From positions 1 through 42,623 of IMG/VR virus record IMGVR_UViG_3300035034_001089: 42,623 bases of DNA; one strand, given 5' to 3'. The notes below the pieces were generated by a model, which was not told the DNA's origin, searched no databases, and saw nothing but the letters and a program-made list of their open reading frames with translations. This document shows, in pieces, positions 1 to 42,623 of this stretch; the stretch's first letter is position 1, and every line of letters begins with the position of its first letter. The translations under genes and the position numbers were made by a program. Source of the stretch: a virus.

Positions 1-66
1 ATGACTTACGGTAAATTAATAGCGTATTTCCTACTATTTATTACCTATCTTTCTAGTTATAACTAA
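1..66 (+). CDS. Short hydrophobic ORF or 3' end of a gene cut by the window
   Basis: An open frame begins with the first base of the window (ATG) and stops at TAA 64-66, giving 21 residues that are mostly hydrophobic (LIAYFLLFITYL). It may be a tiny membrane peptide or the tail of a gene that starts before the window. The upstream sequence is missing, so neither a ribosome binding site nor the true start can be judged. No family is recognised. Confidence 0.2.
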   Translation: MTYGKLIAYFLLFITYLSSYN

Positions 67-96
67 CTATCTGATGTTGTGTATTGTGTACTGTGT

Positions 97-127
97 AAAA
101 AACCAGAACCCCACTCTAGGAGTGGGG
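97..127 (-). terminator. Rho-independent terminator for the small leftward gene
   Basis: An 8-bp perfect stem (109-116 with 120-127, CCCCACTC/GAGTGGGG) closes a 3-nt loop. Read leftward, it is followed after six bases by six T residues (A-run at 97-102 on the plus strand). It lies just beyond the stop codon of the gene at 135-392, the expected place for a terminator. Confidence 0.6.
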
Positions 128-134
128 CTGGCTT

Positions 135-392
135 TTAGCTGGTTTTGGGCTTTGGTTTGGTCTTGGGTTTGGTTTGGCCCAGCGGTGGCAGTGGCGTGAG
201 TTTGAGTTGCTCTTGTAGCGCCTCCATTTCTGCTAAGTTATTTAGCCTTGATAAGCCAATTTCATGGTCGGTCATTTCCGACGCTAGATCCATCCACTTA
301 TTCGCTATTTCTGCACTCTTGTCCAGCACTAGTATGTACCCTGATAGGGCGTTAAATAGGCCAGTGAACATTGAGAAAAACGACTTGATCAT
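135..392 (-). CDS. Small protein with hydrophobic N-terminus and Lys/Pro-rich tail
   Basis: This 85-aa protein is not matched to a named family. The start is well supported: TAAGGAG lies six bases before the ATG on the minus strand. Residues 1-25 are hydrophobic/amphipathic (FFSMFTGLFNALSGYILVL). The middle is helical and charged, and the last 15 residues are a Lys-Thr-Pro repeat (KTKPKPKT) encoded by a G/T-rich run. It stands alone on the minus strand, has its own terminator, and faces away from the gene block at 771. A membrane-associated early or lysis-related role is possible, but nothing in the sequence proves it. Confidence 0.6.
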   Translation of the reverse strand: MIKSFFSMFTGLFNALSGYILVLDKSAEIANKWMDLASEMTDHEIGLSRLNNLAEMEALQEQLKLTPLPPLGQTKPKTKPKPKTS

Positions 393-473
393 GGTGCTCT
401 CCTTAGTTATGGGATTATTCCCGCTTCTGCGGCTTTAGCCGTTTGTTTTGACCTTTTGTGTAAGGGTTTAGGG

Positions 474-498
474 GGGGTACTCCATTTATGGAGACCCC
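474..498. other. Strong hairpin in the divergent control region
   Basis: GGGGT and CTCCAT pair with ATGGAG and ACCCC around a 2-nt apex (TT), giving 11 bp with one bulged A at 479. Neither strand has a T-run after it, so it is not a normal terminator. A promoter hairpin, protein-binding site or mRNA leader structure are all possible. Confidence 0.4.
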
Positions 499-588
499 TG
501 TTAGTAAGTACTTGATTCATACCTAATTATGATTTTTTTCAAAAACCTGAAGGTTCATACTCATTTTATAAATTTTAAAAATTATTTT

Positions 589-610
589 TAATAATAATAA
601 TAATAATAAT
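589..610. repeat. (TAA)7 trinucleotide run
   Basis: Seven uninterrupted TAA units lie inside a stretch that is almost pure A/T (about 560-625). Such DNA melts easily and can slip during copying. It lies about 110 bp upstream of the promoter at 716-744, so it may act as an UP-like or melting element. Confidence 0.6.
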
Positions 611-715
611 TTTACTGTTCTAATTTACAGTTAATGAAACCAATAATACTAGAGGTTACTGTATAACAATTGCCTTAATTGGATTATGTTGGGAAGATTA
701 TTAAGAGGGTATGAG

Positions 716-744
716 TTGGCGGAGATTGGTAAATATACTATAGT
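716..744 (+). promoter_or_regulatory. Sigma70-like promoter for the rightward left-end genes
   Basis: The -35 TTGGCG (716-721) and -10 TATAGT (739-744) are separated by exactly 17 bp. The expected start is near 751, about 20 bases before the ATG at 771. A leftward promoter at 31065-31093 uses nearly the same -35 (TTGGCT) and the same spacing. Confidence 0.55.
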
Positions 745-770
745 TAACCGATAGAGTAGGTTCTTTTTAC

Positions 771-1004
771 ATGCAAGAGTTATACCAAGTATGTAGTATT
801 ATTGCTTTAATTTATTGGTTTCAGATTATGGGTAAGACGGTTAGGAAATACAAAGGTAAATGTATTCAGGATAAGGACAGGAAAAATATGAAGACGGTTA
901 GGTCATGTCTAAATGGTGGGGGTTGTCCTTATTGTTTGAGTAACAGGACTCATAAGAGTAAGAAATATGGCGATAGTAATTTAACTTTATTGGTTTGGGA
1001 GTGA
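771..1004 (+). CDS. Small basic Cys-containing protein, possible zinc-binding
   Basis: No family is recognised for this 77-aa product. The C-terminal half is basic and carries four cysteines after the first segment (KGKC, RSC, then CPYC), in an arrangement that could form a small zinc ribbon. The N-terminal 20 residues are hydrophobic. A weak GTAGG lies upstream of 771. An in-frame ATG at 828 would remove the hydrophobic lead and give a 58-aa protein, but it has no clear ribosome binding site. It is the first gene after the promoter at 716-744 and is followed closely by two membrane-protein genes. Confidence 0.45.
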   Translation: MQELYQVCSIIALIYWFQIMGKTVRKYKGKCIQDKDRKNMKTVRSCLNGGGCPYCLSNRTHKSKKYGDSNLTLLVWE

Positions 1005-1011
1005 ATAGATA

Positions 1012-1203
1012 ATGGCATTGGTTTGGGGTTTGTTTATATCGTTTTTTATAGTGGTTTGGGGTTTGGGTGCTTATTGTTTTGGGGCCATGATGATAATTAC
1101 TGATGGGAAAGAAGAGCCTTTGAATAATAGGGAAATTATCTATACTGCATTGTTCTGGCCTCTTGGTGTGTTGATGGTGATTTTCAATAGGGATGCGGAT
1201 TAA
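1012..1203 (+). CDS. Two-helix small membrane protein
   Basis: This 63-aa protein has two predicted membrane helices (about residues 3-27 and 43-58) and a short polar link with DGKEEPLNN. GGGAG lies about ten bases before its ATG, overlapping the end of the previous gene. Its stop overlaps the start of the next gene (TAATGA), so the two are probably translated together. Paired tiny membrane proteins next to terminase genes can be holins or pinholins, but the sequence has no diagnostic holin motif. Confidence 0.6.
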   Translation: MALVWGLFISFFIVVWGLGAYCFGAMMIITDGKEEPLNNREIIYTALFWPLGVLMVIFNRDAD

Positions 1204-1415
1204 TGAATTTAATAATCGATCTGGCTTGTGGTGTGTTACTAAAAGTTCTGGCTTTGGTTTTTATTGTTATTGGGGCTGTGATTATAGGAGTTATGTTTAA
1301 TACATTGAATATTTGGTTAGCTTGGTTGTTAACTCCTTTTGTGGCATTAGGGATTTCTGTTATTGCTCATGATTTAAATAAGTTAGGTAGTGATGCGTTT
1401 GAAGTGGATAAATAA
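1203..1415 (+). CDS. Two-helix small membrane protein, coupled to the previous gene
   Basis: This 70-aa protein is dominated by two long hydrophobic helices (about residues 9-32 and 36-55) and ends in a charged tail (HDLNKLGSDAFEVDK). Its ATG overlaps the previous stop. It resembles 1012-1203 only in architecture. A membrane or lysis role is plausible from the small size and pairing but is not shown. Confidence 0.6.
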   Translation: MNLIIDLACGVLLKVLALVFIVIGAVIIGVMFNTLNIWLAWLLTPFVALGISVIAHDLNKLGSDAFEVDK

Positions 1416-1417
1416 GG

Positions 1418-2113
1418 ATGGATGATTTTACGATTGATCAATTTAAGAGGGCATTGCCTGGGAATCTTAAGAAATCTGTTAATGTGGATTTAGTTAATCA
1501 GATAAAGAGTACCTTGGGCGATCCTGAAATGTATGAAACCTATCGTGATAATATGCTGAGTTATACGAAGGTAATGCAGGAGGGTCGGTTTAAGGTAAGT
1601 AGTTATATTGATGCAGTAAAATATATAAGCCATAAGCTGATGGGCGATACCAATATTGCTGCTTATATCAAGACTTTTCCGGCTAAGTATCAACGGTTTA
1701 TAACTCAGGGGGTAGCAAGTAAAGATGTTGCCAGTTATGTGACAGCCTATAACAAGTCGAAACTGGTTAATCTGATTTATGAACAGACACTAATTCCGAG
1801 TTATATCCTAAATGCGGATATGTATCAGAAGGCGTTGAATGTTCAATGTGAATTGATGACTTCGGCTAACAGTGAGAAGGTAAGAAGTGATGCCGCTAAC
1901 AGTATATTGACGCACTTGAAAATGCCCGAGACACAGAAGGTAGATTTGAATATTGGCTTACAAGAGAATAGTGCAATTGAAGCGTTGAAAGCCAGTACAC
2001 TAGAACTCGTGGCTCAACAGAGACAGATGCTTTCTGCTGGTGCAATGAATGCCGAGGAAGTTGCACACAGTAGGCTAATTATTGAAGGTGAATCTGAGGA
2101 AGTTAACAAATGA
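1418..2113 (+). CDS. terS: Probable small terminase subunit
   Basis: This 231-aa, mostly helical protein sits two short genes upstream of the large terminase. Its C-terminal third has the character of phage small terminases. A helical segment around KVRSDAANSILTHLKMP is followed by a short polar strand (QKVDLNIGL), a helix containing IEALKASTLELVAQQRQML, and an acidic tail. Such proteins form rings that bind the packaging site and regulate TerL. The ATG follows TAAGG with almost no spacing. No better in-frame start is available. The end overlaps the next gene by ATGA. The assignment rests on position and sequence feel, not on a catalytic motif. Confidence 0.5.
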   Translation: MDDFTIDQFKRALPGNLKKSVNVDLVNQIKSTLGDPEMYETYRDNMLSYTKVMQEGRFKVSSYIDAVKYISHKLMGDTNIAAYIKTFPAKYQRFITQGVASKDVASYVTAYNKSKLVNLIYEQTLIPSYILNADMYQKALNVQCELMTSANSEKVRSDAANSILTHLKMPETQKVDLNIGLQENSAIEALKASTLELVAQQRQMLSAGAMNAEEVAHSRLIIEGESEEVNK

Positions 2114-2523
2114 GTGTTTTAAATTTTTGGTTTAAACAGAAACAATCCCTTAGAATTTTTGGTTTCAAGTATGTTATTCACAACGTGGCATCTTTTACAT
2201 TAAAGAAGGTATTTAGAGGCTTACTAGTAACCGGTAAAGAATACAGAGAACTAGTAACTAAAAATGAATTTTTAAAATTAGATTTAAGTAGGACTAATAA
2301 TAAATTAGGTCATACTCTTAATATTATTAATAAGCTTCAAGCAGCGGATATTGATATAAATAATATGAGGGGTGTTATAGCTGTATTGCAGACTATTGAT
2401 GATAGGGATGAAGGTGCTGGTACTTATTGGGATGATAATTATGTATTGGCTCCATGTTCAGAAGATTTATTAAATATGTCCGATGAAGAGTTTATTGAGA
2501 GTAGTAAACAATGGAGGAATTAG
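2110..2523 (+). CDS. Unknown protein between the terminase genes
   Basis: This 137-aa protein overlaps the previous gene by four bases (ATGA), so it is translationally coupled. The N-terminal 45 residues are basic and aromatic. Residues 45-85 look like a coiled coil (KEYRELVTKNEFLKLDL and on), and the C-terminus is acidic with DEEFIESSKQ. No family is recognised. Placement between probable TerS and TerL suggests a packaging-related or accessory role, but the sequence gives no direct evidence. Confidence 0.6.
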   Translation: MSVLNFWFKQKQSLRIFGFKYVIHNVASFTLKKVFRGLLVTGKEYRELVTKNEFLKLDLSRTNNKLGHTLNIINKLQAADIDINNMRGVIAVLQTIDDRDEGAGTYWDDNYVLAPCSEDLLNMSDEEFIESSKQWRN

Positions 2524-2654
2524 AAGTCTATCTTGAATCAGGTTTTGAGGATTCCATGGATGAAATTCCTGGCTCTTCCCCTGAAATATTGGACACGTCT
2601 AATGAAGATTTTAAGCGAGTTGAACAAGTATTAAGGTTAATAAATTATGAGTGA
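2511..2654 (+). CDS. Very short acidic ORF bridging to the terminase gene
   Basis: A 47-codon frame starts at ATG 2511 inside the end of the previous gene and stops at TGA 2652, inside the start of TerL. It therefore exactly fills an otherwise empty 123-bp gap, with overlaps at both ends as elsewhere in this genome. The product is strongly acidic (MEELEVYLESGF at the start). The ribosome binding site is weak. It could be a real small protein or a device coupling translation into TerL. Confidence 0.45.
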   Translation: MEELEVYLESGFEDSMDEIPGSSPEILDTSNEDFKRVEQVLRLINYE

Positions 2655-4242
2655 TATGGCCGCTGCCAAGAGTATTGATGATTGGCTTAATGGGGTTAGT
2701 TACTCAATTGATCCGAATTATGTACCGAGTGATTTTGCATTAGAGTTTGTCACCTTTATTAAATTAGTTAATGGAGGAAAAGGAGAAGAGAATTTAACCC
2801 CTGTTCTTCATTATGGAATGTTAGATCAAGTAGCAGGGCCAGAGCCACGAATTGCTAATATGGTTTTCAGGGGGGCAGCAAAGACAACACTTTTTGGTGA
2901 GTATTTCTTTTTATACTTGGGTACTTATGGTGCTATTCCTGGTTTTGGTGATGTTGAACTGGCTTTATATGTTTCTGACTCCATTGAAAATGGTGTTAAG
3001 AATATGCGTAAGAACATGGAACATAGATGGAATAATAGTGAGTTTTTACAGAAGTTTATCCCTACTATTCGTTTTACGGACATAAGATGGGAATTTAAAA
3101 ACATAGATGGTAAGGTTTTTGTTGTAAAGGGTTACGGATCAAAAACAGGGGTACGTGGTGCTAAGGAAATGGGGGTTAGACCTAAATTAGCCGTACTTGA
3201 TGATTTGATTAGTGATGAAGACGCAAGATCATCAACAGTAATTGCTAGTGTTGAAGATACCATCTATAAAGCTATTGACTATGCACTACATCCTACCCGT
3301 TCTAAGATTATATGGAGTGGTACACCGTTTAATGCGAAAGATCCCCTGTATAAAGCCATAGAGAGTGGTGCTTGGAAGGTTAACGTCTATCCCGTGTGTG
3401 AACGGTTTCCTTGTGAGCCTAATGAATTTAAAGGCGCTTGGACAGACCGCTTTAACTATCAATATGTAAAACTTAAGTATGATCAGGCTGTATTAGCCGG
3501 TAAGATTCATACCTTCAATCAAGAATTAATGTTACGGATCATGAGTGACGAAGATAGGATGATCCAGGACCATGATATTGCATGGTATAAGATAGACAAT
3601 GTTATTAAGAATAAGTCCCTGTTTAATTTTTATATTACAACGGATTTTGCTACCAGTACCAGAGAGAGTAGTGACTATTCTTTTACTAGTGTTTGGGCTT
3701 ATAACAATAACGGTGATTGGTTCTGGGTTGATGGACTATGTAAGCGTCAGTTAATGGATGCTAATATTGATGCCTTGTTTAAGTTTGCACAGATTTATAG
3801 ACCACAACAGGTAGGAATAGAAGTAAGCGGCCAACAGGGTGGATTTATACCTTGGGTTCAGAATGAAATGATGGAACGTAATATTTATTTTCCTTTAGCC
3901 AGTGACAATAACTCCAATCAACCGGGTATACGGCCTAATACCAATAAGATGATGCGGTTTAATATTGTTGTTCCTTGGTTTAAGGCGCGTAAGATATATT
4001 TTCCAATTGAGAAAAAGACCAGCACTGAGTTGATTGAGGCAGTTGATGAACTAAGCTTGGCTGCAATGTCAGGATTTAGAAGTAAACACGATGACTTCAT
4101 TGATACTGTGTCACAATTAGCCTCTTTAAAACCTTGGAAACCCACCCAAGAGACTCTTTTCCAGAAAGCAGGTAACTCTGGTATATGGGAATTAGATGAA
4201 GAGGATGATGAACCTAATCGTTTGGATTCTTATATTGTTTAG
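2647..4242 (+). CDS. terL: Terminase large subunit (packaging ATPase and nuclease)
   Basis: This 531-aa protein pumps DNA into the prohead and cuts concatemers. The N-terminal ATPase has an adenine/Walker A segment of the RGxAKT type (NMVFRGAAKTT, residues 71-81) and Walker B LAVLDD (181-186), with SGTPF at 224-228 as the coupling motif. The C-terminal RNase H-like nuclease shows D333 (TTDFA), E392 (GIEVSG) and the HDD pair at 481-483. The RGxAKT form is typical of N4-like TerL (gp68, from memory). The start is coupled to the 47-aa ORF, and TAAGG lies about ten bases upstream. The next gene begins 12 bases after the stop. Confidence 0.9.
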   Translation: MSDMAAAKSIDDWLNGVSYSIDPNYVPSDFALEFVTFIKLVNGGKGEENLTPVLHYGMLDQVAGPEPRIANMVFRGAAKTTLFGEYFFLYLGTYGAIPGFGDVELALYVSDSIENGVKNMRKNMEHRWNNSEFLQKFIPTIRFTDIRWEFKNIDGKVFVVKGYGSKTGVRGAKEMGVRPKLAVLDDLISDEDARSSTVIASVEDTIYKAIDYALHPTRSKIIWSGTPFNAKDPLYKAIESGAWKVNVYPVCERFPCEPNEFKGAWTDRFNYQYVKLKYDQAVLAGKIHTFNQELMLRIMSDEDRMIQDHDIAWYKIDNVIKNKSLFNFYITTDFATSTRESSDYSFTSVWAYNNNGDWFWVDGLCKRQLMDANIDALFKFAQIYRPQQVGIEVSGQQGGFIPWVQNEMMERNIYFPLASDNNSNQPGIRPNTNKMMRFNIVVPWFKARKIYFPIEKKTSTELIEAVDELSLAAMSGFRSKHDDFIDTVSQLASLKPWKPTQETLFQKAGNSGIWELDEEDDEPNRLDSYIV

Positions 4243-4253
4243 AGGAAATTAGT

Positions 4254-4964
4254 ATGAAGTTACAAGATATATTCGATCAGTTAACCTTTGGTGAGTTAAG
4301 TCAGCTTTCTTTAACCAATGAAGGCCAAGGTATTAATGAAGAGGATCGTAAGAAGGTTATTAGGAATATTACGCTTGGTTTAACAGAACTACATAAGCGG
4401 TTTTTATTAAAAGAGAAATCTTTTGATATTACCCTACAAAAAGGAAAAGTAGTTTATACCTTGGTAAAACGCTTTGCTGAAAGTAACATTAGTTCAACAG
4501 AACCGGTTAAATACATCTCAGACTTGAATAGTCCTTTCTATGATGACTTACTGAAGATAGAACAGGTCACTGACGAGAACGGTAACAAACTAACCTTGAA
4601 TAAGTCAGGTGATAAGTACTCCTTACGGACTCCTGCCTACAATGTTCTGTATATCCCTCCTCAAGAGACGCCTATTACCACTGTTAATGTTGTCTACCGG
4701 GCTGATCATCCCCCTTTAAGTGAACACGCCCACTTACTGCCACCTTTTACTGTAGATATTGACTTGCCGGGGTCACATTTGCAGGCTTTACTGTATTTCG
4801 TAGCCAGTCGTATTCTTAATCCTATTGGTTTGGTACAAGAATTCCATGAAGGGAATAATTACACGGCTAAGTTTGAAGCTGCAGTACAGGAACTTAAGAA
4901 TACCGGTTTCCAGATTGATACTGATTTTGAAAATAACCGATTTACTACCAAGGGGTTTGTATAA
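4254..4964 (+). CDS. Probable head-tail connector (adaptor) protein
   Basis: This 236-aa protein sits between TerL and portal, the usual place for an adaptor. The N-terminus is helical (residues 1-55). It is followed by beta-rich sequence and a C-terminal helical part with LQALLYFVASRI and a segment with YTAKFEAAVQELKNTG. Adaptors of podoviruses show this type of tyrosine/alanine-rich helix after a beta region. AGAGGAAA lies upstream of the ATG. I assign it from position and pattern. A different virion protein of the N4 group cannot be ruled out. Confidence 0.5.
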   Translation: MKLQDIFDQLTFGELSQLSLTNEGQGINEEDRKKVIRNITLGLTELHKRFLLKEKSFDITLQKGKVVYTLVKRFAESNISSTEPVKYISDLNSPFYDDLLKIEQVTDENGNKLTLNKSGDKYSLRTPAYNVLYIPPQETPITTVNVVYRADHPPLSEHAHLLPPFTVDIDLPGSHLQALLYFVASRILNPIGLVQEFHEGNNYTAKFEAAVQELKNTGFQIDTDFENNRFTTKGFV

Positions 4965-4965
4965 C

Positions 4966-5154
4966 ATGGCTAATCAATTAATGAAATATTTTGAATACGC
5001 ACATTTACCTGCACACTTACAATTAGTAAGTAGACCTATAGGTGAATTAGCTAAACAAATGGATGCTGAACTAGGTGATAGTGCTGAAAAAACAGCAGGA
5101 TTAAGAAAACTTTTGGAAGCTAAAGATTGTTTGGTAAGAGCTAAATTAGGGTAG
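4966..5154 (+). CDS. Small helical protein resembling the Acb2/Tad1 hairpin family
   Basis: The 62-aa product starts one base after the connector stop (ATG 4966). It is a helical hairpin with the arrangement F-x-Y-x-x-LP-x-x-LQ-x-V-S-x-P, then ELAKQMD, then EKTAGLRKLLEAKD-x-x-VRA. Many phages carry this small conserved protein. It closely parallels the family whose pattern is Q-x(3)-Y-x-x-IR ... LA-x-x-I ... EK-x-x-AL-x-KLE-x-A, which I recall being filed with the Acb2/Tad1 cyclic-nucleotide sponges that block CBASS and Thoeris defence. That is inference from memory of motifs; binding is not proven. It ends before a bidirectional terminator. Confidence 0.55.
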   Translation: MANQLMKYFEYAHLPAHLQLVSRPIGELAKQMDAELGDSAEKTAGLRKLLEAKDCLVRAKLG

Positions 5155-5169
5155 ATTAAGATAAGAATA

Positions 5170-5188
5170 AGCCCCCTTAATGGGGGCT
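5170..5188. terminator. Bidirectional terminator between convergent genes
   Basis: AGCCCCC (5170-5176) and GGGGGCT (5182-5188) form a 7-bp stem with a 5-nt loop between the rightward 62-aa gene and the leftward dUTPase gene. T-rich sequence follows on the leftward strand; the rightward side has only a weak T tract. Confidence 0.6.
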
Positions 5189-5194
5189 AACTTG

Positions 5195-5617
5195 CTAGTT
5201 ACCGGTAGAACCGAATCCACCTGATCCTCTTACTGTTTCAGGGAGTTCATCCACAATACTAAATTCAAATGAGCTGTAAGCCAGTAGTATGAATTGCAAT
5301 AGACGATCTCCTGCTTCCCATACCAATACTTTATTACTTACCTTCAATGAAGCAACCCATTCTCCTCGGTAATCCGCATCTATGATTCCTACTGTGTTAT
5401 TAAGAGCTAAACCATGATTAATACCTTTACCACTTCTGGGAACAATAATACCGACAATGCCTTGGGGAATAGCCGCAGAAAAACCTAAAGGTATTTTAAC
5501 AGGGTCTTTATAAGGGGATAGACTGCCAGCTTCAGGCATAAAAATATCATAACCGGCGGAATGTTCAGTAGAACGGATTGGCATCTGAAAGTTTGCATGT
5601 AATGGTTTAAACTTCAT
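5195..5617 (-). CDS. dut: dUTP pyrophosphatase (trimeric type)
   Basis: This 140-aa enzyme converts dUTP to dUMP and pyrophosphate, keeping uracil out of phage DNA and feeding dTMP synthesis. All five family motifs are present in order: AGYDIF (21-26), PRSGKG (60-65), GIIDADYRGEW (77-87, with the catalytic Asp in the second position of DxD), RLLQF (105-109) and the C-terminal RGSGGFGSTG (130-139). Length is normal for a homotrimeric dUTPase. It is the only leftward gene inside the rightward virion block. It has a good ribosome binding site (AAGGAAA seven or eight bases before ATG) and shares a terminator with the gene on its far side. Confidence 0.93.
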   Translation of the reverse strand: MKFKPLHANFQMPIRSTEHSAGYDIFMPEAGSLSPYKDPVKIPLGFSAAIPQGIVGIIVPRSGKGINHGLALNNTVGIIDADYRGEWVASLKVSNKVLVWEAGDRLLQFILLAYSSFEFSIVDELPETVRGSGGFGSTGN

Positions 5618-5685
5618 TTTTAGGTTTTCCTTGGTTTATTGAATTAGACTGTACTAAGGTTATGTATTCATTGGGGATTGTTAGT

Positions 5686-7839
5686 ATGACTGAATTTAGT
5701 AGTGTAGTAGAAAAAGATGTAACAGCAAAACCATTAACAGATTGGGCGAATGAACCTAGTGTTAAGGATTTAAAACAAGATTTAACAGAAGCTAAACCCT
5801 TTCATGACACCCAAATCAGTAAGATTGGAGTTTGGCTGGATAATTTGAATGTTACTGGGGCTGCACAAGTAAAAGTAGCCAAAGGTAGCTCTAAAGTTGT
5901 TCCGAAACTCATTAGGAAGCAAGCTGAATGGCGCTATGCTGCGTTAAGTGAGCCTTTCTTGAGTTCTCCTGATCTGTTTAATGTTGATCCTGTGACCTTT
6001 GAGGACAGAGAAGCCGCTATACAGAATAAGCTGGTTTTGAATAATCAGTTTAATACCCAGATTAACAAGAACCGCTTTATTGATGAGTATATCCGTACTG
6101 CAGTGGACGAAGGCACTGCCATTGTTCGAGTAGGTTGGGATTTCCATGAGGAGGAAGTGGAAGTTGAAGTTCCTGAAGTAACTTACCAAGTGAATCCGGA
6201 ATGGGGACCACAACACGAGCAATTTCATCAATTAATGCAGGAATCCCCCTCTGAATTTGATGGTTTGGAAGAACATCTAAAAATAGCCCATGAAATGACA
6301 ATGGAGAATGGTGTACCGATTGAGCCGGTTGTTGCCGGTACTAAGCTGGAGAAACAGATAAAAACAGTTAAGAACTCACCCACACTGGAAATCTGTGATT
6401 ACCGTAATGTCTTAGTTGATCCCACCTGTAAAGGTGACCTGGATAAAGCCAGCTTTGTTGTTTATCACTTTGAATCTTCAACCGCACAGCTCGAAAAAGA
6501 CGGTAAATATAAGAACCTGAAAGATATTAATATCAATAACAACTCCCCGTTAAGTGAACCGGATCATGCCACTGAAGAGGGTAATTTTACCTTTAGTGAC
6601 GAACCACGTAAGAAATTTGTAGTGTATGAATACTGGGGTTACTGGGATATTGATAATTCTGGTTTGGTAGTCCCATTTGTGGCTGCTTGGGTAGGTGATA
6701 CGTTAATTCGTATGGAGTTGAACCCTTTTCCTGATAAGAAACTACCGTTTGTATTGGTTCAGTATTTGCCTGTTCGTCGTAGTATTTATGGGGAGCCTGA
6801 TGGGGCTTTATTGGAGGATAACCAGAAGATCATTGGTGCGGTGACTCGTGGCATGATTGATATTATGGGTAAATCCGCTAATGGTCAGATGGGTACCCGT
6901 AAGGATGCACTGGACCTAACTAACCGACGTAAATTCACGTCTGGTCAGGACTATGAATACAACGCGACAGTTGATCCTCGTTTAGCGTTCCACATGCACA
7001 CGTATCCTGAAATTCCTCAGTCTGCTCAGTTCATGGTACAAATGCAGAATATGGAAGCAGAATCGTTAACAGGGGTAAAAGCCTTCCATAATGGTATATC
7101 AGGAGAAAACCTAGGAAAAACCGCCACGGGTGTTCGTGGTGCATTGGATGCTGCATCCAAAAGAGAGTTAGGTATTTTAAGACGGTTGGCTCAGGGAATG
7201 GTAGAAGTCGGCCGTAAGATTATTAGCATGAATGCGGAGTTTCTATCAGAAGAAGAAACAGTACGGGTTACCAATGACCAGTTTGTTACGATTCGACGAG
7301 ATGACTTAGCCGGTAATTTTGATTTACGTTTGAGTATTAGTACCGCTGAGGAAGATAACAGTAAGGCACAAGAACTGGCTTTCATGCTTCAGACCATGGG
7401 TAATAACATGGACCCTGGCCTATCCAAGATGATCCTAGGGGATATTGCCAATCTTAAGAAAATGCCTGATTTGGCTAAAAAGATTCAAGATTACAATCCA
7501 GAACCTGATCCTATTCAGGTAGAGCTTGCTCAACTGGAGGTGCAAATTAAGAAGGCAGAAGTGGCTAAGTTAGTGGCTGAAGCACAGGAGACAGAAGCTA
7601 AAGCGTATTTGAATGCCGCCAAGGTAAATACCGAGGAAGCCAATACTGGTAAGACAGTAGCGGAGGCTGACTTAAAAAATCTTGAATTTATTGAACAAGA
7701 ATCCGGGGTTAATCAGGAACGTGACCTAGAAAAAGAGAGAACTAAAATACAGGGTAACTTACAGGCTAAACAGGCAGACGTAGCCGTTAACAGCCAACAA
7801 GATGCGAAGAAAGCTCTGGAGGATTTTATTAACAGTTAA
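5686..7839 (+). CDS. Portal protein (N4 gp59-like)
   Basis: This roughly 717-aa protein should form the ring at the unique capsid vertex through which DNA and the vRNAP pass. Recognisable portal segments include FVLVQYLPVRRSIYGEPDG, SGENLGKTATGVRGALDAAS, ILRRLAQGMVEVGRKI and RRDDLAGNFDL, strings typical of N4-group portals. The last 110 residues are a long Ala/Glu/Lys-rich coiled coil. I chose ATG 5686, preceded by GGGGA at good spacing. An in-frame ATG at 5662 adds eight residues, but its TAAGG is only two bases away. The gene follows the inverted dUTPase and precedes the scaffold cluster, as in N4. Confidence 0.88.
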   Translation: MTEFSSVVEKDVTAKPLTDWANEPSVKDLKQDLTEAKPFHDTQISKIGVWLDNLNVTGAAQVKVAKGSSKVVPKLIRKQAEWRYAALSEPFLSSPDLFNVDPVTFEDREAAIQNKLVLNNQFNTQINKNRFIDEYIRTAVDEGTAIVRVGWDFHEEEVEVEVPEVTYQVNPEWGPQHEQFHQLMQESPSEFDGLEEHLKIAHEMTMENGVPIEPVVAGTKLEKQIKTVKNSPTLEICDYRNVLVDPTCKGDLDKASFVVYHFESSTAQLEKDGKYKNLKDININNNSPLSEPDHATEEGNFTFSDEPRKKFVVYEYWGYWDIDNSGLVVPFVAAWVGDTLIRMELNPFPDKKLPFVLVQYLPVRRSIYGEPDGALLEDNQKIIGAVTRGMIDIMGKSANGQMGTRKDALDLTNRRKFTSGQDYEYNATVDPRLAFHMHTYPEIPQSAQFMVQMQNMEAESLTGVKAFHNGISGENLGKTATGVRGALDAASKRELGILRRLAQGMVEVGRKIISMNAEFLSEEETVRVTNDQFVTIRRDDLAGNFDLRLSISTAEEDNSKAQELAFMLQTMGNNMDPGLSKMILGDIANLKKMPDLAKKIQDYNPEPDPIQVELAQLEVQIKKAEVAKLVAEAQETEAKAYLNAAKVNTEEANTGKTVAEADLKNLEFIEQESGVNQERDLEKERTKIQGNLQAKQADVAVNSQQDAKKALEDFINS

Positions 7840-7910
7840 AAATAGACTATATTAGCTAACTAACACCTAAACTTATTAACTCCATTAGCAATGATAAGGT
7901 TGTAGTAACT

Positions 7911-8255
7911 ATGAGTAATGAAACTGAAATACAAGAAATTGAACTCAACATTAAACAAGCACAGGATTTTATTGAACTAGGTAATTGCTTAGAGCGTTTA
8001 CATAACAATAATGATTTTAGACGCTTGATTCTACGGAACTATTTCAATAATGAGCCTTGTCGTTTAGTTCATCTTAAAAGTGACCATTCTCAACAAGACC
8101 CTGACAGTCAAGCCAGTATTCTTAGACAGATGGATGCTATTGGCTCTTTGGTTCATTATTTCCAGTCTATCCGTTTTCAGGCGGATTCAGCCCAGAAAGC
8201 TATCGAAGCAGATCGTGAAACGCATAGAGAACTGTTAGAAGGGGATAACAAATAA
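7911..8255 (+). CDS. Conserved small protein between portal and scaffold (N4 gp58-like position)
   Basis: This 114-aa, mostly helical protein has DFRRLILRNYFNNEPCRLV in its middle and a charged helix at the end. Many podo- and siphophages carry a protein of this size and type beside the scaffold gene; its function is not established. TAAGG lies upstream of the ATG, and the stop overlaps the scaffold start (TAATGA). It may assist prohead assembly. Confidence 0.6.
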   Translation: MSNETEIQEIELNIKQAQDFIELGNCLERLHNNNDFRRLILRNYFNNEPCRLVHLKSDHSQQDPDSQASILRQMDAIGSLVHYFQSIRFQADSAQKAIEADRETHRELLEGDNK

Positions 8256-9421
8256 TGAGTGATGAAGCGGCAACTACAGATAAAGATACGGATACTGTGT
8301 CTTATCTTGGACTTTCCGACGAGGAAGCCATGAATCAGATGCCTCCTGAAGAGGATAAGACAGAAGATACGGATGAAACTGAAGAACAAGAATCAGAATT
8401 AGGTCAAGAGGACGATAGTACCGATGAAACTACTCCTACTGAACCTACTGATGCAACCGATGACGACGCAAGTGCAGTCGAGGGAGACTCCGCGCCAGCG
8501 GAGGCTGACGAAGACGGAAACGCAGCGGAGGAATCGGATTCAACAGATAAATCGAATGAAACTGAAAAAACCTCTGAAAAAGAATCTAAAATAGATTATA
8601 AGAAGGAGTACGAACAGTTGTTGTCGCCTTTTAAGGCGAACGGTAAAGAACTTCAGGTTAAAAATGTTAGTGAAGCCGTTAATCTCATGCAGATGGGGGC
8701 TAACTACCATAAGAAGATGGCAGCACTTAAGCCTAATCTTAAAATCATGAAGATGCTTGAAAACAACCAACTGTTGGATGAAACTAAACTTAGTTACTTA
8801 ATGGATTTAGACAAGAAAAATCCTGAAGCCATTAAGAAATTAATCAAAGACAGTGGACTTGATCCACTGGAAATGGATTTAGAACAGGAAAGCAATTACA
8901 AGCCCGGATCATACGCTGTACATGATAAAGAGTTGGACTTAGATCAGGTACTTGAAGAAATTCAAGACACGTCAAGCTACTCCAGAACTTTAAACATTGT
9001 CAGTAAGGAATGGGACGGACCAAGTAAGCAGATTATTGCTGAAAACCCCCAATTGTTAACAGTGATAAATGACCACGTAGCTAACGGCATTTATGATCAG
9101 ATTATCAAAGAGGTTGAAAGTGAGAGACTGTTTGGACGCTTAAAAGGTATTTCGGACATTGACGCTTATAAGCAGGCCGGTGATGCTATCGAGGCAAGAG
9201 GTGGGTTTACCAAGCCAGAATCCAAGGAAACTGGCAGTAAAAACACTGACAAGTCAATCATCACACCCAAACCCAAGCAAAAAGCCGATGATCCGAAACT
9301 TAAAGATAAAAAGCGAGCAGCCAGCTCAACTAAAACCGCTGGACCTGCACCGAAACAGGACTTTAACCCCTTGTCCATGTCGGATGAAGAGTTCAGTAAA
9401 CTCAATGTTAATCTTATGTAG
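8255..9421 (+). CDS. Head scaffolding protein (N4 gp57-like)
   Basis: This 388-aa protein guides capsid assembly and leaves before or during packaging. The first 110 residues are extremely rich in Asp, Glu, Thr and Ser. The central part is helical (EAVNLMQMGANYHKKMAALKP is a typical scaffold string). The C-terminal region is Lys/Pro-rich and ends with a conserved NPLSMSDEEFSKLN segment. This acidic head, helical core and basic tail pattern, directly before the major capsid gene, fits scaffolds of N4-like and related phages. The translation start is coupled to the previous stop. Confidence 0.8.
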   Translation: MSDEAATTDKDTDTVSYLGLSDEEAMNQMPPEEDKTEDTDETEEQESELGQEDDSTDETTPTEPTDATDDDASAVEGDSAPAEADEDGNAAEESDSTDKSNETEKTSEKESKIDYKKEYEQLLSPFKANGKELQVKNVSEAVNLMQMGANYHKKMAALKPNLKIMKMLENNQLLDETKLSYLMDLDKKNPEAIKKLIKDSGLDPLEMDLEQESNYKPGSYAVHDKELDLDQVLEEIQDTSSYSRTLNIVSKEWDGPSKQIIAENPQLLTVINDHVANGIYDQIIKEVESERLFGRLKGISDIDAYKQAGDAIEARGGFTKPESKETGSKNTDKSIITPKPKQKADDPKLKDKKRAASSTKTAGPAPKQDFNPLSMSDEEFSKLNVNLM

Positions 9422-9435
9422 TAAGGAATTAAACC

Positions 9436-10869
9436 ATGGCTGATGCAGATACAGGGCAAGCAATTTATAACGCACCTCCGGGTGCCGCTTCCACCATTGG
9501 TCCGCAGATTCGGACTGATTACTGGCATAAACAAGCCCTCATTGAAACGCGTAAAGAACAGTACTTTATGCAGTTGGCAGATGTAGTGTCCATTCCAAAA
9601 AATATGGGCAAGACTATCAAGCGTTACCACTACCTTCCCCTGTTGGATGACGAAAACATCAACGATCAAGGTATTGATGCTGCTGGTGTTACCGTTGCAA
9701 ATACTGAATGGTATCTTCGTTGGCCTGCTTCGGTGATGGCTATTGCCAATGCCAATAAAGCGGCTGCAGTTACTGCTATTGAGGATAACGTAGGAGCAAC
9801 TCTTACTGCTGTTGCAGGTGCTGATGAGAGTGGCGGTACTGGTTTAGCGACTATTACTCTTACTGGTGATCTCACTGCCAAGTACCTCAACGCGACTAAG
9901 AAAGATGCGGGTATTGCCTTGAACTTGGGTGCTGTTGCCCAGCAAGGTTCTGGTAACTTGTACGGTTCTAGTAAAGACGTAGGAACTATTACTGGTAAAT
10001 TGCCTTCATTGTCTGAAACAGGTGGACGAGTTAATAGGGTTGGCTTCAAACGTAAGGAATTGGAAGGCTCTATTGAGAAATTCGGTTTTTTTGACGAATA
10101 CACACAAGAGTCCTTAGACTTTGATACAGATGCTGAACTCATGCAGCATATCAGCCGGGAAATGTTGAGTGGTGCTGTTCAGTTGAATGAATCCGCTTTG
10201 CAGATCGACTTGTTGAACTCTGCTGGTGTTATCCGTTATGCCGGTGCAGCAACTGCTGATAACGAGATCGACGATACCACTATCGTGACTTATAACGATT
10301 TGTTGCGCTTGTCTATCGACTTGGACAACAACCGTACTCCTAAGCACACGAAAGTGATTACCGGTACCCGTTTGGTAGATACCAAGACCATTTCCGCTGC
10401 TCGGGTTATGTATATTGGTTCTGAGTTGCTTCCTACCATCAAAGCAATGAAAGATTTGCATAACAATGCCGCTTTCATTCCAGTTCAGCATTATGCATCC
10501 GGTGGTACTGTTCTAACCGGTGAAGTTGGCTCTATTGATCAATTCCGCATTGTTGTGGTACCTGAGATGCTTCGTTGGGAGGGTGCAGGTGCAGATGCCA
10601 GTTCTGATGCCGATCACTATGAAACAGCTCAGCGTTTTGATGTGTTCCCTATGCTGGTTGTTGGTGATGCTTCCTTTGCGACTATTGGTTTCCAAACTGA
10701 CGGTAAGACGGTGAAATTTAAGATTTTTCACCAGAAGCCGGGTAAAGAAGCAGTTACTCGTGACGATCCTTTCGGGGAGACAGGACTGATGAGCATTAAG
10801 TGGTATTACGGTTTTATGGTACTACGAAGTGAACGTATCGCTCTTGTTAAGACCGCAGCCAAGCTTTAA
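9436..10869 (+). CDS. Major capsid protein (N4 gp56-like)
   Basis: This 477-aa protein is expected to have the HK97 fold and build the shell. The N-terminus has strings characteristic of N4-group capsids: [31 protein letters not shown] and [19 protein letters not shown]. Residues about 97-195 form an Ala/Gly/Thr-rich stretch, probably an inserted surface or loop domain. The rest is a mixed alpha/beta core ending in [23 protein letters not shown] lies eight bases before the ATG. A strong terminator follows, as expected for a highly expressed gene. Confidence 0.9.
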
Positions 10870-10890
10870 TTGCTAAGTTCTAAGTAGTAC

Positions 10891-10926
10891 CCAGGAAACC
10901 AATATAAAAACTGGTTTCCTGGTTTT
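10891..10926 (+). terminator. Rho-independent terminator after the capsid gene
   Basis: An 11-bp perfect stem (10891-10901 with 10912-10922) closes a 10-nt A-rich loop and is followed by TTTT (10923-10926). It lies 22 bases after the capsid stop and before the next gene's ribosome binding site. Confidence 0.8.
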
Positions 10927-10949
10927 CAATTTAACTGGAGAGATTTACG

Positions 10950-11549
10950 ATGCAAGAGTCTGATAACACTACTAACAACTCACCTGAACCGAAACAAGAC
11001 GAACTTACGGTACTAAAGCAGCGTGCTGACCGTATGGGCCTTAAATACCACCCTTCTATTGGTGTGGAAGCTATTAAAGCCAAGATCAATGAACTGTTGG
11101 AAGCAGATAAAGCTACTATTGAGCCAATCGAACCTACTGAAACTCAAGCAGTAGTTACCCCTCAGAAAGAAACCCCCGGTCAAACGAAGTTGCGTAAGCG
11201 TCGAGAAGCCGAACAACTTGTCCGTATTAACGTGACCTGTATGAATCCCAGTAAGCGTGAATGGGATGGTGAGATTTTTACCGTCAGTAACGCAGTAATT
11301 GGTACCCATAAGAAATATGTACCTTTTAATACTAGTGAAGGCTGGCATGTCCCCCGAATTATCTATAATCAGTTAGTGGCCCGTAAGTGTCAGATTTTCT
11401 ATACCGTTAAAGATCGCCGTGGTAACAGTACCCGTAAAGGTAAGCTGATCAGTGAGTTTGCCATTGAAGTGTTGCCGATGCTAACCGAACGCGAATTGAA
11501 AGACCTCGCACAACGCCAAGCCATGGCCAAAGGGCAAGACGAGGCTTAA
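10950..11549 (+). CDS. Virion-associated protein with SAP/HeH-like N-terminus (N4 gp55-like position)
   Basis: This 199-aa protein has a short helix-extended-helix motif near residues 22-52 (LKQRADRMGLKYHPSIGVEA and on), a fold that often binds nucleic acid. A Thr/Pro/Glu linker follows, then a beta-rich C-terminal domain from about residue 90 (VRINVTCMNPSKREWDGEIF). The gene order relative to the capsid matches N4 gp55. A ribosome binding site GGAGAG precedes the ATG. Its exact role in the particle is unknown. Confidence 0.6.
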   Translation: MQESDNTTNNSPEPKQDELTVLKQRADRMGLKYHPSIGVEAIKAKINELLEADKATIEPIEPTETQAVVTPQKETPGQTKLRKRREAEQLVRINVTCMNPSKREWDGEIFTVSNAVIGTHKKYVPFNTSEGWHVPRIIYNQLVARKCQIFYTVKDRRGNSTRKGKLISEFAIEVLPMLTERELKDLAQRQAMAKGQDEA

Positions 11550-11582
11550 TTACTGATAATAAACAACCAAGGTGTACCGTAG

Positions 11583-13358
11583 ATGGCTGAAGTCACGATT
11601 GCTGAATTAACTGAAACTACTTTAGAGGGGTCCGGGGCTTTTGATGTGCTCATGAGAGCCATGGAAACCCACCTACAGGCGGAGTACGCTAAAAGCCGTA
11701 TCAAGGGTCCAGAATACTCCACGGTATATCTTGGCGCTATGCAGGCCGTTATGGATCGGTCTTTACAATTCATCCTGGAGAAGCAACGGGTTGATTTAGA
11801 TGCCCAGTTAGCCACCCAACAGATTACTAACATGGTTAAGCAGAATGAATTGCTTGATCAACAGATTACCAATTTAACAGCCGAAGGTTTAAACATTCCC
11901 AAGCAGGGTTTGTTACTGGATGCTGAACTAGTACAGAAAACCAAACAGAATTTATTACTGGATCAACAGTTACTAACAGAAGTCCAACAAACTGCAGTAG
12001 TAACAAACCAAGTTGCTAAAATAGCCGCTGATGCGTCTTTAACTACCCAGCAAGAAAGTAATCTAGCAGCAGAAGCGTTAAACATCCCAAAACAAGGTCT
12101 TATCCTAGATGCTGAAGTTATTCACAAGGGTAAACAGAATGACTTGATGGATGCCGATATTATCCATAAAGGTAAGCAAAATGACCTGATTACCCAACAA
12201 ATTTTGAATGCCATTGAGGATGTTGATCTAACCAAGCAGCAAGTACTAAAACTTGTTGCAGATACCGCTTTAACCAATCAACAAGAATCAAACTTAACTG
12301 CTGAAGCCTTGAATATTCCTAAGCAAGGTCAAATTATGGATGCGGAAATAATCCATAAAGGCAAACAGAATGATTTAATGGATGCTGAAATCTCCCATAA
12401 GAGTAAGCAAAATTCTCTTATTGATCAGCAGATTCTGAATGCAGTTGAAGAAGTTAACTTAACAAACAAACAAGCTCTAAAAGTGGTTGCTGACACGTCT
12501 TTGACCGGGCAACAAGAGACAAACCTAACCGCTGAAGCACTGAATATTCCGAAACAAGGAACAGTACTGGATAATCAAGCCAGTCAATTAGTGGCTGAGA
12601 CTGCGAACATTAGCCAACGTACTACTAACTTGGTTTCAGAAGAGTTAAAGATTGATGCCGAGACAGTGAATGTTTCTCAGCGGACTACTAACTTGGTAGC
12701 TGAGGCACTTAACATTCCTAAACAGGGGCTGTTAATTGATAAAGATACCGCTGTTAAGACACAGCAAATTCTTAATTTAGTATCAGAAGAGTTAGGCATT
12801 GATGCCAATACTGCATTAACCAGTCAGAAGACCAGTAACATGGCCTCTGAAAAGCTTAATGTTGAAGCGGATACCGGTATTAAGGGACAACAGCTATTAA
12901 ACCTAGTTTCTGAAGAGTTATCCATAGACCAACAGACTGCTTTAACTACTCAAAAGGTGCTTAATGCCGTTACTGAAAAATTGGTTATGGAGAAGCAGAT
13001 TTGTAAGCTGGAAGCTGAGTTTGATGTACTGATGCAACAAGTACTCAAGACTACCTCTGAGAAAGTATTACTGGATCAGAAAAAGCTTACTGAAGCGGCT
13101 CAAATTAGTCCGACTGGTGTTGACGATAACAGTGTTATTGGTAAACAGAAATTACTCTATGCTGGGCAAACTGCAGGCTATCAACGAGATGCCGAACAGA
13201 AAGCAGCTAAAATGTTAATTGACACTTGGAATGTAAGACGCACTATAGATGCAAACAGTGCAGATACAACATTAAGTAAACTAGATGAAGCGCATATTGC
13301 TGGTGCAATTAGTACCTTATTTACAGGTATTGGAGCATCCCCTGTTACGGTGGTTTAA
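11583..13358 (+). CDS. Repeat-rich coiled-coil virion protein (N4 gp54-like)
   Basis: The first 65 residues (FDVLMRAMETHLQAEYAKSR and KGPEYSTVYLGAMQAVMDRS) have the signature of N4-group gp54. After that come about 420 residues of Gln/Leu-rich helical repeats. The motif NIPKQG occurs five times, near residues 104, 167, 244, 321 and 377, alternating with IHKGKQNDLMD-type and TTNLVSEEL-type units. The C-terminal 90 residues are non-repetitive and include WNVRRTIDANSADTTLSKLD. This is likely an internal or tail-assembly component forming a long helical rod. The repeat length probably varies between relatives. AAGGTG lies upstream and a strong terminator follows. Confidence 0.75.
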   Translation: MAEVTIAELTETTLEGSGAFDVLMRAMETHLQAEYAKSRIKGPEYSTVYLGAMQAVMDRSLQFILEKQRVDLDAQLATQQITNMVKQNELLDQQITNLTAEGLNIPKQGLLLDAELVQKTKQNLLLDQQLLTEVQQTAVVTNQVAKIAADASLTTQQESNLAAEALNIPKQGLILDAEVIHKGKQNDLMDADIIHKGKQNDLITQQILNAIEDVDLTKQQVLKLVADTALTNQQESNLTAEALNIPKQGQIMDAEIIHKGKQNDLMDAEISHKSKQNSLIDQQILNAVEEVNLTNKQALKVVADTSLTGQQETNLTAEALNIPKQGTVLDNQASQLVAETANISQRTTNLVSEELKIDAETVNVSQRTTNLVAEALNIPKQGLLIDKDTAVKTQQILNLVSEELGIDANTALTSQKTSNMASEKLNVEADTGIKGQQLLNLVSEELSIDQQTALTTQKVLNAVTEKLVMEKQICKLEAEFDVLMQQVLKTTSEKVLLDQKKLTEAAQISPTGVDDNSVIGKQKLLYAGQTAGYQRDAEQKAAKMLIDTWNVRRTIDANSADTTLSKLDEAHIAGAISTLFTGIGASPVTVV

Positions 13359-13390
13359 CACATATTAGTTAAATATAGAGTAACTACAGT

Positions 13391-13419
13391 AAAGGGAGCT
13401 TATTGCTCCCTTTATTTTT
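13391..13419 (+). terminator. Rho-independent terminator
   Basis: AAAGGGAGC (13391-13399) and GCTCCCTTT (13405-13413) pair over 9 bp around a TTATT loop, followed by ATTTTTA. It separates the repeat-rich virion gene from the next structural gene. Confidence 0.85.
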
Positions 13420-13437
13420 ATGTAGGTGATTAAAATT

Positions 13438-15690
13438 ATGAGTAGCGTACATGCTGTATCTTCTACCGTTATTAAGGGTGTTCCTGACGATAAAATACCT
13501 GACCCCATTAAAAAAGGACTAATTAACTCTATTTTTAAAGGCCAGAGTATTACTGATTCTTTCATTAATAATTTAATGTCAGGATCATTTCTTAATTTTG
13601 AAAGGTATTATCAATACGGCAAGGATCATTATATTCATGGTTTACCCAGTGGTAAGATTTTTCTGGATAATCCCGGTGGGGCCATAGCAAAAGCGATTAT
13701 AGAAGCACAAATAGGATTCGCTATTACTATTGATTATTTTTTCTTGGAGCCGATGAATCATACCCATTATGGGTGGTTAACACTTATTAATAATTTAGGG
13801 TATGAGGAAGAAACTAATAATATTCAAAGCTTAACTGCTGCAAATGGTTTCGATACTTTTTTAGAGCAGATTGTTCCTATTTACTCCCAAGATTTAATAG
13901 ATAAAGATTTAAATAGAACTTTTAAGGTATGGGGTTCTTCTCCTGCTGGCGGTTATACCCCAGAACGTCGTAGTCGTTATGATTATCTTATAAATTCCCG
14001 TCCTCCTATTACCGTTGATTATGAGATTGGTGTTGATGATACAGAAAAAGTTGCCATTGACTGGATGTATGTAGACGGAACAGGTGACACAGTAAGAGGT
14101 CGTATTATTTATGTTGTGCCTAATGTAGGCAACGAGTTAATGTTTTATCAGGTTAAGTATTATTATGATGATGCTGGAACAATCAAACCCGGTTACTGGA
14201 CTTATCAATATGGTTTAGGTACCCATCCTACACTGGATGTTCAGAGAGAGCCTGATCGTTCAGGTGACGGTACTTTTTTTCCTTTTGTATTTTTTAGATA
14301 CGATAGAGTTAACCGTACTGCTCCTGCTTATCAAAATACACCTGAATACGATAGCACTAAGAAACTGCTAAAAATTCTAGGTATTGATTACCAGCAAATG
14401 GGTGATGATATACATGATGAAGCCAATACAGAAATTAACATTGTAGAACAAGCTGTATTAGTGATGGCAATACCTATGAATAGTACTAAACCAGTAGAGC
14501 TTCGTTATTTATATGATTTTTTTGATAAATTACATCTTAATAATTTAGCTGAAGGTTATGAGCCGCCTCTTATTTTAGACGACACTTTATTAAAGACTTA
14601 TGCCATTTCTGATGTGGATTTTAAGGTTGAATTTCGTTACGCCCACACTCATAAGAAACTAAAAGCAGGCATTATAGGTTTACCTAATACATACAGCAGT
14701 GAAGCGACTGTAACAACAATGCAGAAAGCCTTTTATTATCCAAGACCTGGAAGACCGTTTGTACTTAATAAAGTAATTAAAGATGTTCCTGTTACTACGT
14801 GGCATTACCGTAAACAAGTAAGTTATACAACATATCAAGAAATCAGGATTTTAGCGCCTTCTGTTTATTATGATATTTGGAAAGATTTAGGTTATATAGC
14901 TCCTGCAGAGTCTGATGAGTTATTGATTTTTATAGATCGTGAAATTGTTAAAAATTATCCTGCTTTTGATAGAGAAGAGTTATATTTTCGTTCTTTACAT
15001 TACGTCATGAATGCTAAAAAGACTGAGAAACTAGCATGGTATGAGTCTTCTATTTTTAGATTGGTTGTTCTATTCGCCGCTATAGTAATAACTGTTAATT
15101 CTTTTGGTGCTTCTTCGCCCATTACTGGTACCGTACTAACAGCAGGTGGTCTTACAATAGGGGCACTTGCTATATATGTATTAGAAACTTTAGTAGTATC
15201 TGTTATTGCTTCACAAGCTGCAAAGATAGTAATAAAAAATATAGGATTAGAAAATGCTTTTATTGCTGCTATTCTTTTACTAGTAACTGCCTACTTCACA
15301 CGAGATAACAGCTTATTATCTATGCCTTCTGTTTCAGAAGCTATGGTGTTTATATCTTCTAATATTATTAATGGCTTTGGCGGTGCTATTGAACTAGAAA
15401 TGGAGAAACTAGTTGCTGGTTTTACAGAACTAGAATCAGATATAAATAAAGCAGAAGAACAGATAGCAAAAGCTCTTAAATTACTGGATAACCCTAATGA
15501 GTTACTGGACCCCTCAGTTTTTGTAAGAACCGGTCCTATATTTTTTGCTCATGAAACGCCTACTACGTTTTATGATAGAACCATTCATGCGGGTAATGTA
15601 GGTGTTTTGGCTTTTGATGCAATTGAGAAATTTGTAGAAAATTCACTTACACTACCTACTATAGACAATTCCTTCGGAGGTAAATTCTAA
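13438..15690 (+). CDS. Large virion protein with C-terminal membrane-like helices (N4 gp53-like position)
   Basis: This 750-aa protein has no catalytic motif that I recognise. The bulk is aromatic and beta-rich (YYDDAGTIKPGYWTYQYGLG, RYDRVNRTAPAYQ). Near residues 540-620 lie three or more long hydrophobic segments (LVVLFAAIVITVNSFG, GGLTIGALAIYVLETLVVS, AFIAAILLLVTAYF). A short helical tail follows. Such helices in a virion protein suggest an ejection protein that inserts in the host envelope. I use ATG 13438, eight bases after AGGTGA, rather than an upstream GTG at 13426. It ends overlapping the next gene. Confidence 0.65.
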   Translation: MSSVHAVSSTVIKGVPDDKIPDPIKKGLINSIFKGQSITDSFINNLMSGSFLNFERYYQYGKDHYIHGLPSGKIFLDNPGGAIAKAIIEAQIGFAITIDYFFLEPMNHTHYGWLTLINNLGYEEETNNIQSLTAANGFDTFLEQIVPIYSQDLIDKDLNRTFKVWGSSPAGGYTPERRSRYDYLINSRPPITVDYEIGVDDTEKVAIDWMYVDGTGDTVRGRIIYVVPNVGNELMFYQVKYYYDDAGTIKPGYWTYQYGLGTHPTLDVQREPDRSGDGTFFPFVFFRYDRVNRTAPAYQNTPEYDSTKKLLKILGIDYQQMGDDIHDEANTEINIVEQAVLVMAIPMNSTKPVELRYLYDFFDKLHLNNLAEGYEPPLILDDTLLKTYAISDVDFKVEFRYAHTHKKLKAGIIGLPNTYSSEATVTTMQKAFYYPRPGRPFVLNKVIKDVPVTTWHYRKQVSYTTYQEIRILAPSVYYDIWKDLGYIAPAESDELLIFIDREIVKNYPAFDREELYFRSLHYVMNAKKTEKLAWYESSIFRLVVLFAAIVITVNSFGASSPITGTVLTAGGLTIGALAIYVLETLVVSVIASQAAKIVIKNIGLENAFIAAILLLVTAYFTRDNSLLSMPSVSEAMVFISSNIINGFGGAIELEMEKLVAGFTELESDINKAEEQIAKALKLLDNPNELLDPSVFVRTGPIFFAHETPTTFYDRTIHAGNVGVLAFDAIEKFVENSLTLPTIDNSFGGKF

Positions 15691-16235
15691 TGAGTATTTT
15701 TGATGTTAATTTTGGAAAGGGCCAACAAAACTCTAACAGTTTTAGTAGTCAATTTCCTGTTATTAACGGAGCCGCTAATGGGACTGCCTATATTGGAGGC
15801 TCTTTGATGCCTCAAATAAGTAAGCCGATGGATATGGTAAGTTTACAGGGCTTAACTAATCAAGGTGTTAGCACGGCTGGCTTACCGGGTATTGGAGGTA
15901 AATTGGGTAATGATAATAACGGTGGTGATTTTACCCTGTTTCAGAAAATGTTTGGTGGGCAACAAGGGGACCAAAAGATAGGAGGTTCAGTTGGCCCTAT
16001 TGCTGAGCTAGGTACTGGACTTATGGAGGGTTATTTAGGCATGAAGAGTTATGGTTTGGCTAAGAAACAGCTTAAACAAGACAGAAACCAGTTTAATCTT
16101 AATTTTGATAATCAAGTAGATTCTACTAATTCTCAATTAAGAGATCGTCAAGCTACTCGGGTAGCTAGTAATCCTAATGCCATGCCTGTTGAAGAGTACA
16201 TGAAAATTCACGGTCTACAGGAGCGTACAGCATAA
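15690..16235 (+). CDS. Small Gly/Asn-rich virion protein (N4 gp52-like position)
   Basis: This 181-aa protein has a Gly/Asn/Gln-rich, probably flexible first 100 residues. A short helix follows (GLMEGYLGMKSYGLAKKQL), then a conserved DNQVDSTNSQLRDRQATRVA segment. The latter string is common near the vRNAP gene of N4-like phages and in internal core proteins. GGAGG lies before the ATG, which overlaps the preceding stop; the end overlaps the following start. It is likely an internal virion component accompanying the vRNAP. Confidence 0.65.
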   Translation: MSIFDVNFGKGQQNSNSFSSQFPVINGAANGTAYIGGSLMPQISKPMDMVSLQGLTNQGVSTAGLPGIGGKLGNDNNGGDFTLFQKMFGGQQGDQKIGGSVGPIAELGTGLMEGYLGMKSYGLAKKQLKQDRNQFNLNFDNQVDSTNSQLRDRQATRVASNPNAMPVEEYMKIHGLQERTA

Positions 16236-18103
16236 TGCCTATTACTTGGAAAAATGTTACTGGTGGTAGCAGTGCAGGTGTTGCCAGTTTATTGGAAGGT
16301 GCGCAAAAAGGTGTAGCCGCTGCTGGTAAAAGTATTACCGATGTCATTGGGAACCAGCAAAAGTTACAAGAAGAAAACCAAGTTGCTTTAGTTGGGCGTG
16401 CTGAAAATGACTTTCGTGATGCCATGCGTCAACAGTTTAGTACGCCTGAAGCCTTACAAGCAGGTATTCAAAGTGGTGCTGTAGACCAGTTGAGCCAACA
16501 GTTTGGTAACCTAGATAGAGGTATCGCAAGAGATGCGCCTACTAATCGGTTAAATGACTTACGTGAACAAGAAACTGCTCAGTTTAACTATGACAATGTA
16601 TTGGCAGAACGCGCTGAAGCACCTGACGTACAAAATGCGTTGAATTTAGCATCTCAAGGTAATATTGATGGGGCTATGCAAATTGTAGGGGATAAGAGTT
16701 TCCGTGATCCTGCTGCTTTGACTGCGCGTATTAATGCAGCCCATGGACAATTTAAGAATCGTCAACGTGATCAAGGCTTAAGTACAGCTAGAGCTTCCAT
16801 GGCTTCCTTGATAGAGAATCGAAATAACAAAGTGAATACCAATAAAGCAGCCCTCCAACAATACGTGAGAAACCAAGCTGAAAATGGGATAACCGAACTT
16901 AGTATCACAGAGGATGGTCAACTAGACACTTCCCGTATTACTGACCCACAAAAACTAGCTCAAGTGGAAGGTAATATTAATGAACTTGGTTTAAATCCAG
17001 CAGCTAACAACACAGCACTGGCTAATAACTTTAAAGAGCAACTGTTTAAGATTCCTGGTTTGAGTTTGGAAGATCAAAGCAATTTAACTGATGGTTTCCG
17101 TAATATACTTACTAAAGGTGCCCAGTTACAACCTGAAGACCAAGCAAGAAAAGACAGTGAAGTAGCTAATATTGATGCAAGAGAAGCTGAAGAATTAGGG
17201 CTTTATAACCAACAGCTTCAAAAAGAAGAAGGTAGTAATTTCTGGTTACAGGGTGTTAGCCAAGACCCTGGAGAAGCTATTAACGCTATCATGGAAGAAG
17301 CCTCTGATCCTGAAAGTACTCAGTATTGGCGACTAGATAGAATTAATCGTGAAGAAATTATGAAAAAATCCACGGAATTAATGGCTACAGGTATTAAGGT
17401 AGACGGACATGAAGGGAGAATACCTGTTACTCCCGCACTAATTAGAGCGGCTTTTCATGCAACAAAAGCCAATAAAGGTACAGCTTCTGACATGGAAACA
17501 GTTATAAAAGATATTATGGGTACCCCTGAAATGCTGAAACAGTACACGGATTCAGTTACTTCTATTCAGGATGCCTATATAGCCCGTAATAACATCAGTG
17601 CTGGATACAATGCCGAGCGTTTACAAGTTGAAAGCAGGTACTACAATGATAGTGGAATTAACCGTCCTGTTATTAGTAAATTAAAAGATAGACTTAAAAA
17701 TGAAAAAAATACACTAACTCAACTACAAAAAGTTAAGATTGAAAAAGAAATAGAAAAAGCCGAGAAAGAAGAGAAACGCATAAAAGCAGCAGACGCAGCT
17801 TTGGAAAAAATTAAACAACGTGCTGAAACCATCAATGGTGTAATTGATAATGTGTTTGGAGGTTCAGATAATTCACCTGAAACACGTAGAAGAAGAGGAA
17901 ACAATACTGGGGCACGTTTAAGGCAAGAAGTTGTAAATCCTGTGATTGATCCTGTAAATAATTTTACAGGTAATGTAACTGATTCGTTTAAAGCAGCTTT
18001 ACTTGCTAATGGGGCTAACGGAGCCATTCGAGTTAGAAACCTGCTAGATAATCTAGGTAGTTTTGCTTCTAACGCACCTTATGATCCTGATGCTAAACAA
18101 TAG
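16235..18103 (+). CDS. Helical internal virion protein (N4 gp51-like position)
   Basis: This 622-aa protein is almost wholly helical and charged, and lies immediately upstream of the vRNAP. It starts PITWKNVTGGSSAG, a typical N-terminus of internal core proteins. It has long Gln/Glu/Asn-rich helices and a Lys/Glu coiled coil near residues 480-540 (KVKIEKEIEKAEKEEKRIK). No lysozyme or protease motif is visible. Its place and composition suggest an ejected core protein. The ATG overlaps the previous stop and AGGAG precedes it. Confidence 0.65.
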   Translation: MPITWKNVTGGSSAGVASLLEGAQKGVAAAGKSITDVIGNQQKLQEENQVALVGRAENDFRDAMRQQFSTPEALQAGIQSGAVDQLSQQFGNLDRGIARDAPTNRLNDLREQETAQFNYDNVLAERAEAPDVQNALNLASQGNIDGAMQIVGDKSFRDPAALTARINAAHGQFKNRQRDQGLSTARASMASLIENRNNKVNTNKAALQQYVRNQAENGITELSITEDGQLDTSRITDPQKLAQVEGNINELGLNPAANNTALANNFKEQLFKIPGLSLEDQSNLTDGFRNILTKGAQLQPEDQARKDSEVANIDAREAEELGLYNQQLQKEEGSNFWLQGVSQDPGEAINAIMEEASDPESTQYWRLDRINREEIMKKSTELMATGIKVDGHEGRIPVTPALIRAAFHATKANKGTASDMETVIKDIMGTPEMLKQYTDSVTSIQDAYIARNNISAGYNAERLQVESRYYNDSGINRPVISKLKDRLKNEKNTLTQLQKVKIEKEIEKAEKEEKRIKAADAALEKIKQRAETINGVIDNVFGGSDNSPETRRRRGNNTGARLRQEVVNPVIDPVNNFTGNVTDSFKAALLANGANGAIRVRNLLDNLGSFASNAPYDPDAKQ

Positions 18104-18143
18104 AGAAGTATTAAAATAATTTAATCGCTTAAGGAATTATTTC

Positions 18144-21100
18144 ATGGCTGAGTTTGATTTCAATGAGTATTTAGACAGGCGTTTTCAAAATGAAAGAGAT
18201 GCTTTTAGCTTAACTCTTAAAACACCTATGAGTGTAAAAGAGAAAGCAATACAGAAGCGCACTGAAATACTTGAAAGCAAACAAAGTACCATGGGTGCTT
18301 TTGAGCAATTAATTACTAACCGTAAGGCTAATGAAGAATCTGTAATAGGAAAATTAAACCAACATCCTGACAGTCCAGTTGGTTTTGTATTAAATCAGGG
18401 ATCTTCACTGGCTTCTGCTACTTCAAGAACTGCAGGTAATTTAATAGCTGCCCCAATGGAGCTATTTAACATGGCTCGTCAGGCTAATATTGATGAACCA
18501 TCTATTCAGGCGTTTAACCGTTTAAAACAAAATACAGCTTCTCCTGAAGACTTGGAATTGTTATATAAACAGGAGAACGGTACTAGTCGTTTACAGCAAA
18601 TTGAAGACATTCAAAGCTTAAGGGAAAAAACAGCCAGTGTGCGTGAAACCTTTGATATTTCCGGCATTGTTCATCACGATAAACGTAAAAAAATGTCTGA
18701 AGACCTATGGCAAGGAGGACAGAAAGGCTTAGATCAACTTAAGGCCACGGTAAATAATTTAGAAGACGGTGAACTAGGCAAACTGGCTGTTAATTTAGTG
18801 TCTGGCTTAGCCAATACAGTCACTAATTTTGGCGCTACTGCCATTGATAATCCTGATGCTATTTTGCAATACATGGTGGAAATGGTACCGGATTTGGTAA
18901 CACTGGGCGTCTCTAACGTACTAGGGGCTACTAGTATTATCGGTGAAGGTCTTAATGCTTATCGTGGAGGTATTATCCGATACCAGGAAGAAAATGAAGG
19001 TGCTTTACCGTCTGATGACTTACGTCAGTATATGGCCTTAAATGCTTTTGGTTACGCAGCTTCTGAAACTATTGGTAACACAGCCATACTAAAACAGTTA
19101 GCAGGTGGTAAGAAAGCCGCTAAAGCCGTAACCGAAGGTGGCGCTGCTGCTTCAGGTAAAGTTTTAAAAGCAGGCACTACCAGTGCTGTTGTTGAAGGCG
19201 TAACGGAAACAATTCAAACAGCTTTTGAAGGTCAAGCCAGACTGGAAACAGCTACTCTTCGTGAATTACATGAAGCGGGTTTCATTGGTGCGGCCGCCGG
19301 TGGTGGATTAGGTGCTGGTGCGCGTGCAGTGGGTGAAAGTACCGGTAATACACCTGAAAGGGTAGCTGAACGTAAGAAGTTAAAAGAGGCTGTCACTACT
19401 GCACTTGATACCGGTAATGTGGATGCGTTATTGGATGAAACCAAGTCTACCTATAAACCTGCCGTTGCTTTACAGGTATTAACTACTTTATTTCAGAATG
19501 AAACAGTAGCACCACAGGATAAGCTTAAATATAAAGAGAAAATGAATAATCTCTTTTCAGAACTGGATTCTATTGTTGAGCGTAATCAAACAGACTTGGA
19601 TATTGATAGGGTAACTGAACTAAATGGTTTAGAAACCCAATTAGCTACTGTTAATGAAAGATTATCGGGCGAAAACACCCCTGAACAGGTTACCGCATTA
19701 AATCGCTATGCTGAAATCGTTAATGATCGTATTAAGGCTGCAAAGGCTTTTAATCCTAAAACAGTAGAAGCTTTTAATAAGAAAAGTAAAGAGCAACTCG
19801 CGTTTAGTCGGGATATTTATAATCAGTTTATTAACAATGAACAACAAAAAGAAAATGATGTTAATGAACTAGAAAAGACGGCTATATCCACTGAAGCTAC
19901 ACCAGAAGCTCGTACTGAAGCTGCTAAGAAGATTTCTACCCTGTCCATGGAGAACCCTAACCTCTTAAACGAGGAACTGGCTGAACAACTGGCTAACGAT
20001 GACAGTCTTGGTTTGAGTATCGAAGAGAAGACCTTCTTTAGGACGTTTAATGCCTCCCGTATAGCTCTTAATGCAACACGCGATATTAAAGGTGTCCGAC
20101 AAGATATTTTCGAGGGTACCACACACTACAAAGGCATTCCCATGTATGAAAAAGACATGGGCATTGCTATTCACACTAAAAATAAAGAATTAGCCGATAA
20201 ACAGTTATCTGGTATTCAAAACTTTGCTGCTTCTCATGTCAGTAAAGCAGATAAGGTAAAAGAAGCCTATGCCCGTACCCTAGTTACTAAAAAACCTGTT
20301 TATGTCATGTTTAATAAACAGACTGGTTGGGTAGCACAAGATAATCCGGTTAGAGGCTACCGTAATGGGGGCGGTCTAAAGATTGAAGCCGGTAAGTCCC
20401 AGAATCTGGTTAATTCTATCCCCTTGGAAGCTGCGGCTGTTCAAGCAGCATCGGAAAATTTACAGGCAACCTATACCCTTGCTTTTGGTACACCATCTAC
20501 TGCAGCACCCACTTCTGCAGTGGTTGATCCCGTGACTGAACCTGTACCTGTTGGTACCTCTTCAGAAGCCCCTCAAGCCCCTCAGGCTGGGCCACTAAAT
20601 AAAGACCCTGTAAAAGAGGCGGCCGCGCAAGAAATTATTGCTAAGGGCAAGGAGTTCCAGCCTGAAGAGCAACAGCGGGTTTTTGAGCTGGTGGAGCAGT
20701 ACCCTTCTTTGTTTAGCTTGAAACCTCGGATGATTGAAACAGGAGGGGAAGCGGGCCTCGTACAAGTGGGACATTTCGCAGGAGTAAGCAGTGATGTAGT
20801 ACTTACCGACTTGGGTAATTGGACACTGCTTTCCGACTCCCCTGCTAAGCGCAAAGCACTGCGTGATGCGGAGGTTACTCGGGCGATGTTAGATGCTTCC
20901 ATTAAGGATGTGAAGACATACACGGACTTCTTAGAGGCGTTCGAGTACCTCCGTGTAGATGAGGGCGTCCCAACGGCTAAAGCATTGAAACAGGCGTTTG
21001 ATGAAGGGATTCAGCCACAGGATGCACAGTCGGAGCGCAAGGGAGGGGAAGTACCGACGAACTCGGAGAGTACGCCGCTACACGGTGCGGTAGAAGGCGA

Positions 21101-24100
21101 GATACGCATGGCGGAGGATGCGCTGGCTAATCTTGAGAGTACGCCTGTGGTTGAACAGGCAGAGCCTGCTGAAACATCTAAGGAATTTTCTGGTGTTAAT
21201 GAAATAGATGAAGGTGTTAATCAGTTAAATACTGAAAATTCTGGCGAAGCTAGAGAACACTGGGAAAGTATCCGTACTGAATTAAAAATAACAAATGAAG
21301 ATATTGATGCGCTACCTACTAATTTAGGTACTATTTACAAAAAAACCCGTCGTTTGTTGAACCTTTTAGCGGGTAGGGATTTAGATTATGACACTTTAAC
21401 TGCTAGTACTCGCGCATCGGTGGATAAACTAAGTAATGAATGGGTTGAAGAGCTTAAAGATTTCATAAACCAAACTACTGATACTGGTTTGAAGAAATCA
21501 GCACAAGAAGTAATTGAAGTTCTTGAGATTAATGGAGTTACTGAATCTTTTGTTGAGTTGGATTCTTTAATGGTTGATTTAAAATCAGTTAAAGAAAGTA
21601 ATTTAGGTTTACTTACTGATACACCAACCAAGACAGGTAAAGCATCTGTATTTAGCATAGTACAAGATAAAGTAGATGGTTTAATGAAAGGGGATCAATT
21701 CACCACATTAAATCATGCAACTGCTTATTTTAAACAGGATGCAGGTAAAGATGGCGATAAGACTCTTAGGCCATTAGTTGCTGTACTGGATTACATGAGT
21801 AGAGCCTATGAAGCAGGTCTTAAAGGTGACTTCTCACTGGTTACTGATTACATATCCGAGACTCTTACTGAAGCTCAGGAAGACTTGCTTAGTAAAGTGT
21901 TTCCTTATGTGATTGGGTGGAATAAGACAATTACCAGACAATTAAAACAGATTGATAGAAAGAATTGGCATACTGACTATTTTCAGTACTTAATGGAAAA
22001 CTTTAATACTGAAAACAGTAATACTGTTGATATAGATGAGAACATCAAGAGTGCTATTTCTGTTGCTGTCTTTAAGTATGTAGGAGAAACCGGTAGTAGA
22101 GGCGTTATTAACGATTCAGACCAGATTAATAAAATATTAGGGCGTTCTAAAGGAACTGAAGTAACACCCCAAGAAGAATTGGTATTAAACCTAGGTATTC
22201 GTGACGATTTTGTCTTAGAAACACTAGGTAAGCAAATCATGCAAGTATTAGGCATGAGAGTCAGAACAGATATTGATGTGCCTACCAATGTTGAAGGTTT
22301 AATGGTAGAAGCATTAGGTGCGCGTGCTTATCGTTTAATGCAAGAAGAGGGTATGTTAAAGGTTAAGACAGTGACTCTTTATCAAGAGGGTGACCAATTA
22401 ACGATTCACAACAACGACACCAAGAAAGAAACCTATAACTTCGCTTACTTATCGGGTCGCTGGAAAGATAAAGGTAAATGGCGCACATTTGAGTTAGACG
22501 AACGTAATAAAGATATTGTTACTGCCACTAAAGGTACTCAAGATGTCTTAGGTAAGTTGTTTTCTATGGAAGCCAACTTAACTCATCCTAGTTTCAAACC
22601 GGTTAAATATACTCAGAAGAATCCGACTAATACAATTACTGATACGCCTAGTACCTTAAAAGAGGGCTTAGGTGAAAAAGGTGAAGGCGGTAAGGAACAC
22701 AGACTCAGAACAGACATGCTAAAAGCTGTTATGGCTTTGCCTGAAAATGAGCGGCGTCTTATTTCCGGTATGACTGATTTTGATGCTAACCCTGTTCATG
22801 CTGACGATGTAATGAAGGTACAAAGTGCCAATGATGCTTTGGAACGTGAATATGATCGGTTAATGGAATTTGCTGAACTAGCGGAAAAGAACGGTATTGA
22901 GAATCCCATCTTCTTTGATCACAGTGTTTGGAAGATGCACCGGGTAGGTATCAACAGTGATTCGGTTAATATACTAGGCAGTATCATGCACCGTAACATG
23001 GTGTACATGAATAGTTGGGCACAACCTATCCCCACTAAGAGCTTGGATGATGGTAATAATGTCTTTGAACGCTTCCAGTTAGCCGTTGCCCAGTCTTTTG
23101 GTATTAAGATAGAAAACGATAAAACTGCACTGGACAAATTAAAGGAGAAACAAGCTGATCCTACGGTTAAAGCGGCTGTTAAAGCACTGGAAAGAAGCCT
23201 AACCGATAAAGAGTTTGATAATTTCAGTCAAGAAGAAGCCACTAATATCAGACAAGCCGTACAGTTAGGGGGCGAGAACTTTCATACCTTTAATGGGCTT
23301 ATGGGGCTTGCGCGTCATCAAGCAGCTAAAGATGCTGATACTTTTGTTCCTTATCTGTCGATTGAAATAGACGGACGCACTAACGGTCCTATCCTGTTGA
23401 ATCTACAACTGGCTGCAGCTAATAACAGTAATGAGCTAGGTCAGATTATGGAACAAGGAGGTATGTATTCACAAGCCTCCGGTATACAGAACTCTATTGA
23501 TTGGGTTACTAAAGACGGTAACTACGATCTGTATCAGAAGATTATTAGTAAAGCCTATACTGCCATGCAATTTTGGGCCAATACATATCCAAGAAGAAAT
23601 GCCATAAATAGTATTGAATGGTTCACTAACCAATTAGCCGATAAAACCAGTAAACGTCCTACATCAGATGGTCGTAAGGTAGTTAAGACAGGCTTTACTG
23701 CTTTTACCTTTGGTTCGGGTATGCGGAGTATTCTTCTTGGTTTGGAAGAAGATTTCATGCGTAATATCCGTAATAAGATGGCAGAAGCATCAACTGATCC
23801 TGTATTAAGCCAAGAGGTTATTAGAAATATTAATCAGTTAATAGGTTTCGGTAAGTTTGATTCAGGAGCCAGACAAATACCCGCTAATAATGTAAATAGC
23901 TTGGATTCATTGAAACTGAATCTATTACAGGAAAAAGCTATCCGTAAAGCGTTTACTCTAGGTTTAGGTAATAGAGTAAGAAACACTATTCAAGAAGATT
24001 ACGGAATCCTGATTGAAAAACGTAATGTCTTCAATAATGCCGCTAAAATAGCGTTTGAACTGTATAACATGAGTTATGAGTACCTTAGAAATAAGACTAT

Positions 24101-27100
24101 TGAAGACTTGATGGATTCAGGTGACATGCCCTTCTTTATGCAAAGGAAGAAGAACCCTAAAACCAGTGAATTTGAAGAAACCGGTAAGCGTATACCTTAT
24201 CAAGACTTAACCGCTAAACAAGAGAAAGAGATCCGGGATAAGCTAGGTGAGCTATCCCCGTTAATGCACACGGCACATTCCCATAACTCAGGGGAATTAA
24301 ATGCCGGGTTACGGTTAGTCGGTGAAGGTAAAGAGTTTGGTTCCGGTCCTGCCCATACAGGCCGTGCTAATTTCCAACCTAATAAGGCTAAAGGATTAAA
24401 AGAGAAAATGCGGTTTAGTGCGGTAACCCGTAAAGAGAAGGCTCCCGGTGTGGGTTCCATTCCAATGGGGATTCATTCCTTGGATAGTCTAATTGCTTTC
24501 CTGACGTATACCAAGTTTGATGCCATTAACTCCCATGACGGTAGTACAACCAGTGTTAATGAGGTATTGGAAGTGGCTCAGACCATGAATGAGCAATTGT
24601 TCCGGGCTTCTCTTGATTACTCCCTCCCTTTGGAAATAGCCAATGTATTAGAGCGTACTATCTTTGGTTTCCAACAGTTATTCATGCAAGAAGGTCAACC
24701 TGACGTATTGGCTAAGAAGTTTGCGGAACTAGATCAACACGATTTCATAAAAGGATCGAATGAGAACGAAATTCAACAGAATTTAAAGAGTTTTGTTACG
24801 CAAGTCTTTGGTGTGGCCAAACAAAGCACATTACTGAAATTAAAGACGATGGCTACATTAGACTTTTACGATCACTACAGTTTTGAAGGGGGGTCATACA
24901 TATCTACTGTTACGGATAAAGTGGATATTAATACTAAGATTGATCAAACCAATAAACTAGAATTAGGGGATGCACTGGACGCTTTGAATGTGTTGAATAA
25001 CATTGAAGCCGTGCGCAATTATAGAAAAGAATCAGAACCTGATATTGAAATTGTTGATCCTGATCCTGTAACTGATCCTTTAATAGCAATTACTAAGGTA
25101 AACGGTGCTGCTGTTATTCGCTCTTATATTGGTAAGTTAACTGAATTGGCTGTTGCTGAGCAGAAAAAGAAAGAAGGTAAAGTCCGTAAAGCTTATGATG
25201 AATTAAAACAAGCTAGACGGTTAGAATCTTTCTTTGTTAAACAAGGCAATTTAAAAAACGCTATAAAATCTTTAGCTCTTAATAGTAAAGAACAAGAAGA
25301 AGCTTTATATGCAGCTATAACCAACCATGTTAACGAACGAGTACCTAATGTTAAAAACGTATTAGATACGCCTCGGTTCAATGTATTAAATACTATTGAT
25401 AATGTATTAAGTCGTAGTCCCAGTAATGAGATTAAAGAGCAATTAAATAAACTTAAGGATCATGTAACTAATAACTTTACTAGCTTAAGAGAAGCCATAG
25501 AAACTGTCTTTACTGTACCCCTAGAGCAGGCACACGTATTGTCTGTGTTGCATCGTGCTTATAACAGTAACCGTAAGACTGTCTTTGGTGAATTAGGTGA
25601 GTCTATTGGTTTTAATGATGAGAAGTGGGTTAATTTCTTTGATACTAATCAGAACATAACAGCCGGTCAATTACTGGAACAATTAAAAAATAGTGAGGGT
25701 CTTTCTAAGTTTGATAGAACACTCACAGGCATGATTGGTAGAGTACTGGATAAGACTATACCCGTTAATTACATTACTACAGCTTACCCTACTGACTTTG
25801 CCCCTAAAGGCGTAAGCAAAGCTAAGGGTTGGTATAACCCCATAGGTTTGGGTAATGACTTGAACTTTAAGAGTCCTGAGTTTATAGAGTCTGGTTTAAC
25901 CAATGAATTGATCCTACATGAGCTATTACATGCTGCTTTAAAACAGGCTATTGCTAATCCTCAAAAGAGTAAGGAAGCTGCGGAGTTAATAAAGGAATTG
26001 GAGTCATTAAGAAAAGAAGCCAAGAAGTTCATTGATAAAATGGATGATAGTGACAAGGCTAAGTACTCCCCGGCAATTAAAGATGTGGATGAGTTACTGG
26101 CTTGGGGACTGAGCAATAGTGACTTCCAAAAAAATGTCTTAAGTCAGATAAAACTCAAAAACAAAGTGAATAATAGCCTGATTAGTACCGATGCTATGAA
26201 GAAGTTCATCAGTAACATTGTTGACTGGTTATTTAAGGGTTTATCGATTACTACCAAGAAAACGGCCAATAACGGCTTATCAATATTGGTTATTAATGCG
26301 TCAGGGTTATTTGCTGAAGCTACTAAAAATAGACAGACGCGAGTTAATGGTGAATCTGATACTTTGTTACAGGAGAATCCCGATATTCTTAGGGAAGATT
26401 CAGGTTACACCACGGAAGAGATTTTTGATGCGTTAGGAGAAAAGCAGTCCCGTCCTGTGGATGCTAAATTTAGTAAGCACCTAAGAGGTCTGCTTACTGA
26501 TATGGTAGCCATGGTGCATGGTTCTCGTGGCCCCTTGCGTACCGAAGCCATGAAGGATCAGACGTTAACTGCTACTGAGGTGTTCTTAAACTCCTCTATT
26601 CATGAGGTACCCTATACCTCGGAATCTATTACTGTTGGTTTCCCATTAACGGATCAAGAGGCTTATGTACTGGAGCAAGTAGAGCTAACCGTTAAGACTG
26701 CTCTTGATTTTGGTCATGTAGCGGCTCAACAGTTGAGTAGGGCATTCTTTGAGGCTAAAGCTAAGCTGAGTCCGGCTGACTTCCATAATGGGGATTACAC
26801 TATAGCTACCCCTGAACAGGTAAGAATAGCAGAAGAGAAATATGCTTTTGTTTTCCGGCCTAAAGTCATTGAGGGTAATAAGTCAGAACACTTAAGTCGT
26901 TTTGCTGCTTTAGCGTTAAGCCATAAAGGTTTCAACGATAAGTTACAGTTTCAAGTGGGTAAGCAGAATATAGCCTTACGTGGCCTTACTATGTCACAAC
27001 GTGTTCGTGAGATATTCTTACGGTTGGTGCGTTTCCTGGAACAGAAGATTACCGGTACTACTGATACCGATACATTGGATAACCGTATCAAAATATTAAC

Positions 27101-29873
27101 ACGGCAATTGGTTAACATCGAAGCCAAGAAAAAAGTTGCACTTGCCCGTACTAATATTAGCTACGCCGATTCCGCGAATATTGCGTTAAAAGGCGCAGGG
27201 GAAAAGGTTAATAGAGCAGTTGAGAAAGTAGGACGTTCTAAGTTGTTTACATTCAGTAAAAACAATTACATTAAGCTAATGGGGAATATCCCCAGTACGA
27301 TTGCCGGTAAGCGCGTGGAATATGTGCTCGAAGGATTACAACGTACTCGTAACGCCATGTTCAAGGATCGTCAGGGATTGTTTTCCAGTATAGTAACGGA
27401 AGTGCAAGGGGTTAATGACGGTAATGCGTCTATTCATCTGCTGCTTAATGCAGGTAACCGTATTCAGCAACAACGTAGACAGCTAAAGTCTGAAACCACG
27501 AAAATTATTAAGCGTTCCTTCGATCAAGGCGGGGAGTACCTAACAAAAGACTATGAAACGGTTCTAAGTCGTATTGGTTTACGCACCGGTATGTTTTCTT
27601 TATTGGATAAGTACTCACTAACGGATATTGAGAAACTGTTATCTGACAGTAAGCACCTGAATACAGAAATACAGACTCAGATTAAGGAACTAGGTAAGCT
27701 TAGTACCAATTTAAATGAGCATGTCTACCACTCCAAAGCGTTAGCTTATCAACTGGTTACTGGTCGTGTGGTAGAAGAAAACCTACTGCGTAATGCCCAT
27801 AATATTGCCCGCTTATTGGGTACTGGGACTAGAGAATCTCAATTTAATGATCCTGATATTATAGATTTGGTTTCGGTGATTGATCCGTTGGTATCGTTAC
27901 TGGCTTTGAGTTATTCCAATCCTAACGATCTTAAATTAATGAATGAGGTACTTAAGCAAGAGAACAGCCGTAAAGAAGGTAACGGTATTGAGTTCATGTT
28001 GGGATTACATAAAGGACTGCAGCAAAAATCCATAGACACACTTTTTGCGGGTAATCCGACACAGATGCTTAAGGGTTATGTACAGGATACGTTTGATCCT
28101 TATAAGCAGATCGTTATAGCGGATGAAAAGCAAGGTGCCGTATTAGAGAGTATGGGTTGGAAAAAGAAAGGGCGTACTCCAACTGATCCCAATGATCCTA
28201 ACGATGAGCCGGGTAATATTAAGCATTTATACGTCATTCGAGATGGTGGCCTAAAAGGTTATCAAATGGGTGCCATGATGAAGACTGATACCCAATCAAG
28301 AGGTCAATCCGTTCATGCAGGGCTAACAATACCGGGTAAGGTTAAAGTCAATATTAGTAATCTGAAGATCAATCAGGATATTCACAGGAAAAAATTTGGT
28401 AGAGTCCACAATGCGTCCAAGAAGGGACTAACCTTTGATCCCACCAAGGTTACAGCCAATTACATGGCTCCTATCTTTAATGATCAAGGTGGAGTGGCTA
28501 ATTACACTTACCTAATGAATGAAGCCACTAAAGATAATATCCTAGACCGGGATAACAGTATGTCCTCCATATTGGGGACTACAGCGAGTAATATCTTCGA
28601 TAAGGCCGCTTCAATAGATCAGAATATAGCGGTGATTAAAGCACTTCATGATCAGGCTAAAGCAGAACGACACTTAAAGCCTGAATCCTATGTGTCTATC
28701 AGTGCTAATAGTTCAATAGCTGACTTCCGTGAACTGTATAAAATGCTACCTACTGAAACCAAGAAAGCGATTAAGGGGATTACCGGTACGAATGAAATTT
28801 CGGTTAGAGCTGATTTAGTGTCATTGGTTTTCGGTTCCCGTAAGTACAGCATCAGTGATTCTTTCCATAAGGACAGTAATGAATTAACCATAGCCAGTCG
28901 TATTTACGTTGAGATTATGGAAGGCATGTTTGGCAAGAAAATCGCCCTGAGACTGCGAATAGGTGAGAATGTCTGGGAAGAAACTGTTAAGCATGTGAAG
29001 GATATTATCGTAGTAAAGAACATCACTACGTTAATGGGTAACATGCTTCATAATATCTCCTTGTTGCTTTGGTACGGTATGTATCCAAGTGACATTATTA
29101 AACATCTTGTCACTGGTTTCCGTTCTATTATTGAATACCAACGTAATACCAATGAGTTATACCAGTTGGAAGCCATGGTAGAAGGTGACTATGTTGAAGG
29201 TGATAAACAAGCCCAGGATGATCGTATTGTCTTGTTGAGAGACGCCATTGAACGAAGTCCAGTACATAAATTAGCGGAAGCGGGACTGTTTCAAACCATT
29301 GCTGAAGATTTGGACTTATCCGACGATCCGCATTCTTATACCTCACTGTTATCCCATAAAACAGCGAAGTTCACGGCTAAGTTACCGGATTGGGCTGTCA
29401 AGACCGGTAAGACGCTGTATATGGCACACGATACACCTCTTTATAAGCTGCTTAGGGATGCGACGTATATGAGTGACTTTGTGGGGCGGTATGCACTACA
29501 TCAGCACTTAACCACTCGCAAGGTTGATCCACTATCAGAAGATGAGTCACTGGTTAGAATTATGGAAGCGTTTGTTAACTATGACATTCCGACACACCAA
29601 ACCCTACAGTATTTGAACGATACGGGTATCTTACCGTTCACTAAGTACTACATCCGTATACAAAAGGTACTGTTTCAACTGATGCAGGAACAACCTGCCA
29701 GAGCACTTGCTTTGATTGGTTTCTCGAATTATTTGGATTGGTTTTCTACCGTAGATGAGTCGAACATTGTGAACAAGCTGGGGTCTAGTCCTTTCCAGGC
29801 AGGAGCATTAACTTATCCAGGTGTATTGGATGAGCTAGGAACGGTTAAGACCATTACAGCCTTCATTCCTTAA
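18144..29873 (+). CDS. Giant virion RNA polymerase (N4 gp50-like vRNAP) with a metallopeptidase-like motif
   Basis: This 3909-aa protein is longer than N4 vRNAP (about 3500 aa). It should be packaged, injected and used to transcribe early genes from the incoming DNA. T7/N4-type polymerase motifs occur in order. A degenerate TxxGR region is WKMHR (R1600), in a context HSVWKMHRVGINSDSVN. Motif A is EIDGRTNGP (D1743). Motif B is RKVVKTGFTAFTFGSG (R1844, K1848, F1856, G1857), with exact T7 spacing but Phe where T7 has Tyr639. Motif C is INSHDGSTT (H2131, D2132). A zincin-like HELLH follows at 2592-2596. The N-terminal 1400 and C-terminal 1300 residues are helical, of unknown fold, and presumably serve packaging and ejection. 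Codons about 805-1008 are unusually GC-rich. AAGGA precedes the ATG; a bidirectional terminator follows. Confidence 0.88.
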   Translation: MAEFDFNEYLDRRFQNERDAFSLTLKTPMSVKEKAIQKRTEILESKQSTMGAFEQLITNRKANEESVIGKLNQHPDSPVGFVLNQGSSLASATSRTAGNLIAAPMELFNMARQANIDEPSIQAFNRLKQNTASPEDLELLYKQENGTSRLQQIEDIQSLREKTASVRETFDISGIVHHDKRKKMSEDLWQGGQKGLDQLKATVNNLEDGELGKLAVNLVSGLANTVTNFGATAIDNPDAILQYMVEMVPDLVTLGVSNVLGATSIIGEGLNAYRGGIIRYQEENEGALPSDDLRQYMALNAFGYAASETIGNTAILKQLAGGKKAAKAVTEGGAAASGKVLKAGTTSAVVEGVTETIQTAFEGQARLETATLRELHEAGFIGAAAGGGLGAGARAVGESTGNTPERVAERKKLKEAVTTALDTGNVDALLDETKSTYKPAVALQVLTTLFQNETVAPQDKLKYKEKMNNLFSELDSIVERNQTDLDIDRVTELNGLETQLATVNERLSGENTPEQVTALNRYAEIVNDRIKAAKAFNPKTVEAFNKKSKEQLAFSRDIYNQFINNEQQKENDVNELEKTAISTEATPEARTEAAKKISTLSMENPNLLNEELAEQLANDDSLGLSIEEKTFFRTFNASRIALNATRDIKGVRQDIFEGTTHYKGIPMYEKDMGIAIHTKNKELADKQLSGIQNFAASHVSKADKVKEAYARTLVTKKPVYVMFNKQTGWVAQDNPVRGYRNGGGLKIEAGKSQNLVNSIPLEAAAVQAASENLQATYTLAFGTPSTAAPTSAVVDPVTEPVPVGTSSEAPQAPQAGPLNKDPVKEAAAQEIIAKGKEFQPEEQQRVFELVEQYPSLFSLKPRMIETGGEAGLVQVGHFAGVSSDVVLTDLGNWTLLSDSPAKRKALRDAEVTRAMLDASIKDVKTYTDFLEAFEYLRVDEGVPTAKALKQAFDEGIQPQDAQSERKGGEVPTNSESTPLHGAVEGEIRMAEDALANLESTPVVEQAEPAETSKEFSGVNEIDEGVNQLNTENSGEAREHWESIRTELKITNEDIDALPTNLGTIYKKTRRLLNLLAGRDLDYDTLTASTRASVDKLSNEWVEELKDFINQTTDTGLKKSAQEVIEVLEINGVTESFVELDSLMVDLKSVKESNLGLLTDTPTKTGKASVFSIVQDKVDGLMKGDQFTTLNHATAYFKQDAGKDGDKTLRPLVAVLDYMSRAYEAGLKGDFSLVTDYISETLTEAQEDLLSKVFPYVIGWNKTITRQLKQIDRKNWHTDYFQYLMENFNTENSNTVDIDENIKSAISVAVFKYVGETGSRGVINDSDQINKILGRSKGTEVTPQEELVLNLGIRDDFVLETLGKQIMQVLGMRVRTDIDVPTNVEGLMVEALGARAYRLMQEEGMLKVKTVTLYQEGDQLTIHNNDTKKETYNFAYLSGRWKDKGKWRTFELDERNKDIVTATKGTQDVLGKLFSMEANLTHPSFKPVKYTQKNPTNTITDTPSTLKEGLGEKGEGGKEHRLRTDMLKAVMALPENERRLISGMTDFDANPVHADDVMKVQSANDALEREYDRLMEFAELAEKNGIENPIFFDHSVWKMHRVGINSDSVNILGSIMHRNMVYMNSWAQPIPTKSLDDGNNVFERFQLAVAQSFGIKIENDKTALDKLKEKQADPTVKAAVKALERSLTDKEFDNFSQEEATNIRQAVQLGGENFHTFNGLMGLARHQAAKDADTFVPYLSIEIDGRTNGPILLNLQLAAANNSNELGQIMEQGGMYSQASGIQNSIDWVTKDGNYDLYQKIISKAYTAMQFWANTYPRRNAINSIEWFTNQLADKTSKRPTSDGRKVVKTGFTAFTFGSGMRSILLGLEEDFMRNIRNKMAEASTDPVLSQEVIRNINQLIGFGKFDSGARQIPANNVNSLDSLKLNLLQEKAIRKAFTLGLGNRVRNTIQEDYGILIEKRNVFNNAAKIAFELYNMSYEYLRNKTIEDLMDSGDMPFFMQRKKNPKTSEFEETGKRIPYQDLTAKQEKEIRDKLGELSPLMHTAHSHNSGELNAGLRLVGEGKEFGSGPAHTGRANFQPNKAKGLKEKMRFSAVTRKEKAPGVGSIPMGIHSLDSLIAFLTYTKFDAINSHDGSTTSVNEVLEVAQTMNEQLFRASLDYSLPLEIANVLERTIFGFQQLFMQEGQPDVLAKKFAELDQHDFIKGSNENEIQQNLKSFVTQVFGVAKQSTLLKLKTMATLDFYDHYSFEGGSYISTVTDKVDINTKIDQTNKLELGDALDALNVLNNIEAVRNYRKESEPDIEIVDPDPVTDPLIAITKVNGAAVIRSYIGKLTELAVAEQKKKEGKVRKAYDELKQARRLESFFVKQGNLKNAIKSLALNSKEQEEALYAAITNHVNERVPNVKNVLDTPRFNVLNTIDNVLSRSPSNEIKEQLNKLKDHVTNNFTSLREAIETVFTVPLEQAHVLSVLHRAYNSNRKTVFGELGESIGFNDEKWVNFFDTNQNITAGQLLEQLKNSEGLSKFDRTLTGMIGRVLDKTIPVNYITTAYPTDFAPKGVSKAKGWYNPIGLGNDLNFKSPEFIESGLTNELILHELLHAALKQAIANPQKSKEAAELIKELESLRKEAKKFIDKMDDSDKAKYSPAIKDVDELLAWGLSNSDFQKNVLSQIKLKNKVNNSLISTDAMKKFISNIVDWLFKGLSITTKKTANNGLSILVINASGLFAEATKNRQTRVNGESDTLLQENPDILREDSGYTTEEIFDALGEKQSRPVDAKFSKHLRGLLTDMVAMVHGSRGPLRTEAMKDQTLTATEVFLNSSIHEVPYTSESITVGFPLTDQEAYVLEQVELTVKTALDFGHVAAQQLSRAFFEAKAKLSPADFHNGDYTIATPEQVRIAEEKYAFVFRPKVIEGNKSEHLSRFAALALSHKGFNDKLQFQVGKQNIALRGLTMSQRVREIFLRLVRFLEQKITGTTDTDTLDNRIKILTRQLVNIEAKKKVALARTNISYADSANIALKGAGEKVNRAVEKVGRSKLFTFSKNNYIKLMGNIPSTIAGKRVEYVLEGLQRTRNAMFKDRQGLFSSIVTEVQGVNDGNASIHLLLNAGNRIQQQRRQLKSETTKIIKRSFDQGGEYLTKDYETVLSRIGLRTGMFSLLDKYSLTDIEKLLSDSKHLNTEIQTQIKELGKLSTNLNEHVYHSKALAYQLVTGRVVEENLLRNAHNIARLLGTGTRESQFNDPDIIDLVSVIDPLVSLLALSYSNPNDLKLMNEVLKQENSRKEGNGIEFMLGLHKGLQQKSIDTLFAGNPTQMLKGYVQDTFDPYKQIVIADEKQGAVLESMGWKKKGRTPTDPNDPNDEPGNIKHLYVIRDGGLKGYQMGAMMKTDTQSRGQSVHAGLTIPGKVKVNISNLKINQDIHRKKFGRVHNASKKGLTFDPTKVTANYMAPIFNDQGGVANYTYLMNEATKDNILDRDNSMSSILGTTASNIFDKAASIDQNIAVIKALHDQAKAERHLKPESYVSISANSSIADFRELYKMLPTETKKAIKGITGTNEISVRADLVSLVFGSRKYSISDSFHKDSNELTIASRIYVEIMEGMFGKKIALRLRIGENVWEETVKHVKDIIVVKNITTLMGNMLHNISLLLWYGMYPSDIIKHLVTGFRSIIEYQRNTNELYQLEAMVEGDYVEGDKQAQDDRIVLLRDAIERSPVHKLAEAGLFQTIAEDLDLSDDPHSYTSLLSHKTAKFTAKLPDWAVKTGKTLYMAHDTPLYKLLRDATYMSDFVGRYALHQHLTTRKVDPLSEDESLVRIMEAFVNYDIPTHQTLQYLNDTGILPFTKYYIRIQKVLFQLMQEQPARALALIGFSNYLDWFSTVDESNIVNKLGSSPFQAGALTYPGVLDELGTVKTITAFIP
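20560..21170 (+). other. GC-rich island inside the vRNAP gene
   Basis: Within this AT-rich gene, roughly 20560-21170 changes abruptly to GC-rich codons (GCG, CTG, CGC, GAG), including a GCGGCCGC octamer near 20621, then returns to AT-rich usage at about 21175. The reading frame is uninterrupted. It encodes a domain with DFLEAFEYLRVDEGVPTAKA preceded by a Pro/Ala-rich linker and followed by an acidic linker. I read it as a recently acquired domain. Confidence 0.5.
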
Positions 29874-29879
29874 GAGCAC

Positions 29880-29907
29880 AGAAAAGCCCCCATAAGGGGG
29901 CTTTTCT
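29880..29907. terminator. Bidirectional terminator between vRNAP and replication block
   Basis: AGAAAAGCCCCC (29880-29891) and GGGGGCTTTTCT (29896-29907) form a 12-bp perfect stem with loop ATAA. T-rich stem ends on both strands make it work in either direction, between the convergent vRNAP gene and the leftward block. Confidence 0.9.
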
Positions 29908-29926
29908 GGCTTCTGATTGGCTATGT

Positions 29927-30118
29927 TTATTTATCGTCTTTCATTGACTTGCTCAGGTCATAGATAGAATAAGCAACAAAGGAAATTAATAGCCAGAATA
30001 ATACAATGGCTCCTATGACTGCTCCGATAATGGCAAATATCCAACCAAAGGCTACACCCAGTACAACAACTATGATAGCTACTAGGACATAACCGATACC
30101 TTTTAATAGGTCCGTCAT
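29927..30118 (-). CDS. Small two-helix membrane protein
   Basis: This 63-aa protein is nearly all hydrophobic: two helices at about residues 8-32 and 33-52 rich in Ile, Val, Ala and Gly, then a Lys/Asp-rich tail (SKSMKDDK). GGGGG lies four bases before the ATG. It is the last gene of the leftward block. A holin-like or superinfection-exclusion role is possible; there is no specific motif. Confidence 0.6.
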   Translation of the reverse strand: MTDLLKGIGYVLVAIIVVVLGVAFGWIFAIIGAVIGAIVLFWLLISFVAYSIYDLSKSMKDDK

Positions 30119-30135
30119 GTAACCCCCAGTACTAA

Positions 30136-30435
30136 TTAAGAGCCGAAGATACTGGCACTATCTTCAGAAGTTTCTACTGCTGGTGTTTCTACGGCTTCTT
30201 CTGTTGTTGTTGCTTCAGAAGTTTCAAACTCGCGAATAGTTTCACCGGTAGTTACCTGTTTTGCTACATTAACAGCAGAAGCATCGGTAATATCCACATC
30301 CACTGAAATACCGCTATTCTTACGCCCTGCAATGAAACTAAAGTCAATATCTTTGCCACTCAGGTTAATACCCTGACCTGTAATGTATTGTTTCATGGCT
30401 TTTTGGATTTCATCCTGCTTGAATTGTATCAACAT
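30136..30435 (-). CDS. Conserved small protein with acidic tail
   Basis: This 99-aa protein has an ordered N-terminal half (MLIQFKQDEIQKAMKQYITG, then GKDIDFSFIAGRKNSGISVD). The C-terminal 35 residues are disordered, Glu/Thr-rich and end SIFGS. The N-terminal pattern is widespread in phages next to replication genes, but I know no proven function. The acidic tail ending in hydrophobic residues recalls tails that bind replication partners. It overlaps the resolvase gene by 26 bases and has a strong AGAAGAGG ribosome binding site inside it. Confidence 0.6.
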   Translation of the reverse strand: MLIQFKQDEIQKAMKQYITGQGINLSGKDIDFSFIAGRKNSGISVDVDITDASAVNVAKQVTTGETIREFETSEATTTEEAVETPAVETSEDSASIFGS

Positions 30436-31018
30436 CTTTTACCTCTTCTCTTAATTGTAAAAATTTAACGGATTGCTGGAATTGTTGTGTTTGTAAACCA
30501 GCATATATAGTACCAACGGCATCTGCTAAATGTTCAGCAGTGCCCTCAGTAATTTTCACGACTCCTTGTTTTTTGTGGTTAGGCCATTCCACTTCTGGAT
30601 GTAATCGAGTAGCCCAGGCAATCATTTCCAATTTGGTTGCCGATTTCTTTCCAGTTGCTGCTAATTTGACTTCTATGGGGGTAATTTCCGTAATAGGAAA
30701 CTTACAGGCTCTTAATGCTCCTATAATGGCAAAACAGACGCCATTACCAACAGAAGCTCTTGCCATTTGAGAACCTGCAGGTACTTCTGCAAATACAATA
30801 TCGGAACCCTTACAAAACTCAACAGCACCGGTAAACAGTTGCTCCGCTTTTTCTACGTCTTTACTATTCTGTCTGACGCTCTTGTGTTTAGTAACTTCAG
30901 GCTGAATAATAACAAGATCGGTTAATGTCAACTTTTGAGTGTTAGTATCATAAATCCCTTTCGCCATCCCCCAATTCCGCATAGAAGGATCAAATCCAGT
31001 TACTTTAATGAGACTCAT
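30410..31018 (-). CDS. RuvC-like Holliday junction resolvase
   Basis: This 202-aa protein has the RNase H-like fold of RuvC resolvases, which cut branched DNA before packaging. The first strand is KVTGFDPSMRNWG with D10. The second acidic residue is E78 in VFAEVP. The C-terminal motif is EHLADAVGTIYAG with H162 and D165. The segment ITPIEVKLAATGKKSATK fits the DNA-contacting loop of the family. It resembles a conserved N4-group protein near the terminase (gp69, from memory). A leftward promoter lies about 50 bases upstream. The ribosome binding site is weak. Confidence 0.75.
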   Translation of the reverse strand: MSLIKVTGFDPSMRNWGMAKGIYDTNTQKLTLTDLVIIQPEVTKHKSVRQNSKDVEKAEQLFTGAVEFCKGSDIVFAEVPAGSQMARASVGNGVCFAIIGALRACKFPITEITPIEVKLAATGKKSATKLEMIAWATRLHPEVEWPNHKKQGVVKITEGTAEHLADAVGTIYAGLQTQQFQQSVKFLQLREEVKDVDTIQAG

Positions 31019-31217
31019 CTTTGGTTACACCCAGTTCTGCTGTTGTTTTCGTTGGAATAGCTAAATTATAGGGTATGTATGGGTATTAGCCAACAGTAAC
31101 CAATAAAAAATCTATATTAATGAGTTATATCAAACTCAGTAAGTTATTCCTTATTTCTGTTACTTAAAGAGAGGGCGGGCCAATAAATGACCCGCATTTT
31201 GGTAAGAGTCTACGTTA
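31019..31217. other. Non-coding gap containing a leftward promoter
   Basis: No gene is seen in these 199 bases. They hold the sigma70-like promoter at 31065-31093. Near 31175-31195 there is a short imperfect inverted repeat (GCGGG ... CCCGC), too weak to call a terminator. Confidence 0.4.
31065..31093 (-). promoter_or_regulatory. Leftward sigma70-like promoter for resolvase and small genes
   Basis: On the minus strand, the -35 TTGGCT (31093-31088) and a perfect -10 TATAAT (31070-31065) are 17 bp apart. The expected start is near 31058, about 40 bases before the resolvase ATG at 31018. Confidence 0.7.
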
Positions 31218-31958
31218 TCAATCGTTGAACAGACTAGAGGTGGGCTTGGTAGAAGCGTCTGCAGTTGGTCTTGACCCTGAAGGCGCACCTGCGGTACCGG
31301 CTGTCTTGGTTGTCTTGTCTTTTACCTTACCTTCCCATTTTTTCTTCCATTTCTGTAGAAATTTAGGATCAGTTTCCTTGGCATCAATTTCTACCTTGGT
31401 TAGGCCATCAATAGCCCGGAACATCTTATCAATTTCGTTTTCTTCACGGATTTCAGCGGTAGGTTGGTATTTACCGTCAGCATCTTTTACATTTTTATTG
31501 GTGGTCTGCTTCAATAAGCCAAGTGTAATTTCTTTGCCTAATAGATCAGTCAGCATTTGTACCTTGGTAGGAATTTCTGACTTGGTTTCTGGGGAATAGA
31601 GGTTAATCACCTTTTCTTCGGTGTCCAACTCACTAAGAGACTTTTCAACCGTTAGTAGGCATAAAGCGTTGGCTTGATTGAATCCGGGTAGGTAATTCTT
31701 CTCACCTTGGCTGTTTTCGTAGTAATTTTTATTACCTTTAAGATCCCCGGAAGTCACATAGAGGGTATTCCGCATTTCACTGCTGTCAGGCATCTTAAAG
31801 ACCAGATGCAGGCCCATGGCTCCCTTGGGTGACTTTTGAGCATAAGCCAGTTCAATCTTGGCAGTATAAACACCTGAATCATAGACTTTAAAGCCGCCTA
31901 GTACGTCTGATTCGCCTTTAATGGTGTCATCGGTAGTTAAATCTTTAAACATTGACAT
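31218..31958 (-). CDS. ssb: Single-stranded DNA-binding protein
   Basis: This 246-aa protein is recognised by the phage SSB pattern SGVYTAKIELAYAQKSPKGA, LHLVFKMPDSSEMRNTLYVT and KNYLPGFNQANALCLLTVEK, expected to form an OB fold. Residues 205-240 are a Lys/Thr/Ser/Pro linker, and the end SSLFND is a short acidic/aromatic tail like those that contact replication partners. It would coat displaced strands. In N4 the SSB (gp45) also activates host RNAP at late promoters, so a similar second role is possible. AAAGGAAA precedes the ATG, with a TTTTGG repeat (plus strand) just upstream. Confidence 0.75.
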   Translation of the reverse strand: MSMFKDLTTDDTIKGESDVLGGFKVYDSGVYTAKIELAYAQKSPKGAMGLHLVFKMPDSSEMRNTLYVTSGDLKGNKNYYENSQGEKNYLPGFNQANALCLLTVEKSLSELDTEEKVINLYSPETKSEIPTKVQMLTDLLGKEITLGLLKQTTNKNVKDADGKYQPTAEIREENEIDKMFRAIDGLTKVEIDAKETDPKFLQKWKKKWEGKVKDKTTKTAGTAGAPSGSRPTADASTKPTSSLFND

Positions 31959-31971
31959 ATTTGATATTTCC

Positions 31972-31996
31972 TTTGGTTTTGGTTTTGGTTTTGGTT
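31972..31996. repeat. TTTTGG hexanucleotide repeat in the SSB leader
   Basis: About four tandem TTTTGG units lie in the 69-bp gap directly upstream of the SSB start, so the SSB mRNA leader carries AACCAA/CCAAAA repeats ending in the ribosome binding site. A further TTTGG unit lies near 32003. Copy-number slippage could tune translation. Confidence 0.65.
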
Positions 31997-32027
31997 AAGA
32001 GTTTGGTTTATTTACTGGGTTACAGTG

Positions 32028-32750
32028 TTAAGCGTAGTAGGCACGTAGTCTATCGAATACTTGGTCTATATCATTATCAATATAAAGTTCATTACGATTC
32101 CAAAGTCCGATAGCTGCACGCATCTTCTCGCCTATACTGTCTTTGGTTACACGAGTACAGAAGACGTATTTAAAACCATCTTCCTTTTCATTATCCGTAA
32201 TGTGGAGAAGATCATTCTCTATTCCTTCAAGTTTCTTAATGGGCATCTGTTTAGTGGATAGTATTGTAGTGAAGTCAGCTTCAGCGCCTATTTTGCCAAC
32301 AGAGCCTTTTATTGGTATACGTGATTCCATTTGCATGGCTTGCTCATTAAGGAAGCTTTCTTCATGGGCTATAATCGCATAGTCCTTAGTACCTGCTTTA
32401 ATATCGTGGATAAAACTCCTGTAAAAATTACCATAGTCTCCCCACGCTTTTTGAGTGTTAACTGAGTTAATTACATATTGACGTTCATACATATTCATTA
32501 GAAAAGTAAGTGTATCTAGTACTACTCCTTCAACGGCTGTACTGTTTTCAATTTCACGAATGTAATTCAATACATCAACCGCATCGGATACTTCTACATT
32601 TTTCATGAAGTGATCAGCAAACGGTAAGTCTTTTAAATCTGTATTAAGGTAAACCATCTTCTCTTGGTTTTTTAGTTTCATTAAAGAGGCAGATTTACCT
32701 GTATTAGGTTTACCCATGATTAGTACTATGTTTTTGTTACTTGATGTCAT
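32028..32750 (-). CDS. RecA-like/Sak4-type ATPase
   Basis: This 240-aa P-loop protein has Walker A GKPNTGKS (13-20) and Walker B in VEGVVLDTLTFL. It has the length and layout of Sak4-like phage recombinases, shortened RecA-core ATPases that work with an SSB to anneal or exchange strands. Its gene lies next to SSB and near a RecB/Cas4-like nuclease, supporting a recombination role. An AAA ATPase of N4 (gp24) is another possible relative. GGAGTGG lies before the ATG. Confidence 0.75.
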   Translation of the reverse strand: MTSSNKNIVLIMGKPNTGKSASLMKLKNQEKMVYLNTDLKDLPFADHFMKNVEVSDAVDVLNYIREIENSTAVEGVVLDTLTFLMNMYERQYVINSVNTQKAWGDYGNFYRSFIHDIKAGTKDYAIIAHEESFLNEQAMQMESRIPIKGSVGKIGAEADFTTILSTKQMPIKKLEGIENDLLHITDNEKEDGFKYVFCTRVTKDSIGEKMRAAIGLWNRNELYIDNDIDQVFDRLRAYYA

Positions 32751-32876
32751 TAAACCACTCCAGTGTATTTAATCTGTATATTCTTGAATAGTGTGAGGTA
32801 GATTGTTTTGAATTTTGTACAGTTTAAGTTAGTAGTATTAAATGGTCATTAATCATTGTTTGAGGCGTTGTTACTC

Positions 32877-33335
32877 CTAGTTATCAAACCAAAACACTAC
32901 ACGTACATCTTTATCCGGTACTGTGTGCGTTTCTTTGAAATTTTTAATGGAATTAATGTAGCCTGTTAAAGATTCCAGTATGTGAATAGCTCTATCGTCA
33001 GATTCTATTAATAATGAAGAGGCTTTATTCTTAAGCTCTTCTAATGTTAGATAACTGGCACTGTGGGCATCACTAAACCAGTTTTCGTGTTCTTGATATA
33101 GTAGATCACTCATATCACTCGGTAAACCTCTTGGATCGAAACTTAAATCATCATAATCACGCCTAACACCTCTAAACAGTAAACCAAACAATCTATAATC
33201 CCTGCCTGTACCCATATCCATTAAATAAAGGTGATCATCTGGATAGGCTATATCTATTTCAATTAACTCATGAATACAGTTCCATTTACCTGTTTCACCT
33301 CTTATTTCAATAAAATCGTGTATATCACATCCCAT
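32877..33335 (-). CDS. Conserved phage protein starting MGCDIH, function unknown
   Basis: This 152-aa protein begins with the highly conserved MGCDIH and ends with VRVVFWFDN, a family found in many phages and some bacteria. Internal conserved parts are YRLFGLLFRGVRRD, RGLPSDMS, WFSDAHSASYLTLEEL. The Cys-Asp-His start and the Asp/His pair in SDAHS look like possible metal ligands. No function is established. It sits between the ATPase-primase and Sak4-like genes, so a DNA-metabolism role is likely. A -10-like TATAAT lies upstream on the minus strand at 33365-33360, without a clear -35. Confidence 0.65.
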   Translation of the reverse strand: MGCDIHDFIEIRGETGKWNCIHELIEIDIAYPDDHLYLMDMGTGRDYRLFGLLFRGVRRDYDDLSFDPRGLPSDMSDLLYQEHENWFSDAHSASYLTLEELKNKASSLLIESDDRAIHILESLTGYINSIKNFKETHTVPDKDVRVVFWFDN

Positions 33336-33374
33336 TTTCCTGCCTCTATTCTTCCATCTATTATAATTTTCGAC

Positions 33375-33392
33375 AGGAGGCTTCAGCCTCCT
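33375..33392. other. Intergenic hairpin in the replication block
   Basis: AGGAGGCT (33375-33382) pairs perfectly with AGCCTCCT (33385-33392), leaving a 2- to 4-nt apex. It lies 20 bases after the ATPase-primase stop. No T-run follows on either strand, so it may be a processing, pausing or promoter hairpin rather than a terminator. Confidence 0.45.
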
Positions 33393-33412
33393 ACTCCTCT
33401 TACAGTCATGGT

Positions 33413-35560
33413 TTAAGGTCTTTTAGCTACGGCTTTATTAACAGAAGTCATAATCGTACTCATAATTTCTGCCTCCTCTAATTTATCAGGTAGTTTGTCA
33501 TTAAGATTAATAATCCGATCCTTAATAGCATCAGAACCAAAGCCAGCATCCACTAAAATCATTCCGAACCGATGTAGGATATTATTGCGGTTACCATCAC
33601 CGGAATTATTAATAACCCAACGCTCTAGGTTGTCCATATCGTGTTGGGTATCAAGATGTTTCTTACGGGCTTCGTTCTTGGTTGTTTTAGGAATAAACGG
33701 TAACGCGTCTAACAAATCCCCATCATCGTTGTACTCATAATACATATTATGGCTTAGCCACTTACGATTACGTTGATTGACTTGGGTATCGACAGGAAAG
33801 GGTAACCATTCACACACATTATCCATGAACTCTTTATAGTCTTTGTCGTCCATCTTTAATTCATGGCTTATGGGCATGATAATACGGAATCGGTTTTCTA
33901 AATCCGTATGGCGCTTGGTGGTGTAATACAGTGCTTTATAGTTCTTTAGTAGCATCTGTGCCGTGGTTAAATTGACGTGACCGTCTACATCGAAAACCAC
34001 TAGGTTAAACCCTGCCAAGGTCTTCTCTTTCTGGCGTATACCGTCCTTAAAATGATGATTACACCAATGAATACCATTGGCTTGGGTCATTTTGTACAGC
34101 TTATCAAAGGGAGCCGATTCGTTACGATAACCAGTAGCTATATCCGTGCTATAACTAATAGTAAGAGCAGTTAAGTCCGTTTCTTTTAGGGATTCCCCTC
34201 GTAAGAACTCAATACCCTCGTTATACATCCGTTTAATGATAATGTTGTTCTGATAGCCATAAGCAAAAGCGTGTTGCATCATTTCTTGCTTCTGGCTAAT
34301 AGAGCCTTTATAGAAAGGTAAATCCTCTATTAAATCTACCTGACTGACATTGCGACCAATATTTGCAATGTACTTGGCTAATTTAACGTGTGCTCGGTCC
34401 CGATGTAGTAACCGCTCAAAGGCTTTACCGGACTCTTCTACCAACTTAATAGCATAGTAAAGATAGTCTTCTGTGATTTCTGACAGGTTATCCACAAACG
34501 CATAAGCTCCTGCCAATTTAAGGGCTTTACCATACCGATGAGAGATTTCGGCTTTACGCATTTCCTCGTGTTCTGGTAACAGTTCCGCAAAGCGTTCACA
34601 CTCCAAACGGTACTCAATTAAGAGTAGCGTAACGTCTTTACTGACTCGCATTTTTTTATCCACATTCACTATATCGGCTAACTTCTGTAGATCAGCGGAT
34701 ATTTCCAATAAGGTGTCTTCATTGTCTACATCGGTAGTCAGGTCAAACACTTCTTGGGGGGTTAAATCGGTATATCGAGTAGTGGCACGACTGTAAGCAA
34801 ATAAACACCGTCTGGCGTAACCAGTGTCTAGCAAATCATAGAAATCGTCTTCTGTTTTACTACCATTTAATAACTTACTAGGTGTACCAAAAAGCATGAG
34901 ATTAGCAGGCGTATTGCCATGAACCTCTTCACTGCGGGTATTATCACTGGTATTTTTAACCAGTTTTGGTTTGATCTTCCCCATGTCGTATAATTCAAGA
35001 AAGGTGTCTAGTCCTTCTCTATTACCCGATAAGTTAGAGCCAATCTCATCAATAACAAGATTCATTGAACCGGAGTTTGCCATTAACAGTTTATGCCGCA
35101 TTTGCTTTATGGCCGCAGCCGTAGCGGAATCAAAGGTAAACAGTAATTCCCCTAAGCCACTAAACTCTTTGGTGACTCGTTTAATTTCATCATCTGGGTC
35201 CGTACCCTTACGATCAGCGCGTCTTACGGCTATCTTAGGTAGGTTAATTTCCGCCATTAACGGAAAAGTCCCATCTACGAACTTATCACGGAACAAGTGA
35301 ATCACCTGATCCTCAATAATATTAGTAGAGTGGCCTTTACCGGCTCCTGATGTGGCTAAGTTAATAGCGAACATATTAACGGGTAATTCCCCTCTATCGA
35401 GAGTCGCTATTTTTACTCGCATCATGGAAGCGACCAAACTAAGGTAAAAAGCTACATGAACACGAAAAAATAACGGATTAGAGCTTTGTGTTTTACGACA
35501 GATCACCTTCACTAATTTTTCTGAGGTAGGGTGATACGACATTTGTTCTACAGGTAACAT
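33413..35560 (-). CDS. ATPase-primase fusion (helicase-like N-terminus, AEP primase-like C-terminus)
   Basis: This 715-aa protein is probably the replicative primase and motor. The N-terminal half has Walker A SGAGKGHS (71-78), Walker B LVIDE (168-172) and MLFGTPSKLL (222-231) as a sensor-like segment, resembling DUF3987-type helicases. The C-terminal half has archaeo-eukaryotic primase features: FDVDG (D524 and D526, metal ligands), ALYYTTKRH (543-551) and NRFRIIMPI (556-564). In many phage fusions the primase comes first; here the ATPase does. N4 gp43 is a likely relative, from memory. AGGAGTG precedes the ATG. Confidence 0.72.
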   Translation of the reverse strand: MLPVEQMSYHPTSEKLVKVICRKTQSSNPLFFRVHVAFYLSLVASMMRVKIATLDRGELPVNMFAINLATSGAGKGHSTNIIEDQVIHLFRDKFVDGTFPLMAEINLPKIAVRRADRKGTDPDDEIKRVTKEFSGLGELLFTFDSATAAAIKQMRHKLLMANSGSMNLVIDEIGSNLSGNREGLDTFLELYDMGKIKPKLVKNTSDNTRSEEVHGNTPANLMLFGTPSKLLNGSKTEDDFYDLLDTGYARRCLFAYSRATTRYTDLTPQEVFDLTTDVDNEDTLLEISADLQKLADIVNVDKKMRVSKDVTLLLIEYRLECERFAELLPEHEEMRKAEISHRYGKALKLAGAYAFVDNLSEITEDYLYYAIKLVEESGKAFERLLHRDRAHVKLAKYIANIGRNVSQVDLIEDLPFYKGSISQKQEMMQHAFAYGYQNNIIIKRMYNEGIEFLRGESLKETDLTALTISYSTDIATGYRNESAPFDKLYKMTQANGIHWCNHHFKDGIRQKEKTLAGFNLVVFDVDGHVNLTTAQMLLKNYKALYYTTKRHTDLENRFRIIMPISHELKMDDKDYKEFMDNVCEWLPFPVDTQVNQRNRKWLSHNMYYEYNDDGDLLDALPFIPKTTKNEARKKHLDTQHDMDNLERWVINNSGDGNRNNILHRFGMILVDAGFGSDAIKDRIINLNDKLPDKLEEAEIMSTIMTSVNKAVAKRP

Positions 35561-35576
35561 AAATCACTCCTAATAA

Positions 35577-36557
35577 CTAAAGTTGAAGGGAACCATCAGC
35601 AATTAATAAGTCTTTTTGGGTACACGCTAAAAAAGCTGCACAGAACTTACAAGCAATGGCTTGACCGGGAACTTTAATCACTGTTCCCACATTGCCATCA
35701 GCTTCTAGGCGTGCATACGCATCACCGGCATTACTAAAGTTCTTAGTACTGCGGCCTATGCCTGCTGTTTCTGGTTTTTTGTAGTATTTGTAGGTATCTT
35801 CCTTACGCCATAACTCAGCATCCGTACATAATGGAATTTCCCCTTCAGGAACGTTCCTATATCGTTCATACTCGGCTAACTTACTGTTCATGTACTTTTC
35901 AGTCTCAGTAAGAGATAAGAGAGGCACAAGACGTTGTTCTACTTTCTTTTGGGGGTAATTAGGATTGGTTTTGGCATCTCTAGCTGCCCAGTCGGTAAAA
36001 AAGAACTGAATAGCCATGCTATCGGCTTTAATAATGTCAGGATTCAACCAGCGATAAATACTACCCTGTAATTGATAATCCTCATTGCCTTTTTCGTTGA
36101 CCCATTTCCAAACAGAGGTGGTCTTAAAATCTTCTAACCGTCCTTCAGCAATAAAATCGTACTTACCGGTGATTTTGTACTTACCAAACTGACGTGTTGC
36201 CCGTTGTTCCATGTAAATGGGAATACAGTCTGGAGTAAGGTTTTCTGGTTTGGGATTGATAACTATTTTGTCTACTACACTGGCTGGGTAACCCAAATCG
36301 GTTAGGGCTTGTCTGTAATTCTCTTTCCAGGCTTTTTCTATACCATCATGAATAGAAACACCTATGCGAGAAGCCACTCTTGTTTGTATATCTGTAACAG
36401 CGTCTTCTGCGGAGACTCGACTGGCGAGTACGGTTTGTCGAATGGGTTTGATTAAGCGAGTAACGGAAATAGCGGTAGAATCGTAATCGTAACTGTCCGT
36501 TGCTAAAAAGACGGCAACGGATAAGGGTATTTGAGAGGTATTGAGATATTTTTTCAT
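35577..36557 (-). CDS. Cas4/RecB-like PD-(D/E)XK nuclease with Cys cluster
   Basis: This 326-aa nuclease has H70 (SIHDGIEKAW), a GKYDF motif (D134), the D/E-x-K core EDFKTT (D143, K145) and motif YQLQGSIYRW (161-170). The C-terminal C303-x2-C306-x5-C312 plus C244 is the ligand pattern of iron-sulfur nucleases such as Cas4 and AddB. It likely trims DNA ends to feed recombination or processes replication intermediates. N4 gp44 may be the counterpart. It starts 16 bases upstream of the ATPase-primase gene and is probably co-transcribed. Confidence 0.75.
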   Translation of the reverse strand: MKKYLNTSQIPLSVAVFLATDSYDYDSTAISVTRLIKPIRQTVLASRVSAEDAVTDIQTRVASRIGVSIHDGIEKAWKENYRQALTDLGYPASVVDKIVINPKPENLTPDCIPIYMEQRATRQFGKYKITGKYDFIAEGRLEDFKTTSVWKWVNEKGNEDYQLQGSIYRWLNPDIIKADSMAIQFFFTDWAARDAKTNPNYPQKKVEQRLVPLLSLTETEKYMNSKLAEYERYRNVPEGEIPLCTDAELWRKEDTYKYYKKPETAGIGRSTKNFSNAGDAYARLEADGNVGTVIKVPGQAIACKFCAAFLACTQKDLLIADGSLQL

Positions 36558-36756
36558 AGTAGTGAGCCTTTTCTAGTTATATCTAAGTAAAACGGTCTGA
36601 TATCCTTGACCATATTCACCCAGAGCACGAAGGTGCTCGTGGCGTTGTCCTGTGATACTGATTAAAAACACAGACAAACCTAGCTGATTAGGCTGACTTA
36701 AAGTTTCTAGGGGTTAATATAGTTAAGCAGAAAACCGCTTATTATGTGAATAAATC
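36558..36756. other. Non-coding gap with a hairpin
   Basis: No gene is seen in these 199 bases. A 6-bp hairpin is at 36623-36638, and a short run TCGTGGCGT near 36637-36645 is repeated near 37630-37638 in the large non-coding region. Neither a good promoter nor a terminator was found. Confidence 0.4.
36623..36638. other. Small GAAG-loop hairpin
   Basis: GAGCAC (36623-36628) pairs with GTGCTC (36633-36638) around GAAG. It lies between the initiator and nuclease genes, about 65 bp upstream of the nuclease start, and may be a promoter hairpin or an mRNA structure. Confidence 0.35.
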
Positions 36757-37275
36757 TCAGGTACTGGTTTGTTTTTGAATAACCGTGGTGAAGGCAACTC
36801 TATCCCCGTTAAAACAGAAGTCAGGGTTAATAAAATACCTTCCTGGCCTTAATGTTTTGGCAATAATGCCGGACTCCTCTAATTCCAGTAATCCCCGTTT
36901 AAAGGTGGCTAAACTGAACTGTTTTACACTTAGATTGTCTTTGTGATCCTCCCTAAATTCTGTAAAAGTTAGGTTATCCAAATCGAGTTGATCTGATCCA
37001 ATTGCCTTGTTTTGTACTCCCCATAACAGGGTATTTAGTGTCTTAACTCCAGCCGACTTAAGATTAAAAGTTAAGGCGATGTTTTTAGTGAATAATTTCA
37101 CAAATTGGTCATTGTCCACTTTCTTATAGGTTACTACGTGGGTTCCATGAACTTCTCCAGTTGTTTGATTGATTAATATGTTGTTTTCTCCCCCTAAACG
37201 GGATAAACGAACCTGTTTACCCTTTAGTGGAATTAACATGTTATGGATAAATGGATTCTCTTTATGGCGTGTCAT
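36757..37275 (-). CDS. RepL-like replication initiator (winged helix)
   Basis: This 172-aa protein has the layout of plasmid RepL-type initiators. It runs from an N-terminal TGEVHGTHVV strand, through DNDQFVKLFTKNIALTF and TLLWGVQNKAIG, to a winged-helix DNA-binding part with SVKQFSLATFKRGLLELEES, and ends with the family's characteristic GRYFINPDFCFNGDRVAF. It should bind an origin and start replication, or act as a repressor of similar fold. It is first in the leftward block, has its own promoter (37328-37356), and faces a 700-bp structured non-coding region with near-consensus DnaA boxes. A TAGG ribosome binding site precedes the ATG. Confidence 0.65.
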   Translation of the reverse strand: MTRHKENPFIHNMLIPLKGKQVRLSRLGGENNILINQTTGEVHGTHVVTYKKVDNDQFVKLFTKNIALTFNLKSAGVKTLNTLLWGVQNKAIGSDQLDLDNLTFTEFREDHKDNLSVKQFSLATFKRGLLELEESGIIAKTLRPGRYFINPDFCFNGDRVAFTTVIQKQTST

Positions 37276-37327
37276 ATTTACCTACTTATTTGAGCTATTG
37301 CAGTCCAAATTAAAAACTGTATGAGTC

Positions 37328-37356
37328 AATATAGCCTATGTTTATAACCCTTGCAA
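37328..37356 (-). promoter_or_regulatory. Leftward sigma70-like promoter for the initiator gene
   Basis: On the minus strand, -35 TTGCAA (37356-37351) and -10 TATATT (37333-37328) are 17 bp apart, placing the start near 37321 and leaving a leader of about 46 bases. The sequence TTGCAAGGG is repeated in inverted orientation at 37441-37449. Confidence 0.6.
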
Positions 37357-37398
37357 GATCATTTTTAGCTTTATTTTGATACGCACAGGTACTAGTTA

Positions 37399-37415
37399 GG
37401 GTACTCCCAGTACCC
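37399..37415. promoter_or_regulatory. Perfect 7-bp, 3-nt-loop hairpin (candidate vRNAP promoter)
   Basis: GGGTACT (37399-37405) pairs with AGTACCC (37409-37415) around CCC. N4 vRNAP recognises template-strand hairpins with a 5-7-bp stem and 3-nt loop with a central purine. Here the minus strand has GGG in the loop, so rightward transcription would be predicted. This is inference from shape only. Confidence 0.35.
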
Positions 37416-37542
37416 GGACATGGTGTATACCCCCTCCTATTTGCAAGGGCTAGAGCAGATCCCCTTCTTAACTCTTCTATAACACCCCTAGGCTGGTTTT
37501 CCGATACACCTTTACAGGTTATACATTAATCAACCTCTTTGA

Positions 37543-37603
37543 CAGGTACCCAAAGCCCGTAGGGGCTTCAGAATTGAAGCCAACACACAAAAGTCAGGTA
37601 CCC
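37543..37603. repeat. Iteron-like CAGGTACCC direct repeats
   Basis: CAGGTACCC occurs at 37543-37551 and 37595-37603, with a shorter CAGGTAC at 37386-37392 and another at 36758-36764 at the 3' end of the initiator gene. All are close to a RepL-like gene. The copies are few and their spacing is irregular, so iteron function is only suggested. Between the two main copies lies an 18-base hairpin (37564-37581). Confidence 0.35.
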
Positions 37604-37722
37604 GGTGGGTAGGTTAGGGTTAGGTAGTGTTCGTGGCGTCTATCCCCTCTAATATCGCTCCAGCGACCGTTGACTGTCACGAGTGTGGACGACTGGCGCG
37701 AAGCGACACGTCGGCCAAACAC

Positions 37723-37735
37723 GCCTGTGTCAGGC
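37723..37735. promoter_or_regulatory. Perfect 5-bp, 3-nt-loop hairpin (candidate vRNAP promoter)
   Basis: GCCTG pairs with CAGGC around TGT, with a central G on the plus strand. If the plus strand is template, transcription would go leftward toward the initiator gene. It sits in the GC-rich patch. Confidence 0.3.
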
Positions 37736-37791
37736 AGCGGGCGCGGGTAAGAGAGAATAAGTTAAAAAGTCTTTTTCTTCTTATCTTCTTA

Positions 37792-37871
37792 GACTTATCC
37801 CCATCACATCCGCACCTTCAAGGTGTGCCGCTGCGCGGCAACCTCTTGATACTACCGTGTGGGGATAAGTC
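37792..37871. other. Inverted DnaA-box-like arms enclosing two hairpins (origin candidate)
   Basis: GACTTATCCCCA (37792-37803) and TGGGGATAAGTC (37860-37871) are a perfect 12-bp inverted repeat. Each arm includes TTATCCCCA, one base from the DnaA box TTATCCACA. The 56 bases between hold two 3-nt-loop hairpins: CACCT/AGGTG around TCA (37813-37825) and TGCCGC/GCGGCA around TGC (37826-37840). The whole could fold as a branched structure. It may be an origin, a structured RNA or a paired vRNAP promoter. Confidence 0.5.
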
Positions 37872-37981
37872 CTAGTTAGTGTGGGTTAGTAAGGGATTAG
37901 TAATAAGAATCTCTGCAGTTTAGTGAATAAAAAGCTATAGTTATTAACGTAGTTAACTTTTAGTTTGAGAGGCAGATAGTA

Positions 37982-40504
37982 ATGGCGGAATGGGTATGCG
38001 GTACCGGTGATTGGACGGGTCCAGCACCGGGTGATCCTAACTTTGATATTATTTTGTCAGCTTCGGGGAGTTTTGGTGGGATTACGGTGAGTTGGACCTA
38101 TCCGGCTACTAATCCCCATGCAGTAGCCCATGTTGTGCTTTTCCGTAGTACGGACATCAATGATCTGACTCCAATTGAACTCATAAAGGTTAATAGTAAT
38201 TATTATTTCGATAGAACAGATGTATTAGTGAATACTACCTTTTTCTATTGGGCAAGAGTGGTTTCTATTAATGGTACGGTAGGGGATTTATACGGGCCGG
38301 TTTCTGCCGTAGCTAGACCAACTATTTCCGATATGGTTGATCTGTTATCCAATAAAATCGAAAACAGTTGGTTGGCTAACTCCCTTAATACTACCTTGTC
38401 CAAGATTGAAATTAATAAGTTGGGCATAGATCAGGAACTAATAGACCGAGCGGCTTCTGATGCTGGTTTGGCTGTGTCGATCAATCAAATATCCGCACAA
38501 TCTGATGCTACCTTAGCCCTTATTCAGAGTGAACAAATCTTACGGGCTGATGGAGATCAAGCGTCAATTGATGCCGTTGATACCTTGTATGTGCAAGTTG
38601 ATGATAATACGTCGGCTATACAGGTACTTCAAAATGCCACTGTTGATGGTGATGGAGCCTTTGCTGAACGAGTTACTACAGTTCAAGTCGATTTTGACGG
38701 AACACTGTCTACTGTACAGGATCGAATGGTAGCTGCTATAGGTAATGCAGCAATAGCAGATGATAAAGCAGTAACGGCACAAGGAACTGCTAATTCAGCA
38801 GATACTAAGGCAGATACTGCATTAAGTAATGCAGGTACGGCACAGAATGCTGCGAATACAGCTCAGGCTAGTGCTGACAATATCCATAATGCTTTGGTTA
38901 ATCCTGCTTATGCAAACCGTACTTTTAAACTAGATGTTAACGGTTATGTAACTGGTTTTGGTTTATATAATAACGGTGCTGCGGGTATTGCCATTTTTGA
39001 TGTTGATACGTTTGCTGTAGGTAACCCAGGAGTTTCAGTAGACGATCAATACCCCTTTATGATTAGTGGAGGTAAGGTTTACATAAAATCAGCCTACATT
39101 TCTAATTTGGATGCTGATGTTATTACTACTGGGGAGTTTATAGGGCGTACCATCAAGACAGCGGAGTCTGGTTGGCGAGTTGAAATAGATACAGGCGGTA
39201 TAAAATACTGGAACGGAACAACAACTAATTTTAGTTTAGACGGTTTCGGTAATGCAACGTTTAAAGGGAATATTGATGCTGCAATAATAAATGGTTCAAC
39301 AATACAAAGTGGAACTTTTAGAACAAACAGCGGAGGTGGAAGAAGGGTATCAATAGAATCAACAACTAACGATATTAAAGTTTATAATTCCTCCGGCGCT
39401 ATTGTTACAACAATGGGAGATTCAGGTTCTAGTTCATACGCATCTTTTGGATCACAGCATCAAATTACCTTTGGAATTACAGCGTCTGGAACTGATACTG
39501 GTGTATATGGAGTATCAACTTCTGGAAGCGGTATTGGCGATGCTGGCGGTTACGGATTATGTTACGGTGCTGCTCCGGGTGTGGTTGGCTCCTCCGGCTC
39601 GCTTTATGGCGTTTACGGAACTGGACCGACTGGAGTATACGGCAATGGTACAACCTATGGCGTTTATGCTCAAGGCGGTTCCTATGGCGTTTACGCAAGT
39701 TCAACAAGTGGGCTTGGTCTTTATGCAGTCTCCTCTTCCAATACGGCAATACAAGGCGTTGGTAGTGCAAACGGGGGAACCTCAGTAGGGGGTTCCACGG
39801 TTCAAACAAATACAGCATCAAGAGGACTCTATGGATACTCAGCATACGGTAGGGGCGTTCAGGGCAACGGTGGAGCTTGGGATTTTTACGCTGGTTCATC
39901 AGGAACTTATGGGCCATTCACTGGCGGCCATGAAGGTCTAATGGAAAAGTCTTTTACAGACATTGAACCCGGAGACATTGTTGTTGATGGAATTTTAATT
40001 TCGACAAGGGGAATTTGCGATGCAATTTTTACAAGTAAAATTTCCACAAAACTTAATAAAAAAGCGGTTGGCGTATTTGCAAGAAGGTCGATAATTGAGG
40101 AGGTTTTTGATGATGGTTCTGTTAAGGGGCCAAAAAAGAATAGGGTTAAAGTCAAAAACAAAAACAAAAACAATGAATTAAAGAGGTCGATGTCAGAATT
40201 CAGGATTTCATCTTTAAAGGAAACAGAGGAAGAGGAATTTGAATTAATTTTAGATAAATACGACTCAATTTCTTTTCAATCAATAGGTGAAGGTCTTATT
40301 AATGTTTGCGACTACAATGGAAACTTTCAGGATGGCGATTTAATATCGACTTGTCCAGTTCCCGGCAAAGGCGCAAGGCAGTCAGATAACATAGTTAGAT
40401 CATACACAGTAGCTCAAATAAGACTAGGCGAGGATCAAGTCTTGGACTGGGCGCAAGAGCCTAATACAACAAAGCTAGTTCCTTGCTTTTATCTATGTGG
40501 ATAA
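37982..40504 (+). CDS. Tail fibre / receptor-binding protein
   Basis: This 840-aa protein starts with a fibronectin-III-like domain (ITVSWTYPATNPHAVAHVVL, near residues 34-53) as in phage central tail proteins. Residues 110-310 are Ala/Asp/Thr-rich coiled coil (NAAIADDKAVTAQGTANSAD). Attachment strands follow (TTGEFIGRTIKTAESGWRVE), then a repetitive shaft with about ten GVYG/GLYG-type units (510-640). The C-terminal head from about 645 includes GHEGLMEKSF and GDIVVDGILIS, seen in fibres with cleavable or chaperone-like tips. Codon use changes near 39250 (more AGG/AGA/GGA codons), suggesting a swapped distal module. GAGAGG precedes the ATG. Confidence 0.8.
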   Translation: MAEWVCGTGDWTGPAPGDPNFDIILSASGSFGGITVSWTYPATNPHAVAHVVLFRSTDINDLTPIELIKVNSNYYFDRTDVLVNTTFFYWARVVSINGTVGDLYGPVSAVARPTISDMVDLLSNKIENSWLANSLNTTLSKIEINKLGIDQELIDRAASDAGLAVSINQISAQSDATLALIQSEQILRADGDQASIDAVDTLYVQVDDNTSAIQVLQNATVDGDGAFAERVTTVQVDFDGTLSTVQDRMVAAIGNAAIADDKAVTAQGTANSADTKADTALSNAGTAQNAANTAQASADNIHNALVNPAYANRTFKLDVNGYVTGFGLYNNGAAGIAIFDVDTFAVGNPGVSVDDQYPFMISGGKVYIKSAYISNLDADVITTGEFIGRTIKTAESGWRVEIDTGGIKYWNGTTTNFSLDGFGNATFKGNIDAAIINGSTIQSGTFRTNSGGGRRVSIESTTNDIKVYNSSGAIVTTMGDSGSSSYASFGSQHQITFGITASGTDTGVYGVSTSGSGIGDAGGYGLCYGAAPGVVGSSGSLYGVYGTGPTGVYGNGTTYGVYAQGGSYGVYASSTSGLGLYAVSSSNTAIQGVGSANGGTSVGGSTVQTNTASRGLYGYSAYGRGVQGNGGAWDFYAGSSGTYGPFTGGHEGLMEKSFTDIEPGDIVVDGILISTRGICDAIFTSKISTKLNKKAVGVFARRSIIEEVFDDGSVKGPKKNRVKVKNKNKNNELKRSMSEFRISSLKETEEEEFELILDKYDSISFQSIGEGLINVCDYNGNFQDGDLISTCPVPGKGARQSDNIVRSYTVAQIRLGEDQVLDWAQEPNTTKLVPCFYLCG

Positions 40505-40515
40505 GGTGAAATAAA

Positions 40516-40566
40516 ATGGCAGATTTTGCTGCTGTTAGTATCCGATTTATTATTAATAACTTATAA
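40516..40566 (+). CDS. Sixteen-codon ORF with a strong ribosome binding site
   Basis: ATG 40516, with AAGGTGA eight bases upstream, opens a frame of 16 codons ending at TAA 40564 (MADFAAVSIRFIINNL). It fills the gap between the fibre gene and the next gene. It may be a remnant of a longer tail gene, a leader peptide, or chance. Confidence 0.25.
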   Translation: MADFAAVSIRFIINNL

Positions 40567-40575
40567 GGTTGTATT

Positions 40576-40899
40576 ATGCGTATTACTGTTCGTGAATTAT
40601 TGAGTTCCATTGAGCCTGTTCGTCAACTGTCAGACAAGTCGGTATCTTTTGCTTGTGCCATCAAACTGTCCCAGACTTTGGAGGTTTGTGAGCAGTTATT
40701 ACAAGAAATTCAAACAGTTGAAGCCCAAATACGAGAACAACTCAAAGAAGCGGAACCGGCTAAATTGGTTGAAGCTCTTAATACTTTCTTGGATGAAACC
40801 AAGATTATTGATTTACTGCCTATTAAAGCAGACGAATTAGACGGTATTAAAATTACTGCCAAGTCTGTGAGTTCCTTGCGTTGGTTGGTAATTGCTTAA
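40576..40899 (+). CDS. Helical tail-region protein (DUF1617-like)
   Basis: This 107-aa protein has an N-terminal helix, a coiled-coil middle (LEVCEQLLQEIQTVEAQIRE) and a C-terminal segment with IDLLPIKADELDGIKITA, an arrangement found in small phage tail-region proteins of the DUF1617 type. Function is unknown. AAGG precedes the ATG. It lies between a fibre and a small tail protein and may be a fibre-assembly factor. Confidence 0.5.
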   Translation: MRITVRELLSSIEPVRQLSDKSVSFACAIKLSQTLEVCEQLLQEIQTVEAQIREQLKEAEPAKLVEALNTFLDETKIIDLLPIKADELDGIKITAKSVSSLRWLVIA

Positions 40900-40980
40900 T
40901 TATCTCAACAATTCCTTAGATTTTTGATTATTATCGGGGTTTATAGTCAACCCCCTGATTATTACTGAATAGGTGACAAG
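40900..40980. other. Short gap with a 6-bp hairpin
   Basis: GGGGTT (40936-40941) pairs with AACCCC (40949-40954) around a 7-nt loop. There is no T-run, so I do not call a terminator. TGATTATTA sequences flank it on both sides. Confidence 0.35.
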
Positions 40981-41346
40981 ATGGCTCTTAATGCTGCCGC
41001 TAAGAATTTAATGTTAACTGCACTGGCTTCAACCGGTGCTGTTTATGCGTCCTACCATACGGCAGAACCTAATGCTGCTGGTTCTAATGAAGTAGCCGGA
41101 GGTTCCCCTGCTTATGCCCGTAAAGCACTGAGTTGGGCCGCTGCTGATGCCGGTGCTATAGATTTAAGTACTGCTGCCTTATTTGATATACCTGCCGGTA
41201 CCACAGTAACCCATGTAGGTTACTGGTCTGCTGTAACGGCTGGTGTTTTCTATGGTTGGAACGCAGTAACGGCTGAAACCTTCGCTTCTCAGGGTCAAAG
41301 TTCATTAACGGCTTCTGCTATTGATTTGAACGCTACGGCGGCTTAA
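40981..41346 (+). CDS. Small tail fibre-like protein
   Basis: This 121-aa protein has a widespread phage tail pattern: YASYHTAEPNAAGSNEVAGG, SPAYARKALSW, FDIPAGTTVTHVGYW and VFYGWNAVTAE. These small beta-rich proteins accompany tail fibres, with unknown exact role. It is Ala/Thr-rich. AGGTGA lies before the ATG. Confidence 0.65.
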   Translation: MALNAAAKNLMLTALASTGAVYASYHTAEPNAAGSNEVAGGSPAYARKALSWAAADAGAIDLSTAALFDIPAGTTVTHVGYWSAVTAGVFYGWNAVTAETFASQGQSSLTASAIDLNATAA

Positions 41347-41365
41347 TAACTAGAGGGATAGGGCG

Positions 41366-42478
41366 ATGCCTAGTAATATTGTTTTAAACGCATTAACGGA
41401 ACCTCCGATCCGTTCAATGGTATCTCCTATCATTTCCACGAATGTAGATAAGCGCGGCGGTTTTAGGAACGTCTCGGGCAATTCTCCAGTTGAGATGATT
41501 TTTTCTGAGGATTTTTCTTCTCAACCATTATGGGTTGGAATTAATCCTGATGGTTCTCGAAATGCGACTCCTACAAATTGGACCAATTTTAGAAGTTCCG
41601 AACAGCTTTACGCCCCTTCCACTGGTTATCCCGGAAAGCATGAAACAATGGAGATCGTGGATGATGCAGGGGATATAGGAAACAGGGCATTAAGGGGCTG
41701 GCGTGAGGCAGACGACACACAAAATCCGGGACTGTGGAATTCGGATGCGATTTTAACTAAGCGATTGCCCGGAGATGGTTTAAACGAAGTGTATGTTAAA
41801 TTCCGATTTAAATTACAGCCGGGTTGGACTGTTACATCGGGAGTTGGAAAGCTTTTCCGCATTAGCCACAAAAAAGAGGGTTTTCCCGAGTATGGCTATG
41901 GGACAAAACCGGAATATGGGCATGGCCCAATGTATATATGGGATGGTTTAGGCGGTGAGGGGGATTACGGGTTTAGGAATGTTACTGCATTGCGCGGATA
42001 CCCAAATGAAACAAATTATTTCATGGGAGAACAATCTCCACAGCAACTTCCCAGAAACATGACAATGGGCGACCTATCATTAAACTGGGGAGTAAACGTA
42101 ACTGATTTAAATGGCGATGGAATTCACGAAAATGCGCCATATCCGAGCGTTATTGATGGATCTCCAGTAGGGGATATAGCAACGGTAGCTGAAACACTAG
42201 GGATTGATACATGGGTTACGGCAGAATTTTACTTCAAAATGAATTCTGCTCCGGGTGTTGCCGATGGTGCAGTTAAGCAGTGGATTAATGGTCATTTGTG
42301 TTTTAGTAATGATGTGATGCCGTGGTGTGCCTCCTCCGCAGCGGAAGTCGTCAAATGGAACACTGTGAGTTTTGGAGGCAATCACTATTGGGCAGCTTAT
42401 CCGGCAGTTGATGCAGTGGAAGAGTGGTATGTAATTGATGACATCGAAATACACAATGGATTACCGGAAGGCATATAA
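41366..42478 (+). CDS. Concanavalin A-like tail protein, possible glycan-binding or depolymerase
   Basis: This 370-aa protein has a short N-terminus (MPSNIVLNALTEPPIRSMVS) and then a beta-sandwich-like body. Segments such as VYVKFRFKLQPGWT, AEFYFKMNSAPG, QWINGHLCFSND and WYVIDDIEIHNG resemble the jelly-roll of lectin/glucanase or polysaccharide-lyase families. I cannot identify catalytic residues with certainty. Codon use in the body differs from the first 25 codons, suggesting an imported module. AGAGGGATAGGG precedes the ATG. The stop overlaps the next start (TAATGA). Confidence 0.55.
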   Translation: MPSNIVLNALTEPPIRSMVSPIISTNVDKRGGFRNVSGNSPVEMIFSEDFSSQPLWVGINPDGSRNATPTNWTNFRSSEQLYAPSTGYPGKHETMEIVDDAGDIGNRALRGWREADDTQNPGLWNSDAILTKRLPGDGLNEVYVKFRFKLQPGWTVTSGVGKLFRISHKKEGFPEYGYGTKPEYGHGPMYIWDGLGGEGDYGFRNVTALRGYPNETNYFMGEQSPQQLPRNMTMGDLSLNWGVNVTDLNGDGIHENAPYPSVIDGSPVGDIATVAETLGIDTWVTAEFYFKMNSAPGVADGAVKQWINGHLCFSNDVMPWCASSAAEVVKWNTVSFGGNHYWAAYPAVDAVEEWYVIDDIEIHNGLPEGI

Positions 42479-42623
42479 TGAGCATAGCTAAGATAAATTT
42501 TCGCATATCAAATGGCGGAGGATCGTTAAATTTAACTACACATACGGTAGGTCAAGCTCTTGGCGGTACTAATCCTCAAGTTCCCGATTTGGTAAACGGT
42601 GGATTCCTAGTTGATTTTGAAGG
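42478..42623 (+). CDS. Partial tail-region gene running off the window
   Basis: The ATG overlaps the previous stop and has GGAAGG upstream. The first 48 codons are open to the window's end (MSIAKINFRISNGGGSLNL at the start). Its neighbours suggest a tail or fibre component. If the contig were circular, a TGA would follow after one more codon, giving a 49-aa protein. Confidence 0.45.
   Translation, partial: MSIAKINFRISNGGGSLNLTTHTVGQALGGTNPQVPDLVNGGFLVDFE

Follow-up and report, generated by a model that had tools for sequence, protein, structure and literature searches.

The 42,623-bp stretch of DNA analysed here (the window) corresponds to an entire IMG/VR record, classed as linear, and carries a giant gene that had been recognised from the sequence alone as a possible N4-type virion RNA polymerase (vRNAP). 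Schitoviridae genomes are linear with terminal repeats and 59–80 kb long. The locus therefore raises the question of whether the window comes from a compact, reduced branch of N4-like phages, as the preliminary description had suggested for the case of a near-complete window, or is part of a larger genome.

Gene content and order

Pseudomonas phage vB_Pae_TUMS_P11 (OR424355; Litunavirus, Migulavirinae, Schitoviridae; 73,182 bp), hereafter P11, served as reference for gene order. The features of the window are given below with the evidence for each; percentages are identities to P11.

1418–2113 (+): gp69-like protein; phrog_2109, E 1e-94; 46% to P11 gp69
2647–4242 (+): terminase large subunit (TerL, gp68); phrog_38, E 1e-91; 63%
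4254–4964 (+): gp67-like virion protein; phrog_2125; 35% to P11 gp67
5195–5617 (-): dUTPase; PF00692, E 2e-22; 49%, same position in P11
5662–7839 (+): portal (gp59); PF23899, E 5.5e-152, and phrog_1216; 55%
7911–8255 (+): gp58-like; phrog_2346, P11 comparison
8255–9421 (+): gp57-like, tape-measure family; phrog_2120, P11 comparison
9436–10869 (+): major capsid protein (MCP, gp56) with about 80 residues inserted; phrog_1357, alignment
10950–11549 (+): gp55-like; phrog_2130, P11 comparison
11583–13358 (+): gp54-like, 591 aa, internal repeats; phrog_2050
13426–15690 (+): gp53-like; phrog_2220, P11 comparison
15690–16235 (+): gp52-like ejection protein; phrog_2646, P11 comparison
16235–18103 (+): gp51-like ejection protein; phrog_6467; 28% to P11 gp51
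18144–29873 (+): vRNAP, N4 gp50-like, 3909 aa; phrog_2206, PDB chains, gp50 alignment, Foldseek
30410–31018 (-): RuvC-like resolvase (gp46); phrog_159, P11 comparison
31218–31958 (-): single-strand DNA-binding protein (SSB, gp45); phrog_743, P11 comparison
32028–32750 (-): Sak4-like annealing protein (gp44); phrog_124, P11 comparison
33413–35560 (-): DNA primase (gp43); phrog_2135, E=0; 55%
35577–36557 (-): exonuclease (gp42); phrog_2139, E 2.6e-131; 45%
37982–40504 (+): tail fibre protein, first of the tail module; phrog_496; 38% to P11 37500–38789
42478–42623 (+): open reading frame that runs off the right end of the record after 48 codons, with no stop; sequence

Genes run forward from gp69 (1418), the terminase small subunit in the literature, to the end of the vRNAP gene (29873), in reverse between 29.9 and 37.3 kb, then forward again in the tail genes from 37.98 kb to the end. 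Gene order and strands agree with P11 from gp69 through the exonuclease to the forward tail module; the dUTPase gene between gp67 and the portal gene lies on the reverse strand in both. The virion genes upstream of the giant gene had been described as following N4 order, and this held when portal, gp58, gp57, gp56, gp55, gp54, gp53, gp52, gp51 and vRNAP were each checked against P11. The right-hand N4 replication genes (RuvC/gp46, SSB/gp45, Sak4/gp44, primase/gp43 and exonuclease/gp42), absent from the preliminary description, are also present in the window. N4 itself differs here in lacking a tail module, and its exonuclease gp42 comes directly after polA and gp40/gp41.

Several details of the window were noted besides gene order. 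The gp54-like protein (11583–13358) has 591 aa compared with 254–369 aa in relatives and is expanded by degenerate internal repeats (motif ALNIPKQG), with DNA units spaced 42, 63, 189 and 231 nt; P11 gp54 lacks this expansion. The MCP insertion of about 80 residues (~88–172) follows a GIDAAG motif, is common to the relatives G010 and G012, and is absent in P11 and in the uncultured relative G016. It is possibly a surface or decoration domain. An ORF of the tail module (40981–41346, 121 aa) matches phrog_240, 'head protein', with E 1.9e-19. Near the left end, at 109–127, there is a perfect 8-bp hairpin, CCCCACTC-TAG-GAGTGGGG, followed by a T-rich, terminator-like stretch. No tRNA genes were found in the 42,623-bp window.

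The virion RNA polymerase

The giant gene encodes an RNA polymerase of the kind packed in N4-type virions, which in Schitoviridae is a large protein (~3500 aa). In a PHROG profile search phrog_2206 ('virion RNA polymerase') matched residues 87–3903 with E=0, and solved N4 vRNAP chains in the PDB matched with E about 1e-53, most strongly over the C-terminal domain and less so over the RNAP core. A Pfam search of the protein did not recognise the family. The layout comprises an N-terminal ejection/membrane part (~1–1000), an RNAP domain (~1176–2296) and a C-terminal domain (~2442–3909).

Polymerase motifs A, B and C had previously been read from the sequence in this order, and a multiple alignment with N4 gp50, whose catalytic residues we take to be R1421, D1556, K1667 and D1948, bears this out. 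R1600 of the window vRNAP corresponds to N4 R1421, D1743 (motif A) to D1556, K1848 (motif B) to K1667 and D2132 (motif C) to D1948; all four are kept in the same order as in N4 and the single-subunit RNAP superfamily. The C-terminal domain also keeps its HExxH motif (HELLH at 2592, HELVH at 2228 in N4 gp50). An AlphaFold2 model of residues 1176–2300, with an input of only five sequences, is of low confidence (pLDDT 54, pTM 0.44). Used as a Foldseek query, this low-confidence model nevertheless matched single-subunit RNAPs: all eight PDB matches at E<0.001 were N4 vRNAP (best 3c3l, E 8e-14), and the next was yeast mitochondrial RNAP (0.0097). Together with the profile match, the PDB chains and the catalytic residues, this confirms the earlier identification.

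The window vRNAP shares the three-part architecture, the catalytic residues, HExxH and the RNAP fold with N4 gp50 (3500 aa) and mini-vRNAP (PDB 2PO4, 3C3L, 9PNQ), using the N4 domain limits from PMC12633501. The RNAP domain is only about 15% identical to that of N4 gp50, and compared with the latter the window protein has insertions at 828–922, 943–985, 1047–1175 and 2306–2430, the largest of which sits near the linker between the RNAP and C-terminal domains. N4 Y1675 is replaced by F1856, and P11, G010 and G012 also have F at this position. The P11 vRNAP is about 27–34% identical to that of the window and 500 aa shorter, while that of G016 has 3370 aa compared with 3909 aa. The window protein thus exceeds the range of 2,842–3,820 aa given for reference genomes (PMC10654107). 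The long vRNAP, the repeat-expanded gp54 and the capsid-protein insertion are unusual details of this phage.

A nucleotide search with the vRNAP gene among phage records gave no match, and there is therefore no close cultured relative among the phage records searched. A search of viral contigs with peptide patterns from the vRNAP centre also found none, since the protein is too divergent for exact patterns.

In N4 the head holds the vRNAP, which is ejected along with gp51/gp52 and uses its central domain to transcribe early genes at hairpin promoters (PMC12633501). By homology to N4, infection by the window phage would proceed similarly: a few vRNAP copies in the head would be ejected into the cell together with gp51/gp52, and their single-subunit RNAP domain would recognise hairpin promoters as the phage DNA enters; early genes, RNAP II (gp15/gp16) among them, would then be transcribed. 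A scan for hairpin promoters (short stem, 3-nt loop) in relatives gave counts with no clear shared motif; the early region lies outside the window.

Missing core genes and related phages

Seventeen conserved proteins are listed for Schitoviridae (PMC7650795), and 12 of these are carried by the window (gp42, 43, 44, 50, 52, 54, 56, 57, 59, 67, 68 and 69). The other five are gp15 and gp16 (RNAP II), gp24, gp25 and gp39 (DNA polymerase). The preliminary description was thus right that DNA polymerase and RNAP II are not recognisable, as both were absent from the 42.6-kb record on search. After the P11 tail module come lysis genes, rIIB/rIIA, polA, gp37 helicase, gp25, gp24, RNAP2 and RNAP1, so that the five absent genes form one contiguous block beyond the point where the window stops. 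The tail module separates gp42 from this polA/RNAP II block in P11, and the window stops inside its own tail module. If five of 17 core genes were independently absent, the chance of all being neighbours on a circular map would be 17/6188, or about 0.3%. The pattern is explained by truncation or by one large deletion. Two observations speak for truncation: the last frame, from 42478, has no stop before the final base, and nothing in the window was recognised as a lysis gene.

In a maximum-likelihood tree of the portal, one of the three proteins (TerL, portal and vRNAP) proposed in the preliminary description for a phylogeny, the window falls in a clade of eight rows with seven IMG/VR contigs (support 100/99). 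This clade groups with Migulavirinae and Cbunavirus (support 85/83), which places the window within Schitoviridae. The uncultured clade member G016 (IMGVR_UViG_3300044640_003674; 68,166 bp) has polA, gp37 helicase, gp25, gp24, RNAP2 and RNAP1 immediately ahead of gp69, followed by the gene order of the window, to which its TerL, portal, MCP and primase are 69, 61, 69 and 56% identical. Three further members (G009, G014 and G015) have RNAP2 and RNAP1 just upstream of gp69/TerL, and G009 also carries the start of polA. The 44.7-kb G010, also of this clade, has a similar extent to the window, likewise lacks the block and is likewise cut inside a tail ORF.

Two interrupted genes were observed in these relatives. 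The RNAP2 gene of G015 (L043:1421–3629) is interrupted by about 1 kb holding a group I intron (Rfam RF00028, 84 bits, L043:2329–2591, minus strand). The DNA polymerase of G016 (L092:3982–7448) is split into two frames of 255 and 577 aa with about 1 kb between them; an Rfam search at this split found no intron, and an insert, intein or frameshift are candidate causes.

Fragment or compact genome

We consider the window very probably a metagenomic contig that covers only part of an ordinary schitovirus genome, so that the missing block lies outside the contig and is not lost; the giant gene encodes the vRNAP of this phage. DNA polymerase, helicase, gp24/gp25 and RNAP II would then sit between the tail module at the right end and gp69/TerL at the left end, an arrangement seen in phages of the same clade from which their presence in the window phage itself may be inferred. 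The window is shorter by at least about 22 kb compared with G016 and about 34 kb compared with P11; these are different phages, but they suggest a genome of roughly 65–76 kb, of which the window would make up ~60%.

On the compact reading, an N4-type phage with a genome of only about 43–45 kb would instead have lost the polA-helicase-gp24/25-RNAP II block, use host enzymes and keep the vRNAP for early transcription. The absence of the block from the window agrees with this, as do the 44.7-kb G010 and the small N4-like UViGs on record (PMC10654107). Counting against a fragment, a search among viral contigs with an exact 30-mer from the right end found neither a match nor any overlapping contig that would join the block to the DNA of this phage. 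High-quality (HQ) N4-like UViGs as small as 42 kbp are also reported, but as defined there these all have a DNA polymerase. On the other side, an open frame of the tail module is cut off at the right end, neither direct nor inverted terminal repeats were found in the 42,623-bp record, and the P11 lysozyme, spanin and holin genes lie to the right of where the window ends. Moreover, RNAP II is kept in G016, G009, G014 and G015 and polA in the first two, and the full-coverage relatives by portal or vRNAP, among the matches listed from roughly 470 phage-collection records, are all at least 58.7 kb. We therefore regard a compact genome as very improbable. A chimeric assembly, in which a structural contig was wrongly joined and the gene content could not be interpreted, has hardly any likelihood: nothing specific favours it, GC content along the window varies only between 0.35 and 0.45, and order and orientation from gp69 to the tail fibre agree with P11, G010 and G016.

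Two other leads were set aside. A 38.5-kb contig with a relative of the 41366–42478 protein (31% identity) was of no help, as neither a portal nor an N4-type polA matched in it. Poorviridae do not fit, as they have only three hallmark genes in common with N4-like viruses, and they include DNA polymerase (PMC11654794).

Returning to the incomplete contig of an ordinary schitovirus, the earlier proposal of a reduced or divergent branch thus stands in its second part only, as reduction had presupposed a near-complete window. To call the lineage divergent is fair at about subfamily level; it lies beside Migulavirinae and has no cultured members among the phages searched. Uncultured N4-like lineages of this kind are already known in number, with 795 genomes in 97 subfamilies and HQ-UViGs of 42–131 kbp (median 73 kbp), every one of which by definition has the full set of seven hallmark genes, DNA polymerase among them (PMC10654107). 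When gp67 or gp57 is taken as the 'tail protein', at least six of these seven occur in the window, and only DNA polymerase is absent.

A reduced genome, if true, would reveal which N4 functions are dispensable, but the evidence points the other way, and a complete vRNAP-carrying lineage of ~43–45 kb without its own DNA polymerase and RNAP II seems most unlikely. The window contributes a further sequence, with one of the longer vRNAPs, to an uncultured branch of Schitoviridae that lies beside Migulavirinae and has roughly subfamily rank. It also illustrates that a metagenomic fragment can mimic a reduced genome, since the genes of the polA/RNAP II block are contiguous and go missing together.
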